From Pseudodesulfovibrio indicus (GTDB taxonomy: Bacteria > Desulfobacterota > Desulfovibrionia > Desulfovibrionales > Desulfovibrionaceae): a stretch of 64,000 nucleotides of DNA. Positions 1-64,000 of the stretch are shown in pieces. The translations under genes were made by a program, and so were the position numbers. Under the pieces are notes generated by a model. The model was given only the letters and a program-made list of their open reading frames with translations, did not search any database and was not told the origin of the DNA. How positions within the stretch are numbered: position 1 is the first letter of the stretch; every line of letters starts with the position of its first letter. Where the stretch lies: NCBI RefSeq assembly GCF_001563225.1, contig NZ_CP014206.1, positions 1,364,001-1,428,000 of the forward strand, written 5' to 3'.

Positions 1-1120
1 CGGCGTTCTCGGCCGGGACGTTGTGGCAGGCGGCGCAGGAGGTCTCGGTCAGGACCTTGGCGGCCGGGCGCAGGGCGTGACAGCCAGCGCATTCGGGCTT
101 CTTCTGCTCAACGGCGTGGCAGCCCACGCAGGAGGCGGGGTCGGCCACGTCGTGCAGGGCCTGGAAGGACGTGTCCATCTTGGCGTTCACGCCGGAGGTG
201 TGACAGGCCAGGCAGGAGTCGGTCTTGGCTTCGTGAGACTTGTGGTCGAAGGCCACGCCGGCCATGCCCGCCACCTGATCGGCGGCTTCCGGCTTGACCT
301 CGGGGGCCATCAGCACGGCGTCGGGCTGCTTGCGCGGGAGCCTCGGGACGATGCCGCCCATGGCCTTGAGATCCTTGGCCAGCTCGGCGCTGCGCTCGGC
401 CGTTTCCTTGTCGCCGTGACAGCCGGCGCACTGCACCGGACCGGTCCGCTCGGCCTTCTTCTCGGCCAGGGACTGGTGGCAGGTCACGCACTGGTTGTGG
501 AACAGCTCGTTGACCGGCTCGGTCTTGGCGGCCTCGGAGAAGCGCCAGGAATCCTCTTCACCGGCCTTCTTGTGGCAGGCGCCGCAGTTGGTGTCCTTGC
601 CGGGATCGGCCTTGATGACCTTGGAATCCCAGTGGATGAAGTGGAGCATGTTGTCCATGCCGGCGTCCACCCGGGCGGCTACGGCCTCGGGTTCGGCCTG
701 GTGACAGCCGCGGCACTCGCCGACCATGGGGCCGGTCTTGAAGCCCTTCTCGTCGGTCTTGACGTGGCAGGTGATGCAGCCGTCGTGATAAATGTCCTTG
801 AGCTGAGACGCGGACAATTCCTCGCCCGCCGTCCGGTTGAAGGTCAGGGAGAGATTCCCCTTCTCATCCTTCTTGTGGCAGGACTCGCAGCTCATGCCCT
901 GATCCTTCAGGGCCTTGGTGTGTGCGTCGTGCTTGAACACGGCCGCAGACTGTTCGAGTGACTCCAGCTTGGCGATGGTGTCGATCATGATCACGTCGGG
1001 CCGTCCGGCGGCGTCGTCCGCCGCGGAAAGCATGCCCATGGCTTCCAACTGGAAGCCGAGCACGCCGGCCAGCGCGATCGCGAGGACAGTCAATCGCAGT
1101 ATCCGTTTACCGTTTGCCAT
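1..1120 (-). CDS. hmcA: High-molecular-weight multihaem cytochrome c (HmcA-type), 3' end beyond the window
   Basis: Periplasmic multihaem electron-transfer protein. In Desulfovibrio the Hmc complex links periplasmic hydrogen or formate oxidation to the membrane. About 373 codons are visible and the frame runs off the left edge with no stop. The protein opens with a basic then hydrophobic export signal (MANGKRILRLTVLAIALAG). Ten CxxCH haem motifs are readable, including CESCH, CITCH, CRGCH, CGACH, CVTCH, CAGCH, CLACH, CVGCH and CAACH. Ten already exceeds a nine-haem cytochrome, so the 16-haem HmcA type fits best. The start ATG at 1120 has an AAAGGGA-like ribosome site about 8 nt upstream. The hmc membrane subunits would lie outside the window. 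Family assignment is firm; the exact paralogue is inferred. Confidence 0.9.
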   Translation of the reverse strand, partial: MANGKRILRLTVLAIALAGVLGFQLEAMGMLSAADDAAGRPDVIMIDTIAKLESLEQSAAVFKHDAHTKALKDQGMSCESCHKKDEKGNLSLTFNRTAGEELSASQLKDIYHDGCITCHVKTDEKGFKTGPMVGECRGCHQAEPEAVAARVDAGMDNMLHFIHWDSKVIKADPGKDTNCGACHKKAGEEDSWRFSEAAKTEPVNELFHNQCVTCHQSLAEKKAERTGPVQCAGCHGDKETAERSAELAKDLKAMGGIVPRLPRKQPDAVLMAPEVKPEAADQVAGMAGVAFDHKSHEAKTDSCLACHTSGVNAKMDTSFQALHDVADPASCVGCHAVEQKKPECAGCHALRPAAKVLTETSCAACHNVPAENA

Positions 1121-1263
1121 GTGTCGATCCCTTTACTCAAAAGCGTTGATGGCAATGAACCGGCCTCCTCGGCCCGTTCCCCTGATTCCGTTCCCGGAAC
1201 CCTTCCGGCCCCCACGCGCGGCCTGTCCGCCGCGCTGAAAAACTGGTCTTAAAACTCCCCTGG

Positions 1264-1425
1264 TTCGGTAGGTTAAAATACCTACTCAACCACGAGGTTT
1301 TTAATCCATACTGGCCCGGTATGTTAGTTATAAAGGGTTCGTCAAGAAGAAATTCTAAGTTGATAATTGTTCTTGTTATCGCTGTAACTATCCGATTTAA
1401 AGCAGGAACCTGTTGAGTAGGTTTT
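1264..1425. promoter_or_regulatory. Repeated GAGTAGGT motifs upstream of hmcA
   Basis: The roughly 560 bp between hmcA and the next gene holds no gene. It contains GTAGGT-N6-ACCTAC (1268-1285), and the motif GTTGAGTAGGT recurs in opposite orientation at 1412-1422, where it also forms AACCT-N7-AGGTT. These could be operator sites for hmcA, but no known regulator is recognised. Confidence 0.25.
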
Positions 1426-1632
1426 ATGAAAATCATTTTCAAGAGGGGGCTCAAGCGCAGGCCCGGCAAGGGGTTTGCGATAAAATTCACACTGTGCATA
1501 AATCAGACTGAAAAAGTATATTATTGTAAAATAGGCGCGCCTGGGGACGGGGTGTCGCGGCTCGAAGGGGGGAGCAGGCGGGCGGACCGGGACTGGCCGG
1601 GACCGGGGTGGGGGAGGCCGTGGCCGGAGGCC

Positions 1633-1661
1633 AAAAAAAAAGGCCTGCCGGAAGGCAGGCC
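1633..1661 (-). terminator. Rho-independent terminator after the 62-aa gene
   Basis: GGCCTGCC and GGCAGGCC (1642-1649 and 1654-1661) form a perfect 8-bp stem with a 4-nt loop. It is followed on the minus strand by nine T residues (A run at 1633-1641). It sits 22 nt past the stop of the gene at 1683. Confidence 0.85.
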
Positions 1662-1682
1662 GAATCGCCCGAAGGTGGGTGT

Positions 1683-1871
1683 CTAAGGCTTCTTGACGAT
1701 CTCGTGGACCCAGCGGTTTTCGGAGACCCGCTCCGAAACCACGTAGCCCTTTTCGCGCAGGTAGCGCATCTTGCGACCGCCGTCTCCGGTGGAGAACAGT
1801 CGTTGGCCGATCTGATGCTGGGCCAGGAACTTCAAGGCCGCTTTCCTGTAATTGGTGAATAAACTGAACAT
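1683..1871 (-). CDS. Small basic protein of unknown function (62 aa)
   Basis: I do not recognise this family. The frame is open further upstream, but the start at 1871 is chosen because GGAGG lies about 7 nt before that ATG. The product is 62 aa, rich in Lys and Arg, and ends HEIVKKP. Its central stretch (residues about 27-55, with LREKGYVVSERVSENRW) reads like the recognition helix and wing of a small winged-helix fold, which is only an impression. It has its own terminator downstream and no operon partner. Confidence 0.6.
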   Translation of the reverse strand: MFSLFTNYRKAALKFLAQHQIGQRLFSTGDGGRKMRYLREKGYVVSERVSENRWVHEIVKKP

Positions 1872-2032
1872 CGCTGAACCTCCAATCCTGCAAGGGACGG
1901 AACCTAGCACCGACGCCTGCGCCAGTCCACCAGAATCGGATGGTTTTCCCCGGTGGGACAATAGTCAGTTATTCCAATGAAAAGGGGACGCCCGTCAGGA
2001 CGTCCCCCGTTTCCGGGCAGAGCGGTCGGCGG

Positions 2033-3067
2033 TCACTTGAGCTTTATGGAGCCGTTGATCCGGCCATTGACCAGCACATGCGCGTAGAGGCTCCCGGAGG
2101 TGTTCTTGAGGGTCACCGGGGTGACGATCACGGGCCAGTCGGTCCCCTCCGCGTACATCACCGGGGACTGTGAATCGGACCGGGAGCCCGGGGACCCGGC
2201 GCTGGACGAGAAGGCCATCTGGATCAGGGTGCCGGGGGCGGGAAGGTCCTTGAAGTAGACCAGGGCCAGGTATTGGCCGCCCTTCTTCACGGTGGCGGCG
2301 TATTGTTCCGGCTGGACCGCCTGCTGGCGTACGGCGAGCAGGCTGCCGTATCCGTTCAGGTAGGTGGCGGGGGCGTTGCGGCCGTAGCTCTCGTCCAGGA
2401 GGTGAAACTCTATCTCCGGGCTGGCCGTGTACAGCGGGGTCGAGGTGAGCGCCTGGAATTCCTGGATGTTCGTTGACGCGGCCAGGGACGCGGCGGTCTG
2501 CGGGCCGAGCACGCCGTCCGGGAGCAGCCCGGCCTTGCGCTGGTAGTCGGCCACGGCCTGGCCGATCTCGGCGCGGGTCTCGCCGGAGCTGCCGCGCATG
2601 GCCGTCACGTAGTCGGCGCGCAGCGCTTCGGCCCTGGCCTTGTCGGCCCGGCCGTCCGGCTTGTAGAGGGTGTAGACCGCCAGGTCCAGAACGGCGGACC
2701 GGCGGCCGTAGCCGTCCTCGAAGGTCCTGACCATCTCCAGGGAATACAGCCCGTCGCCAGGCTGGGCCGCGCCGGAGACTGCCGAGCCGGTCTCCCGGAA
2801 CCCCTGGGGAGCCGGGGGCAGACGCACGAAGGCGTCCTTGGCCAGGGTCACGTCCGGCCCGGGCGGCAGGATGTTCCTGCGGGCCAGGTCGAGGGTCAGG
2901 GCCGCGATCTGCTGGTGCCCGGCGAGTTCGCCGTCCAGCATGGGCTGGTAGGTCGGCGCGGGCGCGACCGCCGTGGCGGCCGTGTTCTTGTTGGCCGATA
3001 CGCACCCCGCCGTGGCCAGGGCCAGGCAGAGCAGGGCAACAGCGATATGTCTTGTCTGATTTCGCAT
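2033..3067 (-). CDS. Outer-surface lipoprotein with a peptidoglycan-binding-like domain
   Basis: 344 aa. The N-terminus is a lipoprotein signal with lipobox LATAGC, so Cys22 would be lipidated. Around residues 165-195 a short segment (AVADYQRKAGLLPDGVLG) matches the peptidoglycan-binding domain 1 pattern of a helix followed by D-G-x-x-G-P-x-T. The C-terminal part is rich in beta-prone and Ser/Gly stretches and is not recognised. A good ribosome site (AAGGGAG) precedes the ATG at 3067. The gene starts 22 bp after the stop of the upstream glycine-rich protein (3090-3995), so the two are probably co-transcribed envelope proteins. Confidence 0.7.
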   Translation of the reverse strand: MRNQTRHIAVALLCLALATAGCVSANKNTAATAVAPAPTYQPMLDGELAGHQQIAALTLDLARRNILPPGPDVTLAKDAFVRLPPAPQGFRETGSAVSGAAQPGDGLYSLEMVRTFEDGYGRRSAVLDLAVYTLYKPDGRADKARAEALRADYVTAMRGSSGETRAEIGQAVADYQRKAGLLPDGVLGPQTAASLAASTNIQEFQALTSTPLYTASPEIEFHLLDESYGRNAPATYLNGYGSLLAVRQQAVQPEQYAATVKKGGQYLALVYFKDLPAPGTLIQMAFSSSAGSPGSRSDSQSPVMYAEGTDWPVIVTPVTLKNTSGSLYAHVLVNGRINGSIKLK

Positions 3068-3089
3068 TGTTTCTCCCTTTGGTGTCGGA

Positions 3090-3995
3090 TCAGCCGTTCT
3101 TGCCGATCGTTCGTATCACGAGCATGGCGTAGGCCGCCCGGGGGGTGATCGAGCCGCTGGCGATCATGCTCTCCAGGACCACGGCCAGCTTGCGGGTGGC
3201 GGGATCAAGGTCCTTTGTCTCGTCCCAGGCGATGGCCGAGATGACCAGGCTGACCTGCTCCTCGTCGTTGAAGTTCACCATGAGTCCGCTCATCTCGCTG
3301 TGCTCGTGGGTGTCCCTGTATTGCTGAAACGCGGCCTGGGCGGACTGGTGGTCGTGGATGTCGTTCTGGAACTGGGCGGGCGTGGTGGTCGGTGCGGGAG
3401 GAGAGGCGGGAGCAGCGGGAGCGGCGGGAGCGGGAGGTGCCGTTGCGGTCTGTTGCGAACCGGTCCCCTCATCCTTGACGGCCGGGGCGCTGAGTTCCCA
3501 CGCGCCGGGGGTCTGCGAAGGGTCCGGCATGTTGCCGTTCTGGACCTGGTTCAGGATGTAGATGCCGAGAATGGTGTCCGCGTGGCGCGGCGGAATCGCG
3601 CCCTGGGCCATCATGCACTCCAGGACAAAGGCCAGGTGGCGGACGCCCGGGGTGACCTGGAGGTTCTCGTTCCAGGCCAGTTGGGAAACGAAGACGCCAT
3701 GCTGGATCTGTTCCAGGGTCTCCGCCGATTGGGTTGCTTCGTACTCCTGATCGAGCCGTTGGCGCTCGGCCATGTAGGAGTCCCTGTCGGTGACCCCGTT
3801 GCAGTAGGGCGTGTACGCAGCCGGGTTGTTCACCGTGGCCCCGTGGCCGGTGGTGCCGGTGTTGCCGTAGAGATTCGTGCTGCCCACCCCGCCGATGTCT
3901 CCGCCTCCGCCTCCGCCTCCGTAGCCGAAGGCGAACCCCGCGGCCAGGAGCAGGGCGGCGATGGCCGCCGCCGTTGAAAGGAATGGTCTCCTCAT
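3090..3995 (-). CDS. Secreted glycine-rich protein with two copies of an unknown repeat domain
   Basis: 301 aa from the ATG at 3995, which has AGGAGAG upstream; the longer open frame lacks such a site. A signal peptide (residues 1-24) is followed by a glycine run. Two segments, about residues 80-150 and 222-298, share a pattern: AW(N/D)E, then (R/H)(H/K)LA-x-VLE-x-M, then G-x-I-x-PR-x-A. They are joined by an Ala/Pro/Thr linker. This is an internal duplication of a helical domain I cannot name. It is probably co-transcribed with the lipoprotein downstream. Envelope location is inferred from the signal peptide. Confidence 0.65.
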   Translation of the reverse strand: MRRPFLSTAAAIAALLLAAGFAFGYGGGGGGGDIGGVGSTNLYGNTGTTGHGATVNNPAAYTPYCNGVTDRDSYMAERQRLDQEYEATQSAETLEQIQHGVFVSQLAWNENLQVTPGVRHLAFVLECMMAQGAIPPRHADTILGIYILNQVQNGNMPDPSQTPGAWELSAPAVKDEGTGSQQTATAPPAPAAPAAPASPPAPTTTPAQFQNDIHDHQSAQAAFQQYRDTHEHSEMSGLMVNFNDEEQVSLVISAIAWDETKDLDPATRKLAVVLESMIASGSITPRAAYAMLVIRTIGKNG

Positions 3996-4430
3996 AATTC
4001 TCTCCTTTGCTGTCGTCCTCCCCTCTTGGACCTCCTGTTTATGGATATGCGTTATCATAATTTTTACAGGAGGGAAAATGCGCTGCCCGAAATTTTGCAT
4101 GGTCGGCACTGTTCGGCCGTCGAAGAGATATGGGGGAGGGCGGAAGCGCTCCGGTCCGGCATGGGGGAAAGGGAAGGGCCGTCTCCGGATCGACCTGTTC
4201 CCGATCTGGACAAGCGCACCCGGGCCTGTCTCGGTTTCATCCCTAACAGGTTGATTCTCTGCAGCTTTGTCGCGGGTTTGGGTGTGCTTTACTAACTATT
4301 TTTCATTGTTATCGAATATTTCTTGACTTATGGGCGCAAGTGGGGGATGAATACGGCTTGCACCAGCCGCACCCGTGAAGGCGCGGTCAAATTGTGGCCA
4401 GCGCTGGTTTCAAGTTTACAAGTCTATCGA

Positions 4431-4468
4431 GGAGCCGTGTACGCATCTTGTACGCGGCTCCCTTTTTT
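4431..4468 (+). promoter_or_regulatory. Terminator-like hairpin in the leader of the RRM gene (candidate attenuator)
   Basis: GGAGCCGTGTAC (4431-4442) pairs with GTACGCGGCTCC (4450-4461): 12 bp with one G-U pair and a 7-nt loop. C and six T residues follow. It lies 44 nt before the RRM start codon and reads in the same direction. About 430 bp of otherwise gene-free sequence precedes it, so it could be a leader attenuator. It could also terminate an unseen short RNA. Confidence 0.6.
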
Positions 4469-4512
4469 CGGCGCACGGGCGCCATACATTATCACTCTTT
4501 TGGAGAATTTGA

Positions 4513-4776
4513 ATGTCTAAGAATCTGTATGTCGGCAATCTGTCCTGGTCCACCACTGAAGACGAAGTGCGCGCCGCTTTCGAGGCGTTTGGCGAAGTCA
4601 CTTCCGTGAAGCTGATCGAGGACCGCGAAACCGGCCGCCCGCGTGGCTTCGGTTTTGTCGAGATGGACGATGCCGGCGCCCGGGAAGCTATCGCTGCTCT
4701 CGACGGCAAGGAATTCGGTGGCCGCAATCTCAAGGTCAACGAATCCAAGCCCCGCGAAGAGCGTCCTCGCTGGTAG
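4513..4776 (+). CDS. RRM-type RNA-binding protein
   Basis: 87 aa, a single RNA recognition motif. RNP2 is LYVGNL (residues 5-10) and RNP1 is RGFGFVEM (about 44-51), in the standard beta-alpha-beta order, with a short basic tail (KPREERPRW). Bacterial proteins of this type are small cytoplasmic RNA binders, often linked to cold or stress responses. The ATG at 4513 follows TTTTGGAGAATTTGA, a clear ribosome site. The gene is monocistronic: it has a terminator-like hairpin in its leader and a strong terminator after it. The leader suggests regulation at the RNA level, possibly by its own product; that last point is speculation. Confidence 0.92.
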   Translation: MSKNLYVGNLSWSTTEDEVRAAFEAFGEVTSVKLIEDRETGRPRGFGFVEMDDAGAREAIAALDGKEFGGRNLKVNESKPREERPRW

Positions 4777-4801
4777 TTCCCGTACCAGGCCTGACGGCTC
4801 A

Positions 4802-4840
4802 AGCGCCTGTCCTTCTTTCGAAGGGCAGGCGCTCTTTTGT
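4802..4840 (+). terminator. Rho-independent terminator of the RRM gene
   Basis: AGCGCCTGTCCTTC pairs with GAAGGGCAGGCGCT (14 bp, one G-U) around a TTTC loop and is followed by CTTTTGTTT. The roughly 290 bp from here to the next start shows no gene. Confidence 0.85.
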
Positions 4841-5131
4841 TTGTCCCGCCCTGCCGGTGGCCGGAATCCGCCGCGCGGAACGGCATCGGTGAGCGTCAGG
4901 ATGAAAATCGGCGGGAGCGCTCGGGAGGGCCGGTGCTCGTCGGCTTTCCAAGGGCGGTTCACCATACAGGGCCAAGACGAAAGGGCCGTGGAGGGCAATG
5001 CAGGGGAAGCCCCCAAGGACGGTGGCGTCGGCAGGGAGGCCATGATAGGGAGTGTGTCGATTCGCCGGCCAGGGATGCCGTCCCGGTGAAGAGACAATCA
5101 CCCATGTAGTACAAGAAACAGGAACAACAGC

Positions 5132-7255
5132 TTGAACGACAATCATATCCAGCGCATCTCGAAAGAGCTGGCGCTCTCCGGCAGGCATGTACAGGCCGTG
5201 GCCTCTCTCCTCGGCGAAGGGGCCACGGTCCCGTTCATCTCTCGCTATCGCAAGGAAGCCACGGGCAGCATGGACGAGGTGGCCGTCGGCAAGATCCGCG
5301 ACCGGCTCACCGAGCTGGCCGAACTGGACAAGCGCCGCGACTCCATCCTTTCCTCTTTGGCCGAACGGGACCTCCTCACCGATGAACTCAAAACAGCCAT
5401 CGGGAACGCCAGGGACAAAACGATCCTTGAGGACATCTATCTTCCGTACCGTCCCAAACGCCAGACCCGCGCGAGCATTGCCAAGGAACGCGGCCTGGCT
5501 CCTTTGGCAAAGCTGATCTTCAGGCAGGTGGGCGTTGATCCCGCATTGGAGGCGAAACGCTTTGTCGACGCCGACAAGGGTGTCCCCGACGTTGAGACCG
5601 CCCTTGCCGGAGCGCGCGACATCATTGCCGAAGACGTCAGCGAGCGGTCCGGGATACGCGGTGCCCTCCGCGTCCTGTTCGTGAAGCGGGGCCGTTTTCA
5701 GTCCAAGGTCGTCAAGAAGATGATGGAGGAAGGGCAGAAATTCCGGGATTGGTTCGACTGGGACGAGCCGCTTGTGCGCGTGCCGGGACATCGGGCCCTG
5801 GCCATGTTCAGAGGCGAGAAGGAAAAGGTTCTCCGGCTCTCTCTGCGACCGGCGGACGATGACGGCGTGGCCCTGCTGGTCCGCGAGCTGGTCCACGGTT
5901 CCGGCCCCGATGCCCGGGAGGTCGAGGCGGCCCTTGAAGACTGCTACAAGCGACTGCTTCGCCCCTCCATCGAAAACGAGGTCCGTTCGGAAATCAAGAA
6001 GAGGGCGGACGCCGAAGCCATTGGCGTCTTCGCCTCGAACCTGCGCGAGCTGTTGCTCGCTGCGCCCCTTGGCCAGAAGCGCGTGCTGGCCCTTGATCCC
6101 GGTTTTCGAACGGGTGCCAAGCTCACCGTTCTCGACGCCCAGGGCGCACTCCGGGATCACACCACGATCTACCCGACCGGCTCGAAGAAGCAGCAGGCCG
6201 ACGCGGCGCACATACTGCGCAATCTGTGTTCACGGTACGACGTCGAAGCCGTGGCGATAGGCAACGGCACGGCGGGCCGCGAGACCGAAACCTTTGTGCG
6301 CGAGCTTGGGCTCGGTATTCCCGTCATTCTGGTCAACGAGTCCGGTGCCTCCATATATTCGGCCTCCGAAGCGGCCAGGCGCGAGTTCCCGGACCTTGAT
6401 CTCACCGTGCGCGGCTCCGTCTCCATCGGCCGCAGGCTCATGGACCCGCTGGCCGGGCTGGTCAAGATCGATCCCAAGTCGATCGGCGTGGGACAATACC
6501 AGCACGACGTGGATCAGGTCGCCTTGAAAAAGGGGCTCGACGACGTTGTGGAGCGGTGCGTGAACTCCGTAGGCGTGGACCTGAACACCGCCAGCGTGGA
6601 GCTGCTCACCCACGTCTCCGGTCTTGGCCCGGTGTTGGCCGAGAACATCGTGGCTTACCGCGACGCGAACGGATCGTTTGCTTCACGGCGCGAGTTGCTC
6701 AAGGTGCCCCGGCTTGGCCCCAAGGCCTTTGAACAGGCCGCCGGATTCCTCCGCGTCAAGGGCAAGGAGATTCTCGACGGCAGCGCCGTCCATCCCGAGC
6801 GGTATGAGCTGGTGAAAAGGATGGCCAAGGACGCCGGGTGCTCTGTTTCCGAACTGGTCGCAAATGAGGATTCCCGGGCTCGCGTGGACATCGAAGCGTA
6901 TGTTTCCGATGAGGTGGGCCTGCCGACCCTCCGGGACATCATGAATGAACTGGCCAAGCCCGGCCGCGACCCGCGAGCCGAGTTCAGCGTGTTTTCCTTT
7001 GCCGAAGGTGTGAGCGACATCAAGGATCTGCACGAGGGCATGAAGCTGCCCGGCATCGTCACCAACGTCACCAAGTTCGGGGCCTTCGTCGATATCGGCG
7101 TCCATCAGGACGGCCTGGTGCATATCAGCCAGCTCTCGGACAGCTTTGTCCGTGATCCTTCGGACGTCGTGGCCGCCGGCAAAGAGGTGGAAGTGACCGT
7201 GCTCAGCATCGATGTTCAACGGCGGCGAATCGGATTGAGCATGAAAAGAGGATAA
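5132..7255 (+). CDS. tex: Tex-family transcription accessory protein
   Basis: 707 aa, the usual length of Tex/YhgF. This conserved nucleic-acid-binding protein is implicated in transcription and RNA metabolism. Order of domains: helical N-terminal Tex region with the family signature VPFISRYRKEATG (about 34-46) and IYLPYRPKRQTR (about 107-118); an YqgF-like RNase H fold beginning ALDPGFRTGAKL (about 330); helix-hairpin-helix segments (VSGLGPVLAENIV, about 490-502); and a C-terminal S1 domain (GIVTNVTKFGAFVDIG). No ATG lies near the family's N-terminus, so the TTG at 5132 is taken as start, with AGGAA upstream. It is a single-gene unit with its own terminator at 7324-7351. Confidence 0.95.
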   Translation: MNDNHIQRISKELALSGRHVQAVASLLGEGATVPFISRYRKEATGSMDEVAVGKIRDRLTELAELDKRRDSILSSLAERDLLTDELKTAIGNARDKTILEDIYLPYRPKRQTRASIAKERGLAPLAKLIFRQVGVDPALEAKRFVDADKGVPDVETALAGARDIIAEDVSERSGIRGALRVLFVKRGRFQSKVVKKMMEEGQKFRDWFDWDEPLVRVPGHRALAMFRGEKEKVLRLSLRPADDDGVALLVRELVHGSGPDAREVEAALEDCYKRLLRPSIENEVRSEIKKRADAEAIGVFASNLRELLLAAPLGQKRVLALDPGFRTGAKLTVLDAQGALRDHTTIYPTGSKKQQADAAHILRNLCSRYDVEAVAIGNGTAGRETETFVRELGLGIPVILVNESGASIYSASEAARREFPDLDLTVRGSVSIGRRLMDPLAGLVKIDPKSIGVGQYQHDVDQVALKKGLDDVVERCVNSVGVDLNTASVELLTHVSGLGPVLAENIVAYRDANGSFASRRELLKVPRLGPKAFEQAAGFLRVKGKEILDGSAVHPERYELVKRMAKDAGCSVSELVANEDSRARVDIEAYVSDEVGLPTLRDIMNELAKPGRDPRAEFSVFSFAEGVSDIKDLHEGMKLPGIVTNVTKFGAFVDIGVHQDGLVHISQLSDSFVRDPSDVVAAGKEVEVTVLSIDVQRRRIGLSMKRG

Positions 7256-7323
7256 CCGCTTTGCCGGACAAGTCCTGCCGCTTGCGCGCAGGCCCGGCGC
7301 TGGGATCATCGCGTAAAAGAAAA

Positions 7324-7351
7324 GGGACAGTCTTCGGACTGTCCCCTTTTT
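7324..7351 (+). terminator. Rho-independent terminator after tex
   Basis: GGGACAGTC and GACTGTCCC form a 9-bp stem with a TTCG loop, then C and five T residues. The A run before the stem makes it potentially bidirectional, so it could also end the selC transcript coming from the other strand. Confidence 0.85.
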
Positions 7352-7359
7352 GTAGCCAT

Positions 7360-7453
7360 TGGCGGAAGCGTACAGGAGTCGAACCTGCCCGTGACATCAC
7401 TGCCACACATTGGTTTTGAAGACCAAGCGACACACCGGTGCCGACACGCTTCC
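7360..7453 (-). tRNA. selC: tRNA-Sec (anticodon UCA)
   Basis: Read on the minus strand this 94-nt gene has all the marks of a selenocysteine tRNA. It has an 8-bp acceptor (GGAAGCGT with ACGCTTCC), discriminator G and an encoded CCA. The anticodon arm is TTGGT-CTTCAAA-ACCAA with anticodon TCA, there is a long variable arm, and the T-arm contains GGTTCGACTCC. It decodes in-frame UGA as selenocysteine. The 5' end abuts a tandem repeat array. Selenoprotein genes are not evident in this window; the formate dehydrogenase here uses Cys. Confidence 0.95.
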
Positions 7454-7484
7454 GTGCGGTTTTCGCGCAGGCACGCCATCTGCG

Positions 7485-7952
7485 GCGTTGCTGCGGAAAT
7501 TTCAGACCCTTGCGTATGAAGAATACGCGGCGGTCCTGAACTTTCCTTGCGCCTTGCAGCTGGCGCACCTGCGCGAAAACCGCGAGAGCGCGCCATCTGG
7601 GGCGTTGCTGCGGAAACTTCAGACCCTTGCGTATGAGGAATACGCGGCGGTTCTGAACTTTCCTTGCGCCTTGCAGCTGGCGCACCTGCGCGAAAACCGC
7701 GAGAGCGCGCCATCTGCGGCGTTGCTGCGGAAACTTCAGACCCTTGCGTATGAAGAATACGCGGCGGTCCTGAACTTTCCTTGCGCCTTGCAGCCGGCGG
7801 ACCTGCGCGAAAATCGCGGGGGCGCGCCGTCTGGGGCGTTGCTGCGGAAATTTCAGACCCTTGCGTATGAAGAATACGCGGCGGTCCTGAACTTTCCTTG
7901 CGCCTTGCAGCTGGCGCACCTGCGCGAAAATCGCGGGGGCGCGCCGTTTGTT
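7485..7952. repeat. Four tandem 117-bp repeats directly upstream of selC
   Basis: The unit beginning GCGTTGCTGCGGAAA occurs at 7485, 7602, 7719 and 7836, exactly 117 bp apart, with only a few substitutions. Inside each unit GGAAA-x-TTCAGACC and GGTCCTGAACTTTCC are imperfect inverted repeats enclosing a small hairpin (GCGTAT-GAAGA-ATACGC), so each unit can form a long stem. GCGGTTTTCGCGCAGG (about 7456-7471) is the inverse of a sequence in the units. The length is a multiple of three, which keeps long frames open on both strands, but none looks like a real protein. The 150 bp that follow to 8107 contain nothing recognised. Confidence 0.9.
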
Positions 7953-8107
7953 GCTGCAGTCCCGGCGGTGCGCACCGGGATGCGTTGTCCTGCCGGGATG
8001 CCCTTGCGCCGTGCGGCGCAGGGTGGCTGCCTGTGGAAACAGTCCCCTATCAACTTTGGTCCCTGCGGACAAGGGGATTTCGTTTGGGTGGGGTTTAGCA
8101 CCGGCCC

Positions 8108-8530
8108 CTAAGGGAAGGGGGGCGGCGGCGGGGGCGGGGGCAGGCGGAAGAGGCCGAAGGGTCGCTTTCTCGTCTGCTCGATGAGCTCGTCCAACTCGGG
8201 CCGCTTGGCCTCGGGGAGGGCCTGCTTCACCCGCTCGATGCCCTCGGTGATGATCGCCTGGGCGCGGGGGCGCAGCTCGGCGTGCACGCCGTCCAGCCGG
8301 ATCAGGGTTTCAGCCACCTCGGCGCGGACGCCCTGTGTCTGGGGCGCGGTCAGTTCGAGCCCGTCGGCTATGGTCCGGGTCAGCCGTTCGGTCATTTCCG
8401 CCCGGTACGTCTCCCGGTCCGACGGGGGCGCAAAGCGCATTTTGAGGAACACGCCCGTGCCGAACACGCCGACCAGGGCGCCCGCCAGGAACACCGCGCC
8501 GAATGCCGTCCATATCTTCCATCTCAGCAT
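8108..8530 (-). CDS. Membrane-anchored periplasmic Spy/CpxP-like protein
   Basis: 140 aa. One N-terminal membrane segment (residues about 8-30, FGAVFLAGALVGVFGTGVF) is followed by a helical, charge-rich periplasmic region containing AEMTERLTRTIADGLELTAPQ, cut here at 20 residues or fewer: the core pattern is L-T-x-x-Q with long amphipathic helices. A proline-rich tail ends it. This is the layout of metal- or stress-responsive LTxxQ/Spy-like and heavy-metal-resistance proteins that modulate ECF sigma systems. It is the third gene of an operon with an ECF sigma factor and a small membrane protein, 9 bp downstream of the latter. Probable role: periplasmic sensing within this sigma system. Confidence 0.6.
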   Translation of the reverse strand: MLRWKIWTAFGAVFLAGALVGVFGTGVFLKMRFAPPSDRETYRAEMTERLTRTIADGLELTAPQTQGVRAEVAETLIRLDGVHAELRPRAQAIITEGIERVKQALPEAKRPELDELIEQTRKRPFGLFRLPPPPPPPPFP

Positions 8531-8539
8531 GGCGGCCCC

Positions 8540-8845
8540 CTATATTCCCGGACCGAAGGTCCCGTAATGGAGCGCCTGGCTCGACAGGGAGACCATGATC
8601 TGTATGGAGAGATCGCGCAGGACCCAGGCCGAAGCCAGCAGGCAGACGCCGGAAAGGGCCGCCGCAGCCAGGGTGAAGCGCGGGGCCAGCCGGTCGAGCT
8701 CCCCGGCCATGGCCGAACCGTGCAGTGCGGCCACGTCGGCCATGACGCGGTCGCGCCACGCCTGGTCGGGACGCCACCGGGGCCGGGCCTCGTGGCCCTG
8801 GCGCAATATCTCGCGAAAGGATTCGATGATGGTGTTACGCTTCAT
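8540..8845 (-). CDS. Small single-pass membrane protein, probable anti-sigma factor
   Basis: 101 aa. A hydrophilic cytoplasmic N-terminal half (residues 1-55, no zinc-binding HxxxCxxC motif) is followed by a membrane helix (about 57-77, LAAAALSGVCLLASAWVL). Its start overlaps the 3' end of the ECF sigma gene by 11 bp, implying translational coupling. By position and topology it is the likely anti-sigma factor for that sigma factor. The sequence itself matches no anti-sigma family that I can name, so the role is inferred from context. Confidence 0.55.
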   Translation of the reverse strand: MKRNTIIESFREILRQGHEARPRWRPDQAWRDRVMADVAALHGSAMAGELDRLAPRFTLAAAALSGVCLLASAWVLRDLSIQIMVSLSSQALHYGTFGPGI

Positions 8846-9434
8846 GCTCCTCTCCTTGGATGCCGTAGCGTTTGAGAAAGCCCTTGAGCTTCCGTTTCGC
8901 CCGGAAGGCGCGCACCTTGACGTTGGGTACGCTGATGCCGAGCATCTCCGCCGTTTCCCCGGTCGTCCGTTCCTCGATGTAACTCAAGGTCAGGACCATG
9001 CGGTCCAGGGGGGCCAGTCGGGCCAGCACGGCGTTCAGGATCTCCCTGTATTCCCGCTGCCGGACCTGGGTCTCGAACGTCTCCCTGGAGTCCGAGGCCA
9101 GCGCCGTGTCCAGCCAGCGCTGCCCGTCCTCGCTCAAATCGGACACCGGAGCTTCCCTGTTCCGGTACTCCCTTCGCCAGTAATCCTTGCAGCAGCGGAG
9201 GGCGATGGTGGTCAGCCAGTTCCTGAACGGCTTCACCGGACGGTAGGACGGCAATCCCCTGAAGGCGCGGATGAACGCCTCGTGGGCCACCTCGGCCGAC
9301 TGGCCCGCCGGGACATGGGCGGACACCAGCCGGGCCACGTGGGCCTCGTGCCGTTGCAACAGGAGCGCAAAAGCGTCCCGGTCGCCATCGAGCACCCGCT
9401 CGATGACCTGTACGTCTTCCAGTTGTCCGGCCAT
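8835..9434 (-). CDS. ECF-family RNA polymerase sigma factor
   Basis: 199 aa. Region 2 (about residues 10-90) contains HEAFIRAFRGLPSYRP and FRNWLTTIALRCCKDYWRR, the usual ECF core-binding and -10 recognition helices. Region 4 (about 135-190) has LAPLDRMVLTLSYIEERTTG, then GETAEMLGISVPNVKVRAFR, a sigma-70 region 4 helix-turn-helix. It heads a three-gene operon with a small membrane protein and a Spy-like periplasmic protein, and so probably drives an envelope- or metal-stress regulon. The 440 bp upstream (9435-9873) carries no gene that I can support. Confidence 0.9.
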   Translation of the reverse strand: MAGQLEDVQVIERVLDGDRDAFALLLQRHEAHVARLVSAHVPAGQSAEVAHEAFIRAFRGLPSYRPVKPFRNWLTTIALRCCKDYWRREYRNREAPVSDLSEDGQRWLDTALASDSRETFETQVRQREYREILNAVLARLAPLDRMVLTLSYIEERTTGETAEMLGISVPNVKVRAFRAKRKLKGFLKRYGIQGEEHEA

Positions 9435-9873
9435 TCGACCCTTTTACCGTTGTGGAGTCATGCATTCCAACATGCCCCATGGAGCGCCCGGCCACAAGTG
9501 GAGACGTTCCGGTTTTCGTTGCGGGGCCGCACACGGGCGCGGCCCCGCGGAGATCGACCTTGTCCCATGCAGGGCGGGAGACGGTGCCCGAAGCGTTGGG
9601 GCTGACGGGTCGAAAGGACTGCGCCCGGCCCGCGGCGGAGGAGGAAGATTCTCCGTCCGCAGCCTGCGCGAAGGCGGGTCCCGTGTCGATTCCCCCGGAC
9701 CGCTCCTGCGCGTGGAGCGTCCGGGCTCCATTGCTTTTATCGTTCGTCGCGCGCCCGGGGTTACAATGTTTTATCGCGCCGGACCACATCCGTCCGGTTG
9801 CCCTCCGAAAAGCGGTGGGCTAGGCTGGCCGCGCCGTGGGGCATGCCCCCCTCGGCCAACACAAGGAGTACCA

Positions 9874-10035
9874 ATGGCACCGACGTACGTATCGGCCTCG
9901 ATCATGGCCAAGGAAGGGAGCGAAGCATCCCTTGAACGCGAACTGCTCAAGGTCGTCCCCCTGGTCCGGGGCGAGGAGGGGTGTCTGCGCTACGACCTGC
10001 ACCGCTCGGAATACGGGGCCGCCTTCCTCTTCTAT
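9874..10035 (+). pseudogene. 5' half of an antibiotic-biosynthesis-monooxygenase (YgiN-like) gene split by the island
   Basis: The ATG at 9874 has AAGGAG ten bases upstream. The frame reads as the N-terminal half of a small ABM-fold protein: MAPTYVSASIMAKEGSEASL, then an EEGCLRYDLHRSE segment, ending at FLFY (codon 54). The next bases are abruptly AT-rich and the frame stops. The missing remainder is found in the same strand at 35236-35373, beginning EIWESPAHLAAH. Rejoined, the two give about 99 aa, the normal length of this family of dimeric quinol-oxidising or related monooxygenases. The gene is inactivated by insertion. Confidence 0.85.
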
Positions 10036-10451
10036 ACTGGCATATGTGTAAGAACTATGTGTTGAGTATGTATGTAGCTACTTGATTTAATGTATGTATT
10101 TTGGATATTATTGGACTGATTTTCTCATCTCGGTAAGGTTTTTGGTCAAGATCCGCTAAAACTTGGCCCAAAACTTAACAACCGAACAACTTCATATATT
10201 CGCCTCTGATAACCGCCCAAATGACCTAGGACAATTCTATTCATCTAAAATGCCGCGGAGTGGTCCAACAAGACCTAACACCTCAAATCGACTTACGATG
10301 TCCTCTATCTAGAGTGACATGTTGTCTAGATCTTCGGATTGGGCAAAAAATCGATAGAATCAATCTACCGTCATTTTCATTTGCTGCTATTTTTAATTCT
10401 CAAAGGACAACGTCCCTAGAGTGGGGTTGTTTTCGAGTAAATAGGTTGAGT
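10036..10451. other. AT-rich left end of the island, no gene seen
   Basis: About 415 bp of low-GC sequence. One 72-codon open frame here has no ribosome site and no recognisable content. The stretch probably holds the recombinase-binding left end of the island. Confidence 0.5.
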
Positions 10452-10990
10452 AGTGGCCTCGGTTCTTCGGACCACTGAACGGCGATTTAAAGGTGGACAT
10501 GTTTACGAGCTACGCCGCTCTTTCGGTCCAGGCCAGAGGGGGTACCGCCTCTGGCCTGGAGCCATTCTGATATATTCCCATCGGCTTCCTGCCGTCAAAA
10601 GTGAAATGTGGCCGGCGTGTGTTGTAGAAATCAAACCACCAAGCCAAGGTCCGCCTCAGATCGCTTCCCGTTTCCAGCTCCCGCAAATAGATGCATTCGT
10701 ACTTCAGCGAACGCCACGGGCGCTCTACCATGACATTGTCCATCCATCGGCCACGGCCATTCCATAGAGATGCGCACTCCCACTTTCCTGAGCGTCCGTG
10801 TGAATTCGTAGCTGGTAAACTACGACCCTTGATCCGTGTTGAAGATATCCGGCACGCCATAGCGGTTCATAGCTTCCTCCAGGGCTGCCACACAGAAATC
10901 GGCATTCATCGTGTTTGAGAGCCGCCAGGAAAGGACGGCCCGGCTGTACCAGTCCTGAACCGTGACGAGGGACAGGTCACGGCGAAGGCC
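10452..10990 (-). mobile_element. Decayed IS3-family insertion sequence (orfB fragment)
   Basis: On the minus strand the region reads as the C-terminal part of an IS3-type DDE integrase: VQDWYSRAVLSW, then FNTDQGS, then (M)DNVMVERPWRSLKYE, then WWFDFYNTRRPH. The codon after DQGS, normally Gln, is TAG, and a frame change follows before RGRWMDNVM, so it is dead. The N-terminal part with the first catalytic Asp is missing. The terminal segment (10452-10570) contains an inverted-repeat end and a GC-rich palindrome around GGGGGTACC. Related ends recur at 15463, 18398 and 25139. Confidence 0.8.
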
Positions 10991-11308
10991 AATGCTACGG
11001 AACTGCAACGGTATCTGAGTTTTCATTGTGAAAGACTCGGGGCATGATGTCGATGACATGAGAAGAATCTTGTTGCCGCAGAATATTGCCGTTGAAAAGC
11101 TGACGTGATAACAAGATGGCGAAGATTTGAAGAGTTAATAACATTTCCTTTAGTTAGGATAAGACGATCCAAGTGCTATCTATGACTAGAAAGGGGAAGA
11201 TTCTAGCTTCAAAGATTAGAACCCGTGTGGTTTGACAAAGATCGGATTGATAACTGGATAAATGCTCAAGTTGATATTCAACGAAGATAATCAAAGAGGA
11301 TAAGTATA

Positions 11309-12574
11309 TTGAAAGTAGAAAATATTATTCATGATAAATATGGTGACCTCAGTGCACATGATGCAGTCATTATTCATAATAAGAAATGCGCACTGGATTA
11401 TCCCAAAGAGCATACTCCACTTTACATCCATCTAACGGTAACCATGAAGTGTAATGCAGGGTGTAAAGGCTGTATAAACTCTTGTATTACTTTTAACAGC
11501 TCTACGATCAAAAAAAATCATGATAGTGTTCCTGAGCGAGATGCGGCAGCAATCATCCAATTAATTAATAGGGATAATGCTACTGATGTTGCAGTGTGTT
11601 TTTATGGAGGAGAACCTCTTCTTGCTCCACGTTCTATCATAAAAACAATTGAAATCCTTGAGAACAGCAAGCCGTCAAAATGTCACATAAAATATATGCT
11701 TTACACCAATGGAATGAATATTCCTGAAGCCATATCTACACATGATATATTTCTAGATAATATTTGGCTTTACTCTATTTCGATAGATGGCGAGCAAAAG
11801 CAGCATGACAATATCCGGATAGGAACAAATTACAAGCAGATAGTAGACAACTTGCGACAACTCAGAGACAAAAAATGCTCAGCACAAAAACTGATGTGGA
11901 CAACATTAAGAGAAAAGCAGTCTTTAAGAAGTGCTTTCAATTCATTTGTTAGCCTCGAGTCAGAATCTTTGGTTAACCATTTCTTTTGGCATTTTGTTGA
12001 GGAGGATGATCCATTCTGCGACCTTCGATCTTTCTCAAAAGATTACGAGAATGATCTTCACTATATCATGAGGACATACATTGATCGGATGAAAGTTTGC
12101 GGTTCGATTTTGTCAATCTTGCATATAAATGAATTAATTTTATATTTGCTATGCAGGAAAAATCGGGGTTCTTCAGCATGTGGAGTCGAGTTATCCAGAA
12201 ATTACGACATTGTGTCGGGGAATATACAAACATGCGCTGATCTTCCGATGGAATATAGTCTAGGCAGGATAAATGATGATGGGTCCATCAGTATTAATGA
12301 CCAAGACCTATCGCATCTAGTTGAATATAAGAAAGTGTTAAATTGCTATGATTGTGGCATTCATGCCTACTGTGGAGGCAGATGCCCAGTACAAGCAATT
12401 ACAAGTAACGCTGTAAGAGTAAATCAATATTGCCAATTGTTGCGTTTGCATGTTGCAGTTGTTTCTGAGTACATCGATGAAATAAGAGATGTCATGAAGA
12501 TAAAAATGATATCAGTAGATGACATATATAGTGAGTCAGCATACTTCGTTCAATTTACAGATGTAACTCCATAA
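11309..12574 (+). CDS. Radical SAM protein with SPASM-like C-terminus
   Basis: 421 aa. Residues 48-55 hold the radical SAM cluster motif as CNAGCKGC (C-x3-C-x2-C), followed by FYGGEP (98-103) and an LYTNG motif. The C-terminal region has a cysteine set typical of SPASM auxiliary clusters: CADLP, then CYDCGIHAYCGGRCP, then YC. Such enzymes use S-adenosylmethionine and [4Fe-4S] clusters to modify peptides or proteins. The start is TTG at 11309 with AGAGGAT about 9 nt before it. The gene is 19 bp upstream of the triple-fusion gene and is surely co-transcribed. GC content is far below the chromosome. The substrate is unknown; no convincing precursor peptide gene was found next to it. Confidence 0.85.
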   Translation: MKVENIIHDKYGDLSAHDAVIIHNKKCALDYPKEHTPLYIHLTVTMKCNAGCKGCINSCITFNSSTIKKNHDSVPERDAAAIIQLINRDNATDVAVCFYGGEPLLAPRSIIKTIEILENSKPSKCHIKYMLYTNGMNIPEAISTHDIFLDNIWLYSISIDGEQKQHDNIRIGTNYKQIVDNLRQLRDKKCSAQKLMWTTLREKQSLRSAFNSFVSLESESLVNHFFWHFVEEDDPFCDLRSFSKDYENDLHYIMRTYIDRMKVCGSILSILHINELILYLLCRKNRGSSACGVELSRNYDIVSGNIQTCADLPMEYSLGRINDDGSISINDQDLSHLVEYKKVLNCYDCGIHAYCGGRCPVQAITSNAVRVNQYCQLLRLHVAVVSEYIDEIRDVMKIKMISVDDIYSESAYFVQFTDVTP

Positions 12575-12593
12575 TTTATATGCGGTTGATCTC

Positions 12594-15356
12594 ATGCATG
12601 AATATACATTGATTATAGCCGGTTTTGGATCCATTGGGACGGCTTTTTATAGTATGTACTCAGATTATATCAGGAGTTTCTCATGTTGCTATATTGTTGA
12701 TATTAAATTAATGGACTGTAATGATGATTTCGTTAAATTTAAACAGTTGGACATATCAGATGACACAAGCTTCCACCAATTCTTAGAAAGTATCAGCAAA
12801 GACAAAATATTCTTTTTAAATCTAACAGCTGGATTAGATACATATAAAATTAGACAGACTATCAATGAATTTGATTCCATATATATAGATACAGCCTGTA
12901 GTTCAATAAAATATAAGGACGAATATCGATACTCTGAACTAATGCCCTATACATACCAGCAGGTAAATGAGCATGGTAATACATTTTTGATGTGTTGCGG
13001 TTTAAATCCGGGCATCATTGAAATAATGATTCGTTTTGTCATATTCGAGCATTTCAAAGATTCAGAAAAAATTGACATTACGATATTTGAAAGAGATACC
13101 ATCTCTACAGCAAACCAATTTGAAGGGAATGCTCCTGTAAGCTGGTCTGTTGATACTTTGGTTGATGAAGTTGTACTTTCCCCAACGCTTGAGATACACA
13201 ACAATGATCTAATTGAAGCAAGCTCAGCACCAACGCAAATAGGCTATATTTCATGGTTTGGAGAAATTATTCCTGCACGTTTAGTTGGACATGAGGATAT
13301 ATGGAATTTACATGATTTAAAAAATATAAAGGTTAGAAATTGCGTCTATGCATATTCCTTCAGTGATGATGTAATGAATATTTTGTCGGATAAAATGGAA
13401 TGCGCAAAAAATCATCTTTACCTTCCTGATAGCCAACAAGAGCTTTTTGGAAATGATACGATTGTGGTTAAGATTTCAGATGCTGATAGAGGTGTTTCTA
13501 AAGTCTACGGATGGAGCATTGATCATAACGAAACATGGAGAAAATATCATATAAATTCTGTGCAATTCCAGGTAAGTGCTTCAGTCCGCTTTTTCTGTGA
13601 TTTAATCCGTGAATCTTTGATTGAACCAAATAATGGTTGCAATGCCACCCAATTGCCTATTCAAAATTCGCTTTGGGGTAAGTTGCGGCAAAAAATGCAT
13701 GATCTAAGCATTTTTTGGGAAGAAATTCCAAAAGATTCTATATGTCTCGAATCTGAAAGAGTGCTTAAGTCGGATACGGGTATTGATGTCACCATAAAAG
13801 ACAGTGATATTTCTGGAATTGGCGCATACGCTAAGCAAAACATTCAAAAAGGTGCAATAATTACATCTATAGATGGAGAACTTTATAGCACTAAGGAATT
13901 TCTAGATTCATATGATGAAACTAGTGACCGTTTTGTTCAAGTCGGAGTAAACGAATATCTTGGTCCGATGAAAGGGTCCAAGGCACAACAGTCAATAGAT
14001 GAGTTCTTAAACCATTCCTGCGACCCAAACTGTGCTTTTATCTCCTATGAAGATGGTTTTGCTTTCCAAGCAATAAAATATATTGAATTGGGAGAAGAGC
14101 TAACTTGGGATTACTCGACTACGATAAACTATGAAGATAAGCCCGTCCAATGCATGTGTGGCTCAAGTAACTGTAGGAGTCAGATTAGAGCGTTCTGGGA
14201 GTTGCCCGAAAAGGTTAAAGTCTTCTACTTAGAGAGATCTTATGTGCCTAATTATATATTGGAATTATCAAACTACAAACTGACAAAAAATCCACCGCAT
14301 GATTTATATATTAATTTGCACACAACTACTTCTTGTAATTTAAGATGTAAATATTGTTATGAGAAAAGAGGCATAAATAGAACGCCGACATACAGCAAAT
14401 CAGAACTAAAGAACTATTTAGATAAAGTGAATTGCACACATCCAACATTTATTTTTTTTGGAGGTGAGCCACTTTGTAATATCCGATATATCACAGAAAT
14501 TATTGATACTTACACAAGTGAATTTCAAGGAAACGCCTCATTTCAGATTCAAACAAATGGCATTTTGATCAGTAAAATCCCAATTGAAGCTCTTAACCAA
14601 CTGGAAATAATTCACATATCATTTGATGGAACGTGTGATACAATTTCTAACTCCAGAGGAAGTGAAGTCTATCATAAAATTTGTGAATCTATTAATTGGC
14701 TTCAGTCTGTTGGGTATAAAGGTCTCGTTATTGGGCGTGCTACTATTACTGAAGATGGGGATATTGGGAAAGACCTTCTAAGCTTATATGAACATTTTGA
14801 TTACATTCATTTTCAACTTGATAGTCGACTAGATGGATCGGAAAAAGTTTTTCTTTCAAAATTGATAACTGGTTATGAAATACTAATGAACAGGTGGCTT
14901 GAAGATATCGATTCTGGTACTTGCAAAAAAATCATACTACCTTTTTTATCATTAGCTATGATTAGAAAGGAAGGTGTTAAAGAAAAGCATAATTATCTTC
15001 ACTGCCTATCTGGATATAAAGGTATTACTATAGATGTGGATGGCAATATATTCGTATGCCCCGAAGGAGCTGGCGATAACGTCCATGGTGACACTGCAGC
15101 TTGCTCAATGGGAAACATTTATTCCGACTCTTTAACGCCTTCATTGCATCAGCCCGATACAAGATGCTATGTGTGTGATCTATTTGAAGTGTGTCGGGGG
15201 CGTTGTAGATGGAACAGCTATGGAATTTATTGCGATTCAGTCAGATCTTTAGTTAGCATCGTAGATAAATATATTGATACTATCTATCTGTATCATATGA
15301 GTTTTAGCAAAGGAACTTTGGATAAATTGCTGTATTGTTCAGAACCAATACCATGA
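12594..15356 (+). CDS. Triple fusion: homospermidine-synthase-like dehydrogenase + SET methyltransferase + radical SAM/SPASM
   Basis: 920 aa with three enzyme domains. (1) Residues 1-350: Rossmann dehydrogenase with GFGSIG (10-15), YIDTA (97-101) and GLNPGI (136-141), as in homospermidine synthase or saccharopine dehydrogenase. (2) Residues 395-530: SET domain with the pseudoknot motif NHSCDPN (473-479), GEELTWDY (500-507), and a post-SET zinc motif C520/C522/C527; such domains methylate protein lysines with S-adenosylmethionine. (3) Residues 570-905: radical SAM with CNLRCKYC (581-588), GGEP (623-626), and SPASM-type cysteines (804, 822, 858, 861, 867, 871, 880). It is translated right after the stand-alone radical SAM gene. 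All catalytic motifs look intact. The combined function is unknown; all three domains could act on lysine or polyamine-like amines. Confidence 0.88.
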   Translation: MHEYTLIIAGFGSIGTAFYSMYSDYIRSFSCCYIVDIKLMDCNDDFVKFKQLDISDDTSFHQFLESISKDKIFFLNLTAGLDTYKIRQTINEFDSIYIDTACSSIKYKDEYRYSELMPYTYQQVNEHGNTFLMCCGLNPGIIEIMIRFVIFEHFKDSEKIDITIFERDTISTANQFEGNAPVSWSVDTLVDEVVLSPTLEIHNNDLIEASSAPTQIGYISWFGEIIPARLVGHEDIWNLHDLKNIKVRNCVYAYSFSDDVMNILSDKMECAKNHLYLPDSQQELFGNDTIVVKISDADRGVSKVYGWSIDHNETWRKYHINSVQFQVSASVRFFCDLIRESLIEPNNGCNATQLPIQNSLWGKLRQKMHDLSIFWEEIPKDSICLESERVLKSDTGIDVTIKDSDISGIGAYAKQNIQKGAIITSIDGELYSTKEFLDSYDETSDRFVQVGVNEYLGPMKGSKAQQSIDEFLNHSCDPNCAFISYEDGFAFQAIKYIELGEELTWDYSTTINYEDKPVQCMCGSSNCRSQIRAFWELPEKVKVFYLERSYVPNYILELSNYKLTKNPPHDLYINLHTTTSCNLRCKYCYEKRGINRTPTYSKSELKNYLDKVNCTHPTFIFFGGEPLCNIRYITEIIDTYTSEFQGNASFQIQTNGILISKIPIEALNQLEIIHISFDGTCDTISNSRGSEVYHKICESINWLQSVGYKGLVIGRATITEDGDIGKDLLSLYEHFDYIHFQLDSRLDGSEKVFLSKLITGYEILMNRWLEDIDSGTCKKIILPFLSLAMIRKEGVKEKHNYLHCLSGYKGITIDVDGNIFVCPEGAGDNVHGDTAACSMGNIYSDSLTPSLHQPDTRCYVCDLFEVCRGRCRWNSYGIYCDSVRSLVSIVDKYIDTIYLYHMSFSKGTLDKLLYCSEPIP

Positions 15357-15394
15357 TTCGAGGATCATTCCAGTACAGGTAGATTAGTACCCCT

Positions 15395-15415
15395 GCAAAC
15401 GGGTGTGCCGTTTGC
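15395..15415 (+). terminator. Possible terminator after the radical SAM operon
   Basis: GCAAACGG and CCGTTTGC form a perfect 8-bp stem with a GTGTG loop, 38 nt after the stop codon. The following CTCTGGATTTT is only moderately T-rich, so termination is uncertain. Confidence 0.45.
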
Positions 15416-15462
15416 CTCTGGATTTTATCAATTGGTAATGCTTTGCCATTGCATGGCCCGCA

Positions 15463-15632
15463 AGAAGTGGCCTCGGTTCTTCGGACCACCAACAGCGTTT
15501 TGAAGGTGAACAGTTTAGCTACGCTGCTTGGCGGGACCAAGCCAAAGGGGGTACCCCCTCTGGCCTGGACCGGAAGAGCGCTCGTTAACATGTCCACCTT
15601 ATAATCGTCGCTCGGTGGTCCACCCCACTTCT
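15463..15632. mobile_element. MITE-like remnant, 170 bp, with ends matching the IS3-like element
   Basis: It starts AGAAGTGG and ends CCACTTCT, the exact inverse. Just inside, both ends carry GGACCACC and an AAGGTG(G)ACA stretch in opposite orientation. The middle has a palindrome centred on GGGGGTACCCCC. The left half is clearly homologous to 10452-10560. It has no coding capacity and separates the radical SAM cassette from the ATPase cassette. Confidence 0.7.
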
Positions 15633-15677
15633 ACGGGCAGAGGTCTGAACACCTTGTTTCAGTGGCAAAGTTAGAAA

Positions 15678-18260
15678 TTAATTAAATGCCTTGAATATTA
15701 CCTGGACAGCATCAAAGTCTGCCTTCAAAGAGTAAAGGTCGGGCTTGTCTGGGATTTCATCAGGGTTCGTATGCCCGTCAATGAACCCACAACAGCGACT
15801 GAAAATGATCGACAAGTTCTCTCGATGCTCATCAATCTTGTCGGTCTTAATTTTTTCGAAATTCGTAACGGCAACATTCTTCTGATACCTTCTTACCGTA
15901 CCGCAAAGCACGTGCGATTCTACTAGGACCTCAATAGCAGATCTCAAAAGGCCGTACCCATCAGCAGCCAACTGATCTCTCTTTGAATCGCGCTCTTCAG
16001 CGGGGAGATTGAATATATTGCTAATATCAGCTTTAAACTTATTAAAAGACTCTTCTTTGGGAGCACGAATCCGTTCTAAGTACCCTGTATTCTTTTCATC
16101 CATTTGAACTTCATACATATTGAGCATTACGCCTGAATAGAGCGGAGATGTAGATAGCTGCCTGATACTGTTTAGAAGAAGAATACTGTGCGTAAAGATA
16201 ATCACTTGCCTCTCTTTTGACAGCTTTAAAAGTCGTCTGGCGACTTCATCAATAATTTTGTGGTCAAGACTGGTGACAGGATCATCGAAGACCGCAGGAG
16301 ACTTGCCTTTATCAAATTGCAGCTCAGTCAAAAATTCAGCGAGAGCAATTGCCTTCTGCTCTCCCTCGCTCAAAATTTCATTTAATTTGTAGCTATCGCT
16401 GATAGACTGAACAATTTTGGACTGCCCCTTGTCAGTCTTAAAGCTCATGCTCACAGGAGCATTTGAACGTCTAAAAAATTTTAACTCAGCTTCAAAGGTC
16501 TTCTGGAATTCATCAGCGACTAACTCATTTCGCGCAGCAGTGGTCTTGTCGCTGATTTTCCTAGACGAGAACAGCTTGGAGTTTGATTCAAGGACATATT
16601 TGATTTTAAACTTAGCAAGAGCGGTTGTGACATCTGCCATATTCTCGCTGAGTGTCTTCCTGTCTTCCAATTCATTGATTGCCTTTTGCAGCTTAGCTTC
16701 TACCTCGTTGAGGTTTGAAAGAGTTTCATTTTTGTTTGCCAGAGAGATTTCAATTTCTTCTTTTTTGGCCTCCAAAGTTGAAATAGTTTCATCGAATGGT
16801 ACTGCGAATTTATAATCTGCGACATCTTTTGCAACCTGGCGCGAGACAACCTTTTTTAGTTCTTTAATCGCAGAGTTGTACGTCTTTAAAAAATCTGGCT
16901 GGATTGCGGCAGAGTCATCATCTATCCCATACACAGCAATATTGAATTGGTTTTCCTCTGAAAACAAAGCAATTATGTCTGCAAAAATTTTTATATTTTT
17001 TGTAACCTTGGCAATGTCTTGTTGAGTTGTATCGTTCAGAAGCTTTCGATAGCTTTGCAACAACTCAAGCGAGGATTTGTCAGACAATTTCTGTTGACAG
17101 TAAACGCAAACCTCTTCTTCCCCTGACGGGTAATTTTTTTTGCCGATCTTGGTGATGTACTGGTCAGCTGCCTTGATGAAAGCTATGAACTCAGGAGAGT
17201 CGTAAAGCTGAACCCCTTTCTCCTCGACAACATCTTTTAGACCGACCTGTTCCTTACTCTTTAGCATATCCAGGCTGGTAAGGTTCTCAGCAAATTCTTT
17301 CAAAGACTTTTCAGACACTTTGGTCTGCTGTCCTTCAATAACCTTGATTAGCCTATCAAGCTCAGTGATATGCTGATTTCGGTCAGTGATCTCTTTGCTC
17401 AGAAGTTCTTTGTTGACCTTTTTTATCTCGTCTTTTTTGGCCTTCAGGTCAGCCTCATGCTTAACTGTAAATAAGGCAAGATCATCGATATCTTTATCTC
17501 TTGTCTTTTTATTTAAAGAAGAAACGCATTTTTGCACCTCGGTTTCGTCATGCAAAGAATCTTCCCATGATAGAGAGGTGTCTATCGTCGCAATCTTTGC
17601 TTTATGAAGCTTTGACAGTTCGTCTAACTCTTTGATCATAACGGTGAATAGGTGGAATCCAATAGGACTTACCAACAAAGTCCGTTCACCATCCAAACTT
17701 AAATGAACGCAATTATTGTTGAAAAAAGAAATGCCAGCCAAATCGATACACTCATTGGCTCCGTCCCAAGTGAATACTTGGTCTATGCCTCCTGCCTTGT
17801 AAGTAATCAAGGCTGACTGTTTGCAACTACAGCCACCATTTACGTCAGGATGAATCTTGGTTTCAGCATCGTAGCAGTATCCAAAATTCTTTAGAACACG
17901 ACCATAACCAGTTTTACCAGTTCCGTTCTCACCATAAACTACGGTCATGTCCTTGGAGAACTCAAGGGACTGTTTAGAGGCAAGACGGTTTACACCGCAA
18001 ATATCGCTAATTTTAACAAGCTCAATATCTACTGCTGAAGCACTAAATGCGGGCCTCGTGATTTCTGGAGTTTCCTGTCCCTTTTTACCAAGACCAATGC
18101 CCTGCAGAAAAGCGGAATAGACCTCGTCCCTTTCAGCTTCTACCAAGTGGCCTTCTTTCTGGACTACCTTCTGAACAAGAATCTTTGCCCAGTTCCCGGT
18201 TTCTTCGGCCCATTCCCAAAGATAGTCGATCACATCTCTTTTGGTTTCAGTTGTAGACAT
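15678..18260 (-). CDS. Large ABC-type ATPase with coiled coils and zinc-hook-like CxxC (RloC/PrrC-like, putative defence)
   Basis: 860 aa. The Walker A is GENGTGKT (110-117), the ABC signature LSEGEQKA lies near 620, and the Walker B region FDDPVTSLDH near 655. This is the split arrangement of Rad50/SMC-like ATPases (AAA_13-type). Long charged helices flank a CVYC motif at 385-388, which sits where Rad50 and RloC place a zinc hook. The C-terminal 90 residues include R773-SAI-E777 and later histidines, reminiscent of the R-x3-E...H triad of PrrC/RloC anticodon nucleases. The match is suggestive, not proven. Flanked by IS relics, it forms a single-gene cassette. An anti-phage, tRNA-cleaving role is inferred; a DNA-ended sensor ATPase is the alternative. 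Confidence 0.7.
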   Translation of the reverse strand: MSTTETKRDVIDYLWEWAEETGNWAKILVQKVVQKEGHLVEAERDEVYSAFLQGIGLGKKGQETPEITRPAFSASAVDIELVKISDICGVNRLASKQSLEFSKDMTVVYGENGTGKTGYGRVLKNFGYCYDAETKIHPDVNGGCSCKQSALITYKAGGIDQVFTWDGANECIDLAGISFFNNNCVHLSLDGERTLLVSPIGFHLFTVMIKELDELSKLHKAKIATIDTSLSWEDSLHDETEVQKCVSSLNKKTRDKDIDDLALFTVKHEADLKAKKDEIKKVNKELLSKEITDRNQHITELDRLIKVIEGQQTKVSEKSLKEFAENLTSLDMLKSKEQVGLKDVVEEKGVQLYDSPEFIAFIKAADQYITKIGKKNYPSGEEEVCVYCQQKLSDKSSLELLQSYRKLLNDTTQQDIAKVTKNIKIFADIIALFSEENQFNIAVYGIDDDSAAIQPDFLKTYNSAIKELKKVVSRQVAKDVADYKFAVPFDETISTLEAKKEEIEISLANKNETLSNLNEVEAKLQKAINELEDRKTLSENMADVTTALAKFKIKYVLESNSKLFSSRKISDKTTAARNELVADEFQKTFEAELKFFRRSNAPVSMSFKTDKGQSKIVQSISDSYKLNEILSEGEQKAIALAEFLTELQFDKGKSPAVFDDPVTSLDHKIIDEVARRLLKLSKERQVIIFTHSILLLNSIRQLSTSPLYSGVMLNMYEVQMDEKNTGYLERIRAPKEESFNKFKADISNIFNLPAEERDSKRDQLAADGYGLLRSAIEVLVESHVLCGTVRRYQKNVAVTNFEKIKTDKIDEHRENLSIIFSRCCGFIDGHTNPDEIPDKPDLYSLKADFDAVQVIFKAFN

Positions 18261-18397
18261 ATTTCATACCCCAAAATTACCCTAAAATTTGGAATGGCAA
18301 GGATTATACAAAAGCCAAAATATCATAAACGTATTATGTTTTGATAGTTTTAGAATTTGATATACCTCATCAAAACAGGACGTCAAACTGTAAAGTC

Positions 18398-18620
18398 AGA
18401 AGTGGGTCCACTTTGTTGAACCACTGAGCGGCGTTTTTTAGGAAGAGGCGGTAATCATTTTTTAGCGTTATCTTCCAACATAGAGAGGATTTAACGAGGC
18501 TTGAAACCCAGAGCTAGGCCCAGGGCCATATGCCACCTATGGATGTGCTGGCACGCCATAACTGTTAATTGCGTCTTCCAAAGCTGATACGCTGCGGGTC
18601 CTTGCCTCATAATTATTTTT
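18398..18620. mobile_element. IS3-like element remnant
   Basis: It begins AGAAGTGGGTCCACTT (18398-18413), whose exact inverse occurs at 25139-25154. Further in, GGCACGCCATAAC(T)GTT and CTTCCAAAGCTGATAC resemble 10850-10890 of the decayed transposase. It bounds the CBASS cassette on its downstream side. Together with 18261-18397 it makes up the whole gap between the ATPase and the CBASS effector; no gene is present there. Confidence 0.6.
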
Positions 18621-18662
18621 TATCTTAACCGATTCTAACTGGTTTATTAGCAGCTATGTAGG

Positions 18663-19703
18663 TTACCCCTGAACTATTTCTTGCCGCCCCTTATCTACTC
18701 TGACAGCCCATACGTACTGGTTAGTCTTAGAGTCGTACTGGTAAACGAACGTCTCGGGATAGGCATTTTCCTGATAATACATCCCCAGTTTGAAAGCGCT
18801 CGAAGCGCCGGTGGCGAGGAAGAGATGAACCCGCTCGATCTTTCCGCGGACGTCACGGATGTAATCATTGATTGCAGCCGTAATCTCCGTGAGTTGCCGC
18901 TCGCAAAGGACTGCATCGGTCTTGATGTCCCACTGAGGCTCGACCCGGGCAATGCAGTCACGCAGGTGCTCTGGGATCTGCTCATCATGTATGGGAATGG
19001 TGAAAGGGATAACGATAGCCAAGTCTTTTTTAAGTTCCTTGGGCTTGGCTATCTCAATCCGCTTGCCGCTGTCGCACTCATCAAGAGTGCTCCATTTAAG
19101 TGCATTGCGGTCATAATCCATAACCTCAAGGCCTTTGCGCGTCCCCAGGAGGCATCCTGCGGCATACAGCAGGGGGACATCTGCCAAACCGGCGAAAAGC
19201 ACGTGCTTGGGGCTTTGCTCCTCGGAGGATATCCGATGTTTCAGGTCCCGCTCAATTTGTTTCAATTCGTCGAGTCTCTCCTCTGGAGTTGCCCGGTCAA
19301 TGATCGGGTAGGAAAAGGGGATTACACGACCCAAGGTATACTTGGATGGTAGGTCATCTCTGGGAGGAGCCTCAGCCATCCTGGATAGGCCGCGAACATA
19401 CACTAGGGCGGTCGACCAGCTCTTCTCGCAATGTTTGATGCGCAAGATGAAACAGACAATACCGACAGCCATTAGGCTGATAGACATCCAAAGCGGGGCC
19501 TGTGCGCCCCACGATGCGGTGACCGAAGACAAGACAGGAAACTCCAGGTCGGCCTTGAGACAAAACCCAGCCCCCCCTGCCCCAAACGTCCCGGCCAAAA
19601 ACACCCCGTTGGCAGCCCTAAGACCCGGGTCCATAGATCTGTATTTCAGCCACATGGTGAATAGCCACGTGATCCCGTTCCATATCGTCTGAAAAAGTTT
19701 CAT
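18663..19703 (-). CDS. cap14: CBASS effector with two membrane helices and a SAVED domain
   Basis: 346 aa from the ATG at 19703 (GGAG 8 nt upstream). Two hydrophobic segments (about residues 29-50 and 68-90, the second WMSISLMAVGIVCFIL) precede a C-terminal SAVED-like sensor domain, recognised by paired patterns such as HVLFAGLADVPLLYAAG and, near the end, VHLFLATGASSAFKLG. In CBASS, SAVED domains bind the cyclic oligonucleotide and the linked membrane helices then disrupt the inner membrane of the infected cell. It is the last gene of a four-gene operon, 1 bp after cap3. The SAVED call rests on motif style and strong context. Confidence 0.75.
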   Translation of the reverse strand: MKLFQTIWNGITWLFTMWLKYRSMDPGLRAANGVFLAGTFGAGGAGFCLKADLEFPVLSSVTASWGAQAPLWMSISLMAVGIVCFILRIKHCEKSWSTALVYVRGLSRMAEAPPRDDLPSKYTLGRVIPFSYPIIDRATPEERLDELKQIERDLKHRISSEEQSPKHVLFAGLADVPLLYAAGCLLGTRKGLEVMDYDRNALKWSTLDECDSGKRIEIAKPKELKKDLAIVIPFTIPIHDEQIPEHLRDCIARVEPQWDIKTDAVLCERQLTEITAAINDYIRDVRGKIERVHLFLATGASSAFKLGMYYQENAYPETFVYQYDSKTNQYVWAVRVDKGRQEIVQG

Positions 19704-19704
19704 T

Positions 19705-20166
19705 TTATAACTCCGTGAGTTGTTTGCACACGCCGTTTTTGAATCCGATCCAGGCGTTGGTCCTTTCTGTCCCAACGATGAGGAAAACGAGACTTGAGCC
19801 CTCGTATTTCCCTTTTCGAAGAAGACTGTTCCAGTCCTTCAGGTCAGTCGAAGACGGGGTGGGCACCGGCTCAGGGTGTGTATGCCATGCCCCAAGAAGC
19901 GTCAGGGTGCTGCTAGATATCTTCCATGCCCTATGGAGTTTCAGGTTGTGGAAACAGGACCGGAAGAAAAACGATCTGCGACGGCGGTCCATGAAATACG
20001 GGACGGTCACCGATTCGACTACGCGATGGTTTCCCTGAAGAGGAAAGCGTCCGATGAGCAAGCCACCGGCTTCCTTGTCCTTGAGGTCAAGCTGGCGATA
20101 CCCAAGCATCTGTTCGACAGCTTCCTCCATGAGAATCAGCTTGCCGCTTGACAGCGCAAAATTCAT
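19705..20166 (-). CDS. cap3: CBASS JAB/JAMM isopeptidase (Cap3)
   Basis: 153 aa if started at the ATG at 20166 (GGGGGAG lies 9 nt upstream); the frame is open to an ATG at 20187 inside cap2. The JAMM metalloprotease signature is complete: the upstream Glu in KEAGGLLIG and the zinc motif GAWHTHPEP followed by S-x2-D (TPSSTDLKDW). Cap3 removes the conjugate that Cap2 adds to the C-terminus of the CD-NTase. It lies between cap2 and the effector gene with 1-5 bp gaps, as expected for one operon. Confidence 0.88.
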   Translation of the reverse strand: MNFALSSGKLILMEEAVEQMLGYRQLDLKDKEAGGLLIGRFPLQGNHRVVESVTVPYFMDRRRRSFFFRSCFHNLKLHRAWKISSSTLTLLGAWHTHPEPVPTPSSTDLKDWNSLLRKGKYEGSSLVFLIVGTERTNAWIGFKNGVCKQLTEL

Positions 20167-20171
20167 CCTCA

Positions 20172-21950
20172 TCATCTCCCCCTGCATACCGGGCAGATGA
20201 CACTTGCAAAGTCTCGGGAATCCTTCACTGAGAGAGGAGAGTCCGCCTCAAAAGAAGGATTGAATTCCAGCCCCATCTTTTCGGCCACGTCTGCCCGGCC
20301 TCGCCATGAACGGTACATGCTCGGGGATCCTTCTGGGTCATTGATGGTGTCCAAAAGCATTTCGCAGGCCATGATAGCAGTCTTTTCGGCATCCAGGGCA
20401 GAAAAGGGTATGAAGCTGCCGCAACCGGTCAAGTCCTTAGCCACGACTTGGTCGGGCTTTAGATAGTGGCAGGTCATGTACGGGCCCTGGTCACGATCCC
20501 TGACCAGGCAGTTGAAACAGCCCTTGGTATCGCCGTCCAAAACGGCGAAGCCGCCGACTCCCGCGGCTTCCACCCAGGTGAAAAGTATTGGAGGCAGCCC
20601 CATGCCCTCCCGCTGTCGGCTGACTTCGCGCATTCCGTTGAAGTCGCCGGTTGCGTCGACGATAAAATCCATTCGTTTTGCTTCGCCCTCGTGGTCCTCA
20701 AGCCATTCCTCCCGACCCATATGTCTCCAAACGGTCGAAAGGCCGACATGTTCACTGGCTAGGTTGTCGGCAAGCGCCTTGGCCTTCTTTGTTCCAATTG
20801 AACTGCTCCCGAGATAATGGCGAAAGACGTTCTCATGAGTGAAATAATCGGAGTCCACAAGGACGAGTTCGCCAACTCCCATGAGTGTCAACTTCTCGGC
20901 CACCCGGCAGCCGACAGCCCCACAGCCGACGACGGCCACGGACACCTCCGTTAGGTCGTACTCTGCACCAGCTCTTTCGGTCATGAATTCCCTGTAGTGG
21001 TGTTCGATTTCAATTGGAGTGATCTCCCACGGCTTTTCGCTGTCGCTCTCAAAAAAATTCTCCTTGCTCCTGCCTTTTATGTGGACCCCGAAGAGGGCAT
21101 GCCCGCCTGCGGGCCGAGGGGTGGAGAAGAAAAAGGTATAGTGCTGAGTCTGGGATGTCCTGGGCCTGTCCTTCTCCGATTTTTTCCTGAACTTGGACTT
21201 CTTCCCTGACGGTTTTTTACGGAACTTTCCGTTTTTCATCCAGACGTCGAACTTGGAAGTCTTCACCTTGACCGAACCAAACAGCGAGCGCACGTAGGCC
21301 GCCGACACTGTGTCGGAGGAGGGCGGCAACACAGGAGTGTCGAGGGGAAAGTACCAGGCTGTCTCGGGATCACCGTTTTTGAAACGCTGGGCATAAGCCG
21401 CCGACGGGAGTTCTCCGGCATACGTGATAGTGGATCCTTTGTGAGTGGATCTGACTGTCATCCGAACCGATTCCCTGGCTGGCGGGGCAAAGAAGGCAAC
21501 AGTTTGCTTGCCCTTGAGCCAGCGCCAGAATCCCTCGAATTCGTCGACGAGGTTGTCTGGATCTGGCTCCTTGAGGCTTTCCTCCAACCTCTTAAGGGCA
21601 GCGTATATGCCGGACGACAGAATGTCCCGGGGGCGGGAGGTTGCAAAGAATCCACCCGCGCGCCGATCCCAGAAACAGATATCGCCATGGCAATTCACAT
21701 GGTTGAGCAGTTCGTACCTTTCCGGATTACGCAGATAGACCTTGGGCATGTCCGCCGGGAACTGATTGGTGATGACGACGACGAGATCATGGGGCTCGCC
21801 ATCAATGGTACAGGTCACATCCCATGCAGCCAGACAGGTCTTCTCGTGCTCAAAAGAAGGCTTGCCATCCAGAACCTCTCGCCTGGCGACGTCGTGGATC
21901 TCTGGATGTGCGGCCAACCATTCTTCAACCTGATCCAGATCCAGGTTCAC
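20172..21950 (-). CDS. cap2: CBASS E2-E1 fusion ligase (Cap2)
   Basis: 592 aa, ubiquitin-transfer-like fusion. The N-terminal E2-like domain (about 1-150) contains NCHGDIC; Cys92 is the probable E2 cysteine. The C-terminal E1/ThiF domain (about 330-592) has the nucleotide motif VVGCGAVGCRVAEKL, the acidic VDSDYFTHEN and a likely catalytic Cys in KDLTGCGSFIPF. It ends with a CPVCRG zinc-type motif. Cap2 attaches the CD-NTase C-terminus to targets and primes cyclic nucleotide synthesis. Start is GTG at 21950, overlapping the CD-NTase stop by 4 nt (GTGA), so the two are translationally coupled. Confidence 0.92.
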   Translation of the reverse strand: MNLDLDQVEEWLAAHPEIHDVARREVLDGKPSFEHEKTCLAAWDVTCTIDGEPHDLVVVITNQFPADMPKVYLRNPERYELLNHVNCHGDICFWDRRAGGFFATSRPRDILSSGIYAALKRLEESLKEPDPDNLVDEFEGFWRWLKGKQTVAFFAPPARESVRMTVRSTHKGSTITYAGELPSAAYAQRFKNGDPETAWYFPLDTPVLPPSSDTVSAAYVRSLFGSVKVKTSKFDVWMKNGKFRKKPSGKKSKFRKKSEKDRPRTSQTQHYTFFFSTPRPAGGHALFGVHIKGRSKENFFESDSEKPWEITPIEIEHHYREFMTERAGAEYDLTEVSVAVVGCGAVGCRVAEKLTLMGVGELVLVDSDYFTHENVFRHYLGSSSIGTKKAKALADNLASEHVGLSTVWRHMGREEWLEDHEGEAKRMDFIVDATGDFNGMREVSRQREGMGLPPILFTWVEAAGVGGFAVLDGDTKGCFNCLVRDRDQGPYMTCHYLKPDQVVAKDLTGCGSFIPFSALDAEKTAIMACEMLLDTINDPEGSPSMYRSWRGRADVAEKMGLEFNPSFEADSPLSVKDSRDFASVICPVCRGR

Positions 21951-22936
21951 GCACTCGCTCCGGCCGGGGCAACAGCCCGCTTGGTCTTTTGGGACGTCTC
22001 TGCCTCAGTCGGCACCGGGAAATCGTCGCCGAACTGCTTGCGAAGGATTTTACAGGCGTCAGTTTCAAGGTCGCAGTCGGCGGCCTCAAGCAAGGCTCCC
22101 TTGAGGGTTTCCATGGTTTTTTTGAAATTGCTCATCTGAATATCAGTCAAATCCGCGTTGAGGTCGCAGAACGGTTCGACTGGCAACATGGCTTTGAGGC
22201 CGTCCCCCCAGACGAACAGTAGAGTGTCGACCAGGAGGATCAGGGCCTCAAGGTCGTTGTAGGTCGCATTAAAGTTTCGCTTAGGAATAAAGTGGTTCAG
22301 GACACAGACCGTCAGGGCGATGCTGTAGGGTTTTTCGCCACCAAGCGTCTTGTCGCGCCACTTCTTCAGATACCTGATGACACGGCGCATCTGGGCGCGT
22401 TCATCCGGGTCGTCGGAATATTTGTTTACCTTGGCAAGCAGCCCCTTGGGGTCGGACTTCTCCCAGAACTTCTTGTCGGCATCAGAGTTCCGCTTGCCCT
22501 TTGCAATGTAGATATCGTTGGAATACTCGTTGGGGTCTTTTGCATAGATGGCTAGATCAACGTGGTACTGAGGTACGTTCTCACGGACATATTGGACAGT
22601 CACGCAGGAGCGCCGGATATCGGCATTGCGGCTAGCCCTATCTAGAGCGTCATAAACCTTTTCCTTGAGCTCCACCGAGTTCTTGTAATCGTCAGTGGTC
22701 GCGTTGAAAAGCAGCCCGACGTCGATGTCATAATCGCCGTCCTTGGGGAAGATGCCGGTGCCCATGGCATAGGAGCCCTGGTTGAAATGCGCGAAGCTGA
22801 GCCCGTCCTCCAGGTTCTCGTTGAGTTCAGCGATCAGCAGATCCCGTTTTTCGCGCAGGATTTTCGTGTCATCCAGATTCCCCAGCTCAATGGCCTCGTG
22901 AAATTTTTTGAAATGCTTTTGAAGGTCGAGTGACAT
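21947..22936 (-). CDS. CBASS CD-NTase (cGAS/DncV-like nucleotidyltransferase)
   Basis: 329 aa. The nucleotidyltransferase core is clear: GS at 54-55 in QGSYAMGTG, then DGDYDIDVG with the metal-binding pair D70/D72, and the third acid D128 in YHVDLAIY. Such enzymes make cyclic di- or trinucleotide alarm signals when phage infection is sensed. The C-terminus ends GASA. An Ala or Gly end is what Cap2 conjugates, which agrees with the cap2 and cap3 genes downstream. It is the first gene of the operon, read away from the divergent nuclease at 23158. I cannot assign the clade or the cyclic product. Confidence 0.92.
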   Translation of the reverse strand: MSLDLQKHFKKFHEAIELGNLDDTKILREKRDLLIAELNENLEDGLSFAHFNQGSYAMGTGIFPKDGDYDIDVGLLFNATTDDYKNSVELKEKVYDALDRASRNADIRRSCVTVQYVRENVPQYHVDLAIYAKDPNEYSNDIYIAKGKRNSDADKKFWEKSDPKGLLAKVNKYSDDPDERAQMRRVIRYLKKWRDKTLGGEKPYSIALTVCVLNHFIPKRNFNATYNDLEALILLVDTLLFVWGDGLKAMLPVEPFCDLNADLTDIQMSNFKKTMETLKGALLEAADCDLETDACKILRKQFGDDFPVPTEAETSQKTKRAVAPAGASA

Positions 22937-23157
22937 TTCTCCTCCACTTCTTGGATGTTACCCCGGATAGTCGAAAATAATTCGTGCCGCCTATATGTCA
23001 AGGCTATCTGTCTGAATTTATATTCCATACTGCGTTAGTCGGATAATGGACTGGTAGAGAATAAGGGGTGCTTCTGGATGTTTTAACGATCATTTGATAA
23101 TTTAGCCACCAGTACGTCCGATTCTGATATGGTCTGGACATATTAAGGAGGTATACA

Positions 23158-24207
23158 ATGAGATTCCTGATTTCTTTCATTCTGATTTTAGCCATCGCCC
23201 CCGCGCATGCGGGCATGGACTGCCCCAGTAGAGCTGATGGGGAGATCATCATCGGTACTTTCAATGTTTATATTCTCGGGAATCTCGCAGAAAAGTACAC
23301 TAATCCTGAGACTCTTAACTCTCCTGAAATTCCCAAGCGCATCACCGCGATTTCCGATGTCATTGCCGTGGGGGCATTTGACCTAGTGGCGATTCAGGAA
23401 CTCGAATATGGTGACCCAGGCAAGGCTGCAATGCGAGATTTAGTTGCTACACTGAAAACTCGTCACGGCATTAACTACGATTACTTCGTCAGCGACAATA
23501 TTGGATACGGGTTTCGTATGTATGAAAGCATGGCATTCATGTTCAAGGCGGAAGTGGTGACGCCACAAGTAATTCCTGGGACTAACAAGTACACCCAACT
23601 CATCCCAATTGACGGGCGCGATCTTGTCCGTACAAAATGGTTAACTGGCAACTTCGACTTCACGCTTATTTCTGCTCACTTAGCGTGGGGTAATGAATCT
23701 AAACGAATCGATGGCTACCAAGAGATCGACATGATCTTTTCTACGCCGACTCCTTCGAAATACAGTCAAGATCCGGACATTATCGTTTTGGGGGATTTCA
23801 ACCGGTTTGGCGATGAGCAAGAGTCCGTAAAACACCTTAAATATGATGGTGACTTCTCCGCGCCGAACATCACGATCTTTGACCCGAATTTTAATGAAAT
23901 CGTCGAACCAACTTTCTCACATGCCTCGGGATTGGGATTACCTAATGATGATCCTCAGTGGCTTTCAACGACAATATCTGATGATAATGCCAAGGTGTAT
24001 GACATCGTCATGCTCAGCCCGAGTGTTGCCGAAAAGTTCACTGGAGGGCCATCAGGCGGTCAGTTCGGCCAGGACTGGGGCATTCTCCATTTTGACGAAG
24101 TCGGAGGATGCAGCCACCAACCAGGCTGGGAGCAACTTGGCCATGATCCGATGAAAGAGTTGGTGTCAGACCACAGGCCGCTTTGGATGAAGTTTTCCGT
24201 TCAATAG
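23158..24207 (+). CDS. Secreted endonuclease/exonuclease/phosphatase (DNase I-like) protein
   Basis: 349 aa. An N-terminal signal peptide (residues 1-19, ending AHA) indicates export. The EEP fold motifs appear in order: GTFNVYILG, VAIQELE (catalytic Glu), ISAHLAWG, IVLGDFNRFGDE (Asp/Asn), YDIVMLS and SDHRPLW (Asp-His). These fit a metal-dependent nuclease or phosphodiesterase acting in the periplasm or outside. AAGGAGG lies 8 nt before the ATG. It is divergent from the CBASS operon, with about 220 bp of promoter space and no gene between them, and lies within the same IS-bounded segment. Whether it helps defence or is independent cargo is open. Confidence 0.85.
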   Translation: MRFLISFILILAIAPAHAGMDCPSRADGEIIIGTFNVYILGNLAEKYTNPETLNSPEIPKRITAISDVIAVGAFDLVAIQELEYGDPGKAAMRDLVATLKTRHGINYDYFVSDNIGYGFRMYESMAFMFKAEVVTPQVIPGTNKYTQLIPIDGRDLVRTKWLTGNFDFTLISAHLAWGNESKRIDGYQEIDMIFSTPTPSKYSQDPDIIVLGDFNRFGDEQESVKHLKYDGDFSAPNITIFDPNFNEIVEPTFSHASGLGLPNDDPQWLSTTISDDNAKVYDIVMLSPSVAEKFTGGPSGGQFGQDWGILHFDEVGGCSHQPGWEQLGHDPMKELVSDHRPLWMKFSVQ

Positions 24208-24350
24208 CGGCGTAGCACATCTGGTACTGAATTCCATGGGTACGTCATTTATGCTTCATACCAAAATGGAAAAGGGCAAGGATATATTAATGAGATCATT
24301 TCGCTACATCATTTATTGATTCTCACATTATCAACTAAGATTGTCTTTTT

Positions 24351-24947
24351 ATGAAATACCGCCGTGAATATTCTCGTTCGGCACATAGGGTGGTGTACGG
24401 GGAACACACTTTTCGATCCAAACTGGAAGCTCAATGGGCGGTTTTTATGGATGCCCTATCCATCAAATATGACTATGAGCCCTATAGTTTTCTATTGGAT
24501 GAGGGGATCGGATACTGTCCTGATTTTTGGTTGCCCAACTATGATAGTTTTCTCGAAATCAAACCCGCAGGGGCGTTGGCCGAACGGGAAATGGAAAAAG
24601 CTTTGCTTTGGGTAGAATTCAATGGTGATCTGGTTATCCTTGAAGGCTTTCCAATCAGAAAAGGGCATAGCCTAATCGGCACGAATACTAGACCCGTATT
24701 TACGCGTGATTCGATCAGGTGGGGAGAGTGTCCTAGATGTAGGACAATAGTTTTGTCGGACAACGGAGAACCTAATTGCAACTGCTTTGATCTTGAAGAA
24801 CTTGAGGACATGTTTTCAGGAGCGAGTCCAGAGGTTGATTTCACCAAGACTACCAGGCTGAAAGAAGCTTACAGGATCGCTCGAAAGCATTCCTTCACAA
24901 CTCGAAATAGGGTCCTTCCGCTCCAAACACTTATGGACTTTTGTTGA
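24351..24947 (+). CDS. PD-(D/E)XK nuclease-like protein with a zinc-ribbon-like segment
   Basis: 198 aa. An N-terminal helix (FRSKLEAQWAVFMD) is followed by the nuclease core CPDFWLP...FLEIKPAG, that is PD-x13-ExK, with the preceding Glu in the helix. This is the layout of small PD-(D/E)XK nucleases in phages and mobile elements. A CPRC...CNC set (about 125-147) may bind zinc. No clear ribosome site precedes the ATG, so the start is uncertain. It follows the secreted nuclease on the same strand after 140 bp. The 214 bp downstream hold no gene. The role, resolvase-like or defence nuclease, is not determined. Confidence 0.65.
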   Translation: MKYRREYSRSAHRVVYGEHTFRSKLEAQWAVFMDALSIKYDYEPYSFLLDEGIGYCPDFWLPNYDSFLEIKPAGALAEREMEKALLWVEFNGDLVILEGFPIRKGHSLIGTNTRPVFTRDSIRWGECPRCRTIVLSDNGEPNCNCFDLEELEDMFSGASPEVDFTKTTRLKEAYRIARKHSFTTRNRVLPLQTLMDFC

Positions 24948-25138
24948 CGTGCTGGGGAGAGTGTCGTCCGGCCATTGTTACACTACCTTACGGGCTGAGA
25001 TGCCTCTATTCTCTATGAACCAGGGGGAGGGGGGCAAAATTTCTTTTGTGAGACTTTTTACTCCAGCATTATATGCCCATCAGACAATTTGGATGATCTG
25101 ATTGTTTACTTGGTTTTTTATGTTTTGATTCTCGGTAG

Positions 25139-25154
25139 AAGTGGACCCACTTCT
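25139..25154. mobile_element. Isolated IS end, inverse of 18398-18413
   Basis: AAGTGGACCCACTTCT is the exact reverse complement of AGAAGTGGGTCCACTT at 18398-18413. It marks the right boundary of the cassette carrying CBASS and two nucleases. No transposase sequence adjoins it. Confidence 0.55.
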
Positions 25155-25161
25155 ATCTTGA

Positions 25162-25506
25162 TTAATCCAACTCTCCGCATACCATCTTCTCAACTAAGCT
25201 GCGTAGCTTTAACAAATCTTCATCGTGAAGTGTGCCAATCTCACGCTTTGTTAGGCGGCTCATTGCCCGGTCAAGAATAATATCCACAGCATAGTGGGGG
25301 ACTTGATCAGCTGGCAGTTCCTCAAGTAACTCATATTCTGTGCCGGAAGCTGAGATAACTTTAGCGCCTGGCTTGCACTCCGCAGGGTTGACTTCGTTAG
25401 TTACGATCTCTCCCCAGCCTAACCGTGGATGGCCAGACACGTAACCAGTCAGAAAATATTTACCCTCATAATCTTTAATACAGCGCCATCGCCCGAGTAT
25501 TGCCAT
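25162..25506 (-). CDS. Small conserved-looking protein of unknown function
   Basis: 114 aa. Not recognised. The N-terminal half contains GYVSGHPRLGWGEIVTNEV, which looks like a compact beta domain. The C-terminal half is helical and charged (RAMSRLTKREIGTL, then LLKLRSLVEKMV). No membrane segment or signal. AAGGGGAATTA before the ATG at 25506 supports the start. It lies downstream of the nuclease at 25568-26146 on the same strand with a 61-bp gap, so the two may be co-transcribed. Confidence 0.6.
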   Translation of the reverse strand: MAILGRWRCIKDYEGKYFLTGYVSGHPRLGWGEIVTNEVNPAECKPGAKVISASGTEYELLEELPADQVPHYAVDIILDRAMSRLTKREIGTLHDEDLLKLRSLVEKMVCGELD

Positions 25507-25567
25507 TAATTCCCCTTATCGAGTTTAACCTACTATATACCAGACACGAGTAAGGCATCATGCCGTA

Positions 25568-26146
25568 TTAAATACATATATCCCAAAATGGATTATAGTA
25601 TTTTGCTGTAAAATTTATATTATCAGCGCTTTTCTCTTCAGCCGCTAGTAAATCATTTATGTCTATGATGGCACAGCCTTTTGGATGATCAATTATTCCA
25701 TTAATCCATCCAGGCCATCTCTTCGCCTTTATTCCAACCTTCATGCTAATTAAGTATTTATATATATACATATTTTGCATTTGCGCCAACAAGTACCCAA
25801 CTTCTTCTGTATCAATGACATTATTACAAAACAATGAGCCAAGAACAAATACGTCATCTACAACGCTTGGATTTTTATTCTTTAAGTCAATAAATGAAAC
25901 TTCAACCCCTTTTACATACCTACTAAGTTGGAAAATAGCTTTTAGGCCGGCGTCTTCTTTTTTAACTTCAATGACATGTCCCAACAGCGTCTTGACTCCG
26001 TCAAGATCTAAAACTGTCCAAGCTAAGATGTCCGCTCTGCCATAGGGGCCAAGTCTTACCTGTCTTTCCACCAACATATTGGGAATTCCGGCGAGAGTGC
26101 GAGCCAAAAAGTTTTCAAGTTCTTTTTCTGATTCAACTTTAACCAT
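25568..26146 (-). CDS. PD-(D/E)XK endonuclease-like protein (NucS/RecB-nuclease style)
   Basis: 192 aa, started at the ATG at 26146 because GAGGAG lies 7 nt upstream; the frame extends five codons further with a weaker GTG. The core RQVRLGPYGRADILAW...HVIEVKKEDAG gives the D...ExK metal site, followed by the helix QLSRYVKG that often carries the Q-x3-Y motif of such nucleases. Codon use is strongly AT-rich. It is divergent from an XRE regulator with palindromic sites between them, which resembles a controlled restriction-type module. No methyltransferase is present here. Confidence 0.65.
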   Translation of the reverse strand: MVKVESEKELENFLARTLAGIPNMLVERQVRLGPYGRADILAWTVLDLDGVKTLLGHVIEVKKEDAGLKAIFQLSRYVKGVEVSFIDLKNKNPSVVDDVFVLGSLFCNNVIDTEEVGYLLAQMQNMYIYKYLISMKVGIKAKRWPGWINGIIDHPKGCAIIDINDLLAAEEKSADNINFTAKYYNPFWDICI

Positions 26147-26207
26147 TTGTCCTCTCCTCACAAATAGAGTTGACTAGGTCACTCTCAAAAAAACTGGCAC
26201 AGATGAA

Positions 26208-26263
26208 GAGTATACTCTGTAGAAATATACTCATCTCGTCAAGCACTCTTGGGTACACCCAAG
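26208..26263. promoter_or_regulatory. Palindromic operator sites before the XRE regulator
   Basis: GAGTATACTC (26208-26217) is a perfect palindrome, and TATACTC recurs at 26226-26232. CTTGGGTACACCCAAG (26248-26263) is a near-perfect palindrome that overlaps the AAGGAG ribosome site of the regulator. This resembles the operators of restriction-system controller proteins, with autoregulation and control of the divergent nuclease as the likely outcome. Confidence 0.55.
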
Positions 26264-26272
26264 GAGTGTGCT

Positions 26273-26521
26273 GTGCCCACAAAAGACGTTGAGAGTTATA
26301 CTGAACGGGAACGCCAGGCTATGAAAAGATTTGGCGCTTCCGTGCGTTGCCAAAGAGAAAAAGTTGGATTGTCCCAGGAAAAACTCGCTGAATTGGCCAA
26401 TGTACATAGAACGTATATCAGCGGAATGGAAAGAGGGCTCCAGAATATATCCCTGCTGACCATGATCAAATTGGCCAAGGCCTTGTCGGTAGAGCTTGAT
26501 AAGCTATTGTCCGATATTTGA
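26273..26521 (+). CDS. XRE-family helix-turn-helix regulator (controller-protein-like)
   Basis: 82 aa from the GTG at 26273, chosen because AAGGAG sits 6 nt upstream; the frame also opens at a TTG 24 nt earlier. Residues about 20-78 form a Cro/C1-type DNA-binding domain: FGASVRCQREKVGLSQEKLAELANVHRTY split as helix 1, the SQEKLAEL turn and the recognition helix, then GLQNISLLTMIKLAKAL. Its size and lack of any other domain match restriction-modification controller proteins. It probably binds the palindromes immediately upstream and may set expression of the divergent nuclease. Confidence 0.85.
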   Translation: MPTKDVESYTERERQAMKRFGASVRCQREKVGLSQEKLAELANVHRTYISGMERGLQNISLLTMIKLAKALSVELDKLLSDI

Positions 26522-26846
26522 TGCTTCGAGCAGCAAAACTATCGTAGCTATTTCCAATAAGCTACCGTTTAATAAGTATAATCGACACTGGCTGCTGTTG
26601 GCGCAAAGGATGGGATAGGCCATCTGTTTGGGTTTCAGGCCACTCAAAACCGGTTCGATGGGCGAAATATTTCATTAATGGCTGCAGGATGAATTGTTCT
26701 ATTTAAAATGGAATTTGCCCGGTAAAAAAGGGGTGAATGTCAGCTGTTCTGGGTCTGAAAATCCTATCTTTCTGAAAAAGAACGAGGAAGGCGATACTCG
26801 AACAGCAGGCCATGATGGTCCTCCTTAAAATTCAAACAGACAACAA
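26522..26846. other. Gene-free stretch
   Basis: About 325 bp between the XRE gene and the terminator of the recombinase operon. No open frame with a ribosome site and no recognisable RNA was seen. A further 267 bp after the terminator (26895-27161) is also empty. Confidence 0.5.
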
Positions 26847-26894
26847 CAAAAAGGCCATTCCAACTTTCTTGTTACAAGAAAGTTGGAATGGCCT
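26847..26894 (-). terminator. Very strong terminator of the recombinase operon
   Basis: A perfect 20-bp stem (26852-26871 with 26875-26894, beginning AGGCCATTCC) with a 3-nt loop is followed on the minus strand by TTTTTG. It ends the minus-strand operon that runs from 35090 down to 27162. Confidence 0.85.
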
Positions 26895-27161
26895 AACTCA
26901 TTGTGATTAAAAATACTTAGGTTCAATTTAGCTTTAACCGGATGAACCCATTTTTCTAGAAGTTTTTGGGCTCATCAAAGAAGTATAATACACCGCTTTT
27001 TTTGGTTTGATATTGTTGTTCCAGTTGGTTTGGCAGGCACGAGCTGGCTGGCTCTTGTTTTTGCGATCTTTTTTGGGCCCATCTCCTGGCCTTGGAAACA
27101 ATGAGTGCGATCATGATGGGGTCGTTTGCTCAAGCGTGCGCAGGTGAAATTTGAAGGGTCC

Positions 27162-27563
27162 CTAACGTCTATCCACAGACGGTAGCGGAGAATTAAGCCT
27201 GTCCTCAGTTATCCCCTCAATGCCAGCATTATATGCCCACTGCATTAGCTGGGCGGCCTGGGCCTTAACTTTTTGCTTCAATATTTTATTCTCGGCTTCA
27301 AGTCGATCCAAGCGATCCAGAGCCTTCTTCATCTCGCGGGGGGTGTAATAGGCCGGGGCATACCCCTCGACGCTCAGCTGTTCTTTTTTGACAAGAAAGG
27401 CGTCCTTGATGTCATCATTTTTTGCGAGCGTTTGACGAGTATATTTCCAGCCAAGATCGCGCTCAACGGCTGCCACAACAAGTGGCCAAGTCAATTTACC
27501 GCACCAGTCATTTAAGATCTCAACTATCTGCTCGACTAGTTCCGGAGTTAAGTGCTTAGGCAT
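27162..27563 (-). CDS. Small coiled-coil protein of the recombinase module
   Basis: 133 aa. The N-terminal half (residues 1-65) looks like a DNA-binding helical domain, with LVEQIVEILNDWCGKLTWP and W-K-Y-T-R-Q-T-L. Residues 75-108 form a coiled coil with leucines at heptad spacing (LDRLDRLEAENKILKQKV). By size, position and coiled coil it resembles the accessory TnpC protein of Tn554-like elements. It overlaps the end of the third recombinase gene by 16 bp. Function as a recombinase co-factor is inferred. Confidence 0.6.
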   Translation of the reverse strand: MPKHLTPELVEQIVEILNDWCGKLTWPLVVAAVERDLGWKYTRQTLAKNDDIKDAFLVKKEQLSVEGYAPAYYTPREMKKALDRLDRLEAENKILKQKVKAQAAQLMQWAYNAGIEGITEDRLNSPLPSVDRR

Positions 27564-29626
27564 AAATCACCGACTTTAATTAAAGGGATGGCTCCACCTT
27601 TGATATCGCCCAGGAGTTTTTTGTTTCTCTGATAATAGGTCACTCGGGTTTTAGAGTAATCCTTGCCGTGCGCGAGTCGAAAAAAAGAACCTTTGGGGAT
27701 ATGTGAATCGGCCAGGATCACCATGATGTTGTTAAGAACCTGGAGAATTTGCCTATTCCTGACCACAATTGGGTTTTTATCTCCATTGGCGGTCTCCTGC
27801 CATTGCTTATTATCTGATTCCAATTTTTCAATTTCAACAGGGATTACGGATTCAAGTCTAGGGTCGCCTTTAATGTAGAGGTGGTCACTGCAGAGGTAGT
27901 GGTCATGGAGTTTTTTGCACGTCTGATCCATCCCCAAAAGGCAAAAGCCAGCATTGGTCACTTCAGCCTTTATTTCGTTGAAGGTATCATTCATGGGGTT
28001 GAATCTGTTTTTTACTAAACTAGATAAAGTCGCTGGTTGGTTGTAAATATCTATCCCTGTATCGACATTAGGGGGGATAATATCAGCCTGGTCTCTAATC
28101 TCTATCGCTTTTCGAGAGGTGATGGTTTTGTCTGCGTGACTGTACCAGTTGTTTTGGCCTGCGCTTTTTCTTCCTGCGTATGCCGCTCTAACATTCTGAT
28201 CGACAAGGCCGTATTCTGATGTGGTCTCGTTCCAGTGCCGCGCTGAATGAGGATTGAATATGATTTTTGACCCATCAGGTTCAAACATGCCCAGTTTGTC
28301 GAACATTGATTTTTTGTTTTTCTTTCCAAACAGCGATTTCAGATGAGAGTATTTAACCTGCTCAAATAGAACGTTGGAGAGCGCGTTGGAGCGGGGGTTA
28401 AAGAAGTTATATGGTACAATGAATAGGCTTTCGCTAAACCTTAGCTTTTGTTCATTTAGACGAAATGGCATTCCGTTAGGTAGTCGAGAGATGACCAATT
28501 GTTCAATTTCATGAAAGGAATAGTGCCATTCAAATCCATCTCTTTTTCCTAGTTTAGCAATATTATTAGCAAAATAAGATGCCGCAACGGGCACAGATAA
28601 AAGCTCTTTTACCTCTGTTGATGTTAATTCATTTTTCCCCCTTAAATGTTCATGTTCTTTAGGGAGGTAGATTGTGTCAGGTCTTTTATCATACCATCTG
28701 GCGATATTGCGAGCTTCATTTGTAATTTGTTGAATCTCAGCGATTGCTTTTACGACTAGATCACGCCAAGAGGGCATTATACTTTTTATGAATGGATCAG
28801 CCCCTTTTTCCGGGAACCATCTAATTGCCAGAGCCTCTGGGTCGTTTTGAAAGTCACGTATGAGGCATTTATGATCAAGCGTAAGAAGTTCTCCTATTCG
28901 AGAGGGATTTGAAAAAAGCAGTAAAGCGACAGTCGCGGCCAGTTTGAACTTTGGATTATCCGTGCCGTTGTAGATGTCGGCTAGGGCATAGATGCAAGTA
29001 TCAGTAGGTAGTTTGTCAGCCCTGTATGTTTTGAAATCATTCCCGATAACTTGGTCCGGAGAAGTGAACTTGACCGAGTGTTTCCAAACGAAAGGCGCGC
29101 ATCGCAACATACATCTTTCGTTGAGGAAAAGGCTCAACCTCTCCAACTCTTTACAAAGAATGGAAACTTGCTTTTTGTTATTCGTTCTGTCTTTATCATA
29201 AAGCAGTTTCTGGGCGGCATTGAGAGCATTAGCATCGATTCTCGTGGGGCATGGTTTATTTGAGCGATTACAGAGAGCTCTTTCCAATGCCCGCATCGCA
29301 TACAATGTGTTCAGATATGTTTTTGTAGGCTTTAAACCCTGTGTGTAGGTTAAATAGGCTTTGGCGAAATCGAGGAAAGGTTGCTTCAAAAGTGGAGTTT
29401 TATTATTCCATCTGCCAGGTACGGTATCAAAGTTTGTCCACTGAATTGATGCAGTCGCGCGCACTCGATATTGTGCATGCTCATTCATGTCCCATTTGTT
29501 GTCTTCCCAATTAACTCCGTCACCAAAGACTTTCCACCCTTTGGCTTTCTCAATGAAGGCGGTGATGTTTTCGATTGCGTCTACTCCACGCTTTGGTGTG
29601 AAGTGTATGATCTGTGGTTTTTTCAT
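27548..29626 (-). CDS. Tyrosine recombinase 3 (large, 692 aa)
   Basis: Started at the ATG at 29626, preceded by AGGTGG and 1 bp after the helicase stop. The C-terminal catalytic domain shows the family residues: Arg in NPSRIGELLTLDH, HSARH (H-x-x-R) and Tyr in NNWYSHAD. The long N-terminal region and total length are like TnpB of Tn554 rather than phage integrases. It is one of three recombinases in this operon and presumably acts with the other two in moving the island. Catalytic residues appear intact. Confidence 0.85.
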   Translation of the reverse strand: MKKPQIIHFTPKRGVDAIENITAFIEKAKGWKVFGDGVNWEDNKWDMNEHAQYRVRATASIQWTNFDTVPGRWNNKTPLLKQPFLDFAKAYLTYTQGLKPTKTYLNTLYAMRALERALCNRSNKPCPTRIDANALNAAQKLLYDKDRTNNKKQVSILCKELERLSLFLNERCMLRCAPFVWKHSVKFTSPDQVIGNDFKTYRADKLPTDTCIYALADIYNGTDNPKFKLAATVALLLFSNPSRIGELLTLDHKCLIRDFQNDPEALAIRWFPEKGADPFIKSIMPSWRDLVVKAIAEIQQITNEARNIARWYDKRPDTIYLPKEHEHLRGKNELTSTEVKELLSVPVAASYFANNIAKLGKRDGFEWHYSFHEIEQLVISRLPNGMPFRLNEQKLRFSESLFIVPYNFFNPRSNALSNVLFEQVKYSHLKSLFGKKNKKSMFDKLGMFEPDGSKIIFNPHSARHWNETTSEYGLVDQNVRAAYAGRKSAGQNNWYSHADKTITSRKAIEIRDQADIIPPNVDTGIDIYNQPATLSSLVKNRFNPMNDTFNEIKAEVTNAGFCLLGMDQTCKKLHDHYLCSDHLYIKGDPRLESVIPVEIEKLESDNKQWQETANGDKNPIVVRNRQILQVLNNIMVILADSHIPKGSFFRLAHGKDYSKTRVTYYQRNKKLLGDIKGGAIPLIKVGDLCLST

Positions 29627-29627
29627 T

Positions 29628-31757
29628 CTACCACCTAAATCCAACGCTACGGCAATCGGCCGCGAACTTTTGTGCTAGAGCCTGTTCAATCACTTTTTTA
29701 TCACCCACGAGTACAACCTGTTTCTCGGCCCTTGTGATTGCTGTATAGAGCCATGAAGGGTCAAGTAGTCTCGTTCTGTAAACCGGCACAATGACTCGCT
29801 TTACCTGAGATCCTTGGCACTTGTGACAAGTCATCGCATAAGCCAAAGAAAGGTCTATGAGCTGATCTGCATCGAAAGTAAGAATCCTTTCGTCAAGTTT
29901 TGCGGTGAGACTGTATTTGTCGATATCAACACCCAATATGTGGCCTAGGCTTCCGTTGTAGACCCCCCGTTGATAGTCGTTCTTGAGGTGGATTACGGGC
30001 TCCCCAGGGCAGAAGTATTGGCCCAAGCTTCCTTTGAGTTCAAATTGTCCATTCTGATGTTTGTGCTTATCATGGAACAGGCGGTTGAGACGATCCACAC
30101 CAGCCGGGCCACTGTTTGTTGAGGTGACGATCGTCAAATAATCAAAGCCACCGAAGTCGGTAACTACCTGTTCAATAATTGCCGGAATTGTTTCCAGCGC
30201 AGCAGGGATGAAGGAGACACCTTCGCCCCTACCTTGATAGAGAGAAAAAGCAGGCATATACCTTTTGCGTAAAGCTTTTGCCACCAAAGGAATACCGCTA
30301 TCAGCGTTCTGGCGATAAATTTTTTTGAGCCTAACCGTAATGGAAGAGTCCTTCACAAGTTCATGAAAGACGAGACCGAAGCCAATAGGGGGGAGTTGTG
30401 CCGGATCACCAGATAGAAGTAGCCGGGAACCTTTTTTCATGTGCTTCATCAGCGCATGGAACGTCGCTAGATCAACCATGCTGGCTTCATCTATAACAAC
30501 CAACGTCTTTTCGTTGATTTCAGCCAGGTCGTTATTGGTGTCGTTCTTTTCTTCGAGCTCTGCCAAGGTGCGGGTCAGCGTCTTTGCTAGTAGGCCAGTT
30601 GACTGTGATAGTTTCAACGCCGCTTTGCCGCTCAATGTAGCCATCAAAACATTGCCGCCTAGCCGATGCCAGAGCCGCACGATGTAGCGCAGTATCGTGG
30701 TCTTGCCGGTTCCAGCGCCGCCCACCAGGCACGATAAAGGAGAGCGCAGGATGTGAAACATAGCCCGAAACTGCTCAACGTCGGGCTTCACGTGGCCAAC
30801 ACTGAGCGTCGCCAGTATATCTTTGACGTTTTGCTCATCGACCTTGATTTTGCCGCTGTCTTCAAGCCGCCGCAAGGCACCGACAACAGCGCTTTCCATG
30901 TAAGCCGATCCTGGCGCCATCCATTTGCTGTCGTCATGGAGGATCGCACCATATCTAAGTCCTAGTTGTATGGCGTCATGCACTAGCTTGGAGTCCCCCA
31001 GTTTGGCCTTCAGGAGTTCTTTTAAGCCGAACAGGCTAACTGAGGTAGAGCCGGACGTTAAAATGTCTCTGACGGATGAATCAACGGCCCCAAGGAGGCG
31101 CTTGTTTGAGTCAAGAGGTGCATCTGATCCAATTTCAGAAAGTACCTTTAAGCCAAGCGCATCGCACTGTTCCCAATTCATCATTGAAGCCATACACCAC
31201 GGATTGCTACGGAGCCGTTTCACGGCATTTGTACCGAATGTGGCGAAGCATGTTTTAAAAAGCTGGGGGGAATCAATTCCGTGTTTTTGGAACCATGCAG
31301 CCAGGTCGGATTTTGTTTCCTGCAGTTTCCATTCACGGATAACTAATGATGCAAGTCGGAGAGAGAGAAGAGGACGGTTTGGCGCAATCACTTCTGCTAT
31401 TTCAGCAACATTACCACTGGAAAGGGCAGATGGTAGGTCATTACCCCAGCGGTCCCATAGCCGCTTAGCCCTGATAGACCCTACGCCGGGGCAGTTGTTG
31501 GCGAGAAAAGGTATCATGAGCTTGCCTGTGGGTCTTTGACGATAGGCGTACTCAGCCTCCACCCGATCTCCCCATTTGGTTCTCGTGATAGGCCCGGAGA
31601 CTTCCCATGTCTCATCTACAGAGGGAACGCCTACAATCCTAGCGGCAATGAATTTGACCTGGACATGGTCGCCGATCTGTTCGCCATCAAGAATTTCTCC
31701 GGAAAAAATCGTCCCGAAAGTCTTCTGGCTGACTATGCGCGTGACTCGGATCTGCAT
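29628..31757 (-). CDS. RecD-like superfamily 1 helicase
   Basis: 709 aa, started at the ATG at 31757 inside a TAATG overlap with the upstream gene (GGAGG precedes it). Order: an N-terminal beta domain, helix-hairpin-helix-like repeats (NNCPGVGSIRAKRLWDRWG near 90-110), and a RecD-type motor with Walker A GGAGTGKTT (about 350), VVIDEASMVD (motif II), LLSGDPAQLPPIG (motif III) and a C-terminal UvrD-like part ending with AYAMTCHKCQGSQ and YTAITRAEKQ. It is most like RecD2 helicases. Its place between recombinase genes suggests a role in processing the element's DNA during excision or insertion. Confidence 0.88.
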   Translation of the reverse strand: MQIRVTRIVSQKTFGTIFSGEILDGEQIGDHVQVKFIAARIVGVPSVDETWEVSGPITRTKWGDRVEAEYAYRQRPTGKLMIPFLANNCPGVGSIRAKRLWDRWGNDLPSALSSGNVAEIAEVIAPNRPLLSLRLASLVIREWKLQETKSDLAAWFQKHGIDSPQLFKTCFATFGTNAVKRLRSNPWCMASMMNWEQCDALGLKVLSEIGSDAPLDSNKRLLGAVDSSVRDILTSGSTSVSLFGLKELLKAKLGDSKLVHDAIQLGLRYGAILHDDSKWMAPGSAYMESAVVGALRRLEDSGKIKVDEQNVKDILATLSVGHVKPDVEQFRAMFHILRSPLSCLVGGAGTGKTTILRYIVRLWHRLGGNVLMATLSGKAALKLSQSTGLLAKTLTRTLAELEEKNDTNNDLAEINEKTLVVIDEASMVDLATFHALMKHMKKGSRLLLSGDPAQLPPIGFGLVFHELVKDSSITVRLKKIYRQNADSGIPLVAKALRKRYMPAFSLYQGRGEGVSFIPAALETIPAIIEQVVTDFGGFDYLTIVTSTNSGPAGVDRLNRLFHDKHKHQNGQFELKGSLGQYFCPGEPVIHLKNDYQRGVYNGSLGHILGVDIDKYSLTAKLDERILTFDADQLIDLSLAYAMTCHKCQGSQVKRVIVPVYRTRLLDPSWLYTAITRAEKQVVLVGDKKVIEQALAQKFAADCRSVGFRW

Positions 31758-32221
31758 TAGTCCTCCGGCCAATCGGTACGGATTGCAGTCCCGGCGGATT
31801 CGATCTGAGCCAGCCGCGCGTGCAGCATGGCATTTTCGTCGCGCAAGGATTCGATCTCAGCCTCTTTTTCAGCTAGAACGCGGGCAAGGTTGTTCTTCTC
31901 TGTAGCCGTCCTCGCAAGGCGATCTGCAGCAGCTTTATCGCTGTGGTCTGCTAACATACGGGAGCCAATGGGTTTGACCCCTTGAATTTGAGCTAGAGAG
32001 TTAATCGGTGCGGCCAGCTCTGGCTTGCGGAAGAAATGTTGTTCCTGGCTTTGGCGCAGGCCTATGACTTTTGCAATACCTCGCACGTTGACTTTACCAT
32101 CAACAGTTAGAGGTAGCGTGGGGTGACGCTGGTTTTCGGGTTGAGCTTCCCAGGTTTGGTCTAGTTGCTCAAGGTACGGTTCCAGTTTGGCGAGGATTTG
32201 AGGGGTGATATTCTCGGGCAT
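31757..32221 (-). CDS. Coiled-coil accessory protein of the recombinase module
   Basis: 154 aa from the ATG at 32221 (GAGG 6 nt upstream). The N-terminal part (NITPQILAKLEPYLEQLDQ) looks like a small helical DNA-binding region. Residues about 95-140 are a coiled coil (LARVLAEKEAEIESLRDEN). Its plan parallels the 133-aa protein at the operon's other end, so the operon may have a coiled-coil partner for each recombinase group. Coupled to the helicase by a 1-nt overlap. Unknown family. Confidence 0.6.
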   Translation of the reverse strand: MPENITPQILAKLEPYLEQLDQTWEAQPENQRHPTLPLTVDGKVNVRGIAKVIGLRQSQEQHFFRKPELAAPINSLAQIQGVKPIGSRMLADHSDKAAADRLARTATEKNNLARVLAEKEAEIESLRDENAMLHARLAQIESAGTAIRTDWPED

Positions 32222-32229
32222 AAGCAACC

Positions 32230-33843
32230 TCAAAAGGAATCAACCATGTCGGTTTCCATTTCTTCAAATTCGGAAATGGTCCCAGCCTCGATCCTGGCGA
32301 TGACACTTTTTATAGCAATAATGGTTGGGTCTAGGGCCACGGCCATGCCGGGTTGTCTGGCTGGGCCGTCCTCTTTGAACGCTTGTAGCGATCGGTCACG
32401 TTCTTGTTCCAATATTTCAAGATGCTCTTTGTGCACCTCGATATTGTCCCAAGCATTGAAGGATAGACAGCGATAACAAGAGAATGGGACTCGAGCGAGA
32501 AAGGTCTCCGGTTCGTTTGAATCGGGCAAATAAATTGCACATCCAGTAGGCTTAACGCAAAGGCCAGCTTCTTCAAATTGTTGCGCAGCTCCTACAGGAA
32601 TATATGTCTGGCGAGTGCCGGTAATGTTGGGACGTTTGAAGATTTTGTTATTGAAAGCTTCGACTACAGGTTTGTGGTAGGGAGCGACGCCTTTGTCCAC
32701 AATCTCAGCATGCTTTGCCCCAAGTTCGATATAACTCTTTGCTGAACTCCTTCTTGAGTGACATAGGTTGTAAGCAATTGAATCCAATGAGGCGCCGTTG
32801 AGCATTAAATTGGTGCCGCGAGTATGCCTGAATCTTCGTGAGTTGATATTCAAATTCTCACCTTGACGATTTAGGATTTTCCCCGTGTGCTTAAGAAGCT
32901 TATTAGAAATTAAATAAGCAATGGTTTCAGTGGGCATGTGGTATTTTAAACGCCCTTTAGTTGTGTTTGTCCACTTTGGAAGTAAAGGCAACTGATTCAG
33001 ATCATAATCTTCATCAAAACCTAGTCTGAGATAGTCTTGTTTTATTTCTTCGATTCTTGTTTGAATAAACGCTGCAAATTCCGTATGAATTTGCAGCCTT
33101 CTGAAATCAGTGCGAGGTTCAACATGCCCTTGTTTGTCCATTGGCATGTTGATAAAAAATCTAATTGAGTTCCTTCCGTCGTGTTCAGTGATAAAATCAC
33201 ACACTTTTAGCCAAGCTATTTGTCTCCGGCGTTGTCCAAGGTTTGCAAGCAAAAGCCAAAGAAGAAACGTATTATCATCAAGGCTATGATTTAAATATGC
33301 TTCGTGGACAGCATCGCTTAGTGATTGAAACTCAGCTTCAGTGAATGGTCCTTGTCTTGGGTCGCAAGTCTTAACTGCAGTGTGTGGCGGTGGGTGCTTT
33401 ACTTTGATATCTTTTAATTGTTCATAAGTCTCTTTAGTTACTCCAGTGAGGCCAAGCTTGTGATAATGGCAACATAGGGTCTTTATCTGTGCGCTGGTAT
33501 TTGGGTTGTTGTGCGTTGAAATAAAGGATATTACTTCAGAAGATGTTATGCTTGCGATTTTTGTGTTGTCACAGTATGTCGACTGAACAAATTTTTTTAG
33601 ACTTGTATAGTATTTTTCAGATGTGGCAAACGTGTAATTAGCCACTCGCCATATGAAATAGCGTTTTGTGCTATTAAACAATGCATCAGTAAAAATTTCT
33701 CTGAGAAAATTGAAGTGAATATAGTGTCTGTGTACCCCGTCATAGAACATCCAGGTATCTTCTCTTGGGTCGTAAGTTTGTCCGTCAAGCGTGAAGGCTA
33801 CCCTAGGGAGTTCATAAAATAGATTCTCTTGCAGCTGCTTCAT
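32230..33843 (-). CDS. Tyrosine recombinase 2 (537 aa)
   Basis: The catalytic domain is in the C-terminal half: Arg in LGQRRRQIAWLKV, RRFRHTRGTNLML (H-x-R) and a Tyr in SAKSYIELGAKH after CHSRRS. A cysteine-rich end (CVKPTGCAIY, then CYRCLSF) may bind zinc. It overlaps the first recombinase gene by 4 nt (ATGA), so both are made together. Not a typical phage integrase: the length and added C-terminal region fit large recombinases of multi-recombinase elements. Confidence 0.82.
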   Translation of the reverse strand: MKQLQENLFYELPRVAFTLDGQTYDPREDTWMFYDGVHRHYIHFNFLREIFTDALFNSTKRYFIWRVANYTFATSEKYYTSLKKFVQSTYCDNTKIASITSSEVISFISTHNNPNTSAQIKTLCCHYHKLGLTGVTKETYEQLKDIKVKHPPPHTAVKTCDPRQGPFTEAEFQSLSDAVHEAYLNHSLDDNTFLLWLLLANLGQRRRQIAWLKVCDFITEHDGRNSIRFFINMPMDKQGHVEPRTDFRRLQIHTEFAAFIQTRIEEIKQDYLRLGFDEDYDLNQLPLLPKWTNTTKGRLKYHMPTETIAYLISNKLLKHTGKILNRQGENLNINSRRFRHTRGTNLMLNGASLDSIAYNLCHSRRSSAKSYIELGAKHAEIVDKGVAPYHKPVVEAFNNKIFKRPNITGTRQTYIPVGAAQQFEEAGLCVKPTGCAIYLPDSNEPETFLARVPFSCYRCLSFNAWDNIEVHKEHLEILEQERDRSLQAFKEDGPARQPGMAVALDPTIIAIKSVIARIEAGTISEFEEMETDMVDSF

Positions 33844-35090
33844 TTAAGCTTCCTATTGATAAAAAAATCCTCCTGCATCTCCATCGAGATTTCGTGAGCC
33901 TTGTTCTGGATAAATCTTTGATCATATAGCTCTGGCATCCTAGATGCTGGTCCCCATCCCATTAATTGTCGTCGAGCCTCACGAACATCATCTGCTGACA
34001 TTTGTAGAGCTTCTGCGTTTTCGGAGAATCGTTCGTTGCAGGCATGGCGAACTAAGTGTTGGGTCAGATCGTCGGGAATTCCAGACACATTTCTGAGTGT
34101 TTTTAAGATTGAAATGGCCGAACTGTAAGAGAGCTTTTCACCATTACGTGCAACGAAGAAGAATTTGTGGTTTCTGGCTTTCTTTAGTCGTCTTCGGTAG
34201 TTAGTAAGATATCGATGAATCAGCGGTGTCCAGCTTTTCTCCTGATTTGAATTGAGGGGGAGCGGACGGGGCAATGTTTTAACTTGAGGGGCTGGATTCC
34301 GATCATCTTCTGGATCGTCAGGGCGGCGAACAATCTCAATACGGGGGCAGTTGCCAGATAGCCTTACATCTTGAAGCTTAATGCAAAGAGATTCGCCAAT
34401 GCGTAGGCCAAAAGCTAGGCACATCGTGATATAGAGTTGGTTTCGAATTTGAACAAAGGCATTCTTCCATGGATTGTCAGGATGTCCAGGAACGATCACT
34501 TCTACGATTCGATCCTGAACTTTCTTGCTAAATCCCCTTGGGGGGTTACTTCGGCTTTGGCTCCGGCCTATGCGCCTCACAGCTCTTAGTCTCAACTCGT
34601 CTACAAAATTTGCCCTGACTTTATGTAGTTGGCCAAACTCAGGCCTGCTTCTATCTATGTTTTTGATGAGCTCTGAGCCCATCCAGTTCAGATAATGGGC
34701 AATATAGTGAATTCTTTGAGCAGCAGTAGCATTATTTACGGTTTTGATTGCGTCACCACCAAGCTTGACAACGGTGGTTTGTTGGAGGGCCATAAGAGTA
34801 TTGAAATGTAAGCGGCAGGCATGGAGCAAGTTGTCTCTTTCAGAGCCGGTGAGCATTTTACCAGATCGAAATCGCTCTTTCAGATCAATCTCATTTAAAG
34901 CAGCCCATTCGAGCAGAATTTTAATAGCCGTCAGCTTGACAGTTATGGTGTTGGCTGAATCTCGTGGCCTGCACATGCTCATAACATAATAAGCCGGAAG
35001 AAATGGAAGCGTTCCGTCTGGCGCAAGCAGAACAGGGAGCCGTTCTCCGCCCTCAAGGGTTATTTCTAGAATTTTAAATCTGTTGACCAT
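33840..35090 (-). CDS. Tyrosine recombinase 1 (416 aa)
   Basis: First gene of the mobility operon, 145 bp from the island's right end. Catalytic residues: Arg in AFGLRIGESLCIKL, HLVRHACNERF (H-x-x-R) and Tyr in MPELYDQRFI, preceded by a Trp in MGWGPASR. The N-terminal core-binding domain is present. The ribosome site before the ATG at 35090 is weak. With recombinases 2 and 3 and the coiled-coil proteins it forms the element's transposition machinery. The 145 bp between it and the island end is AT-rich and presumably holds the promoter and the recombinase binding sites. Confidence 0.85.
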   Translation of the reverse strand: MVNRFKILEITLEGGERLPVLLAPDGTLPFLPAYYVMSMCRPRDSANTITVKLTAIKILLEWAALNEIDLKERFRSGKMLTGSERDNLLHACRLHFNTLMALQQTTVVKLGGDAIKTVNNATAAQRIHYIAHYLNWMGSELIKNIDRSRPEFGQLHKVRANFVDELRLRAVRRIGRSQSRSNPPRGFSKKVQDRIVEVIVPGHPDNPWKNAFVQIRNQLYITMCLAFGLRIGESLCIKLQDVRLSGNCPRIEIVRRPDDPEDDRNPAPQVKTLPRPLPLNSNQEKSWTPLIHRYLTNYRRRLKKARNHKFFFVARNGEKLSYSSAISILKTLRNVSGIPDDLTQHLVRHACNERFSENAEALQMSADDVREARRQLMGWGPASRMPELYDQRFIQNKAHEISMEMQEDFFINRKLK

Positions 35091-35235
35091 GGCTTTTTCA
35101 TAAATTTACTAAAAAATAAATGCAGTTTATATTCAAGTCAACATTAATTGAATGTTGATATCGGTTTATATTTAACTATCTAAAATAATGATTTATTTCC
35201 ATTAAAAATAACCAAATTAATGGAGCTATAGATAA

Positions 35236-35373
35236 GAGATATGGGAAAGTCCGGCCCACCTGGCTGCCCACGCCAAGGCCCCGCACATGGCCGCCATGCG
35301 CGAGGCCACCGCCGACCTCGTGGCCGGGCCCGCCGAAGTCAACGTCTGGGAGCCGCTGGACGTGGCCGGATAG
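35236..35373 (+). pseudogene. 3' half of the split monooxygenase gene
   Basis: In frame from GAG 35236 to TAG 35371-35373, high GC, reading EIWESPAHLAAH, then a KAPHMAAMREATADL helix and ending VWEPLDVAG. It continues the 54 codons at 9874-10035 (ending FLFY). The motif F-Y-E-x-W-x-S-x-x-x-x-x-H is typical of YgiN-like ABM proteins. It lacks a start of its own and should be silent. Confidence 0.85.
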
Positions 35374-35511
35374 CTGTCAGTGGAATAGTTTCAATCTATT
35401 CGAGTGTCCTGAATTATAGTTCATTACAATTGTTCGGCATCCGCCCTTTTCTGTAACGTTGCCGCATTGGTGGAAATGTCCTGCGGCAACCTCTAGGAGT
35501 TGGAGAGCGAA

Positions 35512-36519
35512 ATGCGCGTATTGAAATTCGCGGGGTTCATTGCGGCCCTGCTGGTGACGGCCGGTCTGTTCGCCACCCCGGCCTCGGCACAGGAAGAAAA
35601 GAAACTGACCATGTACGTGGCCTACGGCGGCCCCGAGGTCATTGCGGATAAATTCAAGGAAGCCACCGGCATCCAGGTGGAGTTCCTGACCATGTCGTCT
35701 GGCGAGGTCCTGACCCGGCTGCGCGCCGAGAAGGCCAACCCCGGCGCGGACGTCTGGTTCGGCGGCGGGTCCGACGCCTTCATCCAGGCCAAGAAGGAAG
35801 GGCTGACCGCCCCGTACAAGGCGCCCAACGGCTCCCGCGTGGACGCGGCCTTCAAGGACCCGGACGGCTACTGGACCGGCGTCTCCCTGGTGGTGGTCGG
35901 GTTCCTGGCCAACAAGGACCGGCTGGCCTCCAAGAACCTCGCGGTGCCCATGACCTGGGAAGCCCTGGCCTCGCCGGACTACCGCGACGAGGTCTCGGCC
36001 TCCAACCTGAACACCTCCGGCACCGCCTACACCACGGTCTCCGGCGTGCTCCAGATCAAGGGCGAGCAGGACGGCTGGCCGTTCCTGGACAAGCTCTACG
36101 CCAACATCCCGTTCCTGACCAAGAGCGGGTCGGCCCCCGGCAAGATGGCCCTGTCCGGCGAGTACGCCGTGGGCATCGCCCCGGACCCGCACATCATGGC
36201 CAACGCCAACCCGGACGCACCGCTCGTGGTGGTCTATCCCGAGGACGGCGTCCTGGCCTGGCCCTCGCCCGTGTCGGTCATCGCCAACGCCAGGCACCCG
36301 GAGAACGCCCGCGCCTTCGTGGACTGGTGCCTGAGCCCGGAGGGGCAGAAGGTGCTCATGCAGGCCTCGCCCCGCGTGCCGACCACGAATGTGGAGCCCC
36401 TGCCCGGCGTGCCCCGGCTCGCGGACCTGAACCTCGTGCCCTACGACATCCAGCACTGGGGCAGCGAGCGCGAGCGGGTGGTGGGCGAGTTCAACAAGCG
36501 GTTCCCCAAGTATCAATAG
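35512..36519 (+). CDS. Periplasmic substrate-binding protein of an iron-type ABC transporter
   Basis: 335 aa from the ATG at 35512 (GGAGA upstream; the frame begins at a TTG 12 nt earlier). A signal peptide (residues 1-25, ending ASA) is followed by a type-2 periplasmic binding fold with TMYVAYGGPEVIADKFKEATG split as strand-helix, ADVWFGGGSD and, near the C-terminus, FVDWCLSPEGQ. These are the marks of the FbpA/AfuA family that delivers ferric iron or small anions to the permease. First gene of a three-gene operon. The substrate cannot be fixed from sequence; iron(III) is the most usual. Confidence 0.88.
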   Translation: MRVLKFAGFIAALLVTAGLFATPASAQEEKKLTMYVAYGGPEVIADKFKEATGIQVEFLTMSSGEVLTRLRAEKANPGADVWFGGGSDAFIQAKKEGLTAPYKAPNGSRVDAAFKDPDGYWTGVSLVVVGFLANKDRLASKNLAVPMTWEALASPDYRDEVSASNLNTSGTAYTTVSGVLQIKGEQDGWPFLDKLYANIPFLTKSGSAPGKMALSGEYAVGIAPDPHIMANANPDAPLVVVYPEDGVLAWPSPVSVIANARHPENARAFVDWCLSPEGQKVLMQASPRVPTTNVEPLPGVPRLADLNLVPYDIQHWGSERERVVGEFNKRFPKYQ

Positions 36520-36582
36520 CGGCCCGGTGCGGGCTTCCGGCCCTGTTGTCGGAAGCCCGGCCGTCGGCCTGAGGAGCCGCCC

Positions 36583-38247
36583 ATGACCCCCGTGCGGACC
36601 TGGCAGGGGCTTTCGATCTCCTGCGTCGCCTTTTCCGTGCTCCTCCTGTTGGTTGGGTACCCGGCGCTGACCGTGCTGCTGGAGAGCCTGCGGCCGGGAG
36701 GGGAGTGGGGGCTTGCGGCCTACGCCCGGCTGTGGTCCGGGCCGAGGTTTGCCGGGGTCGTCCGGTCGAGCCTGGGCGTGGCCCTGGCCGGGGCGATGCT
36801 GGCCTCCCTGCTGGGCGGGGCCATGGCCGTGGTGGTGGTCAAGACCAGAGCCCCCCTGCGGCGGTTCATGGGGGCGGCGGCCCTGCTGCCCATCATCCTG
36901 CCGGGGTTCGTGACCTCCATCGCCTACATCTTCCTGTTCGGCCGCAACGGCCTGGTCACCTACCGCTGGCTGCACATTTCCTGGGACGTGTACAGCTGGA
37001 AGAGCGTGCTCGTGCTGCAGGTGGTGGACATGACCACCACGGCGTTCCTGCTCTCGGCGGCGGCCCTGCGGAATATCGACCCGGCCCTGGAGGAGGCGGC
37101 GGGCTCCCTGGGGGCGCGCCCCTGGCGGGTGCTGCGGACCATCACCCTGGCCCTGGCCTCGCCCCTGGGCGCGGCGGCGTTCCTGCTCAACTTCATGCAC
37201 GCCATGTCCGATTTCGGCACCCCGCTGGTGGTGGGCGGCCCCTTCGACACCCTGGCCTCGGCCTCCTACACCCAGCTCATCGGGCGGTACGACCCGTCCA
37301 TGGCCTCGGCCCTGAACGTGGTCCTGCTCGGCTTCTGCCTCCTGGCCTATTCCGGCTACGGGGTCCTGGAGTCGCGGTTCGGGCGCGACCGGGTAGCGGA
37401 CCGGGGCGGGGGGACGGCCCGACTGGAGCTGGGCGGCTTTGCCGGACGCGCGGTGTGGGCCGCGTGCCTGCTCTTCTCCCTGTTCATGCTGGCCCTGCTC
37501 GGCGCGGTCCTGGCTGCGGCCTTCACCCGCCACCTGGGGGGCGGGTTCACGCCCACGCTCATGTATTTCGAGACCGTGTTCACGCGGGGGTTCGCCAGCG
37601 CGCGCAACACCCTGTTCTTCTCCCTGGCCGTGGGCGTGCTCTCCGCCGTGGGCGGGCAGCTGCTCGCCTATCTGGTGAAGCGGGTGCGCATTCCCGGCTC
37701 AAGGGCGCTGGACATCCTGGCCACCCTGCCGTTCGCCGTGCCCGGCACCTTCATCGGCGTGGGCTACGCCCTGGCCTTCAACAAGCCGCCCCTGATCCTG
37801 ACCGGGACCTGGGCCATCGTGGTCCTGAACCTGGTCATCCGCAAGCTGCCCATGGGGCTGCGCGCCGGGGCGTCGGTGCTGGCGACCCAGGACCGTTCCC
37901 AGGAGGAGGCCTCCCTGAGCCTGGGCGCGTCCCGCACGCGGACCTTCCTGCGGGTCATCCTGCCGTCGGTGCGCACGGCCATGCTCGCGGGCGGTCTGTA
38001 CGCCTTCGTGACCTCGGTCCAGGCCCTGGGGTCCATCATCTTCATCATCACCCCCGGCACCCGGCTGCTGGCGGTAGACGTGTTCGAGGCCGTGGTCCGG
38101 GGCGAGGTGGGGCAGGCGGCGGCCTTCTCCACCGTCATGCTGGCCATGGCCGGCATCGGCGCGGCGCTCATCGCCGTGGCCGCAAACGGAAACAGGAAGA
38201 GTCATGACGCGATCGACGAGCAACGAGAACTCCTCTCCCGGCGCTGA
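36583..38247 (+). CDS. ABC transporter permease, FbpB-like duplicated type
   Basis: 554 aa with two sets of about six membrane helices, each carrying the permease EAA loop: EEAAGSLGARPWRVLRTITL (near 165-185) and EEASLSLGASRTRTFLRVIL (near 445-465). One polypeptide thus supplies both halves of the channel, as in FbpB/AfuB iron transporters. GAGGAG precedes the ATG at 36583. It follows the binding protein by 63 bp and overlaps the ATPase gene by 44 bp. Confidence 0.92.
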   Translation: MTPVRTWQGLSISCVAFSVLLLLVGYPALTVLLESLRPGGEWGLAAYARLWSGPRFAGVVRSSLGVALAGAMLASLLGGAMAVVVVKTRAPLRRFMGAAALLPIILPGFVTSIAYIFLFGRNGLVTYRWLHISWDVYSWKSVLVLQVVDMTTTAFLLSAAALRNIDPALEEAAGSLGARPWRVLRTITLALASPLGAAAFLLNFMHAMSDFGTPLVVGGPFDTLASASYTQLIGRYDPSMASALNVVLLGFCLLAYSGYGVLESRFGRDRVADRGGGTARLELGGFAGRAVWAACLLFSLFMLALLGAVLAAAFTRHLGGGFTPTLMYFETVFTRGFASARNTLFFSLAVGVLSAVGGQLLAYLVKRVRIPGSRALDILATLPFAVPGTFIGVGYALAFNKPPLILTGTWAIVVLNLVIRKLPMGLRAGASVLATQDRSQEEASLSLGASRTRTFLRVILPSVRTAMLAGGLYAFVTSVQALGSIIFIITPGTRLLAVDVFEAVVRGEVGQAAAFSTVMLAMAGIGAALIAVAANGNRKSHDAIDEQRELLSRR

Positions 38248-39241
38248 AATCGAGCTGGCCGGGGTGACCAGAACCTTCGGAGGGACTCCGGCGGTCAGCG
38301 ATCTGACCGTGCGCTTCCACCCCGGCGAACTGTGCTGCCTGCTCGGTCCGTCCGGGTGCGGCAAGTCCACCACCCTGCGGCTCATCGCCGGGTTGGAGCA
38401 GCCCGACTCCGGGACCATCCGCATCCGGGGGCGCGACGTGCGCGCGCTGCCCCCTCGGGAACGCAACCTCGGCTTCGTGTTCCAGAACTATGCCCTGTTC
38501 CCGCACATGGACGTCCTCGACAACGTGGCCTACGGCCTGCGCTCGCGCCGCAACATGGGCGAGGCGGCCATCCGCGCGGCGGCCCTCGACGGGCTGGCCA
38601 TGGTCCGGCTTCAGGGGTACGGCGAGCGCCGCGTACACGAGCTTTCGGGCGGCGAGCAGCAGCGGGTGGCCCTGGCCCGCGCCCTGGTCACCGGCCCGGA
38701 CGCGCTCCTGCTGGACGAGCCGTTCTCCAACCTGGACGCCCGGCTGCGCGAGGCCATGCGCGGCGAGCTGGCCGAGCTGCGCCGTCGCCTCGGCATCACC
38801 ACCATCTTCGTGACCCACGACAAGGAGGAGGCGTTCGCCCTGGCCGACCGCATCGTGCTCATGCGCGACGCGCGGCTGGAGCAGGTGGGAAGCCCGGAAG
38901 ATCTGTACGCGCGCCCGGCCACGCCGTTCGCCGCCGCGTTCCTGGGCAGCGCCAACCGCATCCCCCGCGCCGTCTGGCCAGACGGGGAGTGGAGCGCGCC
39001 CCCGGCCGTGGTGGACGGGCAGGTCGTGGTCCGGCCCGAACGGGTCCTGCCCGAGCGCGCCCCCGGCGGACCGTTCACGGTGGTTGAAGCCCAGTTCATG
39101 GGGCCGTACGTCCGCTACGTCCTGCACCGGGAGGACGCCCCCGGGTTCCCGGATGTGGAGGCCCATTGCCCGGCCTTCGGGCCGAGGTTTGCGCCCGGCG
39201 AGAGGGTGGCCGTGCGCTTGTTGCTCGACTCCACGGCCTGA
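38204..39241 (+). CDS. ABC transporter ATP-binding protein, FbpC-like
   Basis: 345 aa. Walker A GPSGCGKST (about 47-55), Q-loop in FQNYALFPHM, signature LSGGEQQRVALARAL, Walker B LLLDEPFSNLD and the switch His in VTHDKEEA are all intact. A C-terminal TOBE-like extension (about 250-345) follows. It energises the permease encoded just upstream, whose gene it overlaps by 44 bp. Third and last gene of the operon. Confidence 0.94.
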   Translation: MTRSTSNENSSPGAEIELAGVTRTFGGTPAVSDLTVRFHPGELCCLLGPSGCGKSTTLRLIAGLEQPDSGTIRIRGRDVRALPPRERNLGFVFQNYALFPHMDVLDNVAYGLRSRRNMGEAAIRAAALDGLAMVRLQGYGERRVHELSGGEQQRVALARALVTGPDALLLDEPFSNLDARLREAMRGELAELRRRLGITTIFVTHDKEEAFALADRIVLMRDARLEQVGSPEDLYARPATPFAAAFLGSANRIPRAVWPDGEWSAPPAVVDGQVVVRPERVLPERAPGGPFTVVEAQFMGPYVRYVLHREDAPGFPDVEAHCPAFGPRFAPGERVAVRLLLDSTA

Positions 39242-39418
39242 CCCCGCCCCGGCCGGAGCGCCGTCCTTCCAGGGGCGAAGAGGAGCCGACCCGCGCTGCG
39301 CCGGGGCAGGCCGTTTTCGCCAAGAGGCCGTCCGTGGCGAATATTCTAATTGGAATACTTGGCGTTCTATGATTCTATGGAGCGAAACGGGAGAACCGCA
39401 CGGGTAGAATGGAACGCC

Positions 39419-41565
39419 ATGACTGACGAAGACAAACCGACCTATGAACAGCTTCTTGCCCGTAATGAAAGCCTCGTCCAGGAGCTGGATCGTGCCAGGA
39501 AGACCATCCGGGAGCTACAGGTCATTCATCCCGGCCCGCTTCCCGGCACCGGAAATTCCCAGGACCTGACTGTCCGGCAGGCCCAGATGGATCTCGTCCT
39601 GGACCTCGCGGAAATGGCGCCGTGGGAGATGGAGCTGGCCACAAACATCTTCACCTTCGACAACCGGTTCTACGCCCTCTACGGCACAACCGCCGCACAG
39701 GAAGGCGGCTGCCGCATGCCCGCCGAGACCTATACCAGAGAGTTCATGCACCCGGACGACATGCATCTGGTCAACAATGCGCTGGAGGAGCTGTTCTCCA
39801 CCAGCGACCCCTTCTTCGAGGTCAATCTGGAGCACCGGATCCTCCGCCGCGACGGCAAGGAACGGTATATGGTGGTCCGTTACCGGCTGATCCGCGACGA
39901 GCGGGGAATGCCCATCAAGACCGTCGGCGCCAACCAGGACATCACCTCGCGCAAGCTGGCCGAGAAACGGCTGGAGAACAGCGAGCGGAAACTGAACGCC
40001 GTGGTCTACGGCTCCCCTGTCCCCATGTTCTTCATCGACCGGGACCACAAGGTCCTGCATTGGAATACGGCCATCGAACAGTTGACCGGCATTGCCGAGA
40101 AGGATGTCCAGCACAGCAGCAATCACTGGAAGGCGTTCTACAAGGACGGGCGGCCCTGCCTGTGCGATCTGCTCCTGAATCAGGACGACCGGGCCATTGC
40201 CGAAATCTACAAGGCGGAATGCGGCGTCGAGAACATGCTGGAGATCTGCGTGTTCACCGATTTTTTCCCCGACATGGGGAGAACGGCAAGTGGCTGACCT
40301 TTTCCGCGGCCCTGATCGTCGGGCCGGACAACGACATCCTGGGAGCGGTGGAGACCGTGCAGGACGTCACCGGCCTGAAAACCGCCGAGCAGAATCTGCT
40401 CAAGGCCAAGGAGGCCGCCGAGGCCTCGAACAGGTCGAAATCCGAATTCCTGGCCAACATGAGCCACGAAATCCGCACGCCCATGAACGGCATTCTCGGC
40501 ATGCTGCAACTGCTGGAATCCACCGACCTGGACGAAAACCAGAAGGAGTACGTCTCTCTGGCCGCCCAGTCCTCAAGGAGACTGACCCGGCTGCTCTCCG
40601 ACATCCTCGACCTGTCGCGGATCGAGGCGGGCAAGCTGTCGATCATCAACGAGCCGTTCGATCTGTTCGAGGTCCTCAACCAGGCGCTGGACATCTTCCT
40701 GCCCCTGGCCAGCCAGGAGGGCGTCGAACTGACCTCCATGCTGGACCCGGAAACGCACACCAAACTGATCGGCGATGCGGTCCGCCTGCAGCAGATCCTG
40801 ATCAACCTGATCGGCAACGCCCTCAAGTTCACGCCCGCCGGAGGGTCCATCTCGGTGGAGGTCCGCCAGTTGCCCGAAGCGCGGGAGAACGAAGTCCGCA
40901 TCCTCCTGTCGGTCCTGGATACGGGCCTCGGCATTCCGGACGACAAGCTCACGGAGCTGTTCTCCCCCTTCACTCAGGGAGAGAAGGGCAACATCCGCAA
41001 GAACCAGGGTGCCGGGCTCGGGCTGGCCATCTGTCGGCGGCTGGCGGGACTCATGGACGCCAGCATCTCGGTGGAAAGCGAGGTGGGCAAGGGAACCGCG
41101 TTCCACGTGAGCATCCCCTTCAAGCGCATCGACGAGGAGATCCACCGCCCCGAATGGGCCCGCCAGGACAACGTGTCGTTGACCGGCTTGCGCGTCCTGT
41201 TGACCGAGGACGACAAGGTCAGCGCCATCCTGGCCAAGCGCTACCTGTCGCTCCTGGGGTGTCGGGTGGTGTGGGCGGAAAACGGCAGGCAGGCCCTCGA
41301 CATCCTGAGGACGGAGCGCTTCGACGTGGTGCTCATGGACGCCCAGATGCCGGTCATGGACGGCGTGACCGCCACCAGGGCCATCCGGCAGGGCGATGCG
41401 GGCAAGGAAAACCGGGCCATACACATCATCGCCCTGACCGCCTACGCCATGGCCGGGGAGCAGCATTCCTTCCTGGACGCGGGCATGGACGACTACCTGT
41501 CCAAGCCCCTGGAGCTGTCCGCTCTCGCCGCCGCCCTGGGCCGTTTCCTGTCCTCCGGGGAATGA
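39419..41565 (+). pseudogene. Hybrid histidine kinase with two PAS domains and a receiver, interrupted by one frameshift
   Basis: Two frames join near 40275. The first (to 40297) gives a coiled start and two PAS regions ([40 protein letters not shown]). The second continues [11 protein letters not shown], then the HisKA box [15 protein letters not shown], ATPase motifs [19 protein letters not shown] and GAGLGLAI, and a receiver with [13 protein letters not shown]. One missing G in the GGGG run at about 40277-40280 would explain the break and restore FFPDMGENGKW. This is a cytoplasmic sensor with no membrane segment. The start is uncertain (39419 or 39377). It could be a real mutation or a base-calling error. 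Confidence 0.85.
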
Positions 41566-41626
41566 CCCCTCCGTCCCGGAACCCAGCCCCGCACACCGCC
41601 ATATCCACGCCGCGCCCGAAAAGGAA

Positions 41627-41655
41627 AAGGCCTTACGCGGTGTGCGTAAGGCCTT
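41627..41655 (-). terminator. Terminator of tRNA-Glu (may also serve the kinase gene)
   Basis: AAGGCCTTACGC and GCGTAAGGCCTT form a 12-bp stem with a 5-nt loop; on the minus strand TTTTCCTTTT follows. A near copy occurs at 62060-62088. Confidence 0.8.
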
Positions 41656-41664
41656 GTGTTTCCT

Positions 41665-41742
41665 TGGCGTCCCCAAGGGGATTTGAACCCCTGTTAACGG
41701 CGTGAAAGGCCGTCGTCCTGGACCAGGCTAGACGATGGGGAC
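41665..41742 (-). tRNA. tRNA-Glu (anticodon UUC)
   Basis: Minus-strand 78-nt tRNA with acceptor GTCCCCA/TGGGGAC, encoded CCA, anticodon arm CGGCC-TTTCACG-CCG (anticodon TTC) and T-arm GGGGTTCAAATCCCC. The 3' 49 nt plus the CCA-adjacent bases are repeated exactly at 62093-62146 and in degenerate form at 51951-52003. Confidence 0.95.
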
Positions 41743-42109
41743 GCATGGGGCGGAAGGCGCTCCCTCGGTGGGTGCGATCTTCCGCGGAGGGTTGCCCGTC
41801 CGTGGAGGTCGCCTTCTTACATAAAACAATCTCCTGCGCAACCCTTTTCGGCCATGGAAGCCGGGATCGGGCGTTCCCGGGAGATATGTCGATTTTTCAC
41901 AAGCGTGTTGGGTCTGGGGAGAACCGTTGCCGGATGGGGAAACCTATTTTGTGAATGTTGGAACTTGTCCAATATAATTGTGTCCGACGTGTTGCGTTCC
42001 TATTAAACCGTGTTACGGTACGGCTGTTTTTCTATGCCGGGTGCCATTTCTTTATACATTTCGGGGGGCTGTCCTAGGAGGCGGTATCCCTGGTCATCGG
42101 AGCACGAAT

Positions 42110-44663
42110 ATGAGCATCAAATTCAAGATCCTGTTGCCGACCATCCCGCTGGTCCTTCTGATCGGCTGCGGGGGCTATCTGCTGTTGAGCGGGCAGTTCG
42201 ACGAGCTGAGGACCTCCTATGCGGAGATGCTGGTCGGCGACGCCGCGAGAACCCTGGAGCAGAACACCGAGGAAGCGGCGGTCCGCGCCCAGGAGGAGGC
42301 AGCCCTCTTCAGCCGCATGCCCGCGGTGATCGAGGCCTTCACCCTGGCCCACCAGGGGAACATCAACGACGAGAGCGACCCGGTGGTGCAGTCCGCCCGC
42401 GAAGGGCTTCGCCTGGCCCTGGCCTCCACCATGGCCGGGTACAGCGAGACCCTTGGGTCCAAGCTCCAGCTCCACTTCCACCTGCCCAACGCGCGCAGCC
42501 TGGCCCGCATGTGGCGCGAGAAGCAGGCCAAGCGCAACGGGAACTGGGTGGACATCTCGGACGACATTTCGAGCTTCCGCAAGACCGTCATCGACGTGAA
42601 CCGCGACGGCCAGCCCCGCCGGGGCATCGAGCCCGGACGCGGCGGGTTCGCCATCCGCGGCCTGGTGGCGGTCAAGGACGCGGCGGGCAACCGCCTCGGC
42701 TCGGTGGAGGTGCTCAAGAGCTACGGCGACGTGTTCAAGCTCTTCCAGGACGAGGAGGGCAGCTATTACACCCTGTACATGAACAGTTCCCTGCTGCCGA
42801 CCACGACCAATCTCCAGGACCCGGCCAAATACCCGCTGGTGGACGACGCCTTCGTCCGGGTGGCGGGCAAGGAAAACGCCCAGCTCGACGGCGCGGTCAC
42901 GGCGGACCTGCTGCGCCGGGCCGAGGACGGGCGCTACGTGGCCATTGTCGGGGATTTTGCCGTGGCCTACCTGCCGGTCAAGGACTATCAGGGCAAGAAC
43001 ATCGGCGTGATCACCCTGGCCCGCGACATCTCCCTGCAGAACGCCATCCTGGACAGCGCCTCGGTGCTGGTCCTGGTCCTCTTCGGCCTGGCCGTGGTGG
43101 TCCCTCTCCTGACCCTCCTGGTGGTCCTGCGCTACGCCGTGTTCCGTCCCCTGGACCGCATCCGCGCCCTGGCCGAGCGCCGTGTTCCGTCCCCTGGACC
43201 GCATCCGCGCCCTGGCCGAGGACGTCTCGCGCGGCAACCTGGCCGAGGGCGAGCCCGTGGCCTCCAAGGACGAGATCGGCTCCATCCACCGTTCGGTGAG
43301 CCGCATCCCGGCGACCCTGAGCGCGCTCATCGACGACTGTGAGGCCACGGCCCGCGAGGTGGGGCGCGGCGTGATCCGGACGCGCGGCGACGCCACGCGC
43401 TACGAGGGGGCCTACGCCCAGCTCATCCGGTCCATGAACCGGGTGGCCGACACCTACACCGCCACCTTTGATTCCTTCCCGTTCCCGGTGTTCTCCGTGG
43501 ACCAAAGCCACAAGCTGCTCTTCCTCAACAAGAACGCCCAGGAGATCGCGGGCAGGAGCGACCACGAACTGCTCGGCAAGCCGTGCAGCGGGGTCTTCAA
43601 TACCGACATCTGCGAAACGGAAAACTGTGTCTGCACCCAGTCCATGCGCACCCGCAAACGGAGCGTGGGTACCACCAGAGGGACCCTGGACAAGGGCGCG
43701 GTGGACATCAAGGGGTACGCCTCGCCGCTGTTCGACGAGCACCAGAACGTGGTCGGCGCGCTGGAAGTGGTGGTGGACCAGACCGACATCCTCGATTCCC
43801 AGCGCAAGATGCAGCGGGTCGCGGACCGGGCCGGTCGGCTGTCCGAGCGCATGACCACGGCCTCGGGCCAGCTCCTGGACCGAGTCGAGGAATCGCGCCG
43901 GGGGGCCGAAGAGCAGAGCGCCCGCGCCACCGAGACGGCCACGGCCATGGACGAGATGAATTCCACCGTGCTGGAGGTGGCCCGTAACGCCAACGAGGCG
44001 GCGCTCAACGCCGAGCAGGCCCAGGTTCAGGCCCAGGCCGGACGCGACGTGGTGGTCAAGGTGGCCTCCACCGTCGGCGAGGTCCGGGAGCTTGCCTCCA
44101 CCCTGAAGGCGAACATGGGCGAGCTGGGCGAACAGGCCGACGGCATCGGCAAGGTCATGACCGTGATCAACGACATCGCGGACCAGACCAACCTGCTGGC
44201 GCTCAATGCGGCCATCGAGGCGGCCCGCGCGGGCGACGCCGGGCGCGGCTTCGCCGTTGTCGCGGACGAGGTCCGCAAGCTTGCTGAAAAGACCATGGTC
44301 GCCACCACCGAGGTGGGCAACGCCATCGGCGCCATCCAGAGCATGGCCCAGCGCAACGTCAGCGAGACCGACAAGGTGGCCCGCGTGGTCGAGATCTGTA
44401 CCTCCCTGGCTCGCGACGCGGGCGACTCCCTGCAGGCCATCGTGGAGGTCTCCCGCGACTCCGTGAACCAAGTCCAGGGTATCGCCGCAGCCGCCGAGGA
44501 GCAGTCCGCGGCCTCGGAACAGATCACCAAGGCTACCGATGAGATGCACGGCATCTCCAGGAACACCAGCGAAGCCATGGCCGAATCGGCCCGCGCCTGC
44601 CACGAGCTGGCCTCCATCGCCAAGGAGCTGGACGGCCTGATCGGAGAGCTCGGCGCCTCCTAG
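42110..44663 (+). pseudogene. Methyl-accepting chemotaxis protein broken by a 43-bp tandem duplication
   Basis: Start at the ATG at 42110 (GGAG 8 nt upstream). The first frame gives TM1 (about residues 6-24), a periplasmic sensor of about 300 aa and TM2 ([20 protein letters not shown]). At 43178 a 43-bp direct repeat shifts the frame. The second frame (from 43182) carries the HAMP domain ([12 protein letters not shown]), a PAS-like domain with a Cys-rich CETENCVC, and the MCP signalling hairpin ([21 protein letters not shown]). Deleting one repeat copy restores one continuous protein of about 836 aa. A GC-rich hairpin (44675-44704) follows the gene. Confidence 0.88.
43135..43220 (+). repeat. 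43-bp perfect tandem duplication inside the chemoreceptor gene
   Basis: The unit starting CGCCGTGTTCCGTCCCC and ending GCCCTGGCCGAG occupies 43135-43177 and again 43178-43220 with no difference. 43 is not a multiple of three, so the gene is frameshifted at the junction between TM2 and the HAMP domain. Confidence 0.95.
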
Positions 44664-44771
44664 TCCGGACGGACGGCCCGCCCCCCGCAAGCGGGGGGCG
44701 GGCCGATCGGCGGATGTACTCACCCCGCCCTTTGTGCTACTCCTCGCGGATCAACCATTGCGAGGTATTGC

Positions 44772-45809
44772 ATGGCACTGCGCGTTATAGAGATCGTCAC
44801 TCCCCGCGAGGACAAGGAGGACGTGGCCAAGTCCCTTGAGGAACGCCAGTCCGACGAGGGTTACGTGTTCTGGGGTTCGCCCCTGGACGACGGCGAGTCC
44901 CTGTCCTTTCGCGTGGTCCTGGACGTGCGCGAGACCGAGGACGTCCTGGACAAGATGGAGAACCTCTTCGCCTGGACCGACAAGTATCGGATCGTGGTCT
45001 ATCCGGCCGAGGCGACCCTGCCCCGGCTGGACCCGCTGACCAAGGAAGAGGAGGCGGAGAAGAACGGGGATCAGGCAGGGGAGGAAGAGGACAACGGGAA
45101 CGGCAACGGCCGCATCAGCCGCGAGGAGCTGTATGCCGACGTCCTGGACACGACCCTGCTCTCCCGGCATTACGCCATGCTCGTGCTGTTCTCGTCCCTG
45201 GTGGGGATCATCGGCCTCATGCGCGGCAATGTGGCGATCATCATCGGGGCCATGGTCCTGGCCCCGCTGCTCGGTCCCAACGTGGGGTTGGCCCTGGCCA
45301 CCACCCTGGGGGACAGGAAGCTCACCTGGGAGTCCATCAAGACCCTGACCGTGGGCGTGGTTTTGTGCTTTGCGCTGTCCGCCGGAGCCGGGCTGCTGCT
45401 CGGCCTGCCCGACCCGTCCGAGGAGCTGATGAGTCGCAGCGTGACCGAATTTTCGGACATCATCCTGGCCATGGTCTCGGGCGCGGCCGGGATTATCACC
45501 GTGACTTTGGGCGTCCCCACCTCCCTGGTGGGGGTCATGGTCGCGTTGTCCCTGCTTCCGCCGCTCATCGCCTGCGGCCTGTTCCTGGGTGCGTCCATGT
45601 TCCCGGAGGCGGGCGGCGCGGGGCTGCTCTTCGCGGCCAACGTCATCTGCCTGAACCTGGCGGGCGTGGTCACCTTCCTGGCCCAGGGCATCCGTCCCCT
45701 TTCCTGGTATGAAAAAGAGCGCGCCAAGAAGGCCACCCTGCAGGCGGCCCTCATCTGGACCGTGCTGCTGGCCGCCCTGGTCGGGCTGATGCTGCTCCAG
45801 ACCCGCTAG
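44772..45809 (+). CDS. DUF389 / TIGR00341-type membrane protein
   Basis: 345 aa. The cytoplasmic N-terminal domain (1-115) ends in an acidic linker. About six membrane helices follow, with the family's conserved blocks: NVAIIIGAMVLAPLLGPNVG (about 158-177), GVPTSLVGVMVALSLLPPL and NVICLNLAGVVTFL. The function of this widespread bacterial family is not established; roles in ion or metabolite transport have been proposed. It starts 108 bp after the chemoreceptor gene and converges on fdhD, overlapping its 3' end by 4 bp on the other strand. Confidence 0.88.
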   Translation: MALRVIEIVTPREDKEDVAKSLEERQSDEGYVFWGSPLDDGESLSFRVVLDVRETEDVLDKMENLFAWTDKYRIVVYPAEATLPRLDPLTKEEEAEKNGDQAGEEEDNGNGNGRISREELYADVLDTTLLSRHYAMLVLFSSLVGIIGLMRGNVAIIIGAMVLAPLLGPNVGLALATTLGDRKLTWESIKTLTVGVVLCFALSAGAGLLLGLPDPSEELMSRSVTEFSDIILAMVSGAAGIITVTLGVPTSLVGVMVALSLLPPLIACGLFLGASMFPEAGGAGLLFAANVICLNLAGVVTFLAQGIRPLSWYEKERAKKATLQAALIWTVLLAALVGLMLLQTR

Positions 45810-46593
45810 AAGTCCTGTTCGTTTCCGAGCCGCCAGTGATTGGCGTAGACGTCGAAGGACCGGCCCCGAAGCCGGCCCACGAGGGTGATGCCGTGCGCCC
45901 TGGCCACGTCCACCCCGGCGCTGGTGGCCGCCGAGAAGCCGCAGAGCACCGGGAGGCGCACCGCGGCGGCCTTGGCCGCCATGGCCAGGGCGATGCGCGA
46001 CGAGAGCATGCCGATGGCCGCCGATCCGAGCGTGCCTTCCAGCAGGGCGCGGCCGATGGCCTTGTCAAAGGCGTTGTGCCGCCCGACATCCTCGCCGTAG
46101 GCGAGCAGCGCCCCGTCGGCATCGAAGAGCGCGGCCGCGTGGGTCGAGCCGGTGTTGCGGAAGAGGTTCTGCCTGCGTTCGAAGAGTTCCTTCAGCTTGA
46201 AGAGCATCCCGGGGGCGATGCGCAGGGGCGGGCGCTCCGCGGTCAGGGCGCGGGGCCGGGCTTGCGCAGGGTCACCGCCACTTCGGCCGGAGAGCCGTAG
46301 GTGAACGAGATCCGCTCCACCTCGGCCGCCGAGCGGATTCTTCCCTCGCAAAGGAGGTGTCCGACCACCAGGTTCAGGTCGTCTCCCGGCGTCCTGGACA
46401 GGACCGTTTCGGGATGATCCCCGGCCCGCACCAGGAGGTCGGCCTCCACGGCGATGACGTCCTCGCGGTCCGCCAGTCCGCCTTCGCCCATTCGCCGCAA
46501 GGGGACCGTGCATTCGCGGGACGTGGCGGCGGGGACCGGCTCGGGCAGCGGGGAGAGGGGAACGGTCGGGATGCGCAGGAGCGAAGTGGTCAT
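45806..46593 (-). pseudogene. fdhD: FdhD-like formate dehydrogenase accessory protein with one frameshift
   Basis: FdhD hands sulfur to the molybdenum or tungsten cofactor of formate dehydrogenase. The first frame (46593-46243) gives DLLVRAGDHPETVLSRTPGD, then LNLVVGHLLCEGRI. The second gives LFRNTGSTHAAALFD, GEDVGRHNAFDKAIG and CGFSAATSAGVDVA, all FdhD hallmarks. They join if one C is added to the CCCC run near 46252. The segment that normally carries the sulfur-relay CxxC (CGVCG-like) appears to be absent: only about a dozen residues separate VTLRKPGP from IAPGML. Its place after fdhE fits the role. The gene may be damaged or misread by one base. Confidence 0.8.
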
Positions 46594-46601
46594 GGGTCCG
46601 C

Positions 46602-47516
46602 CTAGGTAAGGGTGTTCCAGAGGGTGTTGGCGAGGGGATTGAGGGCCTGCTTCCGGGCCAGGATGTCCAGGTGGATCAGCCCCAGCTGGAGGACGTCCGG
46701 GTCGGGCCGTTCGGCGTAGTCGCGCAGGTCCACGCAGAGCAGGTAGCTGCCGCAGGCGCGGCAGGCCTCGATCCGTTCATGCCTGGCCCCGTCGACGAAG
46801 AGCAGCTCCCGCGTCTTGTCGTCCGCGTTGCCGCAGGCGGCGCAGGCGGTCCGGCTGAAGTGCCAGTCGTGCCCGCACAGGGAACAGTGCAGAAATTTTT
46901 TGCCGCCACCGCCCACCAGGTACTCGGACTGTCCGCTGTCCGGCGGGGCGAGCTGGGCGATGGACGGGGCGGAGCCGCAGACCGGGCAATGGCCGCGCTC
47001 CCAGGTGATCCCGGCCAGTTTCCCGCCCACGGATTCGGCCAGGCAGCCGAGGACCGGGCCGGACGCGGCGTCCACCGCAAAGGGCAGCGCCGCCGTGGGC
47101 GTGATCCCGGCGGAGATTGCGGGGTCCACCAGCCGGTCCGGGCCGCCGTCCAGGCGGGACCGCAGGAGCTCGGCCGTTTTTCCGGGGGCCAGGAGCAGCT
47201 CGCGCAGCCGTTCGGCGTGGTCCGGGGCGAGGGCCAGGGTCTTGACGATCACGGGCAGCAGGAGCCCGGCGGATTTCGTCAGCGCTTCGCCCCACGGCGT
47301 GAGGTCCAGCCCGGTCAGGACGGGCACGCCGTCGGCCAGCCTCGCCTCGTCCACGTCCGGGACGAGGAGTCCTTGGTTGCGCGCTGCCTCGCGGGCGCGC
47401 TCCCCCATGATGAAGAGCGGTCCGAACCGCTCCGTCAGCGGGTGGTAGGCGGCGTCGCGGGTGCGGATGCCTTCGACGGTGGATTCAATTCTTGCCAGGG
47501 CGGTGGTCATGGTCAT
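46602..47516 (-). CDS. fdhE: FdhE formate dehydrogenase accessory protein
   Basis: 304 aa from the ATG at 47516 (GGAG 5 nt upstream). The C-terminal half carries four CxxC knuckles: CPVCG, CSLCG, CAACG and CRACG, the two rubredoxin-like iron or zinc sites of FdhE, with GHDWHFSRTACAACG around the middle ones. FdhE binds the formate dehydrogenase catalytic subunit before export and is needed for active enzyme. It lies between fdhB (71-bp gap with a GC-rich hairpin at 47540-47562 but no T run) and fdhD, in the same direction, so an fdhABED operon is likely. Confidence 0.9.
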   Translation of the reverse strand: MTMTTALARIESTVEGIRTRDAAYHPLTERFGPLFIMGERAREAARNQGLLVPDVDEARLADGVPVLTGLDLTPWGEALTKSAGLLLPVIVKTLALAPDHAERLRELLLAPGKTAELLRSRLDGGPDRLVDPAISAGITPTAALPFAVDAASGPVLGCLAESVGGKLAGITWERGHCPVCGSAPSIAQLAPPDSGQSEYLVGGGGKKFLHCSLCGHDWHFSRTACAACGNADDKTRELLFVDGARHERIEACRACGSYLLCVDLRDYAERPDPDVLQLGLIHLDILARKQALNPLANTLWNTLT

Positions 47517-47587
47517 GGTTGCTCCATGCTCCCCCCTTTGGCGGGGCGCGATGCGCCCCGCCCGGAGAGGGAAGGTTGAGAGGTGTT

Positions 47588-48322
47588 CTAGCTTTTCATT
47601 GCCCTGAAGGGGCGGGCCAGCGTCGCCAGGAACTGCTGCTTGGACATGGGGCCGGTTCCGGCCTGGGCCACGGCCTTGGTGTGGTAGTGCTCGGGCTTGT
47701 CGATCAGCAGGAAGATGACGTTGACGTCCTCGGGATCGGCCAGCATCGCGCCGGGCCATTTCTTCTTGAGGACGGCGAGCCGCTGTTCACCCAGCTTGAG
47801 CATGTCCGCGCGATCGCCGAAGTTCATGGCCCCGGTGGGGCAGGACTTGACGCAGGCCGGGGGCATGCCCGCATGGATGCGTTCGTTGCACATGGTGCAC
47901 TTGGACAACAGCCCGGTCTTGTCGTTGCGCCGGGGGATGTCGTACGGGCACGCCTCGCGCACCTGCTCGGCCTCGTCGGCGGAGAACTTCGCGGTCTTTT
48001 CGGTGAAGATCACCGCGCCGGTCTTTTCATCCTTGACGATGGCCTCATCGAGGTACACGTCGCCCACTTCCTTGCAGGGCGGGACCTCGCAGTGCCGACA
48101 CTGGTCCGGGAAGAAGTTCCAGCGGACCACGCCGTTGTCCAGGTTCTCGCTGAAGCGGACGAGCTTGTAGTTGTTGGGGTTCAGGTCCTTGGGGTTCTGG
48201 TGGCTTCCCCAGCCGACCTGGTAGGTCTTGTTGGCCGGAAGCTCGTTCCATTCCTTGCAGGCGATCTGACATCCGCGGCACGCCGTGCAGCGGGAGGTGT
48301 CGATCAATATGGATTTGGTCAT
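47588..48322 (-). CDS. fdhB: Formate dehydrogenase iron-sulfur (beta) subunit
   Basis: 244 aa ferredoxin-like subunit. The cysteine sets are CTACRGCQIAC (residues 12-22), CRHCEVPPC (about 75-83), CTMCNERI and CVKSCPTGA, together enough for three to four [4Fe-4S] clusters, as in FdhB and FdnH. It accepts electrons from the catalytic subunit and passes them to periplasmic cytochromes. There is no C-terminal membrane anchor, in keeping with the soluble two-subunit Desulfovibrio enzyme. Encoded 15 bp after fdhA. Confidence 0.94.
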   Translation of the reverse strand: MTKSILIDTSRCTACRGCQIACKEWNELPANKTYQVGWGSHQNPKDLNPNNYKLVRFSENLDNGVVRWNFFPDQCRHCEVPPCKEVGDVYLDEAIVKDEKTGAVIFTEKTAKFSADEAEQVREACPYDIPRRNDKTGLLSKCTMCNERIHAGMPPACVKSCPTGAMNFGDRADMLKLGEQRLAVLKKKWPGAMLADPEDVNVIFLLIDKPEHYHTKAVAQAGTGPMSKQQFLATLARPFRAMKS

Positions 48323-48337
48323 GACGGTCTCCTTTCC

Positions 48338-51300
48338 TTATGGGGTGGCCAGTTCGGTGATCTTGGCCGCCTTGCGGATGTTCACGCAGCTCGCCTTGTA
48401 CTCCGGGATGGTGGTGTTCGGATCGCCCACCGACGGCGTCAGCCTGTTGGTGGAGTCGCCGCTGCCGGGAGTGGTCCAACCGAAGCAGTAGGGCATGCCG
48501 ATCTCGTGGATGATGCGACCGTGCACCTTGAGCGGGCGCATGCGGATGGTGACCATGGCCACGGCTTCGACCTGTCCGCGGATGGACTCCACGATGATCA
48601 CCTCGCCGTTCTTGATGCCCTTCTCCTCGGCCAGCTCGTGGCTCATCTCGACGTAGAGCTGCGGCTCGGCCTCGAGCAGGTTGGGCACGTTGCGGGTCTC
48701 GCCGCCGCCGCACCAGTGCTCGGTCAGGCTGTAGGTGGTCAGCACGATGGGGTACTTGGGGTCTGCCGGCTTGGCCAGGATGTCCATGGCGCTGGTGGCG
48801 AACTTGTACACCGGGCTGTTCAACTGCTTGGAGAACAGGTTGCTGTCCACCGGGGTCTCCACCGGCTCGTAGTGTTCCGGGAAGGGACCGTCCTGCCTGC
48901 CGGGGCCGAACAGGTGGCCCAGGCCGTGGGTGTGCATGATGAAGGGGTACTTGCCCTTGCCGGTGGCCAGGGGCGGCCATCCGCCGTCGGGCACGTCGCC
49001 GATCCACTTGCCGTCCTTCCACTCGATGACCGCCTTGTCCGGGTTGAAGGGCTTGCCGTTCAGGTCCACGGAGGCGCGGTTGTAAAGGATGCGGCGGTTG
49101 ACGGGCCAACACCACGACCAGTTGGGGAACAGGCCGATCTTGGCCTGCATGGGGGTCTGCTTCGGGTCGCGGCGCAGACACTTGTTGCCCTCTTCCTCGG
49201 TCCAGCTGCCGGCGTAGAGCCAGTTCAGGCTGGAGGTGGAGCCGTCGTCGCCCAGCGCGGTGAAGGAGGGAACCTGGTCGCCCTTCTTGTAGGTCTTGTT
49301 GCCGACCTTGGTGTCGCGGGTGAAGCGGCCGTTGATCCGCTGGCACAGGTCTTCGGGATCGAACTTGTCGGGCCAGTCGAGCTTGAGCACGGGGTCGGGG
49401 AAGGTGCCGCCTTCCTTGGCATAGAGCTCGCGGACCTTGTTCATGATCGGGATGTACATCTCGGCGAAGGGCCGGGCCTCGTACTGGGGTGGAACGGCCT
49501 GGCCGTGCCACAGCAGCCAGCGGCCGGAGTTGGTCACGGAGCCGCTCTTTTCAAGGCGGTGGGCGGAGGGCAGGAGGAAGAACTCGGTCTTGACGTCCTT
49601 CGGGTCCACGCCGGGCCGGTGCCAGTTGTCGGTGGTCTCTGAGTTGTGCAGCTCGGCGCAGACGACCCATTCCAGGTTGTCCATGGCCTTGCGGATCTTG
49701 TTGGTGTTGGGGACGCTGTTCATGGGGTTGAGGCCCATGAAGAAGCCGCCGGTCATCTCGCCCCGGTACATGCGGTCGAACATGAACAGGTAGGAGTAGT
49801 CGCCGCCCTTGTCGATCTTGGGCAGCAGCTCGTAGCAGAAGCCGTTTTTGCTGGTGGCGTTGTCGCCGAACCAGCCCTTGAGCAGGGAGGCGAAGTACTT
49901 GGGCTTGTGCTGCCACCAGTTGGCGGACTGCGGGTCCTTGCTGATCGGGGTGTTGGCCTTGTTGTAGGCCTCGTAGGTGTCCCAGTTGTCCTGCGGCATG
50001 GCCATGTAGCCGGGCAGGATGTGGTAGAGCAGGGCGTGGTCCGTGGACCCCTGGACGTTGGGTTCGCCGCGCAGGGCGTTGATGCCGCCGCCCGCGATGC
50101 CGATGTTGCCCAGGAGCAGCTGGATGATGCCGGAGGTGCGGATGTTCTGCACGCCCACGGTGTGCTGGGTCCAGCCCAGGGCGTAGAGGATGGTCCCCGC
50201 CTTGGTGCCGGTGCCGGTGGCGGTGTAGGTCTTGTAGACCTTGAGCAGGGTTTCCTCGGGCACGCCGGTGGTGGCCGAGACCTTGTCCAGGGAATAGCGG
50301 GAGTAGTGCTTCTTCAGGAGCTGGAACACGCAGCGCGGGTCCTTGAGGGTCTTGTCGCGCTTGGGCACGCCGTCGGCGCCGAACTCCAGGGCCCACTTGG
50401 ACTTGTCGTAGGTGCGGGTCTTGGGGTCATAGCCGGAGAAGAGGCCGTCCTTGAAGTCGAAGTCCTTGCCCACGATGATCGAGGCGTTGGTGTATTCGAC
50501 CACGTACTCCTTGAAGTACTTCTCGTTGTCGATGATGTATTTGATCATGCCGCCGAGGAAGGCGATGTCGGTGCCGGAACGCAGGGGGACGTGGAAATCG
50601 GAACGGGCCGAGGTTCGGGAGAACTTCGGGTCCACGTGCATGACGGTCGCGCCCTTGTCCTTGGCCCGGAGCACCCACTTGAAGGAAATGGGATGGTGTT
50701 CGGCGGCGTTGCTGCCCATGATCAGGATGGAGTCGGCGTTCTTGATGTCGATCCAGTGGTTGGTCATGGCACCCCGGCCGAAGCTTTCGCCCAGGGCGGC
50801 AACGGTGGAGCTGTGGCAGACGCGGGCCTGATGGTCCATGTGCACCACGCCCAGGCCGCGCGCGAACTGGTGCGTCAGGGCGCACTCCTCGTTGCTGGCG
50901 TGGGACGTGCCCATGAGGAACATGGATTCCAGCCGGTTGACCTGGTTCCCGGCCTTGTTCTTGGCCACGAACTGCTTGTCGCGGGTGTCCTTCACCTTGC
51001 GGGCGATGCGGTCGATCATCCAGTCCCAGCTCTTCTCTTCCCACTTGTCGCTGTGGGGAGCGCGGTACATGGGTTTCTGGACCCGGTGGTGGGACGTGGT
51101 CATGGAGAACATGGCGGCGCCCTTGGCGCACAGGGAACCCTCGTTGATGGGATAGTCCGGGTCGCCCTCGACGCTGACCAGCTTGCCGTTCTTGACGTAC
51201 CCGATGGCGAAACAGCTCACCGAGCAGAACGGACAGACGGTCAGGATCTCCTTGGCCCCGTCGATCTTCAGACCGGCGGCGTAGCTCTTTATCGGCGTCA

Positions 51301-51382
51301 GGACGACTCCGATCTGAGCCAGGGAGAGACACGCTGCCGAAGAGGCAGTGAGCTTCAAAAATCTTCGGCGGTCACATTTCAT
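48338..51382 (-). CDS. fdhA: Formate dehydrogenase catalytic (alpha) subunit, cysteine form, Tat-exported
   Basis: 1014 aa from the ATG at 51382 (AAGGAGG 8 nt upstream). The twin-arginine signal CDRRRFLKLTASSAACLSL is followed by the [4Fe-4S] motif CPFCSVSC...CAKG (residues 50-85) and molybdopterin or tungstopterin domains. The active-site ligand in the motif ARV-x-H-SSTVA is Cys189, codon TGC, where many relatives (E. coli FdnG, D. vulgaris FdhA) have selenocysteine. It oxidises formate to CO2 in the periplasm. The context fdhA-fdhB-fdhE-fdhD is complete. The 230 bp upstream is AT-rich and presumably holds the promoter. Confidence 0.95.
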   Translation of the reverse strand: MKCDRRRFLKLTASSAACLSLAQIGVVLTPIKSYAAGLKIDGAKEILTVCPFCSVSCFAIGYVKNGKLVSVEGDPDYPINEGSLCAKGAAMFSMTTSHHRVQKPMYRAPHSDKWEEKSWDWMIDRIARKVKDTRDKQFVAKNKAGNQVNRLESMFLMGTSHASNEECALTHQFARGLGVVHMDHQARVCHSSTVAALGESFGRGAMTNHWIDIKNADSILIMGSNAAEHHPISFKWVLRAKDKGATVMHVDPKFSRTSARSDFHVPLRSGTDIAFLGGMIKYIIDNEKYFKEYVVEYTNASIIVGKDFDFKDGLFSGYDPKTRTYDKSKWALEFGADGVPKRDKTLKDPRCVFQLLKKHYSRYSLDKVSATTGVPEETLLKVYKTYTATGTGTKAGTILYALGWTQHTVGVQNIRTSGIIQLLLGNIGIAGGGINALRGEPNVQGSTDHALLYHILPGYMAMPQDNWDTYEAYNKANTPISKDPQSANWWQHKPKYFASLLKGWFGDNATSKNGFCYELLPKIDKGGDYSYLFMFDRMYRGEMTGGFFMGLNPMNSVPNTNKIRKAMDNLEWVVCAELHNSETTDNWHRPGVDPKDVKTEFFLLPSAHRLEKSGSVTNSGRWLLWHGQAVPPQYEARPFAEMYIPIMNKVRELYAKEGGTFPDPVLKLDWPDKFDPEDLCQRINGRFTRDTKVGNKTYKKGDQVPSFTALGDDGSTSSLNWLYAGSWTEEEGNKCLRRDPKQTPMQAKIGLFPNWSWCWPVNRRILYNRASVDLNGKPFNPDKAVIEWKDGKWIGDVPDGGWPPLATGKGKYPFIMHTHGLGHLFGPGRQDGPFPEHYEPVETPVDSNLFSKQLNSPVYKFATSAMDILAKPADPKYPIVLTTYSLTEHWCGGGETRNVPNLLEAEPQLYVEMSHELAEEKGIKNGEVIIVESIRGQVEAVAMVTIRMRPLKVHGRIIHEIGMPYCFGWTTPGSGDSTNRLTPSVGDPNTTIPEYKASCVNIRKAAKITELATP

Positions 51383-51950
51383 GAGATGGCCTCCTTGGTT
51401 GAGCAGGGCGGAATCGCCGCTGCGGAATAATGGAACACGACGTAGGGGTTTCGACTTGAATAATAAAATAAAATTCAATTATTACAAGTTGTTAAATTAA
51501 GCACATAGAAAAATATTGAGAAGGTGCGATCGGGGTAAACGACAAAAATGAAGGTAACCCCCTTATTTTCAAGGCCTTCAGATATCAGATTCGTCAATGG
51601 GTAATATAGATGAAATCTATCATATGCACGATGTGGGATTCCGTAACACCTGCAAAGTCGGTGTCAAACCGTTGGTAAGTTTAGTGCCAAATCGTGGTAA
51701 AGAGTAGCGGGTGAAAATTGATGCGGCGGGTGCGACGCCGACGGTGCGGCAGCGTCGTTCAGGGGGGCGATGGGGCGGCACCGTCCGCCGGGCCGAACCC
51801 GGCTGCACGCCGGATGCCGCGGCGTGGGGGAACGTGGGGCAGACGATCCCGAAGTTTCGGCTTTCGCGCGGGTGGCCGAGAGGAAACGAGCCGACAACCT
51901 GGAGCCGGCCAAGAGGATATGCCCTGCGCAATCTGCGCGCAGCCGTGCAT

Positions 51951-52015
51951 TTCCTTGGCGACCCATGAGGGATTGAACCTCTGATAACAGCGTGAATGGG
52001 TGGAAACAATCAAGC
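51951..52015 (-). repeat. Degenerate 3'-end fragment of a tRNA-Glu gene
   Basis: On the minus strand it reads ATTCACGCTGTTATCAGAGG, then TTCAATCCCT and GGGTCGCCA. It aligns with the anticodon loop, T-arm and CCA end of tRNA-Glu but with many mismatches and no 5' half. The flank AAACAATCAA is the same as next to the perfect fragment at 62093-62146. The rest of 51383-52090 holds no gene that I can support. Confidence 0.7.
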
Positions 52016-52093
52016 CGTGCATCCGTATTGCCGGGGATAGAGCTTCCACAGGAGCGACAACCGACTTGGAATCCCTCTCGTCATAGTGCTGAA

Positions 52094-52148
52094 AACGGTA
52101 TTCCGTTGTTGCAACGGCGGAGAAGGTTGGATCAACGGAATTTCGTTG
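52094..52148 (+). promoter_or_regulatory. Paired palindromic upstream activator sites for cooS1
   Basis: AACGGTATTCCGTT (52094-52107) and CAACGGAATTTCGTTG (52133-52148) are two palindromes with centres 40 bp apart, about 85-125 bp upstream of a sigma-54 promoter. The same motif occurs before cooS2. They are good candidates for binding by the sigma-54 activator encoded at 58955. Confidence 0.7.
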
Positions 52149-52212
52149 CTCCGGTTGTGGGGGTAAATCTGTTTATCCAATAAATTCAATTTGTAAAGCG
52201 ATCAATGCCACC

Positions 52213-52228
52213 TGGCACGCCTCTTGCC
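52213..52228 (+). promoter_or_regulatory. Sigma-54 promoter of cooS1
   Basis: TGGCACGCCTCTTGCC matches the -24/-12 consensus TGGCAC-N5-TTGC, about 90 bp before the cooS1 start codon. Confidence 0.8.
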
Positions 52229-52314
52229 AATCCACAACCCTACTTCCGAGGGGGTTGAGTGACGCAAGCGTCCTCCACAGCCCTTTCGAACAACACAGCC
52301 AGAAGGGGCATTAC

Positions 52315-54297
52315 ATGGAAAAAGAACAGCATTCCCATGAGCATGGACATCACCATGACCATAATGACTTCACCGACTATACCGCAGCGGTCAAAGCCTA
52401 CCGCGAAACCTTCGCCAGCAAGGCGGAGGTGATGGACCAGGCCCCTGACCCGGCGGTTCGGGAGATGGTCAAATACATGGATGAGCAGGGCGTCGAGAAC
52501 TGTTTCGACCGTTTCGACAAGCAGAAGCCGCATTGCACCTTCGGCCTTGCGGGCGTCTGCTGCCGCATCTGCTCGCTCGGACCGTGCAAGATAACCGAAC
52601 GTTCTCCCCGGGGCACGTGCGGGGCCAATGCGGACCTGATCGTGGCCCGCAATCTGGTGCGTGCGGCGGCTGGCGGCGTGGCGGCCCACGGTGCGCGGGC
52701 GCGCGAAGTCATGCTGACCTTGAAGAAGGCCGCCGCCGGGGAAGTCGACCTGCCCATCCTCGGCAAGGGGACGGTCAGGAATATGGCCTCGGCCTTCGGC
52801 CTTGCCACCAAGGACAAGAGCGTCGAGGAGCTGGCGAACGAGATCGCCGACATCCTGCTCGAAGACATGAGCCGCACTGTGCCGGGGCCGCACAAGACGT
52901 TGGATGCGGTCGCAACTCCCGAGCGTCGGCAGACTTGGGAGAAACTGGGCCTGCTGCCGGTCGGCTCCTATCATGAGGTCTTCGAGGCGCTGCACCAGAC
53001 CACGGTCGGCACTCAGGGCGACTGGCGCAAGGCCATGGATCAGTTCATGCGGCTGGGCATCGCATTCTCCATGAACAGCGTGGTCGGCGGCTCCATCGCC
53101 AGCGACTGTCTCTACGGCACACCGAAACGGACCACCGTCAAGGCGAACCTCGGCGCGTTGAAGACGGACACCGTCAACATCGCCATCCACGGGCACGCTC
53201 CAATGCTGGCCACCAAGGTCATTGAGGCGGCCCGCTCGGACAAGTTCGTGAAGATGGCGGAAGAGGCCGGGGCGGCGGGCATTCAGTTCTATGGTATCTG
53301 CTGTTCCGGGTTGTCCTCGCTCTACCGGCTCGGCGGCGTCATTCCCCTGTCCAACGCCAACGGGTCGGAGCTGGTGCTCGCCACGGGCGCCCTGGACCTG
53401 TGGCTGGCGGACATTCAGGAAGTGTTCCCCGGCATCATGGACGTGGCCGACTGCTACAAGACGGTGGTCGTCACCACCAACGAATCCAACCGGCTGCCCG
53501 GGGCCGAGCACATTGGCTACCGGCGGGACCTGGAGGATTTGGACAAGCTCCCCGAGCTGGCGGACAGGATCGTCGCCCGCGCCATCGAGAGCTTCGCCAA
53601 CCGCCGGGATGTTCAGCGGCACATCCCGGCCCACGAGATGGAGGCAGAGGTCGGCTTCAGCCTGGAGACCCTCGACGCCCACTACGGGTGCATGGAGCGC
53701 GTGGCGTCCGCCATCATCAACGGGCAGATCAAGGGCATCATCAACCTGGCTGGCTGTACCAACACCCGGGTCGTTTACGAAAAGGCCATCGTGGAAGTCG
53801 TCGACATCCTGCTGAAGAACAACGTCCTGGTCTTCACCAACGGCTGCGCCTCGTTCCCCATGGCCAAGCTGGGGTACTGCAGCAAGAAGGCCCTGAACAA
53901 GTGCGGCGAGAAGCTGCAGATGTTCCTCAGGGGTGAGCTGCCTCCGGTGTGGCATTTCGGTGAATGCATCGACAATGCCCACGCCGTGGCCACATTCAGG
54001 GAGATCGCCGGGTACGCCGGGCATCAGATGAAGGACATGCCCTTTGCCGAGGTCACGCCGGAATGGTCCAACGAGAAGGGCGTGGGCGCGGCCTTGGCCT
54101 TCCGCATGCTCGGCTTCGACTCCTATCACTGCGTGCACGCGCCGGTGCAGGGCTCGGAAAAGGTGCGCGACTTCCTCTATGGCGGCACCCGGGAGTTGCT
54201 CGGCTCCAGCATGAAGGTGGACACCGATCCCAAGAGGGTCGCCGCGATGATCCTCGCCGACTTCAACGAAGCGCGGTCGAACCTGTGCTGGCGCTAA
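52315..54297 (+). CDS. cooS: Carbon monoxide dehydrogenase catalytic subunit (CooS), copy 1
   Basis: 660 aa from the ATG at 52315 (AAGGGG upstream); the frame opens earlier at a TTG without a site. Ni-Fe CODH, CO + H2O to CO2 + 2 e- + 2 H+, a homodimer in the cytoplasm. B/D-cluster cysteines lie in CFDRFDKQKPHCTFG and CCRICSLGPCKI. C-cluster ligands are in HGHAP, GICCSG, LAGCTNTR, NGCASFPMAKLGYC and HFGECIDNAHA. The extreme N-terminus is His-rich (HSHEHGHHHDH), possibly nickel-binding. It stands alone: no cooC or cooF adjoins. Expression is predicted to be sigma-54 dependent. Confidence 0.96.
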   Translation: MEKEQHSHEHGHHHDHNDFTDYTAAVKAYRETFASKAEVMDQAPDPAVREMVKYMDEQGVENCFDRFDKQKPHCTFGLAGVCCRICSLGPCKITERSPRGTCGANADLIVARNLVRAAAGGVAAHGARAREVMLTLKKAAAGEVDLPILGKGTVRNMASAFGLATKDKSVEELANEIADILLEDMSRTVPGPHKTLDAVATPERRQTWEKLGLLPVGSYHEVFEALHQTTVGTQGDWRKAMDQFMRLGIAFSMNSVVGGSIASDCLYGTPKRTTVKANLGALKTDTVNIAIHGHAPMLATKVIEAARSDKFVKMAEEAGAAGIQFYGICCSGLSSLYRLGGVIPLSNANGSELVLATGALDLWLADIQEVFPGIMDVADCYKTVVVTTNESNRLPGAEHIGYRRDLEDLDKLPELADRIVARAIESFANRRDVQRHIPAHEMEAEVGFSLETLDAHYGCMERVASAIINGQIKGIINLAGCTNTRVVYEKAIVEVVDILLKNNVLVFTNGCASFPMAKLGYCSKKALNKCGEKLQMFLRGELPPVWHFGECIDNAHAVATFREIAGYAGHQMKDMPFAEVTPEWSNEKGVGAALAFRMLGFDSYHCVHAPVQGSEKVRDFLYGGTRELLGSSMKVDTDPKRVAAMILADFNEARSNLCWR

Positions 54298-54330
54298 CCC
54301 CGGTCGCATAGCCCGGCTCGCGACGTAAAA

Positions 54331-54370
54331 GGGGCGGCCCGCCGAACTGGCGGGCCGCCCCATGTTTTTT
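54331..54370 (+). terminator. Terminator of cooS1
   Basis: GGGGCGGCCCGCC and GGCGGGCCGCCCC form a perfect 13-bp stem with a 5-nt loop, then ATG and six T residues. Confidence 0.9.
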
Positions 54371-54388
54371 GCGTCGGTCATCGGCGCG

Positions 54389-54417
54389 AAAAAAGGCGGC
54401 CCCGTCGGGAGCCGCCT
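54389..54417 (-). terminator. Terminator of the DUF169 gene
   Basis: AGGCGGC pairs with GCCGCCT; on the minus strand the stem is followed by a run of six T residues (A run 54389-54394). It lies 25 nt past the DUF169 stop. Confidence 0.75.
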
Positions 54418-54441
54418 GTCTTCTCGTGGTCCGGATGCTGT

Positions 54442-55218
54442 CTACTGTTTCTTGAAGATGATCAGCGGACAGTTCTTGCAGATGTCCGCACCGGGGAACC
54501 CGTCGCCGGGCCGGGTGATGGAGCTGCTCGCCTTCTCGATGCGGTCCATGAGCCGCTGGAATGTGGCCGTGAACTTGCTGCCGGGGATGATCACGTTGAT
54601 CTCGCCGCGTTCGGTCTTGCCGGCGTTGTAGCTGCCGGAGCAGGCGGGAAGCATGTTGAACTCCTGCTCCATGAAGGAGAACACGTTGCCGCCGCAGGCG
54701 GAGGAGTTCATGGTGATGTTCGGGCGGAGCGGATGGGTGTCGGTCGCGGCCATGTAGTCCACGGCCAGGTGATACGCCTGCATGTTGTCGCAGTAGAAGT
54801 GCACCGTGTCCGGCTCGTACAGGCCGTCGATGGAGCCGAGCGGAGCCACGGCAATGCCGAGCGGCTTTGTCTCGAGCATGGGTTTGCTGACGACAAAGCG
54901 CTTCGCCTGTTCAAGGTCCTGAACATACTTGGCGTGGCCCTTGATCTCGGCGTCGTCCAAGTCCTTCCAACCGAAGCAGAATCGGGCATTGCCGCAGCCG
55001 AGGCCGTCCACTTCGGCGTAGACGATCTGGCCCTGCATGCGGGCGGCGATCTCCCACTGGCAGAAGGTCATGGGCTTGAGCGGCGCGTGGATTTCCGGGG
55101 CGTTTTGCCGGAATGCCTCCAGCTCGTTCTCGTCGAAGAAGAATTTGACCGCGACCGGATAGTGGTACAGGCGCAGCTCCTTCATCAATACGGATTGCAT
55201 CTCGTTATAGGTCATCAT
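54442..55218 (-). CDS. DUF169-family protein
   Basis: 258 aa. Typical features of this family of anaerobes are seen: PVAVKFF near the start, MTFCQWEIAARMQGQ, the Cys-bearing GLGCGNARFCFG (about 76-87), SACGGNVFSF and a C-terminal CKNCP. The cysteines could bind a metal or cluster. The function of DUF169 is unknown. It is encoded between and opposite to the two cooS genes, which hints at a link with CO metabolism, though that is context only. AGGAG precedes the ATG at 55218. An inverted repeat with a 55-nt spacer lies just upstream. Confidence 0.85.
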   Translation of the reverse strand: MMTYNEMQSVLMKELRLYHYPVAVKFFFDENELEAFRQNAPEIHAPLKPMTFCQWEIAARMQGQIVYAEVDGLGCGNARFCFGWKDLDDAEIKGHAKYVQDLEQAKRFVVSKPMLETKPLGIAVAPLGSIDGLYEPDTVHFYCDNMQAYHLAVDYMAATDTHPLRPNITMNSSACGGNVFSFMEQEFNMLPACSGSYNAGKTERGEINVIIPGSKFTATFQRLMDRIEKASSSITRPGDGFPGADICKNCPLIIFKKQ

Positions 55219-55237
55219 TTCGTCTCCTGAGTTTGTT

Positions 55238-55320
55238 GTTCACTCCCGCAGTACAGAATCGGAGAGTTTTAGGCTGGTTGATGGCGTTTATTATGTCTCT
55301 GCCGACCTGCGGGAGTGAAC
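55238..55320. promoter_or_regulatory. Perfect 14-bp inverted repeat upstream of the DUF169 gene
   Basis: GTTCACTCCCGCAG (55238-55251) is the exact inverse of CTGCGGGAGTGAAC (55307-55320). The pair could fold as a leader hairpin in the DUF169 mRNA or be a two-site operator. The rest of the 600-bp gap, apart from the cooS2 control sites, shows no gene. Confidence 0.5.
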
Positions 55321-55593
55321 TTTTGGAATGGATACTCGCAATGAGTCCTTGTTACTGAGCAAGGAGCATGCCCGGTTTCGCAGCTTGTCGCCAAGGCCGG
55401 GCGTGTTTTGGGTAAGGTCACAGATCGTCGGAAATAAAGTTCCCGTGACGGCGGGTGGTTATCCGCTCCGGGGCCGTCCGTGCGGGCTGCTATTTCCTCC
55501 CTCTCTAGTTCGAAACTTTCCGACGGCGACCGCGAGTCCTCCCCTTCCACGTCTTCCGGGCAGCGTTCATCAACGAGAACTCGGTGATGAAGG

Positions 55594-55626
55594 AACGAAA
55601 TATCGTTATGCAACGGAATTTCGTCG
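55594..55626 (+). promoter_or_regulatory. Paired palindromic upstream activator sites for cooS2
   Basis: AACGAAATATCGTT (55594-55607) and CAACGGAATTTCGTCG (55611-55626) repeat the motif found before cooS1, with centres 18 bp apart, about 75-95 bp upstream of the sigma-54 promoter. Confidence 0.7.
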
Positions 55627-55690
55627 CTCAGCCTTTTGTGAATATCAGCAAATACATCGTTATATCAGCTGATTAACCAATGCGAGGTGT

Positions 55691-55706
55691 TGGCACGAGG
55701 ATTGCC
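55691..55706 (+). promoter_or_regulatory. Sigma-54 promoter of cooS2
   Basis: TGGCACGAGGATTGCC fits TGGCAC-N5-TTGC and lies 130 bp before the cooS2 start codon. Confidence 0.8.
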
Positions 55707-55835
55707 CTTGACGGAAAGGGTTTGCGGTCTGGCGGTGCTGTCCGGGAAGGACGTTTGGCCGGGGCGGGGTTGCCGCTCGGTCTTGCGATACGCGCCGCCG
55801 CTTGCTGAATAATCTTCAAGCCAAGGAGTTTTGCT

Positions 55836-57827
55836 ATGTGCGGCGACAACCATTCGCATGAGCATGGTCACGGCCATCACCACCACGACAACGATTTTAC
55901 CGACTACAAGGATGCGGTCAAAGCCTACCGCGAATCCTTCGCCAGCAAAGAGGATGTGATGAACCACGCCCCGGACCCGGCGGTCCGGGAGATGCTCAAG
56001 TACATGGACGAGCAGGGCGTGGAAAACTGCTTCGATCGGTTCGACAAGCAGAAACCGCACTGTACCTTCGGCCTTGCCGGGGTCTGCTGCCGGATCTGCT
56101 CCCTCGGGCCGTGCAAGATCACGGAGCGTTCGCCCAGGGGAACCTGCGGGGCCAACGCCGACTTGATCGTGGCCCGCAACATGGTCCGTTCGGCGGCCGG
56201 CGGCGTTGCCGGACACGGCGCCCGCGCCCGCGAGGTCATGCTGACCATGAAGAAGGCCGCCGAGGGCAATGTTGATCTGCCCATCGTCGGCAAGGACAAG
56301 GTCATGGGCGTGGCCAAGGCCTACGGGCTGGAGACCGAGGGCAAGACCGTCGAGACCTTGGCCGGCGAGATCGCCGACATCCTGCTCGAAGACATGAGCC
56401 GCACCGTGCCCGGGACGCACAAGACCCTCAAGGCAATCGCCCCGGCAGAGCGCCAGAAGGTATGGGAAGAGCTCGGCCTGACCCCGATCAGCTCTTATCA
56501 CGAGGTGTTCGAGGCGCTGCATCAGACCACGGTCGGCACCCAGGGCGACTGGCGCAAGGCCATGGACCACTTCCTCCGGTTGGGACTGACCTTCTCCCTC
56601 AACAGCGTGGTGGGCGGCTCCATTGCCCAGGATTGCCTGTTCGGCGTTCCCAGCCGCAGCACCATCAAGGCCAATCTCGGCGCGCTGAAAACGGATACCG
56701 TCAATATTGCCATCCATGGCCACGCCCCGATGATGGCCATGAAGGTCATCGAGACCGCCCGGACCGACAAGTTCGTCAAGATGGCCGAGGAGGCCGGGGC
56801 CAAGGGCATCCAGTTCTACGGCATCTGCTGCTCCGGCTTGTCCTCCATGTACCGGCTGGGCGGGGTCATCCCCCTGTCCAACGCCAACGGCTCCGAGCTG
56901 GTGGTCGCCACCGGCGCGCTCGACCTGTGGCTGGCGGACATCCAGGAGGTCTTCCCCGGCATCATGGACGTGGCCAACTGCTACAAGACCGTGGTCGTGA
57001 CCACCAACGAGTCCAACCGGCTGCCCGGCGCCGAGCACATCGGCTACAAGCGCGACCTGGAAGACATCGACAAGCTGCCCGAGCTGGCCGAGAAGATCGT
57101 CACCCGCGCCATCGAGAGCTTCACCAACCGGCGCGACGTGAAACGGCACATCCCGCCCTACGAGATGGAGGCCCAGGTCGGCTTCGGCCTCGAGGTGCTG
57201 AGCGAACACTTCGGCGGCAGCGTGGAGCCCATTGCCGAGGCCCTGAAGGAAGGCAAGATACGGGGCATCATCAACCTGGCCGGTTGCACGAACACCCGCA
57301 TCGTCTTTGAAAAGGCCATCGTGGACATCGTGGACATCCTGCTGAAGAACAACATCCTGGTCTTCACCAACGGCTGCGCTTCCTTCCCCATGGCCAAGCT
57401 CGGCTATTGCAGGCCCGAAGCCCGCGAAAAGTGCGGCGACAGCCTCAAGGCGTTTCTCGGCGACAACCTGCCGCCGGTTCTGCACTTCGGTGAATGCATC
57501 GACAACGCCCATGCCGTGGGCACCTTCGCGACCATCGCCGGTTTCGCCGGGCATCCCATCAAGGACCTGCCGTTCGCGGAAGTCACGCCGGAATGGTCCA
57601 ACGAGAAGGGCGTGGGCGCTGCCCTGGCCTTCCGCATGCTCGGTTTCGACTCCTACCACTGCGTGCACGCGCCGGTGCAGGGTTCGAAAAAGGTCCGCGA
57701 CTTCCTCTACGGCGGAACCAAAGAGCTTATCGGCTCCTGCATGAACGTCGATCCCGACCCGCAGAAGGTCGCCGAGATGATCATCAACGACTTCGAGGCC
57801 GCCCGCAAGAAACTGGGCTGGGCGTAG
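55836..57827 (+). CDS. cooS: Carbon monoxide dehydrogenase catalytic subunit (CooS), copy 2
   Basis: 663 aa, ATG at 55836 with AAGGAG upstream. It is a close paralogue of copy 1, identical over long stretches, with every cluster motif kept: CFDRFDKQKPHC, CCRICSLGPC, HGHAP, GICCSG, LAGCTNTR, NGCASFPMAKLGYC and HFGECIDNAHA. The N-terminus is again His-rich (HSHEHGHGHHHH). The two copies differ mainly in residues 140-215 and 470-505 and near the C-terminus. Both have sigma-54 promoters with the same upstream palindromes. Sub-functionalisation, for example to CO oxidation versus CO2 reduction or to different nickel supply, is possible but not shown. Confidence 0.96.
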   Translation: MCGDNHSHEHGHGHHHHDNDFTDYKDAVKAYRESFASKEDVMNHAPDPAVREMLKYMDEQGVENCFDRFDKQKPHCTFGLAGVCCRICSLGPCKITERSPRGTCGANADLIVARNMVRSAAGGVAGHGARAREVMLTMKKAAEGNVDLPIVGKDKVMGVAKAYGLETEGKTVETLAGEIADILLEDMSRTVPGTHKTLKAIAPAERQKVWEELGLTPISSYHEVFEALHQTTVGTQGDWRKAMDHFLRLGLTFSLNSVVGGSIAQDCLFGVPSRSTIKANLGALKTDTVNIAIHGHAPMMAMKVIETARTDKFVKMAEEAGAKGIQFYGICCSGLSSMYRLGGVIPLSNANGSELVVATGALDLWLADIQEVFPGIMDVANCYKTVVVTTNESNRLPGAEHIGYKRDLEDIDKLPELAEKIVTRAIESFTNRRDVKRHIPPYEMEAQVGFGLEVLSEHFGGSVEPIAEALKEGKIRGIINLAGCTNTRIVFEKAIVDIVDILLKNNILVFTNGCASFPMAKLGYCRPEAREKCGDSLKAFLGDNLPPVLHFGECIDNAHAVGTFATIAGFAGHPIKDLPFAEVTPEWSNEKGVGAALAFRMLGFDSYHCVHAPVQGSKKVRDFLYGGTKELIGSCMNVDPDPQKVAEMIINDFEAARKKLGWA

Positions 57828-58025
57828 CCTCACCGGAGGAGGGAGGATGTCCGCGTCCGAGGCGGCCCCCCGGCGCGGACCTTCTTCCTCCTATGAACGG
57901 TTTTCAACCAACAGCCTGCATACCCGCTCCCGGCAGCCGTCCGGTGGGACGCCGTCCGGGAGCGGGCCGTGCAAACCTCCGGTTCCGCCGTCCGAAACGG
58001 GCCGATGGGGAAAAGGGACGTATCG

Positions 58026-58790
58026 ATGTTGTTCAAATCCGGTTCGGTGCAATTCAGACTGGCCTCCCTGTGCCGTGAGGAGTTCGCGCCCGAGGTCTAC
58101 CGTCCGGGGGTCATCTCCCTTTCCCGTTTGTTGTGGGGGTCGCTGGGCGGCGGCCTGCTGCTGGCGGTCATCGCCCTCGCATCCCGGCTGACCGGTATTG
58201 CCGTCCTGTTTCCGCCCCTGGCCGCCACCTGCTTCATCAACTCGACCTGCGTCTTTTTACGCGTGGCCCGGCCCAAGCCGGTCATCGTCGGGCATTTCGT
58301 CGCCTCCATAGGCGGGTTGGCGGGGTGCTGGGTCGGTTCCCTCCTGGGCGCGCAGATAGGGTATGCGGTTGCCCTCAAACTCGGTTTTGCGGTGATGTTC
58401 GCCGCCGTCCTGATGCAGATCTTCGACGCCGACCACCCGCCGGCAGCCGCCACGGCGGCCATTCCGGCCATCCTTCCGCTGCCCATGCCCGCCTACCTGT
58501 TGCCCGTGCACATGGCCTGGGGAGCCACCCTGGCCGTGCTGTTCGCCATGGTCTGGAACCGACTGTGGTTCGAGTTCCCGGCAGCCGACATCGACCACCG
58601 TGAAAGGGCCTGCGGACTGTATATGCAATTGCCGCAAATTGCCGGTCTGGCCGTGTGCGCGGCCGGGTTCGCTCTCTTGTGCCTGCAGCGTCTTCTCCCC
58701 GCAGCGCATACGGCGGGAACGGCGGTCATGCTCCTCGGGGTTGCGCTGCTCGGCACGCATCATTTTTTCGGAATACGGCGCGCTACATAA
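58026..58790 (+). CDS. HPP-family integral membrane protein
   Basis: 254 aa from the ATG at 58026, chosen because AGGGA lies 8 nt upstream; the frame is open 57 nt further. The HPP signature FDADHPPAAATA (about residues 136-147) is preceded by PPLAATCF, with four to six membrane helices. Members of this family have been linked to nitrite transport in cyanobacteria and chloroplasts; here the substrate is unknown. It lies 200 bp after cooS2 and before the sigma-54 activator on the same strand, so it could belong to the same response. The C-terminal helices (about 195-245) form an extra hydrophobic pair. Confidence 0.8.
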   Translation: MLFKSGSVQFRLASLCREEFAPEVYRPGVISLSRLLWGSLGGGLLLAVIALASRLTGIAVLFPPLAATCFINSTCVFLRVARPKPVIVGHFVASIGGLAGCWVGSLLGAQIGYAVALKLGFAVMFAAVLMQIFDADHPPAAATAAIPAILPLPMPAYLLPVHMAWGATLAVLFAMVWNRLWFEFPAADIDHRERACGLYMQLPQIAGLAVCAAGFALLCLQRLLPAAHTAGTAVMLLGVALLGTHHFFGIRRAT

Positions 58791-58954
58791 TTCATGGACA
58801 CCCGGCCTGAAGAAAGGGAGGGCGCGTCGAGCCTGACTCACTGTCGCCTCATCACCTCGCTTGGCTCCCTCATGGCGCGCCCCCTTTCTTCACCAAAGTC
58901 CTCGCGGGAACCATTTGTGTTGTGATGGGTGGTCGTTTCGTTTAATCATACGCC

Positions 58955-60580
58955 ATGACCGCCGATCAGATCTTTCATTTCAGAAATATGGAAATCCAGT
59001 CATTGCTTTTGGCGATGGGAGAGCAGCGTTCGACCGAGTCGCTCTTCAGCCTTGTCGTCGATCGCCTATCCGCATTTGAGGAAGTCTCGCTTGTTCGGAT
59101 ATGGCTCATCAAGGAGGGCGATATCTGCTCTTCCTGTCTCATGGCCGACGAGTGCCCCAGCAGGGAGCTTTGTCTGCATCTGGTCGCCAGCGCGGGACAT
59201 TCGTCCTGCAATGAGGCGCTCGAATGGAGTCGTTTGGACGGCAAGTTCAAACGGTTCCCCATGGGCGTGAGAAAAGTCGGGCATATTGCAGCCACGGGAC
59301 AACCTGTGGTCGTCGAGTCAATTCCCGAAGACTCCAAATGGATAGCCCACCCGGAATGGGCCAAGGAAGAAGGGATCAACGGCTTCGCTGGGCAACCCAT
59401 GCGGTTTCACGGCGAGATTCTCGGCGTGCTGGCCGTCTTCACGACGACGAGGATCAACAAACCGGCCTTGGACATTTTGCACATCCTCGCCAACCACGCG
59501 GCCACCGCCCTTGTGAACGCCCGGGCTTTCGAACAAATTGAAGACCTGAAGAGACAGCTTGAGGCGGAAAACAGTCTCCTGCGCGAAGAACTGAGCGAGA
59601 CCAGTTTCTATGGGGGATTCATCGGTCGCAGCCTTGCCCTGCAGCGGATCGTCCAGCAGATCGACCTGGTCGCTCCCACCGACGCCAACGTGCTCATCCA
59701 GGGCGAATCGGGCACCGGCAAGGAACTGGTCGCCCGGGAGCTGCATCAGCGCAGCAAGCGGAACAACAAGCCGCTGATCAAGGTCAATTGCGCCTCGGTT
59801 CCCAAGGAACTCTTCGCCAGCGAATTCTTCGGGCACGTCAAGGGGGCGTTCACCGGGGCGCACGTCAACCGGGAAGGCAAGTTCGGCGCCGCCAATCAGG
59901 GGACCCTTTTTCTGGACGAAGTGGGCGAAATCCCGCTTGAGCTCCAGGCCCAACTCCTCCGCGTTCTTCAGGAAGGGGAATACGAACGGATTGGAGAGGA
60001 AAAGGTCCGTAAGGTGGACGTACGCGTCATCGCGGCCACCAACCGGGACCTGCAAAAGGAAGTCGAGGCCGGACGATTCCGCGAGGACCTCTATTTCCGG
60101 CTCAACGTCTTCCCCATCACGGTCCCGCCCCTGCGCGCCCGGAGAGAGGACATCGCCCCGCTGGCCGAGTATTTTCTCAAGCGTTCCCTGAAGGCCATGA
60201 ATCGCCCGGCTCTCAGATTCAACCCGGAACAGCTCGCCCAACTTGTCGAGTACAATTGGCAGGGGAATGTCCGCGAACTGCAAAATATTGTCGAACGGTT
60301 CGCCATTTCGTCCATTGCAGGGGCAGCCCGGGTCGAGTTGTTCAGTGGAATCGGGGAAGAGTCCAGGTCCTGTTCCAAACCGAGGGTTTCCGATGCGGGC
60401 GATGCGGTGCTGACCGAGGAGGAAATGATCCGGTTGCAGGAGAACAACATCGCCAAGGCGTTGGCGCGGTGCAAAGGGAAGATCTACGGCCCCGACGGCG
60501 CCGCCGCCCTGCTGGGGCTGAAGCCGACCACCTTGTCGACGCGGATACGAAAGATGAATATCCAGCGGGTCGCCAAGTAG
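58955..60580 (+). CDS. Sigma-54-dependent activator with N-terminal GAF sensor carrying a cysteine cluster
   Basis: 541 aa. The GAF domain (about 20-190) holds C-x2-C-x5-C-x4-C (CSSCLMADECPSRELC, near 59-74), a likely iron-sulfur or redox site. The central AAA+ domain has GESGTGKE (Walker A), GAFTGAH (the sigma-54 contact loop), LFLDEVGEIP (Walker B) and the R-finger region. The C-terminal Fis-type helix-turn-helix ends LGLKPTTLSTRIRKMNIQR. It is an FhlA/NorR/AnfA-like enhancer-binding protein. Placed right after the cooS region, it is the best candidate to act at the palindromes before cooS1 and cooS2. No strong ribosome site precedes the ATG at 58955. Confidence 0.92.
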   Translation: MTADQIFHFRNMEIQSLLLAMGEQRSTESLFSLVVDRLSAFEEVSLVRIWLIKEGDICSSCLMADECPSRELCLHLVASAGHSSCNEALEWSRLDGKFKRFPMGVRKVGHIAATGQPVVVESIPEDSKWIAHPEWAKEEGINGFAGQPMRFHGEILGVLAVFTTTRINKPALDILHILANHAATALVNARAFEQIEDLKRQLEAENSLLREELSETSFYGGFIGRSLALQRIVQQIDLVAPTDANVLIQGESGTGKELVARELHQRSKRNNKPLIKVNCASVPKELFASEFFGHVKGAFTGAHVNREGKFGAANQGTLFLDEVGEIPLELQAQLLRVLQEGEYERIGEEKVRKVDVRVIAATNRDLQKEVEAGRFREDLYFRLNVFPITVPPLRARREDIAPLAEYFLKRSLKAMNRPALRFNPEQLAQLVEYNWQGNVRELQNIVERFAISSIAGAARVELFSGIGEESRSCSKPRVSDAGDAVLTEEEMIRLQENNIAKALARCKGKIYGPDGAAALLGLKPTTLSTRIRKMNIQRVAK

Positions 60581-61170
60581 CCGCCGGGGAGATGCGGACT
60601 GTCAGGCAACGGAGCTGTTGTTTACATCGTAAAGGCCGGGCAGCCTGGCTGGCGTCTTCTCTCGGGAAGATTGCAGCGAGACCTGAGGCCCGACACTCCC
60701 AGGATGGAGTCGAACCAGGCGGCAGGCTTCGTTTTGGATATTGAATTGGCTGGGTTATACCTGGCTCGACGCTTTCTCTAAGCCCCTATCCCATGTGCAA
60801 TGCGGTTTCGGAAACCGGACTCGACGATCTTGAATCTGCTGCCAGGTTTCTTGGCTGCGCCCCGAGGAGTGCGGTTCCAGAGAGGGGGACAAGACTCGCG
60901 TTGCCTCATTTGCTCAATGCGGCAATCGGGGTTTCGACCAACTTGCATCGGTTTTAGCCTTCCTTGGCGGGTGCGCGGGCAAGACCGGGCCCATCCACCA
61001 TTTTGTCCGGCCCTGTCCAGGACCCGCGTTCGCCCCTTGAAATCCGGGGGCGCATGCCGCTGTCGGCCAGGGACCTCGTCCCTGTTGAAGTTCACGGGCG
61101 GCAGGCTGTACCTCTTCATCAGGGAGTATCCAGTATCCCACTCCCGCCGCTGCCTGGACCGTCGCCCCAC
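60581..61170. other. Gene-free stretch of about 590 bp
   Basis: Only short open frames without ribosome sites or recognisable content. With the regulator fragment that follows it looks like decayed DNA. No tRNA or hairpin terminator was recognised. Confidence 0.5.
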
Positions 61171-61300
61171 CTAGCCCCGCGCCTTGAGGTCTCGGTAGAT
61201 GGTCCGGATGCGCAAGCCGATGCGGGCGGTCATGTCCGCGGCCGTGGCGCAGTGCCTGACTGGATAAAGAGGATCAGGCCCTCGACGCCGATCTCCCGGA
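61171..61300 (-). pseudogene. Fragment of a DeoR/WYL-type helix-turn-helix regulator
   Basis: The minus strand encodes ATAADMTARIGLRIRTIYRDL, here shortened: the core T-A-A-D-M-x-x-R-I and R-T-I-Y-R-D-L-K are the HTH_11 pattern. It is followed at once by a stop (61171-61173). Upstream, GLILFIQSG continues in another frame. No full gene exists, so this is a relic. Confidence 0.5.
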
Positions 61301-61406
61301 TTTTGACATTTGCCTTCGGGAGGGTCTATATGCCGTCGTCAAAGTCAACCAATCCGCATGAAGCGGGCGGGACCGATTCGGCCCGCCCCGAACAAAGGAA
61401 AATCAT

Positions 61407-62033
61407 ATGAGCCTCCCTCTGTTTCCGCGGTCCGGGGACAAGCACACGTGCAATCTGAGCGAAGCGGTCACCAAGCCGAACATCGTCGTGGGCGAATACA
61501 CCTATTACCACGATTTCGACGATCCGCTGCGATTCCAGGACAGGAACGTCCTCTACCATTACCCCGTGAACAACGATAGACTGGTCATTGGGAAGTTCTG
61601 CTCCATCGCTCACGGGGCCAAGTTTCTGTTCAACGGCGGCAACCACAAGCAGGCCGCCTGCGTCAATTACCCGTTCGCCATTTTCGGCGAGCTGTGGGAG
61701 CACGAGCTGCACATTGCCGACAGTTGGGACAACCGGGGCGACATCGTCATCGGGAACGACGTCTGGATTGGGTTCGAGGCGCTGGTCATGGCCGGGGTCA
61801 CGATCGGCGACGGGGCGCGGATCGGCTCCCGGGCCATCGTGACCCGCGACGTCCCCGCCTATGCCGTGGTGGCCGGGGCCCCGGCGAAGCTGATCAGGAA
61901 ACGGTTCCCGGACGAGGACATCGCCCTGCTGGAACAAGTCCGCTGGTGGGACTGGTCCGAGGAACGCATCAAGCGCGACCTGCACCTGCTCATGGGCGAC
62001 GTCTCGGCATTGAGGGAGTCCGTGGGAGAGTAG
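61407..62033 (+). CDS. CatB/Vat-type hexapeptide acetyltransferase
   Basis: 208 aa, the usual length of xenobiotic acetyltransferases (chloramphenicol or streptogramin type). The left-handed beta-helix hexapeptide repeats run from VIGKFCSIAHGAKFLFNGG, with the catalytic His in NGGNHK, to IVIGNDVWIGFEALVMAGV and VVAGAPAKLIRKRF. They transfer acetyl from acetyl-CoA to hydroxyl groups; the natural substrate is not given by sequence. AAAGGAAAATC precedes the ATG at 61407. Single gene with its own terminator. Confidence 0.9.
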   Translation: MSLPLFPRSGDKHTCNLSEAVTKPNIVVGEYTYYHDFDDPLRFQDRNVLYHYPVNNDRLVIGKFCSIAHGAKFLFNGGNHKQAACVNYPFAIFGELWEHELHIADSWDNRGDIVIGNDVWIGFEALVMAGVTIGDGARIGSRAIVTRDVPAYAVVAGAPAKLIRKRFPDEDIALLEQVRWWDWSEERIKRDLHLLMGDVSALRESVGE

Positions 62034-62059
62034 CGCCGTTCGCTGCGTCGCCAACGAAA

Positions 62060-62088
62060 AAGGCCTTACGCTCGCGGCGTAAGGCCTT
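62060..62088. terminator. Bidirectional terminator between the acetyltransferase and the tRNA fragment
   Basis: AAGGCCTTACGC and GCGTAAGGCCTT (12 bp, loop TCGCG), flanked by A and T runs on either side. It is a near copy of the tRNA-Glu terminator at 41627-41655. Confidence 0.85.
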
Positions 62089-62092
62089 TTGA

Positions 62093-62146
62093 TTCCTTGG
62101 CGTCCCCAAGGGGATTTGAACCCCTGTTAACGGCGTGAAAGGCCGT
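62093..62146 (-). repeat. Exact 54-bp copy of the tRNA-Glu 3' end (attachment-site-like)
   Basis: Identical to 41660-41713, covering the 3' trailer, CCA, acceptor 3' strand, T-arm, variable loop and half of the anticodon stem. The match ends at the anticodon stem and the 5' half is missing. The adjoining AAACAATCAA also flanks the degenerate fragment at 51951. Confidence 0.9.
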
Positions 62147-62606
62147 AAACAATCAACCGGAAGGTCGCTTACATACGTTATTTCAATGGGTTGAAATAGC
62201 CACATTCAACACTAAAACAATAGTTGCCGCTGAAAATGACACTTGGGTGACACGCACAATTTGTCGGAAAGAAGATGGAATTGGAAGAGCTCGCCCTGCG
62301 AACGAAACTATTAGGGCCAGGGCTGTGATCGAAAGAAAAGTATTGGTGATCATACGCATGGATGCCTTCATCGGGTTTTTCGGGGCGCGTTTCAACACAC
62401 TCCTCGCAATCACCGTGCCATAACCTTCAATTCCGACTCTGTTGATATACAATTGAGCCGGTTGGCGATATCGTCTCCACGAAGCGGCAGACGGTCCTGG
62501 TGCCTTTGTATGTAATCAATGGCATATTCTTGCGCCTTCGATTGCGCAACATTGCGCAGGGTTGTCAAAAACTCCACAGAATTTCAACCGATTGCGTCAG
62601 CGGCGA
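62147..62606. other. Lower-GC stretch of 460 bp with one doubtful short frame
   Basis: A minus-strand frame (up to 89 codons, 62183-62452) has two hydrophobic segments (TNTFLSITALALIVSFAG; FSAATIVLVLNVAI) and might be a small membrane protein, but its start and ribosome site are unclear. Composition suggests DNA left by an integrated element. Confidence 0.3.
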
Positions 62607-64000
62607 TCAGCGTCTCCGGACCACGGCGATGGTCATGTCGTCCATTTGCCCGGCTTGGCCGCGGAATGCGACTAGGGCCGTTTCCAGGGCAGTGATGATC
62701 GCCCGGGCGGGTTGGCCCGCATTGGCCCGGACCAGGTCCTTGAGCCGCTCCTTGCCGAACATCTCGCCGGACGGGGAGTGCATCTCCCAGATGCCGTCGG
62801 TTCCGATGATGATGTATTGCCCGGACTTAAGCGCCGGCTTGGATCCGACTTCGAAATCGACGTCATGGGTCACGCCCAGGGGTAGCCCGTCGCCGAGCAG
62901 CTCCTCGAAGGTGCCGGCTTCGGGGTCGAAGAGCAGGGCAGGGTCGTGGCCTGCGCGGACCCACCGGGCGCCGCCATCGACCAGCTCCAGCAGGAACAGG
63001 GTCATGAATCGGCCGGTCCCTTCCACGTCATCGGTGATCAGCTCGTTGACCCGGCGCACGGCCTCGTCCAGCCCGGCGTCGCCGGAGAGCTGGCCGCGCA
63101 AGTAAGCGCGAACCGAAGCCATGAGCAGCGCAGCCTGCATGCCGTGACCGCTGACGTCACCCACGGCCACGATCAACCCTTCGCTTTCCCCCGAAGAACG
63201 GCGGATGAATCCGTAATAGTCGCCTCCGGTTTCATCGCAATAGGAACTTGTGGCGGCCACGTCCGCCCAGTCGAAAGCGGGCGGCTTTGCTGGAAGCAGA
63301 CTCTGCTGCACCTCCTGGGCGACCTCCAGGGAATTCTTCAGCTTCACCCGTTCCTTCAGCTCGGGGATCATGCTGTTGAAGGCCATGCCGAGCTGACCGA
63401 CCTCGTCCGTGGAGCGGATGGTCGCCCGGACCGCGAAGTTGCCCTTGGCCACGCTCCGGACCGAGTCCGCCAGTTCACTGATGTTCCGCGTGAACATCCG
63501 GGAGAGGAACAGCGAGAGCAGCAGGACGGAGACGGCCACGGCCAGGGCCACGAACCCCATCTTGCTGTTGTGCTCGTCCACCTGTTCCTCCACGAAGGCG
63601 CGGGCGGCCTGTGCGTCGCGAACGATGTCGGATTTGGGGACGATGATCAACAGCGAGGTGCCGTTCTCGTCCATGGGTGAAAACGCCCACAGCGCCTGTC
63701 CGCCGAGGTGCTCCATGCCGACCACGCCCGGCTTGCCCGCGAGCAGGCTGTCGGCCATGAGGCCGAACTGCTCCGGGTCCGTGGGTTCGATCCAGGATTC
63801 GCTCTCCGGGACCATCCAGTGGGCAGGACCGCTGCGGTCGCTCTGCTCCTCGGCCACGATTCTGACCCGGGCGGGGCTGCCCTCCGCCCCCGGTTCCGGC
63901 CGGACCAGAAGGGCGTCGGCCGAGGAGGAAAAGATGCTCACGTGCCGGTTCTTGCGCAGCACGGAGTCCACCGGGATGACCAGGGTCAGGTTGCCCTGAA
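62607..64000 (-). CDS. RsbU/SpoIIE-type PP2C phosphatase with membrane sensor and HAMP domain, 5' end beyond the window
   Basis: At least 464 aa; the frame continues past 64000, so the start and first membrane segment are missing. An extracytoplasmic sensor part is followed by a membrane helix (FVALAVAVSVLLLSLFL), a HAMP domain (SVAKGNFAVRATIRSTDEVG) and a SpoIIE-like phosphatase. The phosphatase has LEVAQEVQQSLLP, the metal residues in GGDYYGF and GDVSGHG, GTDGIWE and a final QMDDMTIAVVRR. Such proteins dephosphorylate anti-sigma antagonists or STAS proteins in partner-switch signalling. No partner gene is in the window. Confidence 0.9.
   Translation of the reverse strand, partial: QGNLTLVIPVDSVLRKNRHVSIFSSSADALLVRPEPGAEGSPARVRIVAEEQSDRSGPAHWMVPESESWIEPTDPEQFGLMADSLLAGKPGVVGMEHLGGQALWAFSPMDENGTSLLIIVPKSDIVRDAQAARAFVEEQVDEHNSKMGFVALAVAVSVLLLSLFLSRMFTRNISELADSVRSVAKGNFAVRATIRSTDEVGQLGMAFNSMIPELKERVKLKNSLEVAQEVQQSLLPAKPPAFDWADVAATSSYCDETGGDYYGFIRRSSGESEGLIVAVGDVSGHGMQAALLMASVRAYLRGQLSGDAGLDEAVRRVNELITDDVEGTGRFMTLFLLELVDGGARWVRAGHDPALLFDPEAGTFEELLGDGLPLGVTHDVDFEVGSKPALKSGQYIIIGTDGIWEMHSPSGEMFGKERLKDLVRANAGQPARAIITALETALVAFRGQAGQMDDMTIAVVRRR

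Follow-up and report, generated by a model that had tools for sequence, protein, structure and literature searches.

As shown in this study, a radical SAM/SPASM protein (rSAM1) and a dehydrogenase resembling homospermidine synthase (HSS) and carboxyspermidine dehydrogenase (CASDH) form a two-gene core, which is found again as a conserved unit elsewhere among bacteria. In the window, i.e., the whole 64,000-nucleotide stretch of Pseudodesulfovibrio indicus DNA analysed here, the dehydrogenase is fused at its C-terminus to a SET domain and to a second radical SAM/SPASM domain (rSAM2), which places four enzyme units in a two-gene operon (two radical SAM, a dehydrogenase, and a SET methyltransferase), three of the four within one protein. 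We consider the conserved pairing of rSAM1 with a stand-alone HSS-like gene as new. Our literature search agreed with the original prediction that no such system had been described: among the papers searched, none described the fusion or the pair, and none named both HSS-type and radical SAM enzymes. Given that other bacteria carry the pair as well and that no published description was found, it may hint at an amine-modifying route not yet known. Both HSS-type and radical SAM enzymes carry out difficult reactions, on amines and on C-H bonds, and a two-gene unit that is conserved, keeps its catalytic residues, and has no known product leads directly towards a new metabolite or modification. Moreover, the fusion physically ties the chemistry of the pair to methylation and to another radical enzyme, thus narrowing the possible chemistry, and the substrate question can be addressed with two genes.

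Both open reading frames of the operon were recovered at the predicted positions, separated by 19 bp (Table 1). A 920-codon open frame would be expected by chance at ~3e-32 given the base composition of the gene. An assembly artefact or a frameshift as the origin of the fusion was ruled out by the single open frame and by a third-position GC of 0.26 to 0.36 across all its parts, compared to an overall GC of 0.64 (40-60 kb stretch). In the 920-aa protein, the motifs start at residues 10 (GFGSIG), 97 (YIDTA), 136 (GLNPG), 233 (HEDIW), 473 (NHSCDPN), 581 (CNLRCKYC), and 867 (CRGRC). Predicted promoters and terminators did not exceed the counts obtained with shuffled sequence.

Table 1. Features of the operon and its borders (positions in the window)
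Feature	Position	Strand	Basis
Left flanking repeat copies (27 and 53 nt), bordering the transposase remnant	10449..10560	.	Repeat search
Broken transposase remnant (rve, rve_3 pieces), upstream of the operon	10510..11059	-	Pfam PF00665 4.6e-10, PF13683 2.1e-12
rSAM1, stand-alone radical SAM/SPASM (421 aa)	11309..12574	+	ORF, TTG start
rSAM1 cluster motif CX3CX2C (C48, C52, C55)	11450..11473	+	Invariant in 16/16 rows
rSAM1 extreme C-terminal tail FTDVTP	12554..12571	+	Final six residues compared in 16 rows
Triple fusion, HSS/CASDH-like dehydrogenase–SET–radical SAM/SPASM (920 aa)	12594..15356	+	Single ORF, ATG start
HSS/CASDH-like domain (residues 1-384)	12594..13745	+	Profile and fold matches; stand-alone relatives beside rSAM1 in 14/17 loci
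GLNPG motif, N138 corresponding to HSS N162	12999..13013	+	N138 in 15/15 rows; excerpts of PMC4725965
HED triad H233, E234, D235, corresponding to CASDH H228-E229-E230	13290..13298	+	HMMER alignment to 8deb; excerpts of PMC10413350
SET domain with post-SET cysteines (residues ~392-550)	13767..14243	+	Pfam PF00856, fold, 15-row alignment
SET motif NHSCDPN (residues 473-479)	14010..14030	+	NHSC invariant in 15/15 rows
rSAM2 radical SAM/SPASM domain (residues ~567-897)	14292..15284	+	Pfam Radical_SAM, TIGR04084
rSAM2 cluster motif CNLRCKYC (C581, C585, C588)	14334..14357	+	Motif positions
rSAM2 SPASM cysteines C804, C822, C858, C861, C867, C871, C880	15003..15233	+	Positions; spacing compared by eye
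Right flanking repeat copies, 96% and 81% identical to left	15463..15569	.	Repeat search

All domain assignments of the original prediction held; they are supported for the HSS-like and SET parts by sequence profiles, by an AlphaFold model, and by comparison with PDB structures, and for rSAM2 by its sequence. The HSS-like domain has no Pfam match above cut-off (best in the window, Sacchrp_dh_NADP, E 0.14). Within its family of 15 members, 13 match TrkA_N (best 6.6e-5) and 8 match Sacchrp_dh_NADP (best 4.3e-5), and no polyamine-enzyme model is found among the 12 NCBIfam families listed for them. The 15-row family profile finds CASDH 8deb (6.1e-8) and HSS 6s65 (3.9e-8), the match to homospermidine synthase proper covering only residues 10-158 of the profile rather than the whole length. 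The model was limited to residues 1-562 of the fusion because rSAM2 relatives were misplaced in the mixed alignment; it reached a pLDDT of 88.3 and a pTM of 0.81 on a shallow alignment of 24 sequences. Structure prediction, proposed as a check, recovered both folds, the best comparisons being with CASDH 8deb (Z 36.1, rmsd 2.9, 362 aligned), HSS 6y87 (Z 31.6, rmsd 3.2, 378 aligned), and the MLL1 SET domain 5f6l (Z 14.4, rmsd 2.4, 134 aligned). This fold comparison rules out a chance HSS or SET match, and the predicted saccharopine-dehydrogenase-like fold over 362-378 residues puts the domain in the HSS/CASDH superfamily.

The residues expected for catalysis are kept. Excerpts of the CASDH study give E188, H228, E229, and E230 as catalytic (PMC10413350), and HMMER aligns them to E192, H233, E234, and D235 of the HSS-like domain. 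Likewise, the HSS residues N162, W229, E237, H296, and E298, which act on amines according to excerpts of PMC4725965, correspond by local motif and spacing to N138, W184, E192, H233, and D235. N138, W184, E192, H233, and E234 are each present in 15/15 rows; D235 is Asp in 14 and Glu in one, so that HSS E298 is replaced by Asp in this family. In addition, D36 (15/15 rows), which we position where the second Rossmann strand ends, suggests NAD over NADP as coenzyme. The window domain deviates at six positions on which the 14 other rows agree, including G52L.

The SET part matches Pfam SET above cut-off (2.8e-14, residues 408-507), and its NHSC motif and post-SET cysteines are invariant in 15/15 rows of the SET alignment. 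Based on the modelled fold, these motifs, and Y507, which we take to be the catalytic Tyr, it qualifies as a SET methyltransferase. In rSAM2, Radical_SAM lies above the Pfam cut-off (1.3e-13, residues 577-712) and SPASM below it (0.0094). A SPASM domain holds seven cysteines, and by-eye comparison with the SPASM spacing pattern takes C804 to C880 as this set; with its CX3CX2C motif, this single sequence reads as a radical SAM/SPASM enzyme.

For rSAM1, Pfam Radical_SAM (4.8e-9), the CX3CX2C motif, and seven SPASM cysteines (C291, C309, C346, C349, C355, C359, and C375) invariant in 16/16 rows likewise point to a radical SAM/SPASM protein. Its model (pLDDT 86.9, pTM 0.89; shallow alignment, 16 sequences) lies nearest to CteB 5wgg (Z 29.1) and anSMEcpe 4k36 (Z 28.5) among PDB folds. 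The last six residues are FTDVTP in 11 of the 16 rows, FTDGTP in four, and YTDGTP in one. The window copy differs at 11 positions identical in the 15 other rows, including D208S, C209A, E212S, and W229F, and its reaction may consequently differ from that of the family.

In a pattern-seeded scan covering 84,980 species genomes, we found 23 rSAM1 relatives, of which 17 are strong loci (L022-L038) and six weak rSAM matches (L039-L044, 23-26% identity) were left out of the count; L003, L004, and L005 were taken as the same contigs as L030, L028, and L023 and counted once. The pair is thus rare. A stand-alone HSS-like gene lies next downstream of rSAM1 in 14/17 loci, at an intergenic distance of -29 to +76 bp among relatives. 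The three other loci comprise a contig ending just inside the dehydrogenase gene (L035, where its first residues are visible), a contig ending inside the radical SAM gene, and a pseudogene copy. Identities of rSAM1 and of the HSS-like protein co-vary (r 0.93 over 105 pairs, shared ancestry uncorrected). Relatives were also sought in viral contigs, where none was confirmed, phages yielding two weak rSAM matches; among plasmids, 30 records matched, none of them covering 80% of the query.

We propose, at somewhat less than even confidence, that the operon encodes an anaerobic line of enzymes modifying a substrate that bears an amine. The amine-directed modification originally put forward is a reasonable inference because the domain assignments hold and the amine-acting residues of HSS/CASDH are kept. 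In this model, rSAM1 would take a hydrogen from the substrate and oxidise or otherwise activate the carbon beside an amine or alcohol. With NAD(H), the HSS-like domain would then make and reduce an imine through the HED triad, N138, W184, and E192, and would in this way either couple an amine with an aldehyde or transfer an aminoalkyl group. Next, the SET domain could methylate the nitrogen (or a sulfur), and rSAM2 could perform a second radical change, the order of these steps being a guess. As substrate, a small molecule resembling polyamines or diamino acids, or else a housekeeping protein, is more probable than a peptide whose gene adjoins the operon.

Speaking against an amine line, CteB, ChlB, and anSME, the closest relatives of rSAM1 with solved structures, act on peptides or proteins. 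It is possible, although on balance unlikely, that both radical SAM/SPASM domains mature a ribosomal peptide or a specific protein encoded elsewhere, the HSS-like domain cross-linking it via a secondary amine or aminoalkylating a lysine and SET methylating a lysine. Besides the peptide- or protein-modifying CteB, anSMEcpe, and ChlB as nearest rSAM1 folds, this would fit the sub-threshold NCBIfam matches of rSAM1, which include PapB, DynA, and sulfatase maturases, and the solved SET relatives, the best 60 of 62 being, BurB aside, lysine methyltransferases that act on histones or proteins. However, no credible precursor family emerged from the 597 ORFs (20-110 aa) lying up to 1.5 kb from the 17 loci; among the 12 largest families listed, the widest small-ORF family reached 5/17 loci and runs antisense inside a neighbouring gene in related loci. 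The lack of a widely common small-ORF family near the loci argues against a local precursor peptide, while a precursor that is distant or very diverse would be compatible with this result. Moreover, no third gene is common to more than 6 of 18 regions, and only 47 residues precede the first cluster cysteine of the window rSAM1 (47-83 across 16 rows), which is short for a leader-binding domain (~80 residues plus linker). A chance and recent joining of SET and rSAM2 to a pair that carries the function, with little joint chemistry, seems improbable to us. A check on genome databases for the same domain order found the core pair in relatives and the full fusion, among the genomes searched, only in the genome of the window. 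No second full-length copy appeared in 395 genomes of the same phylum (two best candidates per genome scored), 352 of which match single domains at E <= 0.001, the window's genome being in both numbers, nor in 199 genomes of the same family, nor in a further 8 genomes. The same held for four further groups of 249, 299, 149, and 145 genomes with 0, 5, 5, and 2 single-domain matches (three to six candidates scored at an E limit of 1e-14 or 1e-13), the 249-genome group showing little as it was run without a positive control. A SET match occurs in one of the 17 genomes with rSAM1 loci, and is weak (E 4.2e-6 over 64 residues). As SET and rSAM2 are found with the pair in one genome only, their joint action is without independent support. 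The codon usage of the short SET part also correlates less with the other parts of the fusion (0.67-0.73) than these do mutually (0.77-0.90). Nevertheless, the SET and rSAM2 catalytic motifs are intact and the junctions fall at natural domain ends, stand-alone HSS relatives stopping near residue 384 and the SET fold starting near 392.

A defence-type island had been noted, and it is indeed present: genes at 15678-22936, adjoining the operon, match PDC-S06 (a PADLOC candidate) and a CBASS set (cyclase, E1-E2, JAB, SAVED), and integrase-type genes are found at 32230-35090, of which one passes the Pfam cut-off and one falls slightly short of it. The antiphage or antibacterial role suggested from it, by which the operon would make a defence metabolite or modify host or phage proteins, nonetheless gains little support and appears very improbable. 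From 15 of the 17 loci (L035 and L038 left out), 78 neighbour ORFs were taken, four were set aside as spurious by eye, and the remaining 74 gave 12 PADLOC matches in five families at E <= 1e-10 (dGTPase 4, mad3 4, mad2 2, CARF_LolE 1, PDC-S33 1). We read these single components, via the Pfam tally, as ordinary HD-type dGTPases and ABC/SMC-type proteins, the tables giving no protein-by-protein assignment; no defence family exceeds 4/74, the neighbour genes look mostly housekeeping-like, and viral contigs hold no confirmed relative. Insertion-sequence remnants flank the operon on both sides and offer a simpler reason for its location beside the CBASS island, capture by a mobile element accounting for it no less well than a defence role would.

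Returning to the amine modification line, a broader hypothesis, which we hold only tentatively, could be a class of anaerobic amine chemistry, absent from the papers we found, in which a SPASM radical SAM enzyme and an imine-forming dehydrogenase of the HSS/CASDH type are obligate partners. The version with four active sites found here would aminoalkylate or cross-link, methylate, and radically rearrange one amine substrate, the outcome being a new metabolite of the polyamine kind or a protein mark akin to hypusine.

Among known systems, TIGR04084 (AF0577), a radical SAM/SPASM family, is the best NCBIfam match of both rSAM2 (155.7 bits, 1.5e-45) and rSAM1 (76.2 bits), both below the curated cut-off of 225, which leaves rSAM2 outside this subfamily; its members are not known to be fused to SET or dehydrogenase domains. 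CteB, anSMEcpe, and ChlB resemble the rSAM1 model in core and SPASM fold (Z 26-29), whereas rSAM1 stands apart by its [FY]TD[VG]TP C-terminus, its partner dehydrogenase, and the lack of an adjacent precursor in our search. BurB, which matches fusion residues 471-541, is like the SET part a bacterial SET enzyme; it is a 180-residue methionine S-methyltransferase and, unlike the fusion, has no radical SAM or dehydrogenase domain. According to excerpts of PMC12542666, it methylates free methionine, making small substrates possible for the SET domain. Bacterial HSS (4plp, 6y87, 6s65) shares with the HSS-like domain the fold (Z up to 31.6), the acidic residue 36, the NPG motif, and the W-E-H constellation, but identity is 16-20%, the length is ~380 against ~475 residues, and D235 stands for E298. 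Unlike HSS, the HSS-like protein is paired with a radical SAM protein wherever the neighbourhood is complete, and the window copy is fused to SET and radical SAM domains. Finally, CASDH (8deb, 8h52) is the closest fold and shares the His-Glu-Glu/Asp triad and E188; it has D140 where HSS and the HSS-like family have Asn, and with NADPH as coenzyme it joins free aspartate semialdehyde and putrescine, as described in excerpts of PMC10413350.

Both genes of the proposed operon, rSAM1 (a radical SAM/SPASM protein) and the 920-aa fusion, are present as originally predicted with a gap of 19 bp, on the single contig (3,966,573 bp) of which the window covers 1364001-1428000. The operon is AT-rich, with a GC content of 34-37% across the four kilobases 11001-15000 compared with 64% at 40-60 kb. 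The dehydrogenase domain resembling homospermidine synthase (HSS) and the SET domain claimed for the fusion were both upheld by structure prediction: an AlphaFold model covering residues 1-562 (pLDDT 88.3) aligned best to carboxyspermidine dehydrogenase (CASDH; Z 36.1) and next to HSS (Z 31.6), and the MLL1 SET domain (Z 14.4) was the match for its second part, with Foldseek in agreement. The SET domain is also matched by Pfam (2.8e-14), where the HSS-like domain has weak Rossmann-type matches, and a 15-row HSS-like profile matched HSS 6s65 (3.9e-8) and CASDH 8deb (6.1e-8) and 8h4z (8e-8), the latter from H. pylori. Asp 36, kept in 15/15 rows, suggests NAD as the coenzyme of the HSS-like domain. 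The second radical SAM/SPASM domain (rSAM2) is supported at the sequence level (Pfam 1.3e-13; TIGR04084 155.7 bits, below the family cut-off). The rSAM1 model (pLDDT 86.9, pTM 0.89) is nearest in fold to 5wgg (Z 29.1), which we take to be CteB (structure title: sactipeptide thioether formation), anSMEcpe (28.5), and ChlB (26.8). The domain junctions of the fusion coincide with natural domain ends, since stand-alone HSS-like relatives have aligned lengths of 384-417 aa (except 329 in L023, cut by a contig end), the SET fold begins near residue 392 in the structure comparison, and the Pfam radical SAM match begins at residue 577.

Features of the operon and its surroundings in the window
Feature	Position	Strand	Remark
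rSAM1	11309-12574		ORF
Fusion	12594-15356		ORF
Flanking repeats	10449-10560 and 15463-15569		bracket the operon
PDC-S06 candidate defence gene (PADLOC)	15678-18260		AAA/SMC-type protein, downstream of operon
SAVED effector	18663-19775	minus	CBASS-type set
JAB peptidase	19705-20187	minus	CBASS-type set
E1-E2	20172-21950	minus	CBASS-type set
Nucleotide cyclase	21947-22936	minus	CBASS-type set
Integrase-type gene	32230-33843		below Pfam cut-off
Integrase-type gene	33840-35090		above Pfam cut-off

In a pattern-seeded scan, the rSAM1 alignment found 23 relatives among 84,980 species genomes, six weak and 17 strong (41-50% identity), the latter including Desulfobacterota-type and proteobacterial MAGs, one Lentisphaeria MAG, and a sole isolate, Desulfothermus okinawensis. 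An HSS-like ORF lies downstream of rSAM1 in 14 of the 17 strong loci; one contig (L035) stops after the first residues of an HSS-like gene and another (L037) within rSAM1. In D. okinawensis, rSAM1 (9992-11232 of its locus) is broken across several frames, and the genome has no HSS-like match at E <= 1e-5. Among 395 genomes of the phylum, four gave a match to the HSS-like profile, namely the window's own and those of three strong loci (L023, L028, and L030). Across the 18 regions compared, no further gene family occurred in more than 6, and the rSAM1 C-terminus TD[VG]TP is conserved in 16/16.

The pair of rSAM1 and HSS-like genes recurs elsewhere. For the full domain order, with few candidates scored per genome and partly overlapping genome sets, no second full-length fusion was found among the 395 phylum genomes (352 with some match), in 199 genomes of the family or 842 of four further groups under strict limits (12 of the latter with single-domain matches), or in a set of 8 (4 with partial matches), leaving the window's genome as the only one with a full-length match among those searched. 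Because these searches met the fusion in this genome only, SET relatives in other genomes are stand-alone proteins for the most part (three have a longer N-terminus), and only 1 of the 17 genomes of rSAM1 loci has a SET match, a weak one, the two-gene pair would seem to be the older unit, with SET and rSAM2 as additions. The window's rSAM1 differs at 11 positions identical in the 15 other rows, including D208, C209, E212, and W229 (11930-11995), changes that would fit an altered substrate.

Among the SET relatives, those at L055 760-1911, L056 811-1932, and L059 1462-2598 carry the domain behind ~200 residues, membrane-like by eye, and a gene that looks kinase-like adjoins the first two. Another genome (L006, 1489-3221) has three tandem SET-domain genes, two of which resemble the window's SET domain more closely than any other relative found (38-42% identity).

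The suggested defence island holds insofar as a CBASS-type set and PDC-S06 lie downstream, but a defence role drawn from position is little supported. The operon's position says little on function, since repeats and a broken upstream transposase flank it and the PADLOC-matched neighbours of its relatives (dGTPase 4, mad3 4, mad2 2, CARF_LolE 1, and PDC-S33 1 among 74 of 78 ORFs scanned at 15 loci) read as general enzymes. The commonest Pfam families there were HD proteins, c-type cytochromes, lytic transglycolase, histidine kinase, and iron repressor domains. Elsewhere in the window, a predicted tRNA-Sec (7360-7453) adjoins a tandem array (7463-7945) in which a 117-bp unit occurs 4.1 times with 93% matching, and a 158-aa ORF lies directly downstream of the adjacent integrase-type genes.

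We propose a model that starts from what was observed, i.e., the folds of rSAM1 and two fusion domains, the conserved motifs and residues, and the pairing. In this model, whose individual steps, order, and substrate we infer, rSAM1 would activate the substrate by radical chemistry, the HSS-like domain would carry out NAD-linked imine formation and reduction, SET would methylate, and rSAM2 would perform a second radical step. That the two-gene unit recurs with neither a precursor nor a constant neighbour suggests that its substrate is one widely available. The folds nearest to rSAM1 lean toward peptides, whereas the SET domain of BurB is able to act on a small molecule (PMC12542666); the substrate may be of either kind.

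In agreement with the original prediction, the PMC literature (subscription papers and preprints lying outside it) gave, among the matches listed, no described system with this fusion: no paper there combined HSS with radical SAM, SPASM with saccharopine dehydrogenase, or SPASM with anti-phage, and HSS and SET were co-mentioned in a chlorovirus review alone. In further listings no title or abstract start described such a system, and the matches listed for radical SAM with deoxyhypusine described neither fusion nor pair.

At the active site, the catalytic residues H228-E229-E230 and E188 of CASDH (PMC10413350) correspond in the HMMER alignment to H233, E234, D235, and E192 of the fusion, counted by eye from the printed alignment coordinates. 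For HSS, PMC4725965 names N162, W229, E237, H296, and E298. Translation of the mutagenesis primers printed there gives CCGADPGMV, GFVSQGLQ, and YGFLVTSNESIS, which carry the substituted residue where N162, E237, and H296, respectively, would stand; the window protein reads CCGLNPGII, TLVDEVVL, and ARLVGHEDI at the equivalent positions. N138, W184, E192, H233, and E234 are identical in all 15 rows of the HSS-like family and D235 in 14 (E in the other), and W184 lies eight residues ahead of E192, the same spacing as W229 to E237 in HSS. Since CASDH has an Asp at the position of N138, the family joins HSS-type and CASDH-type features.
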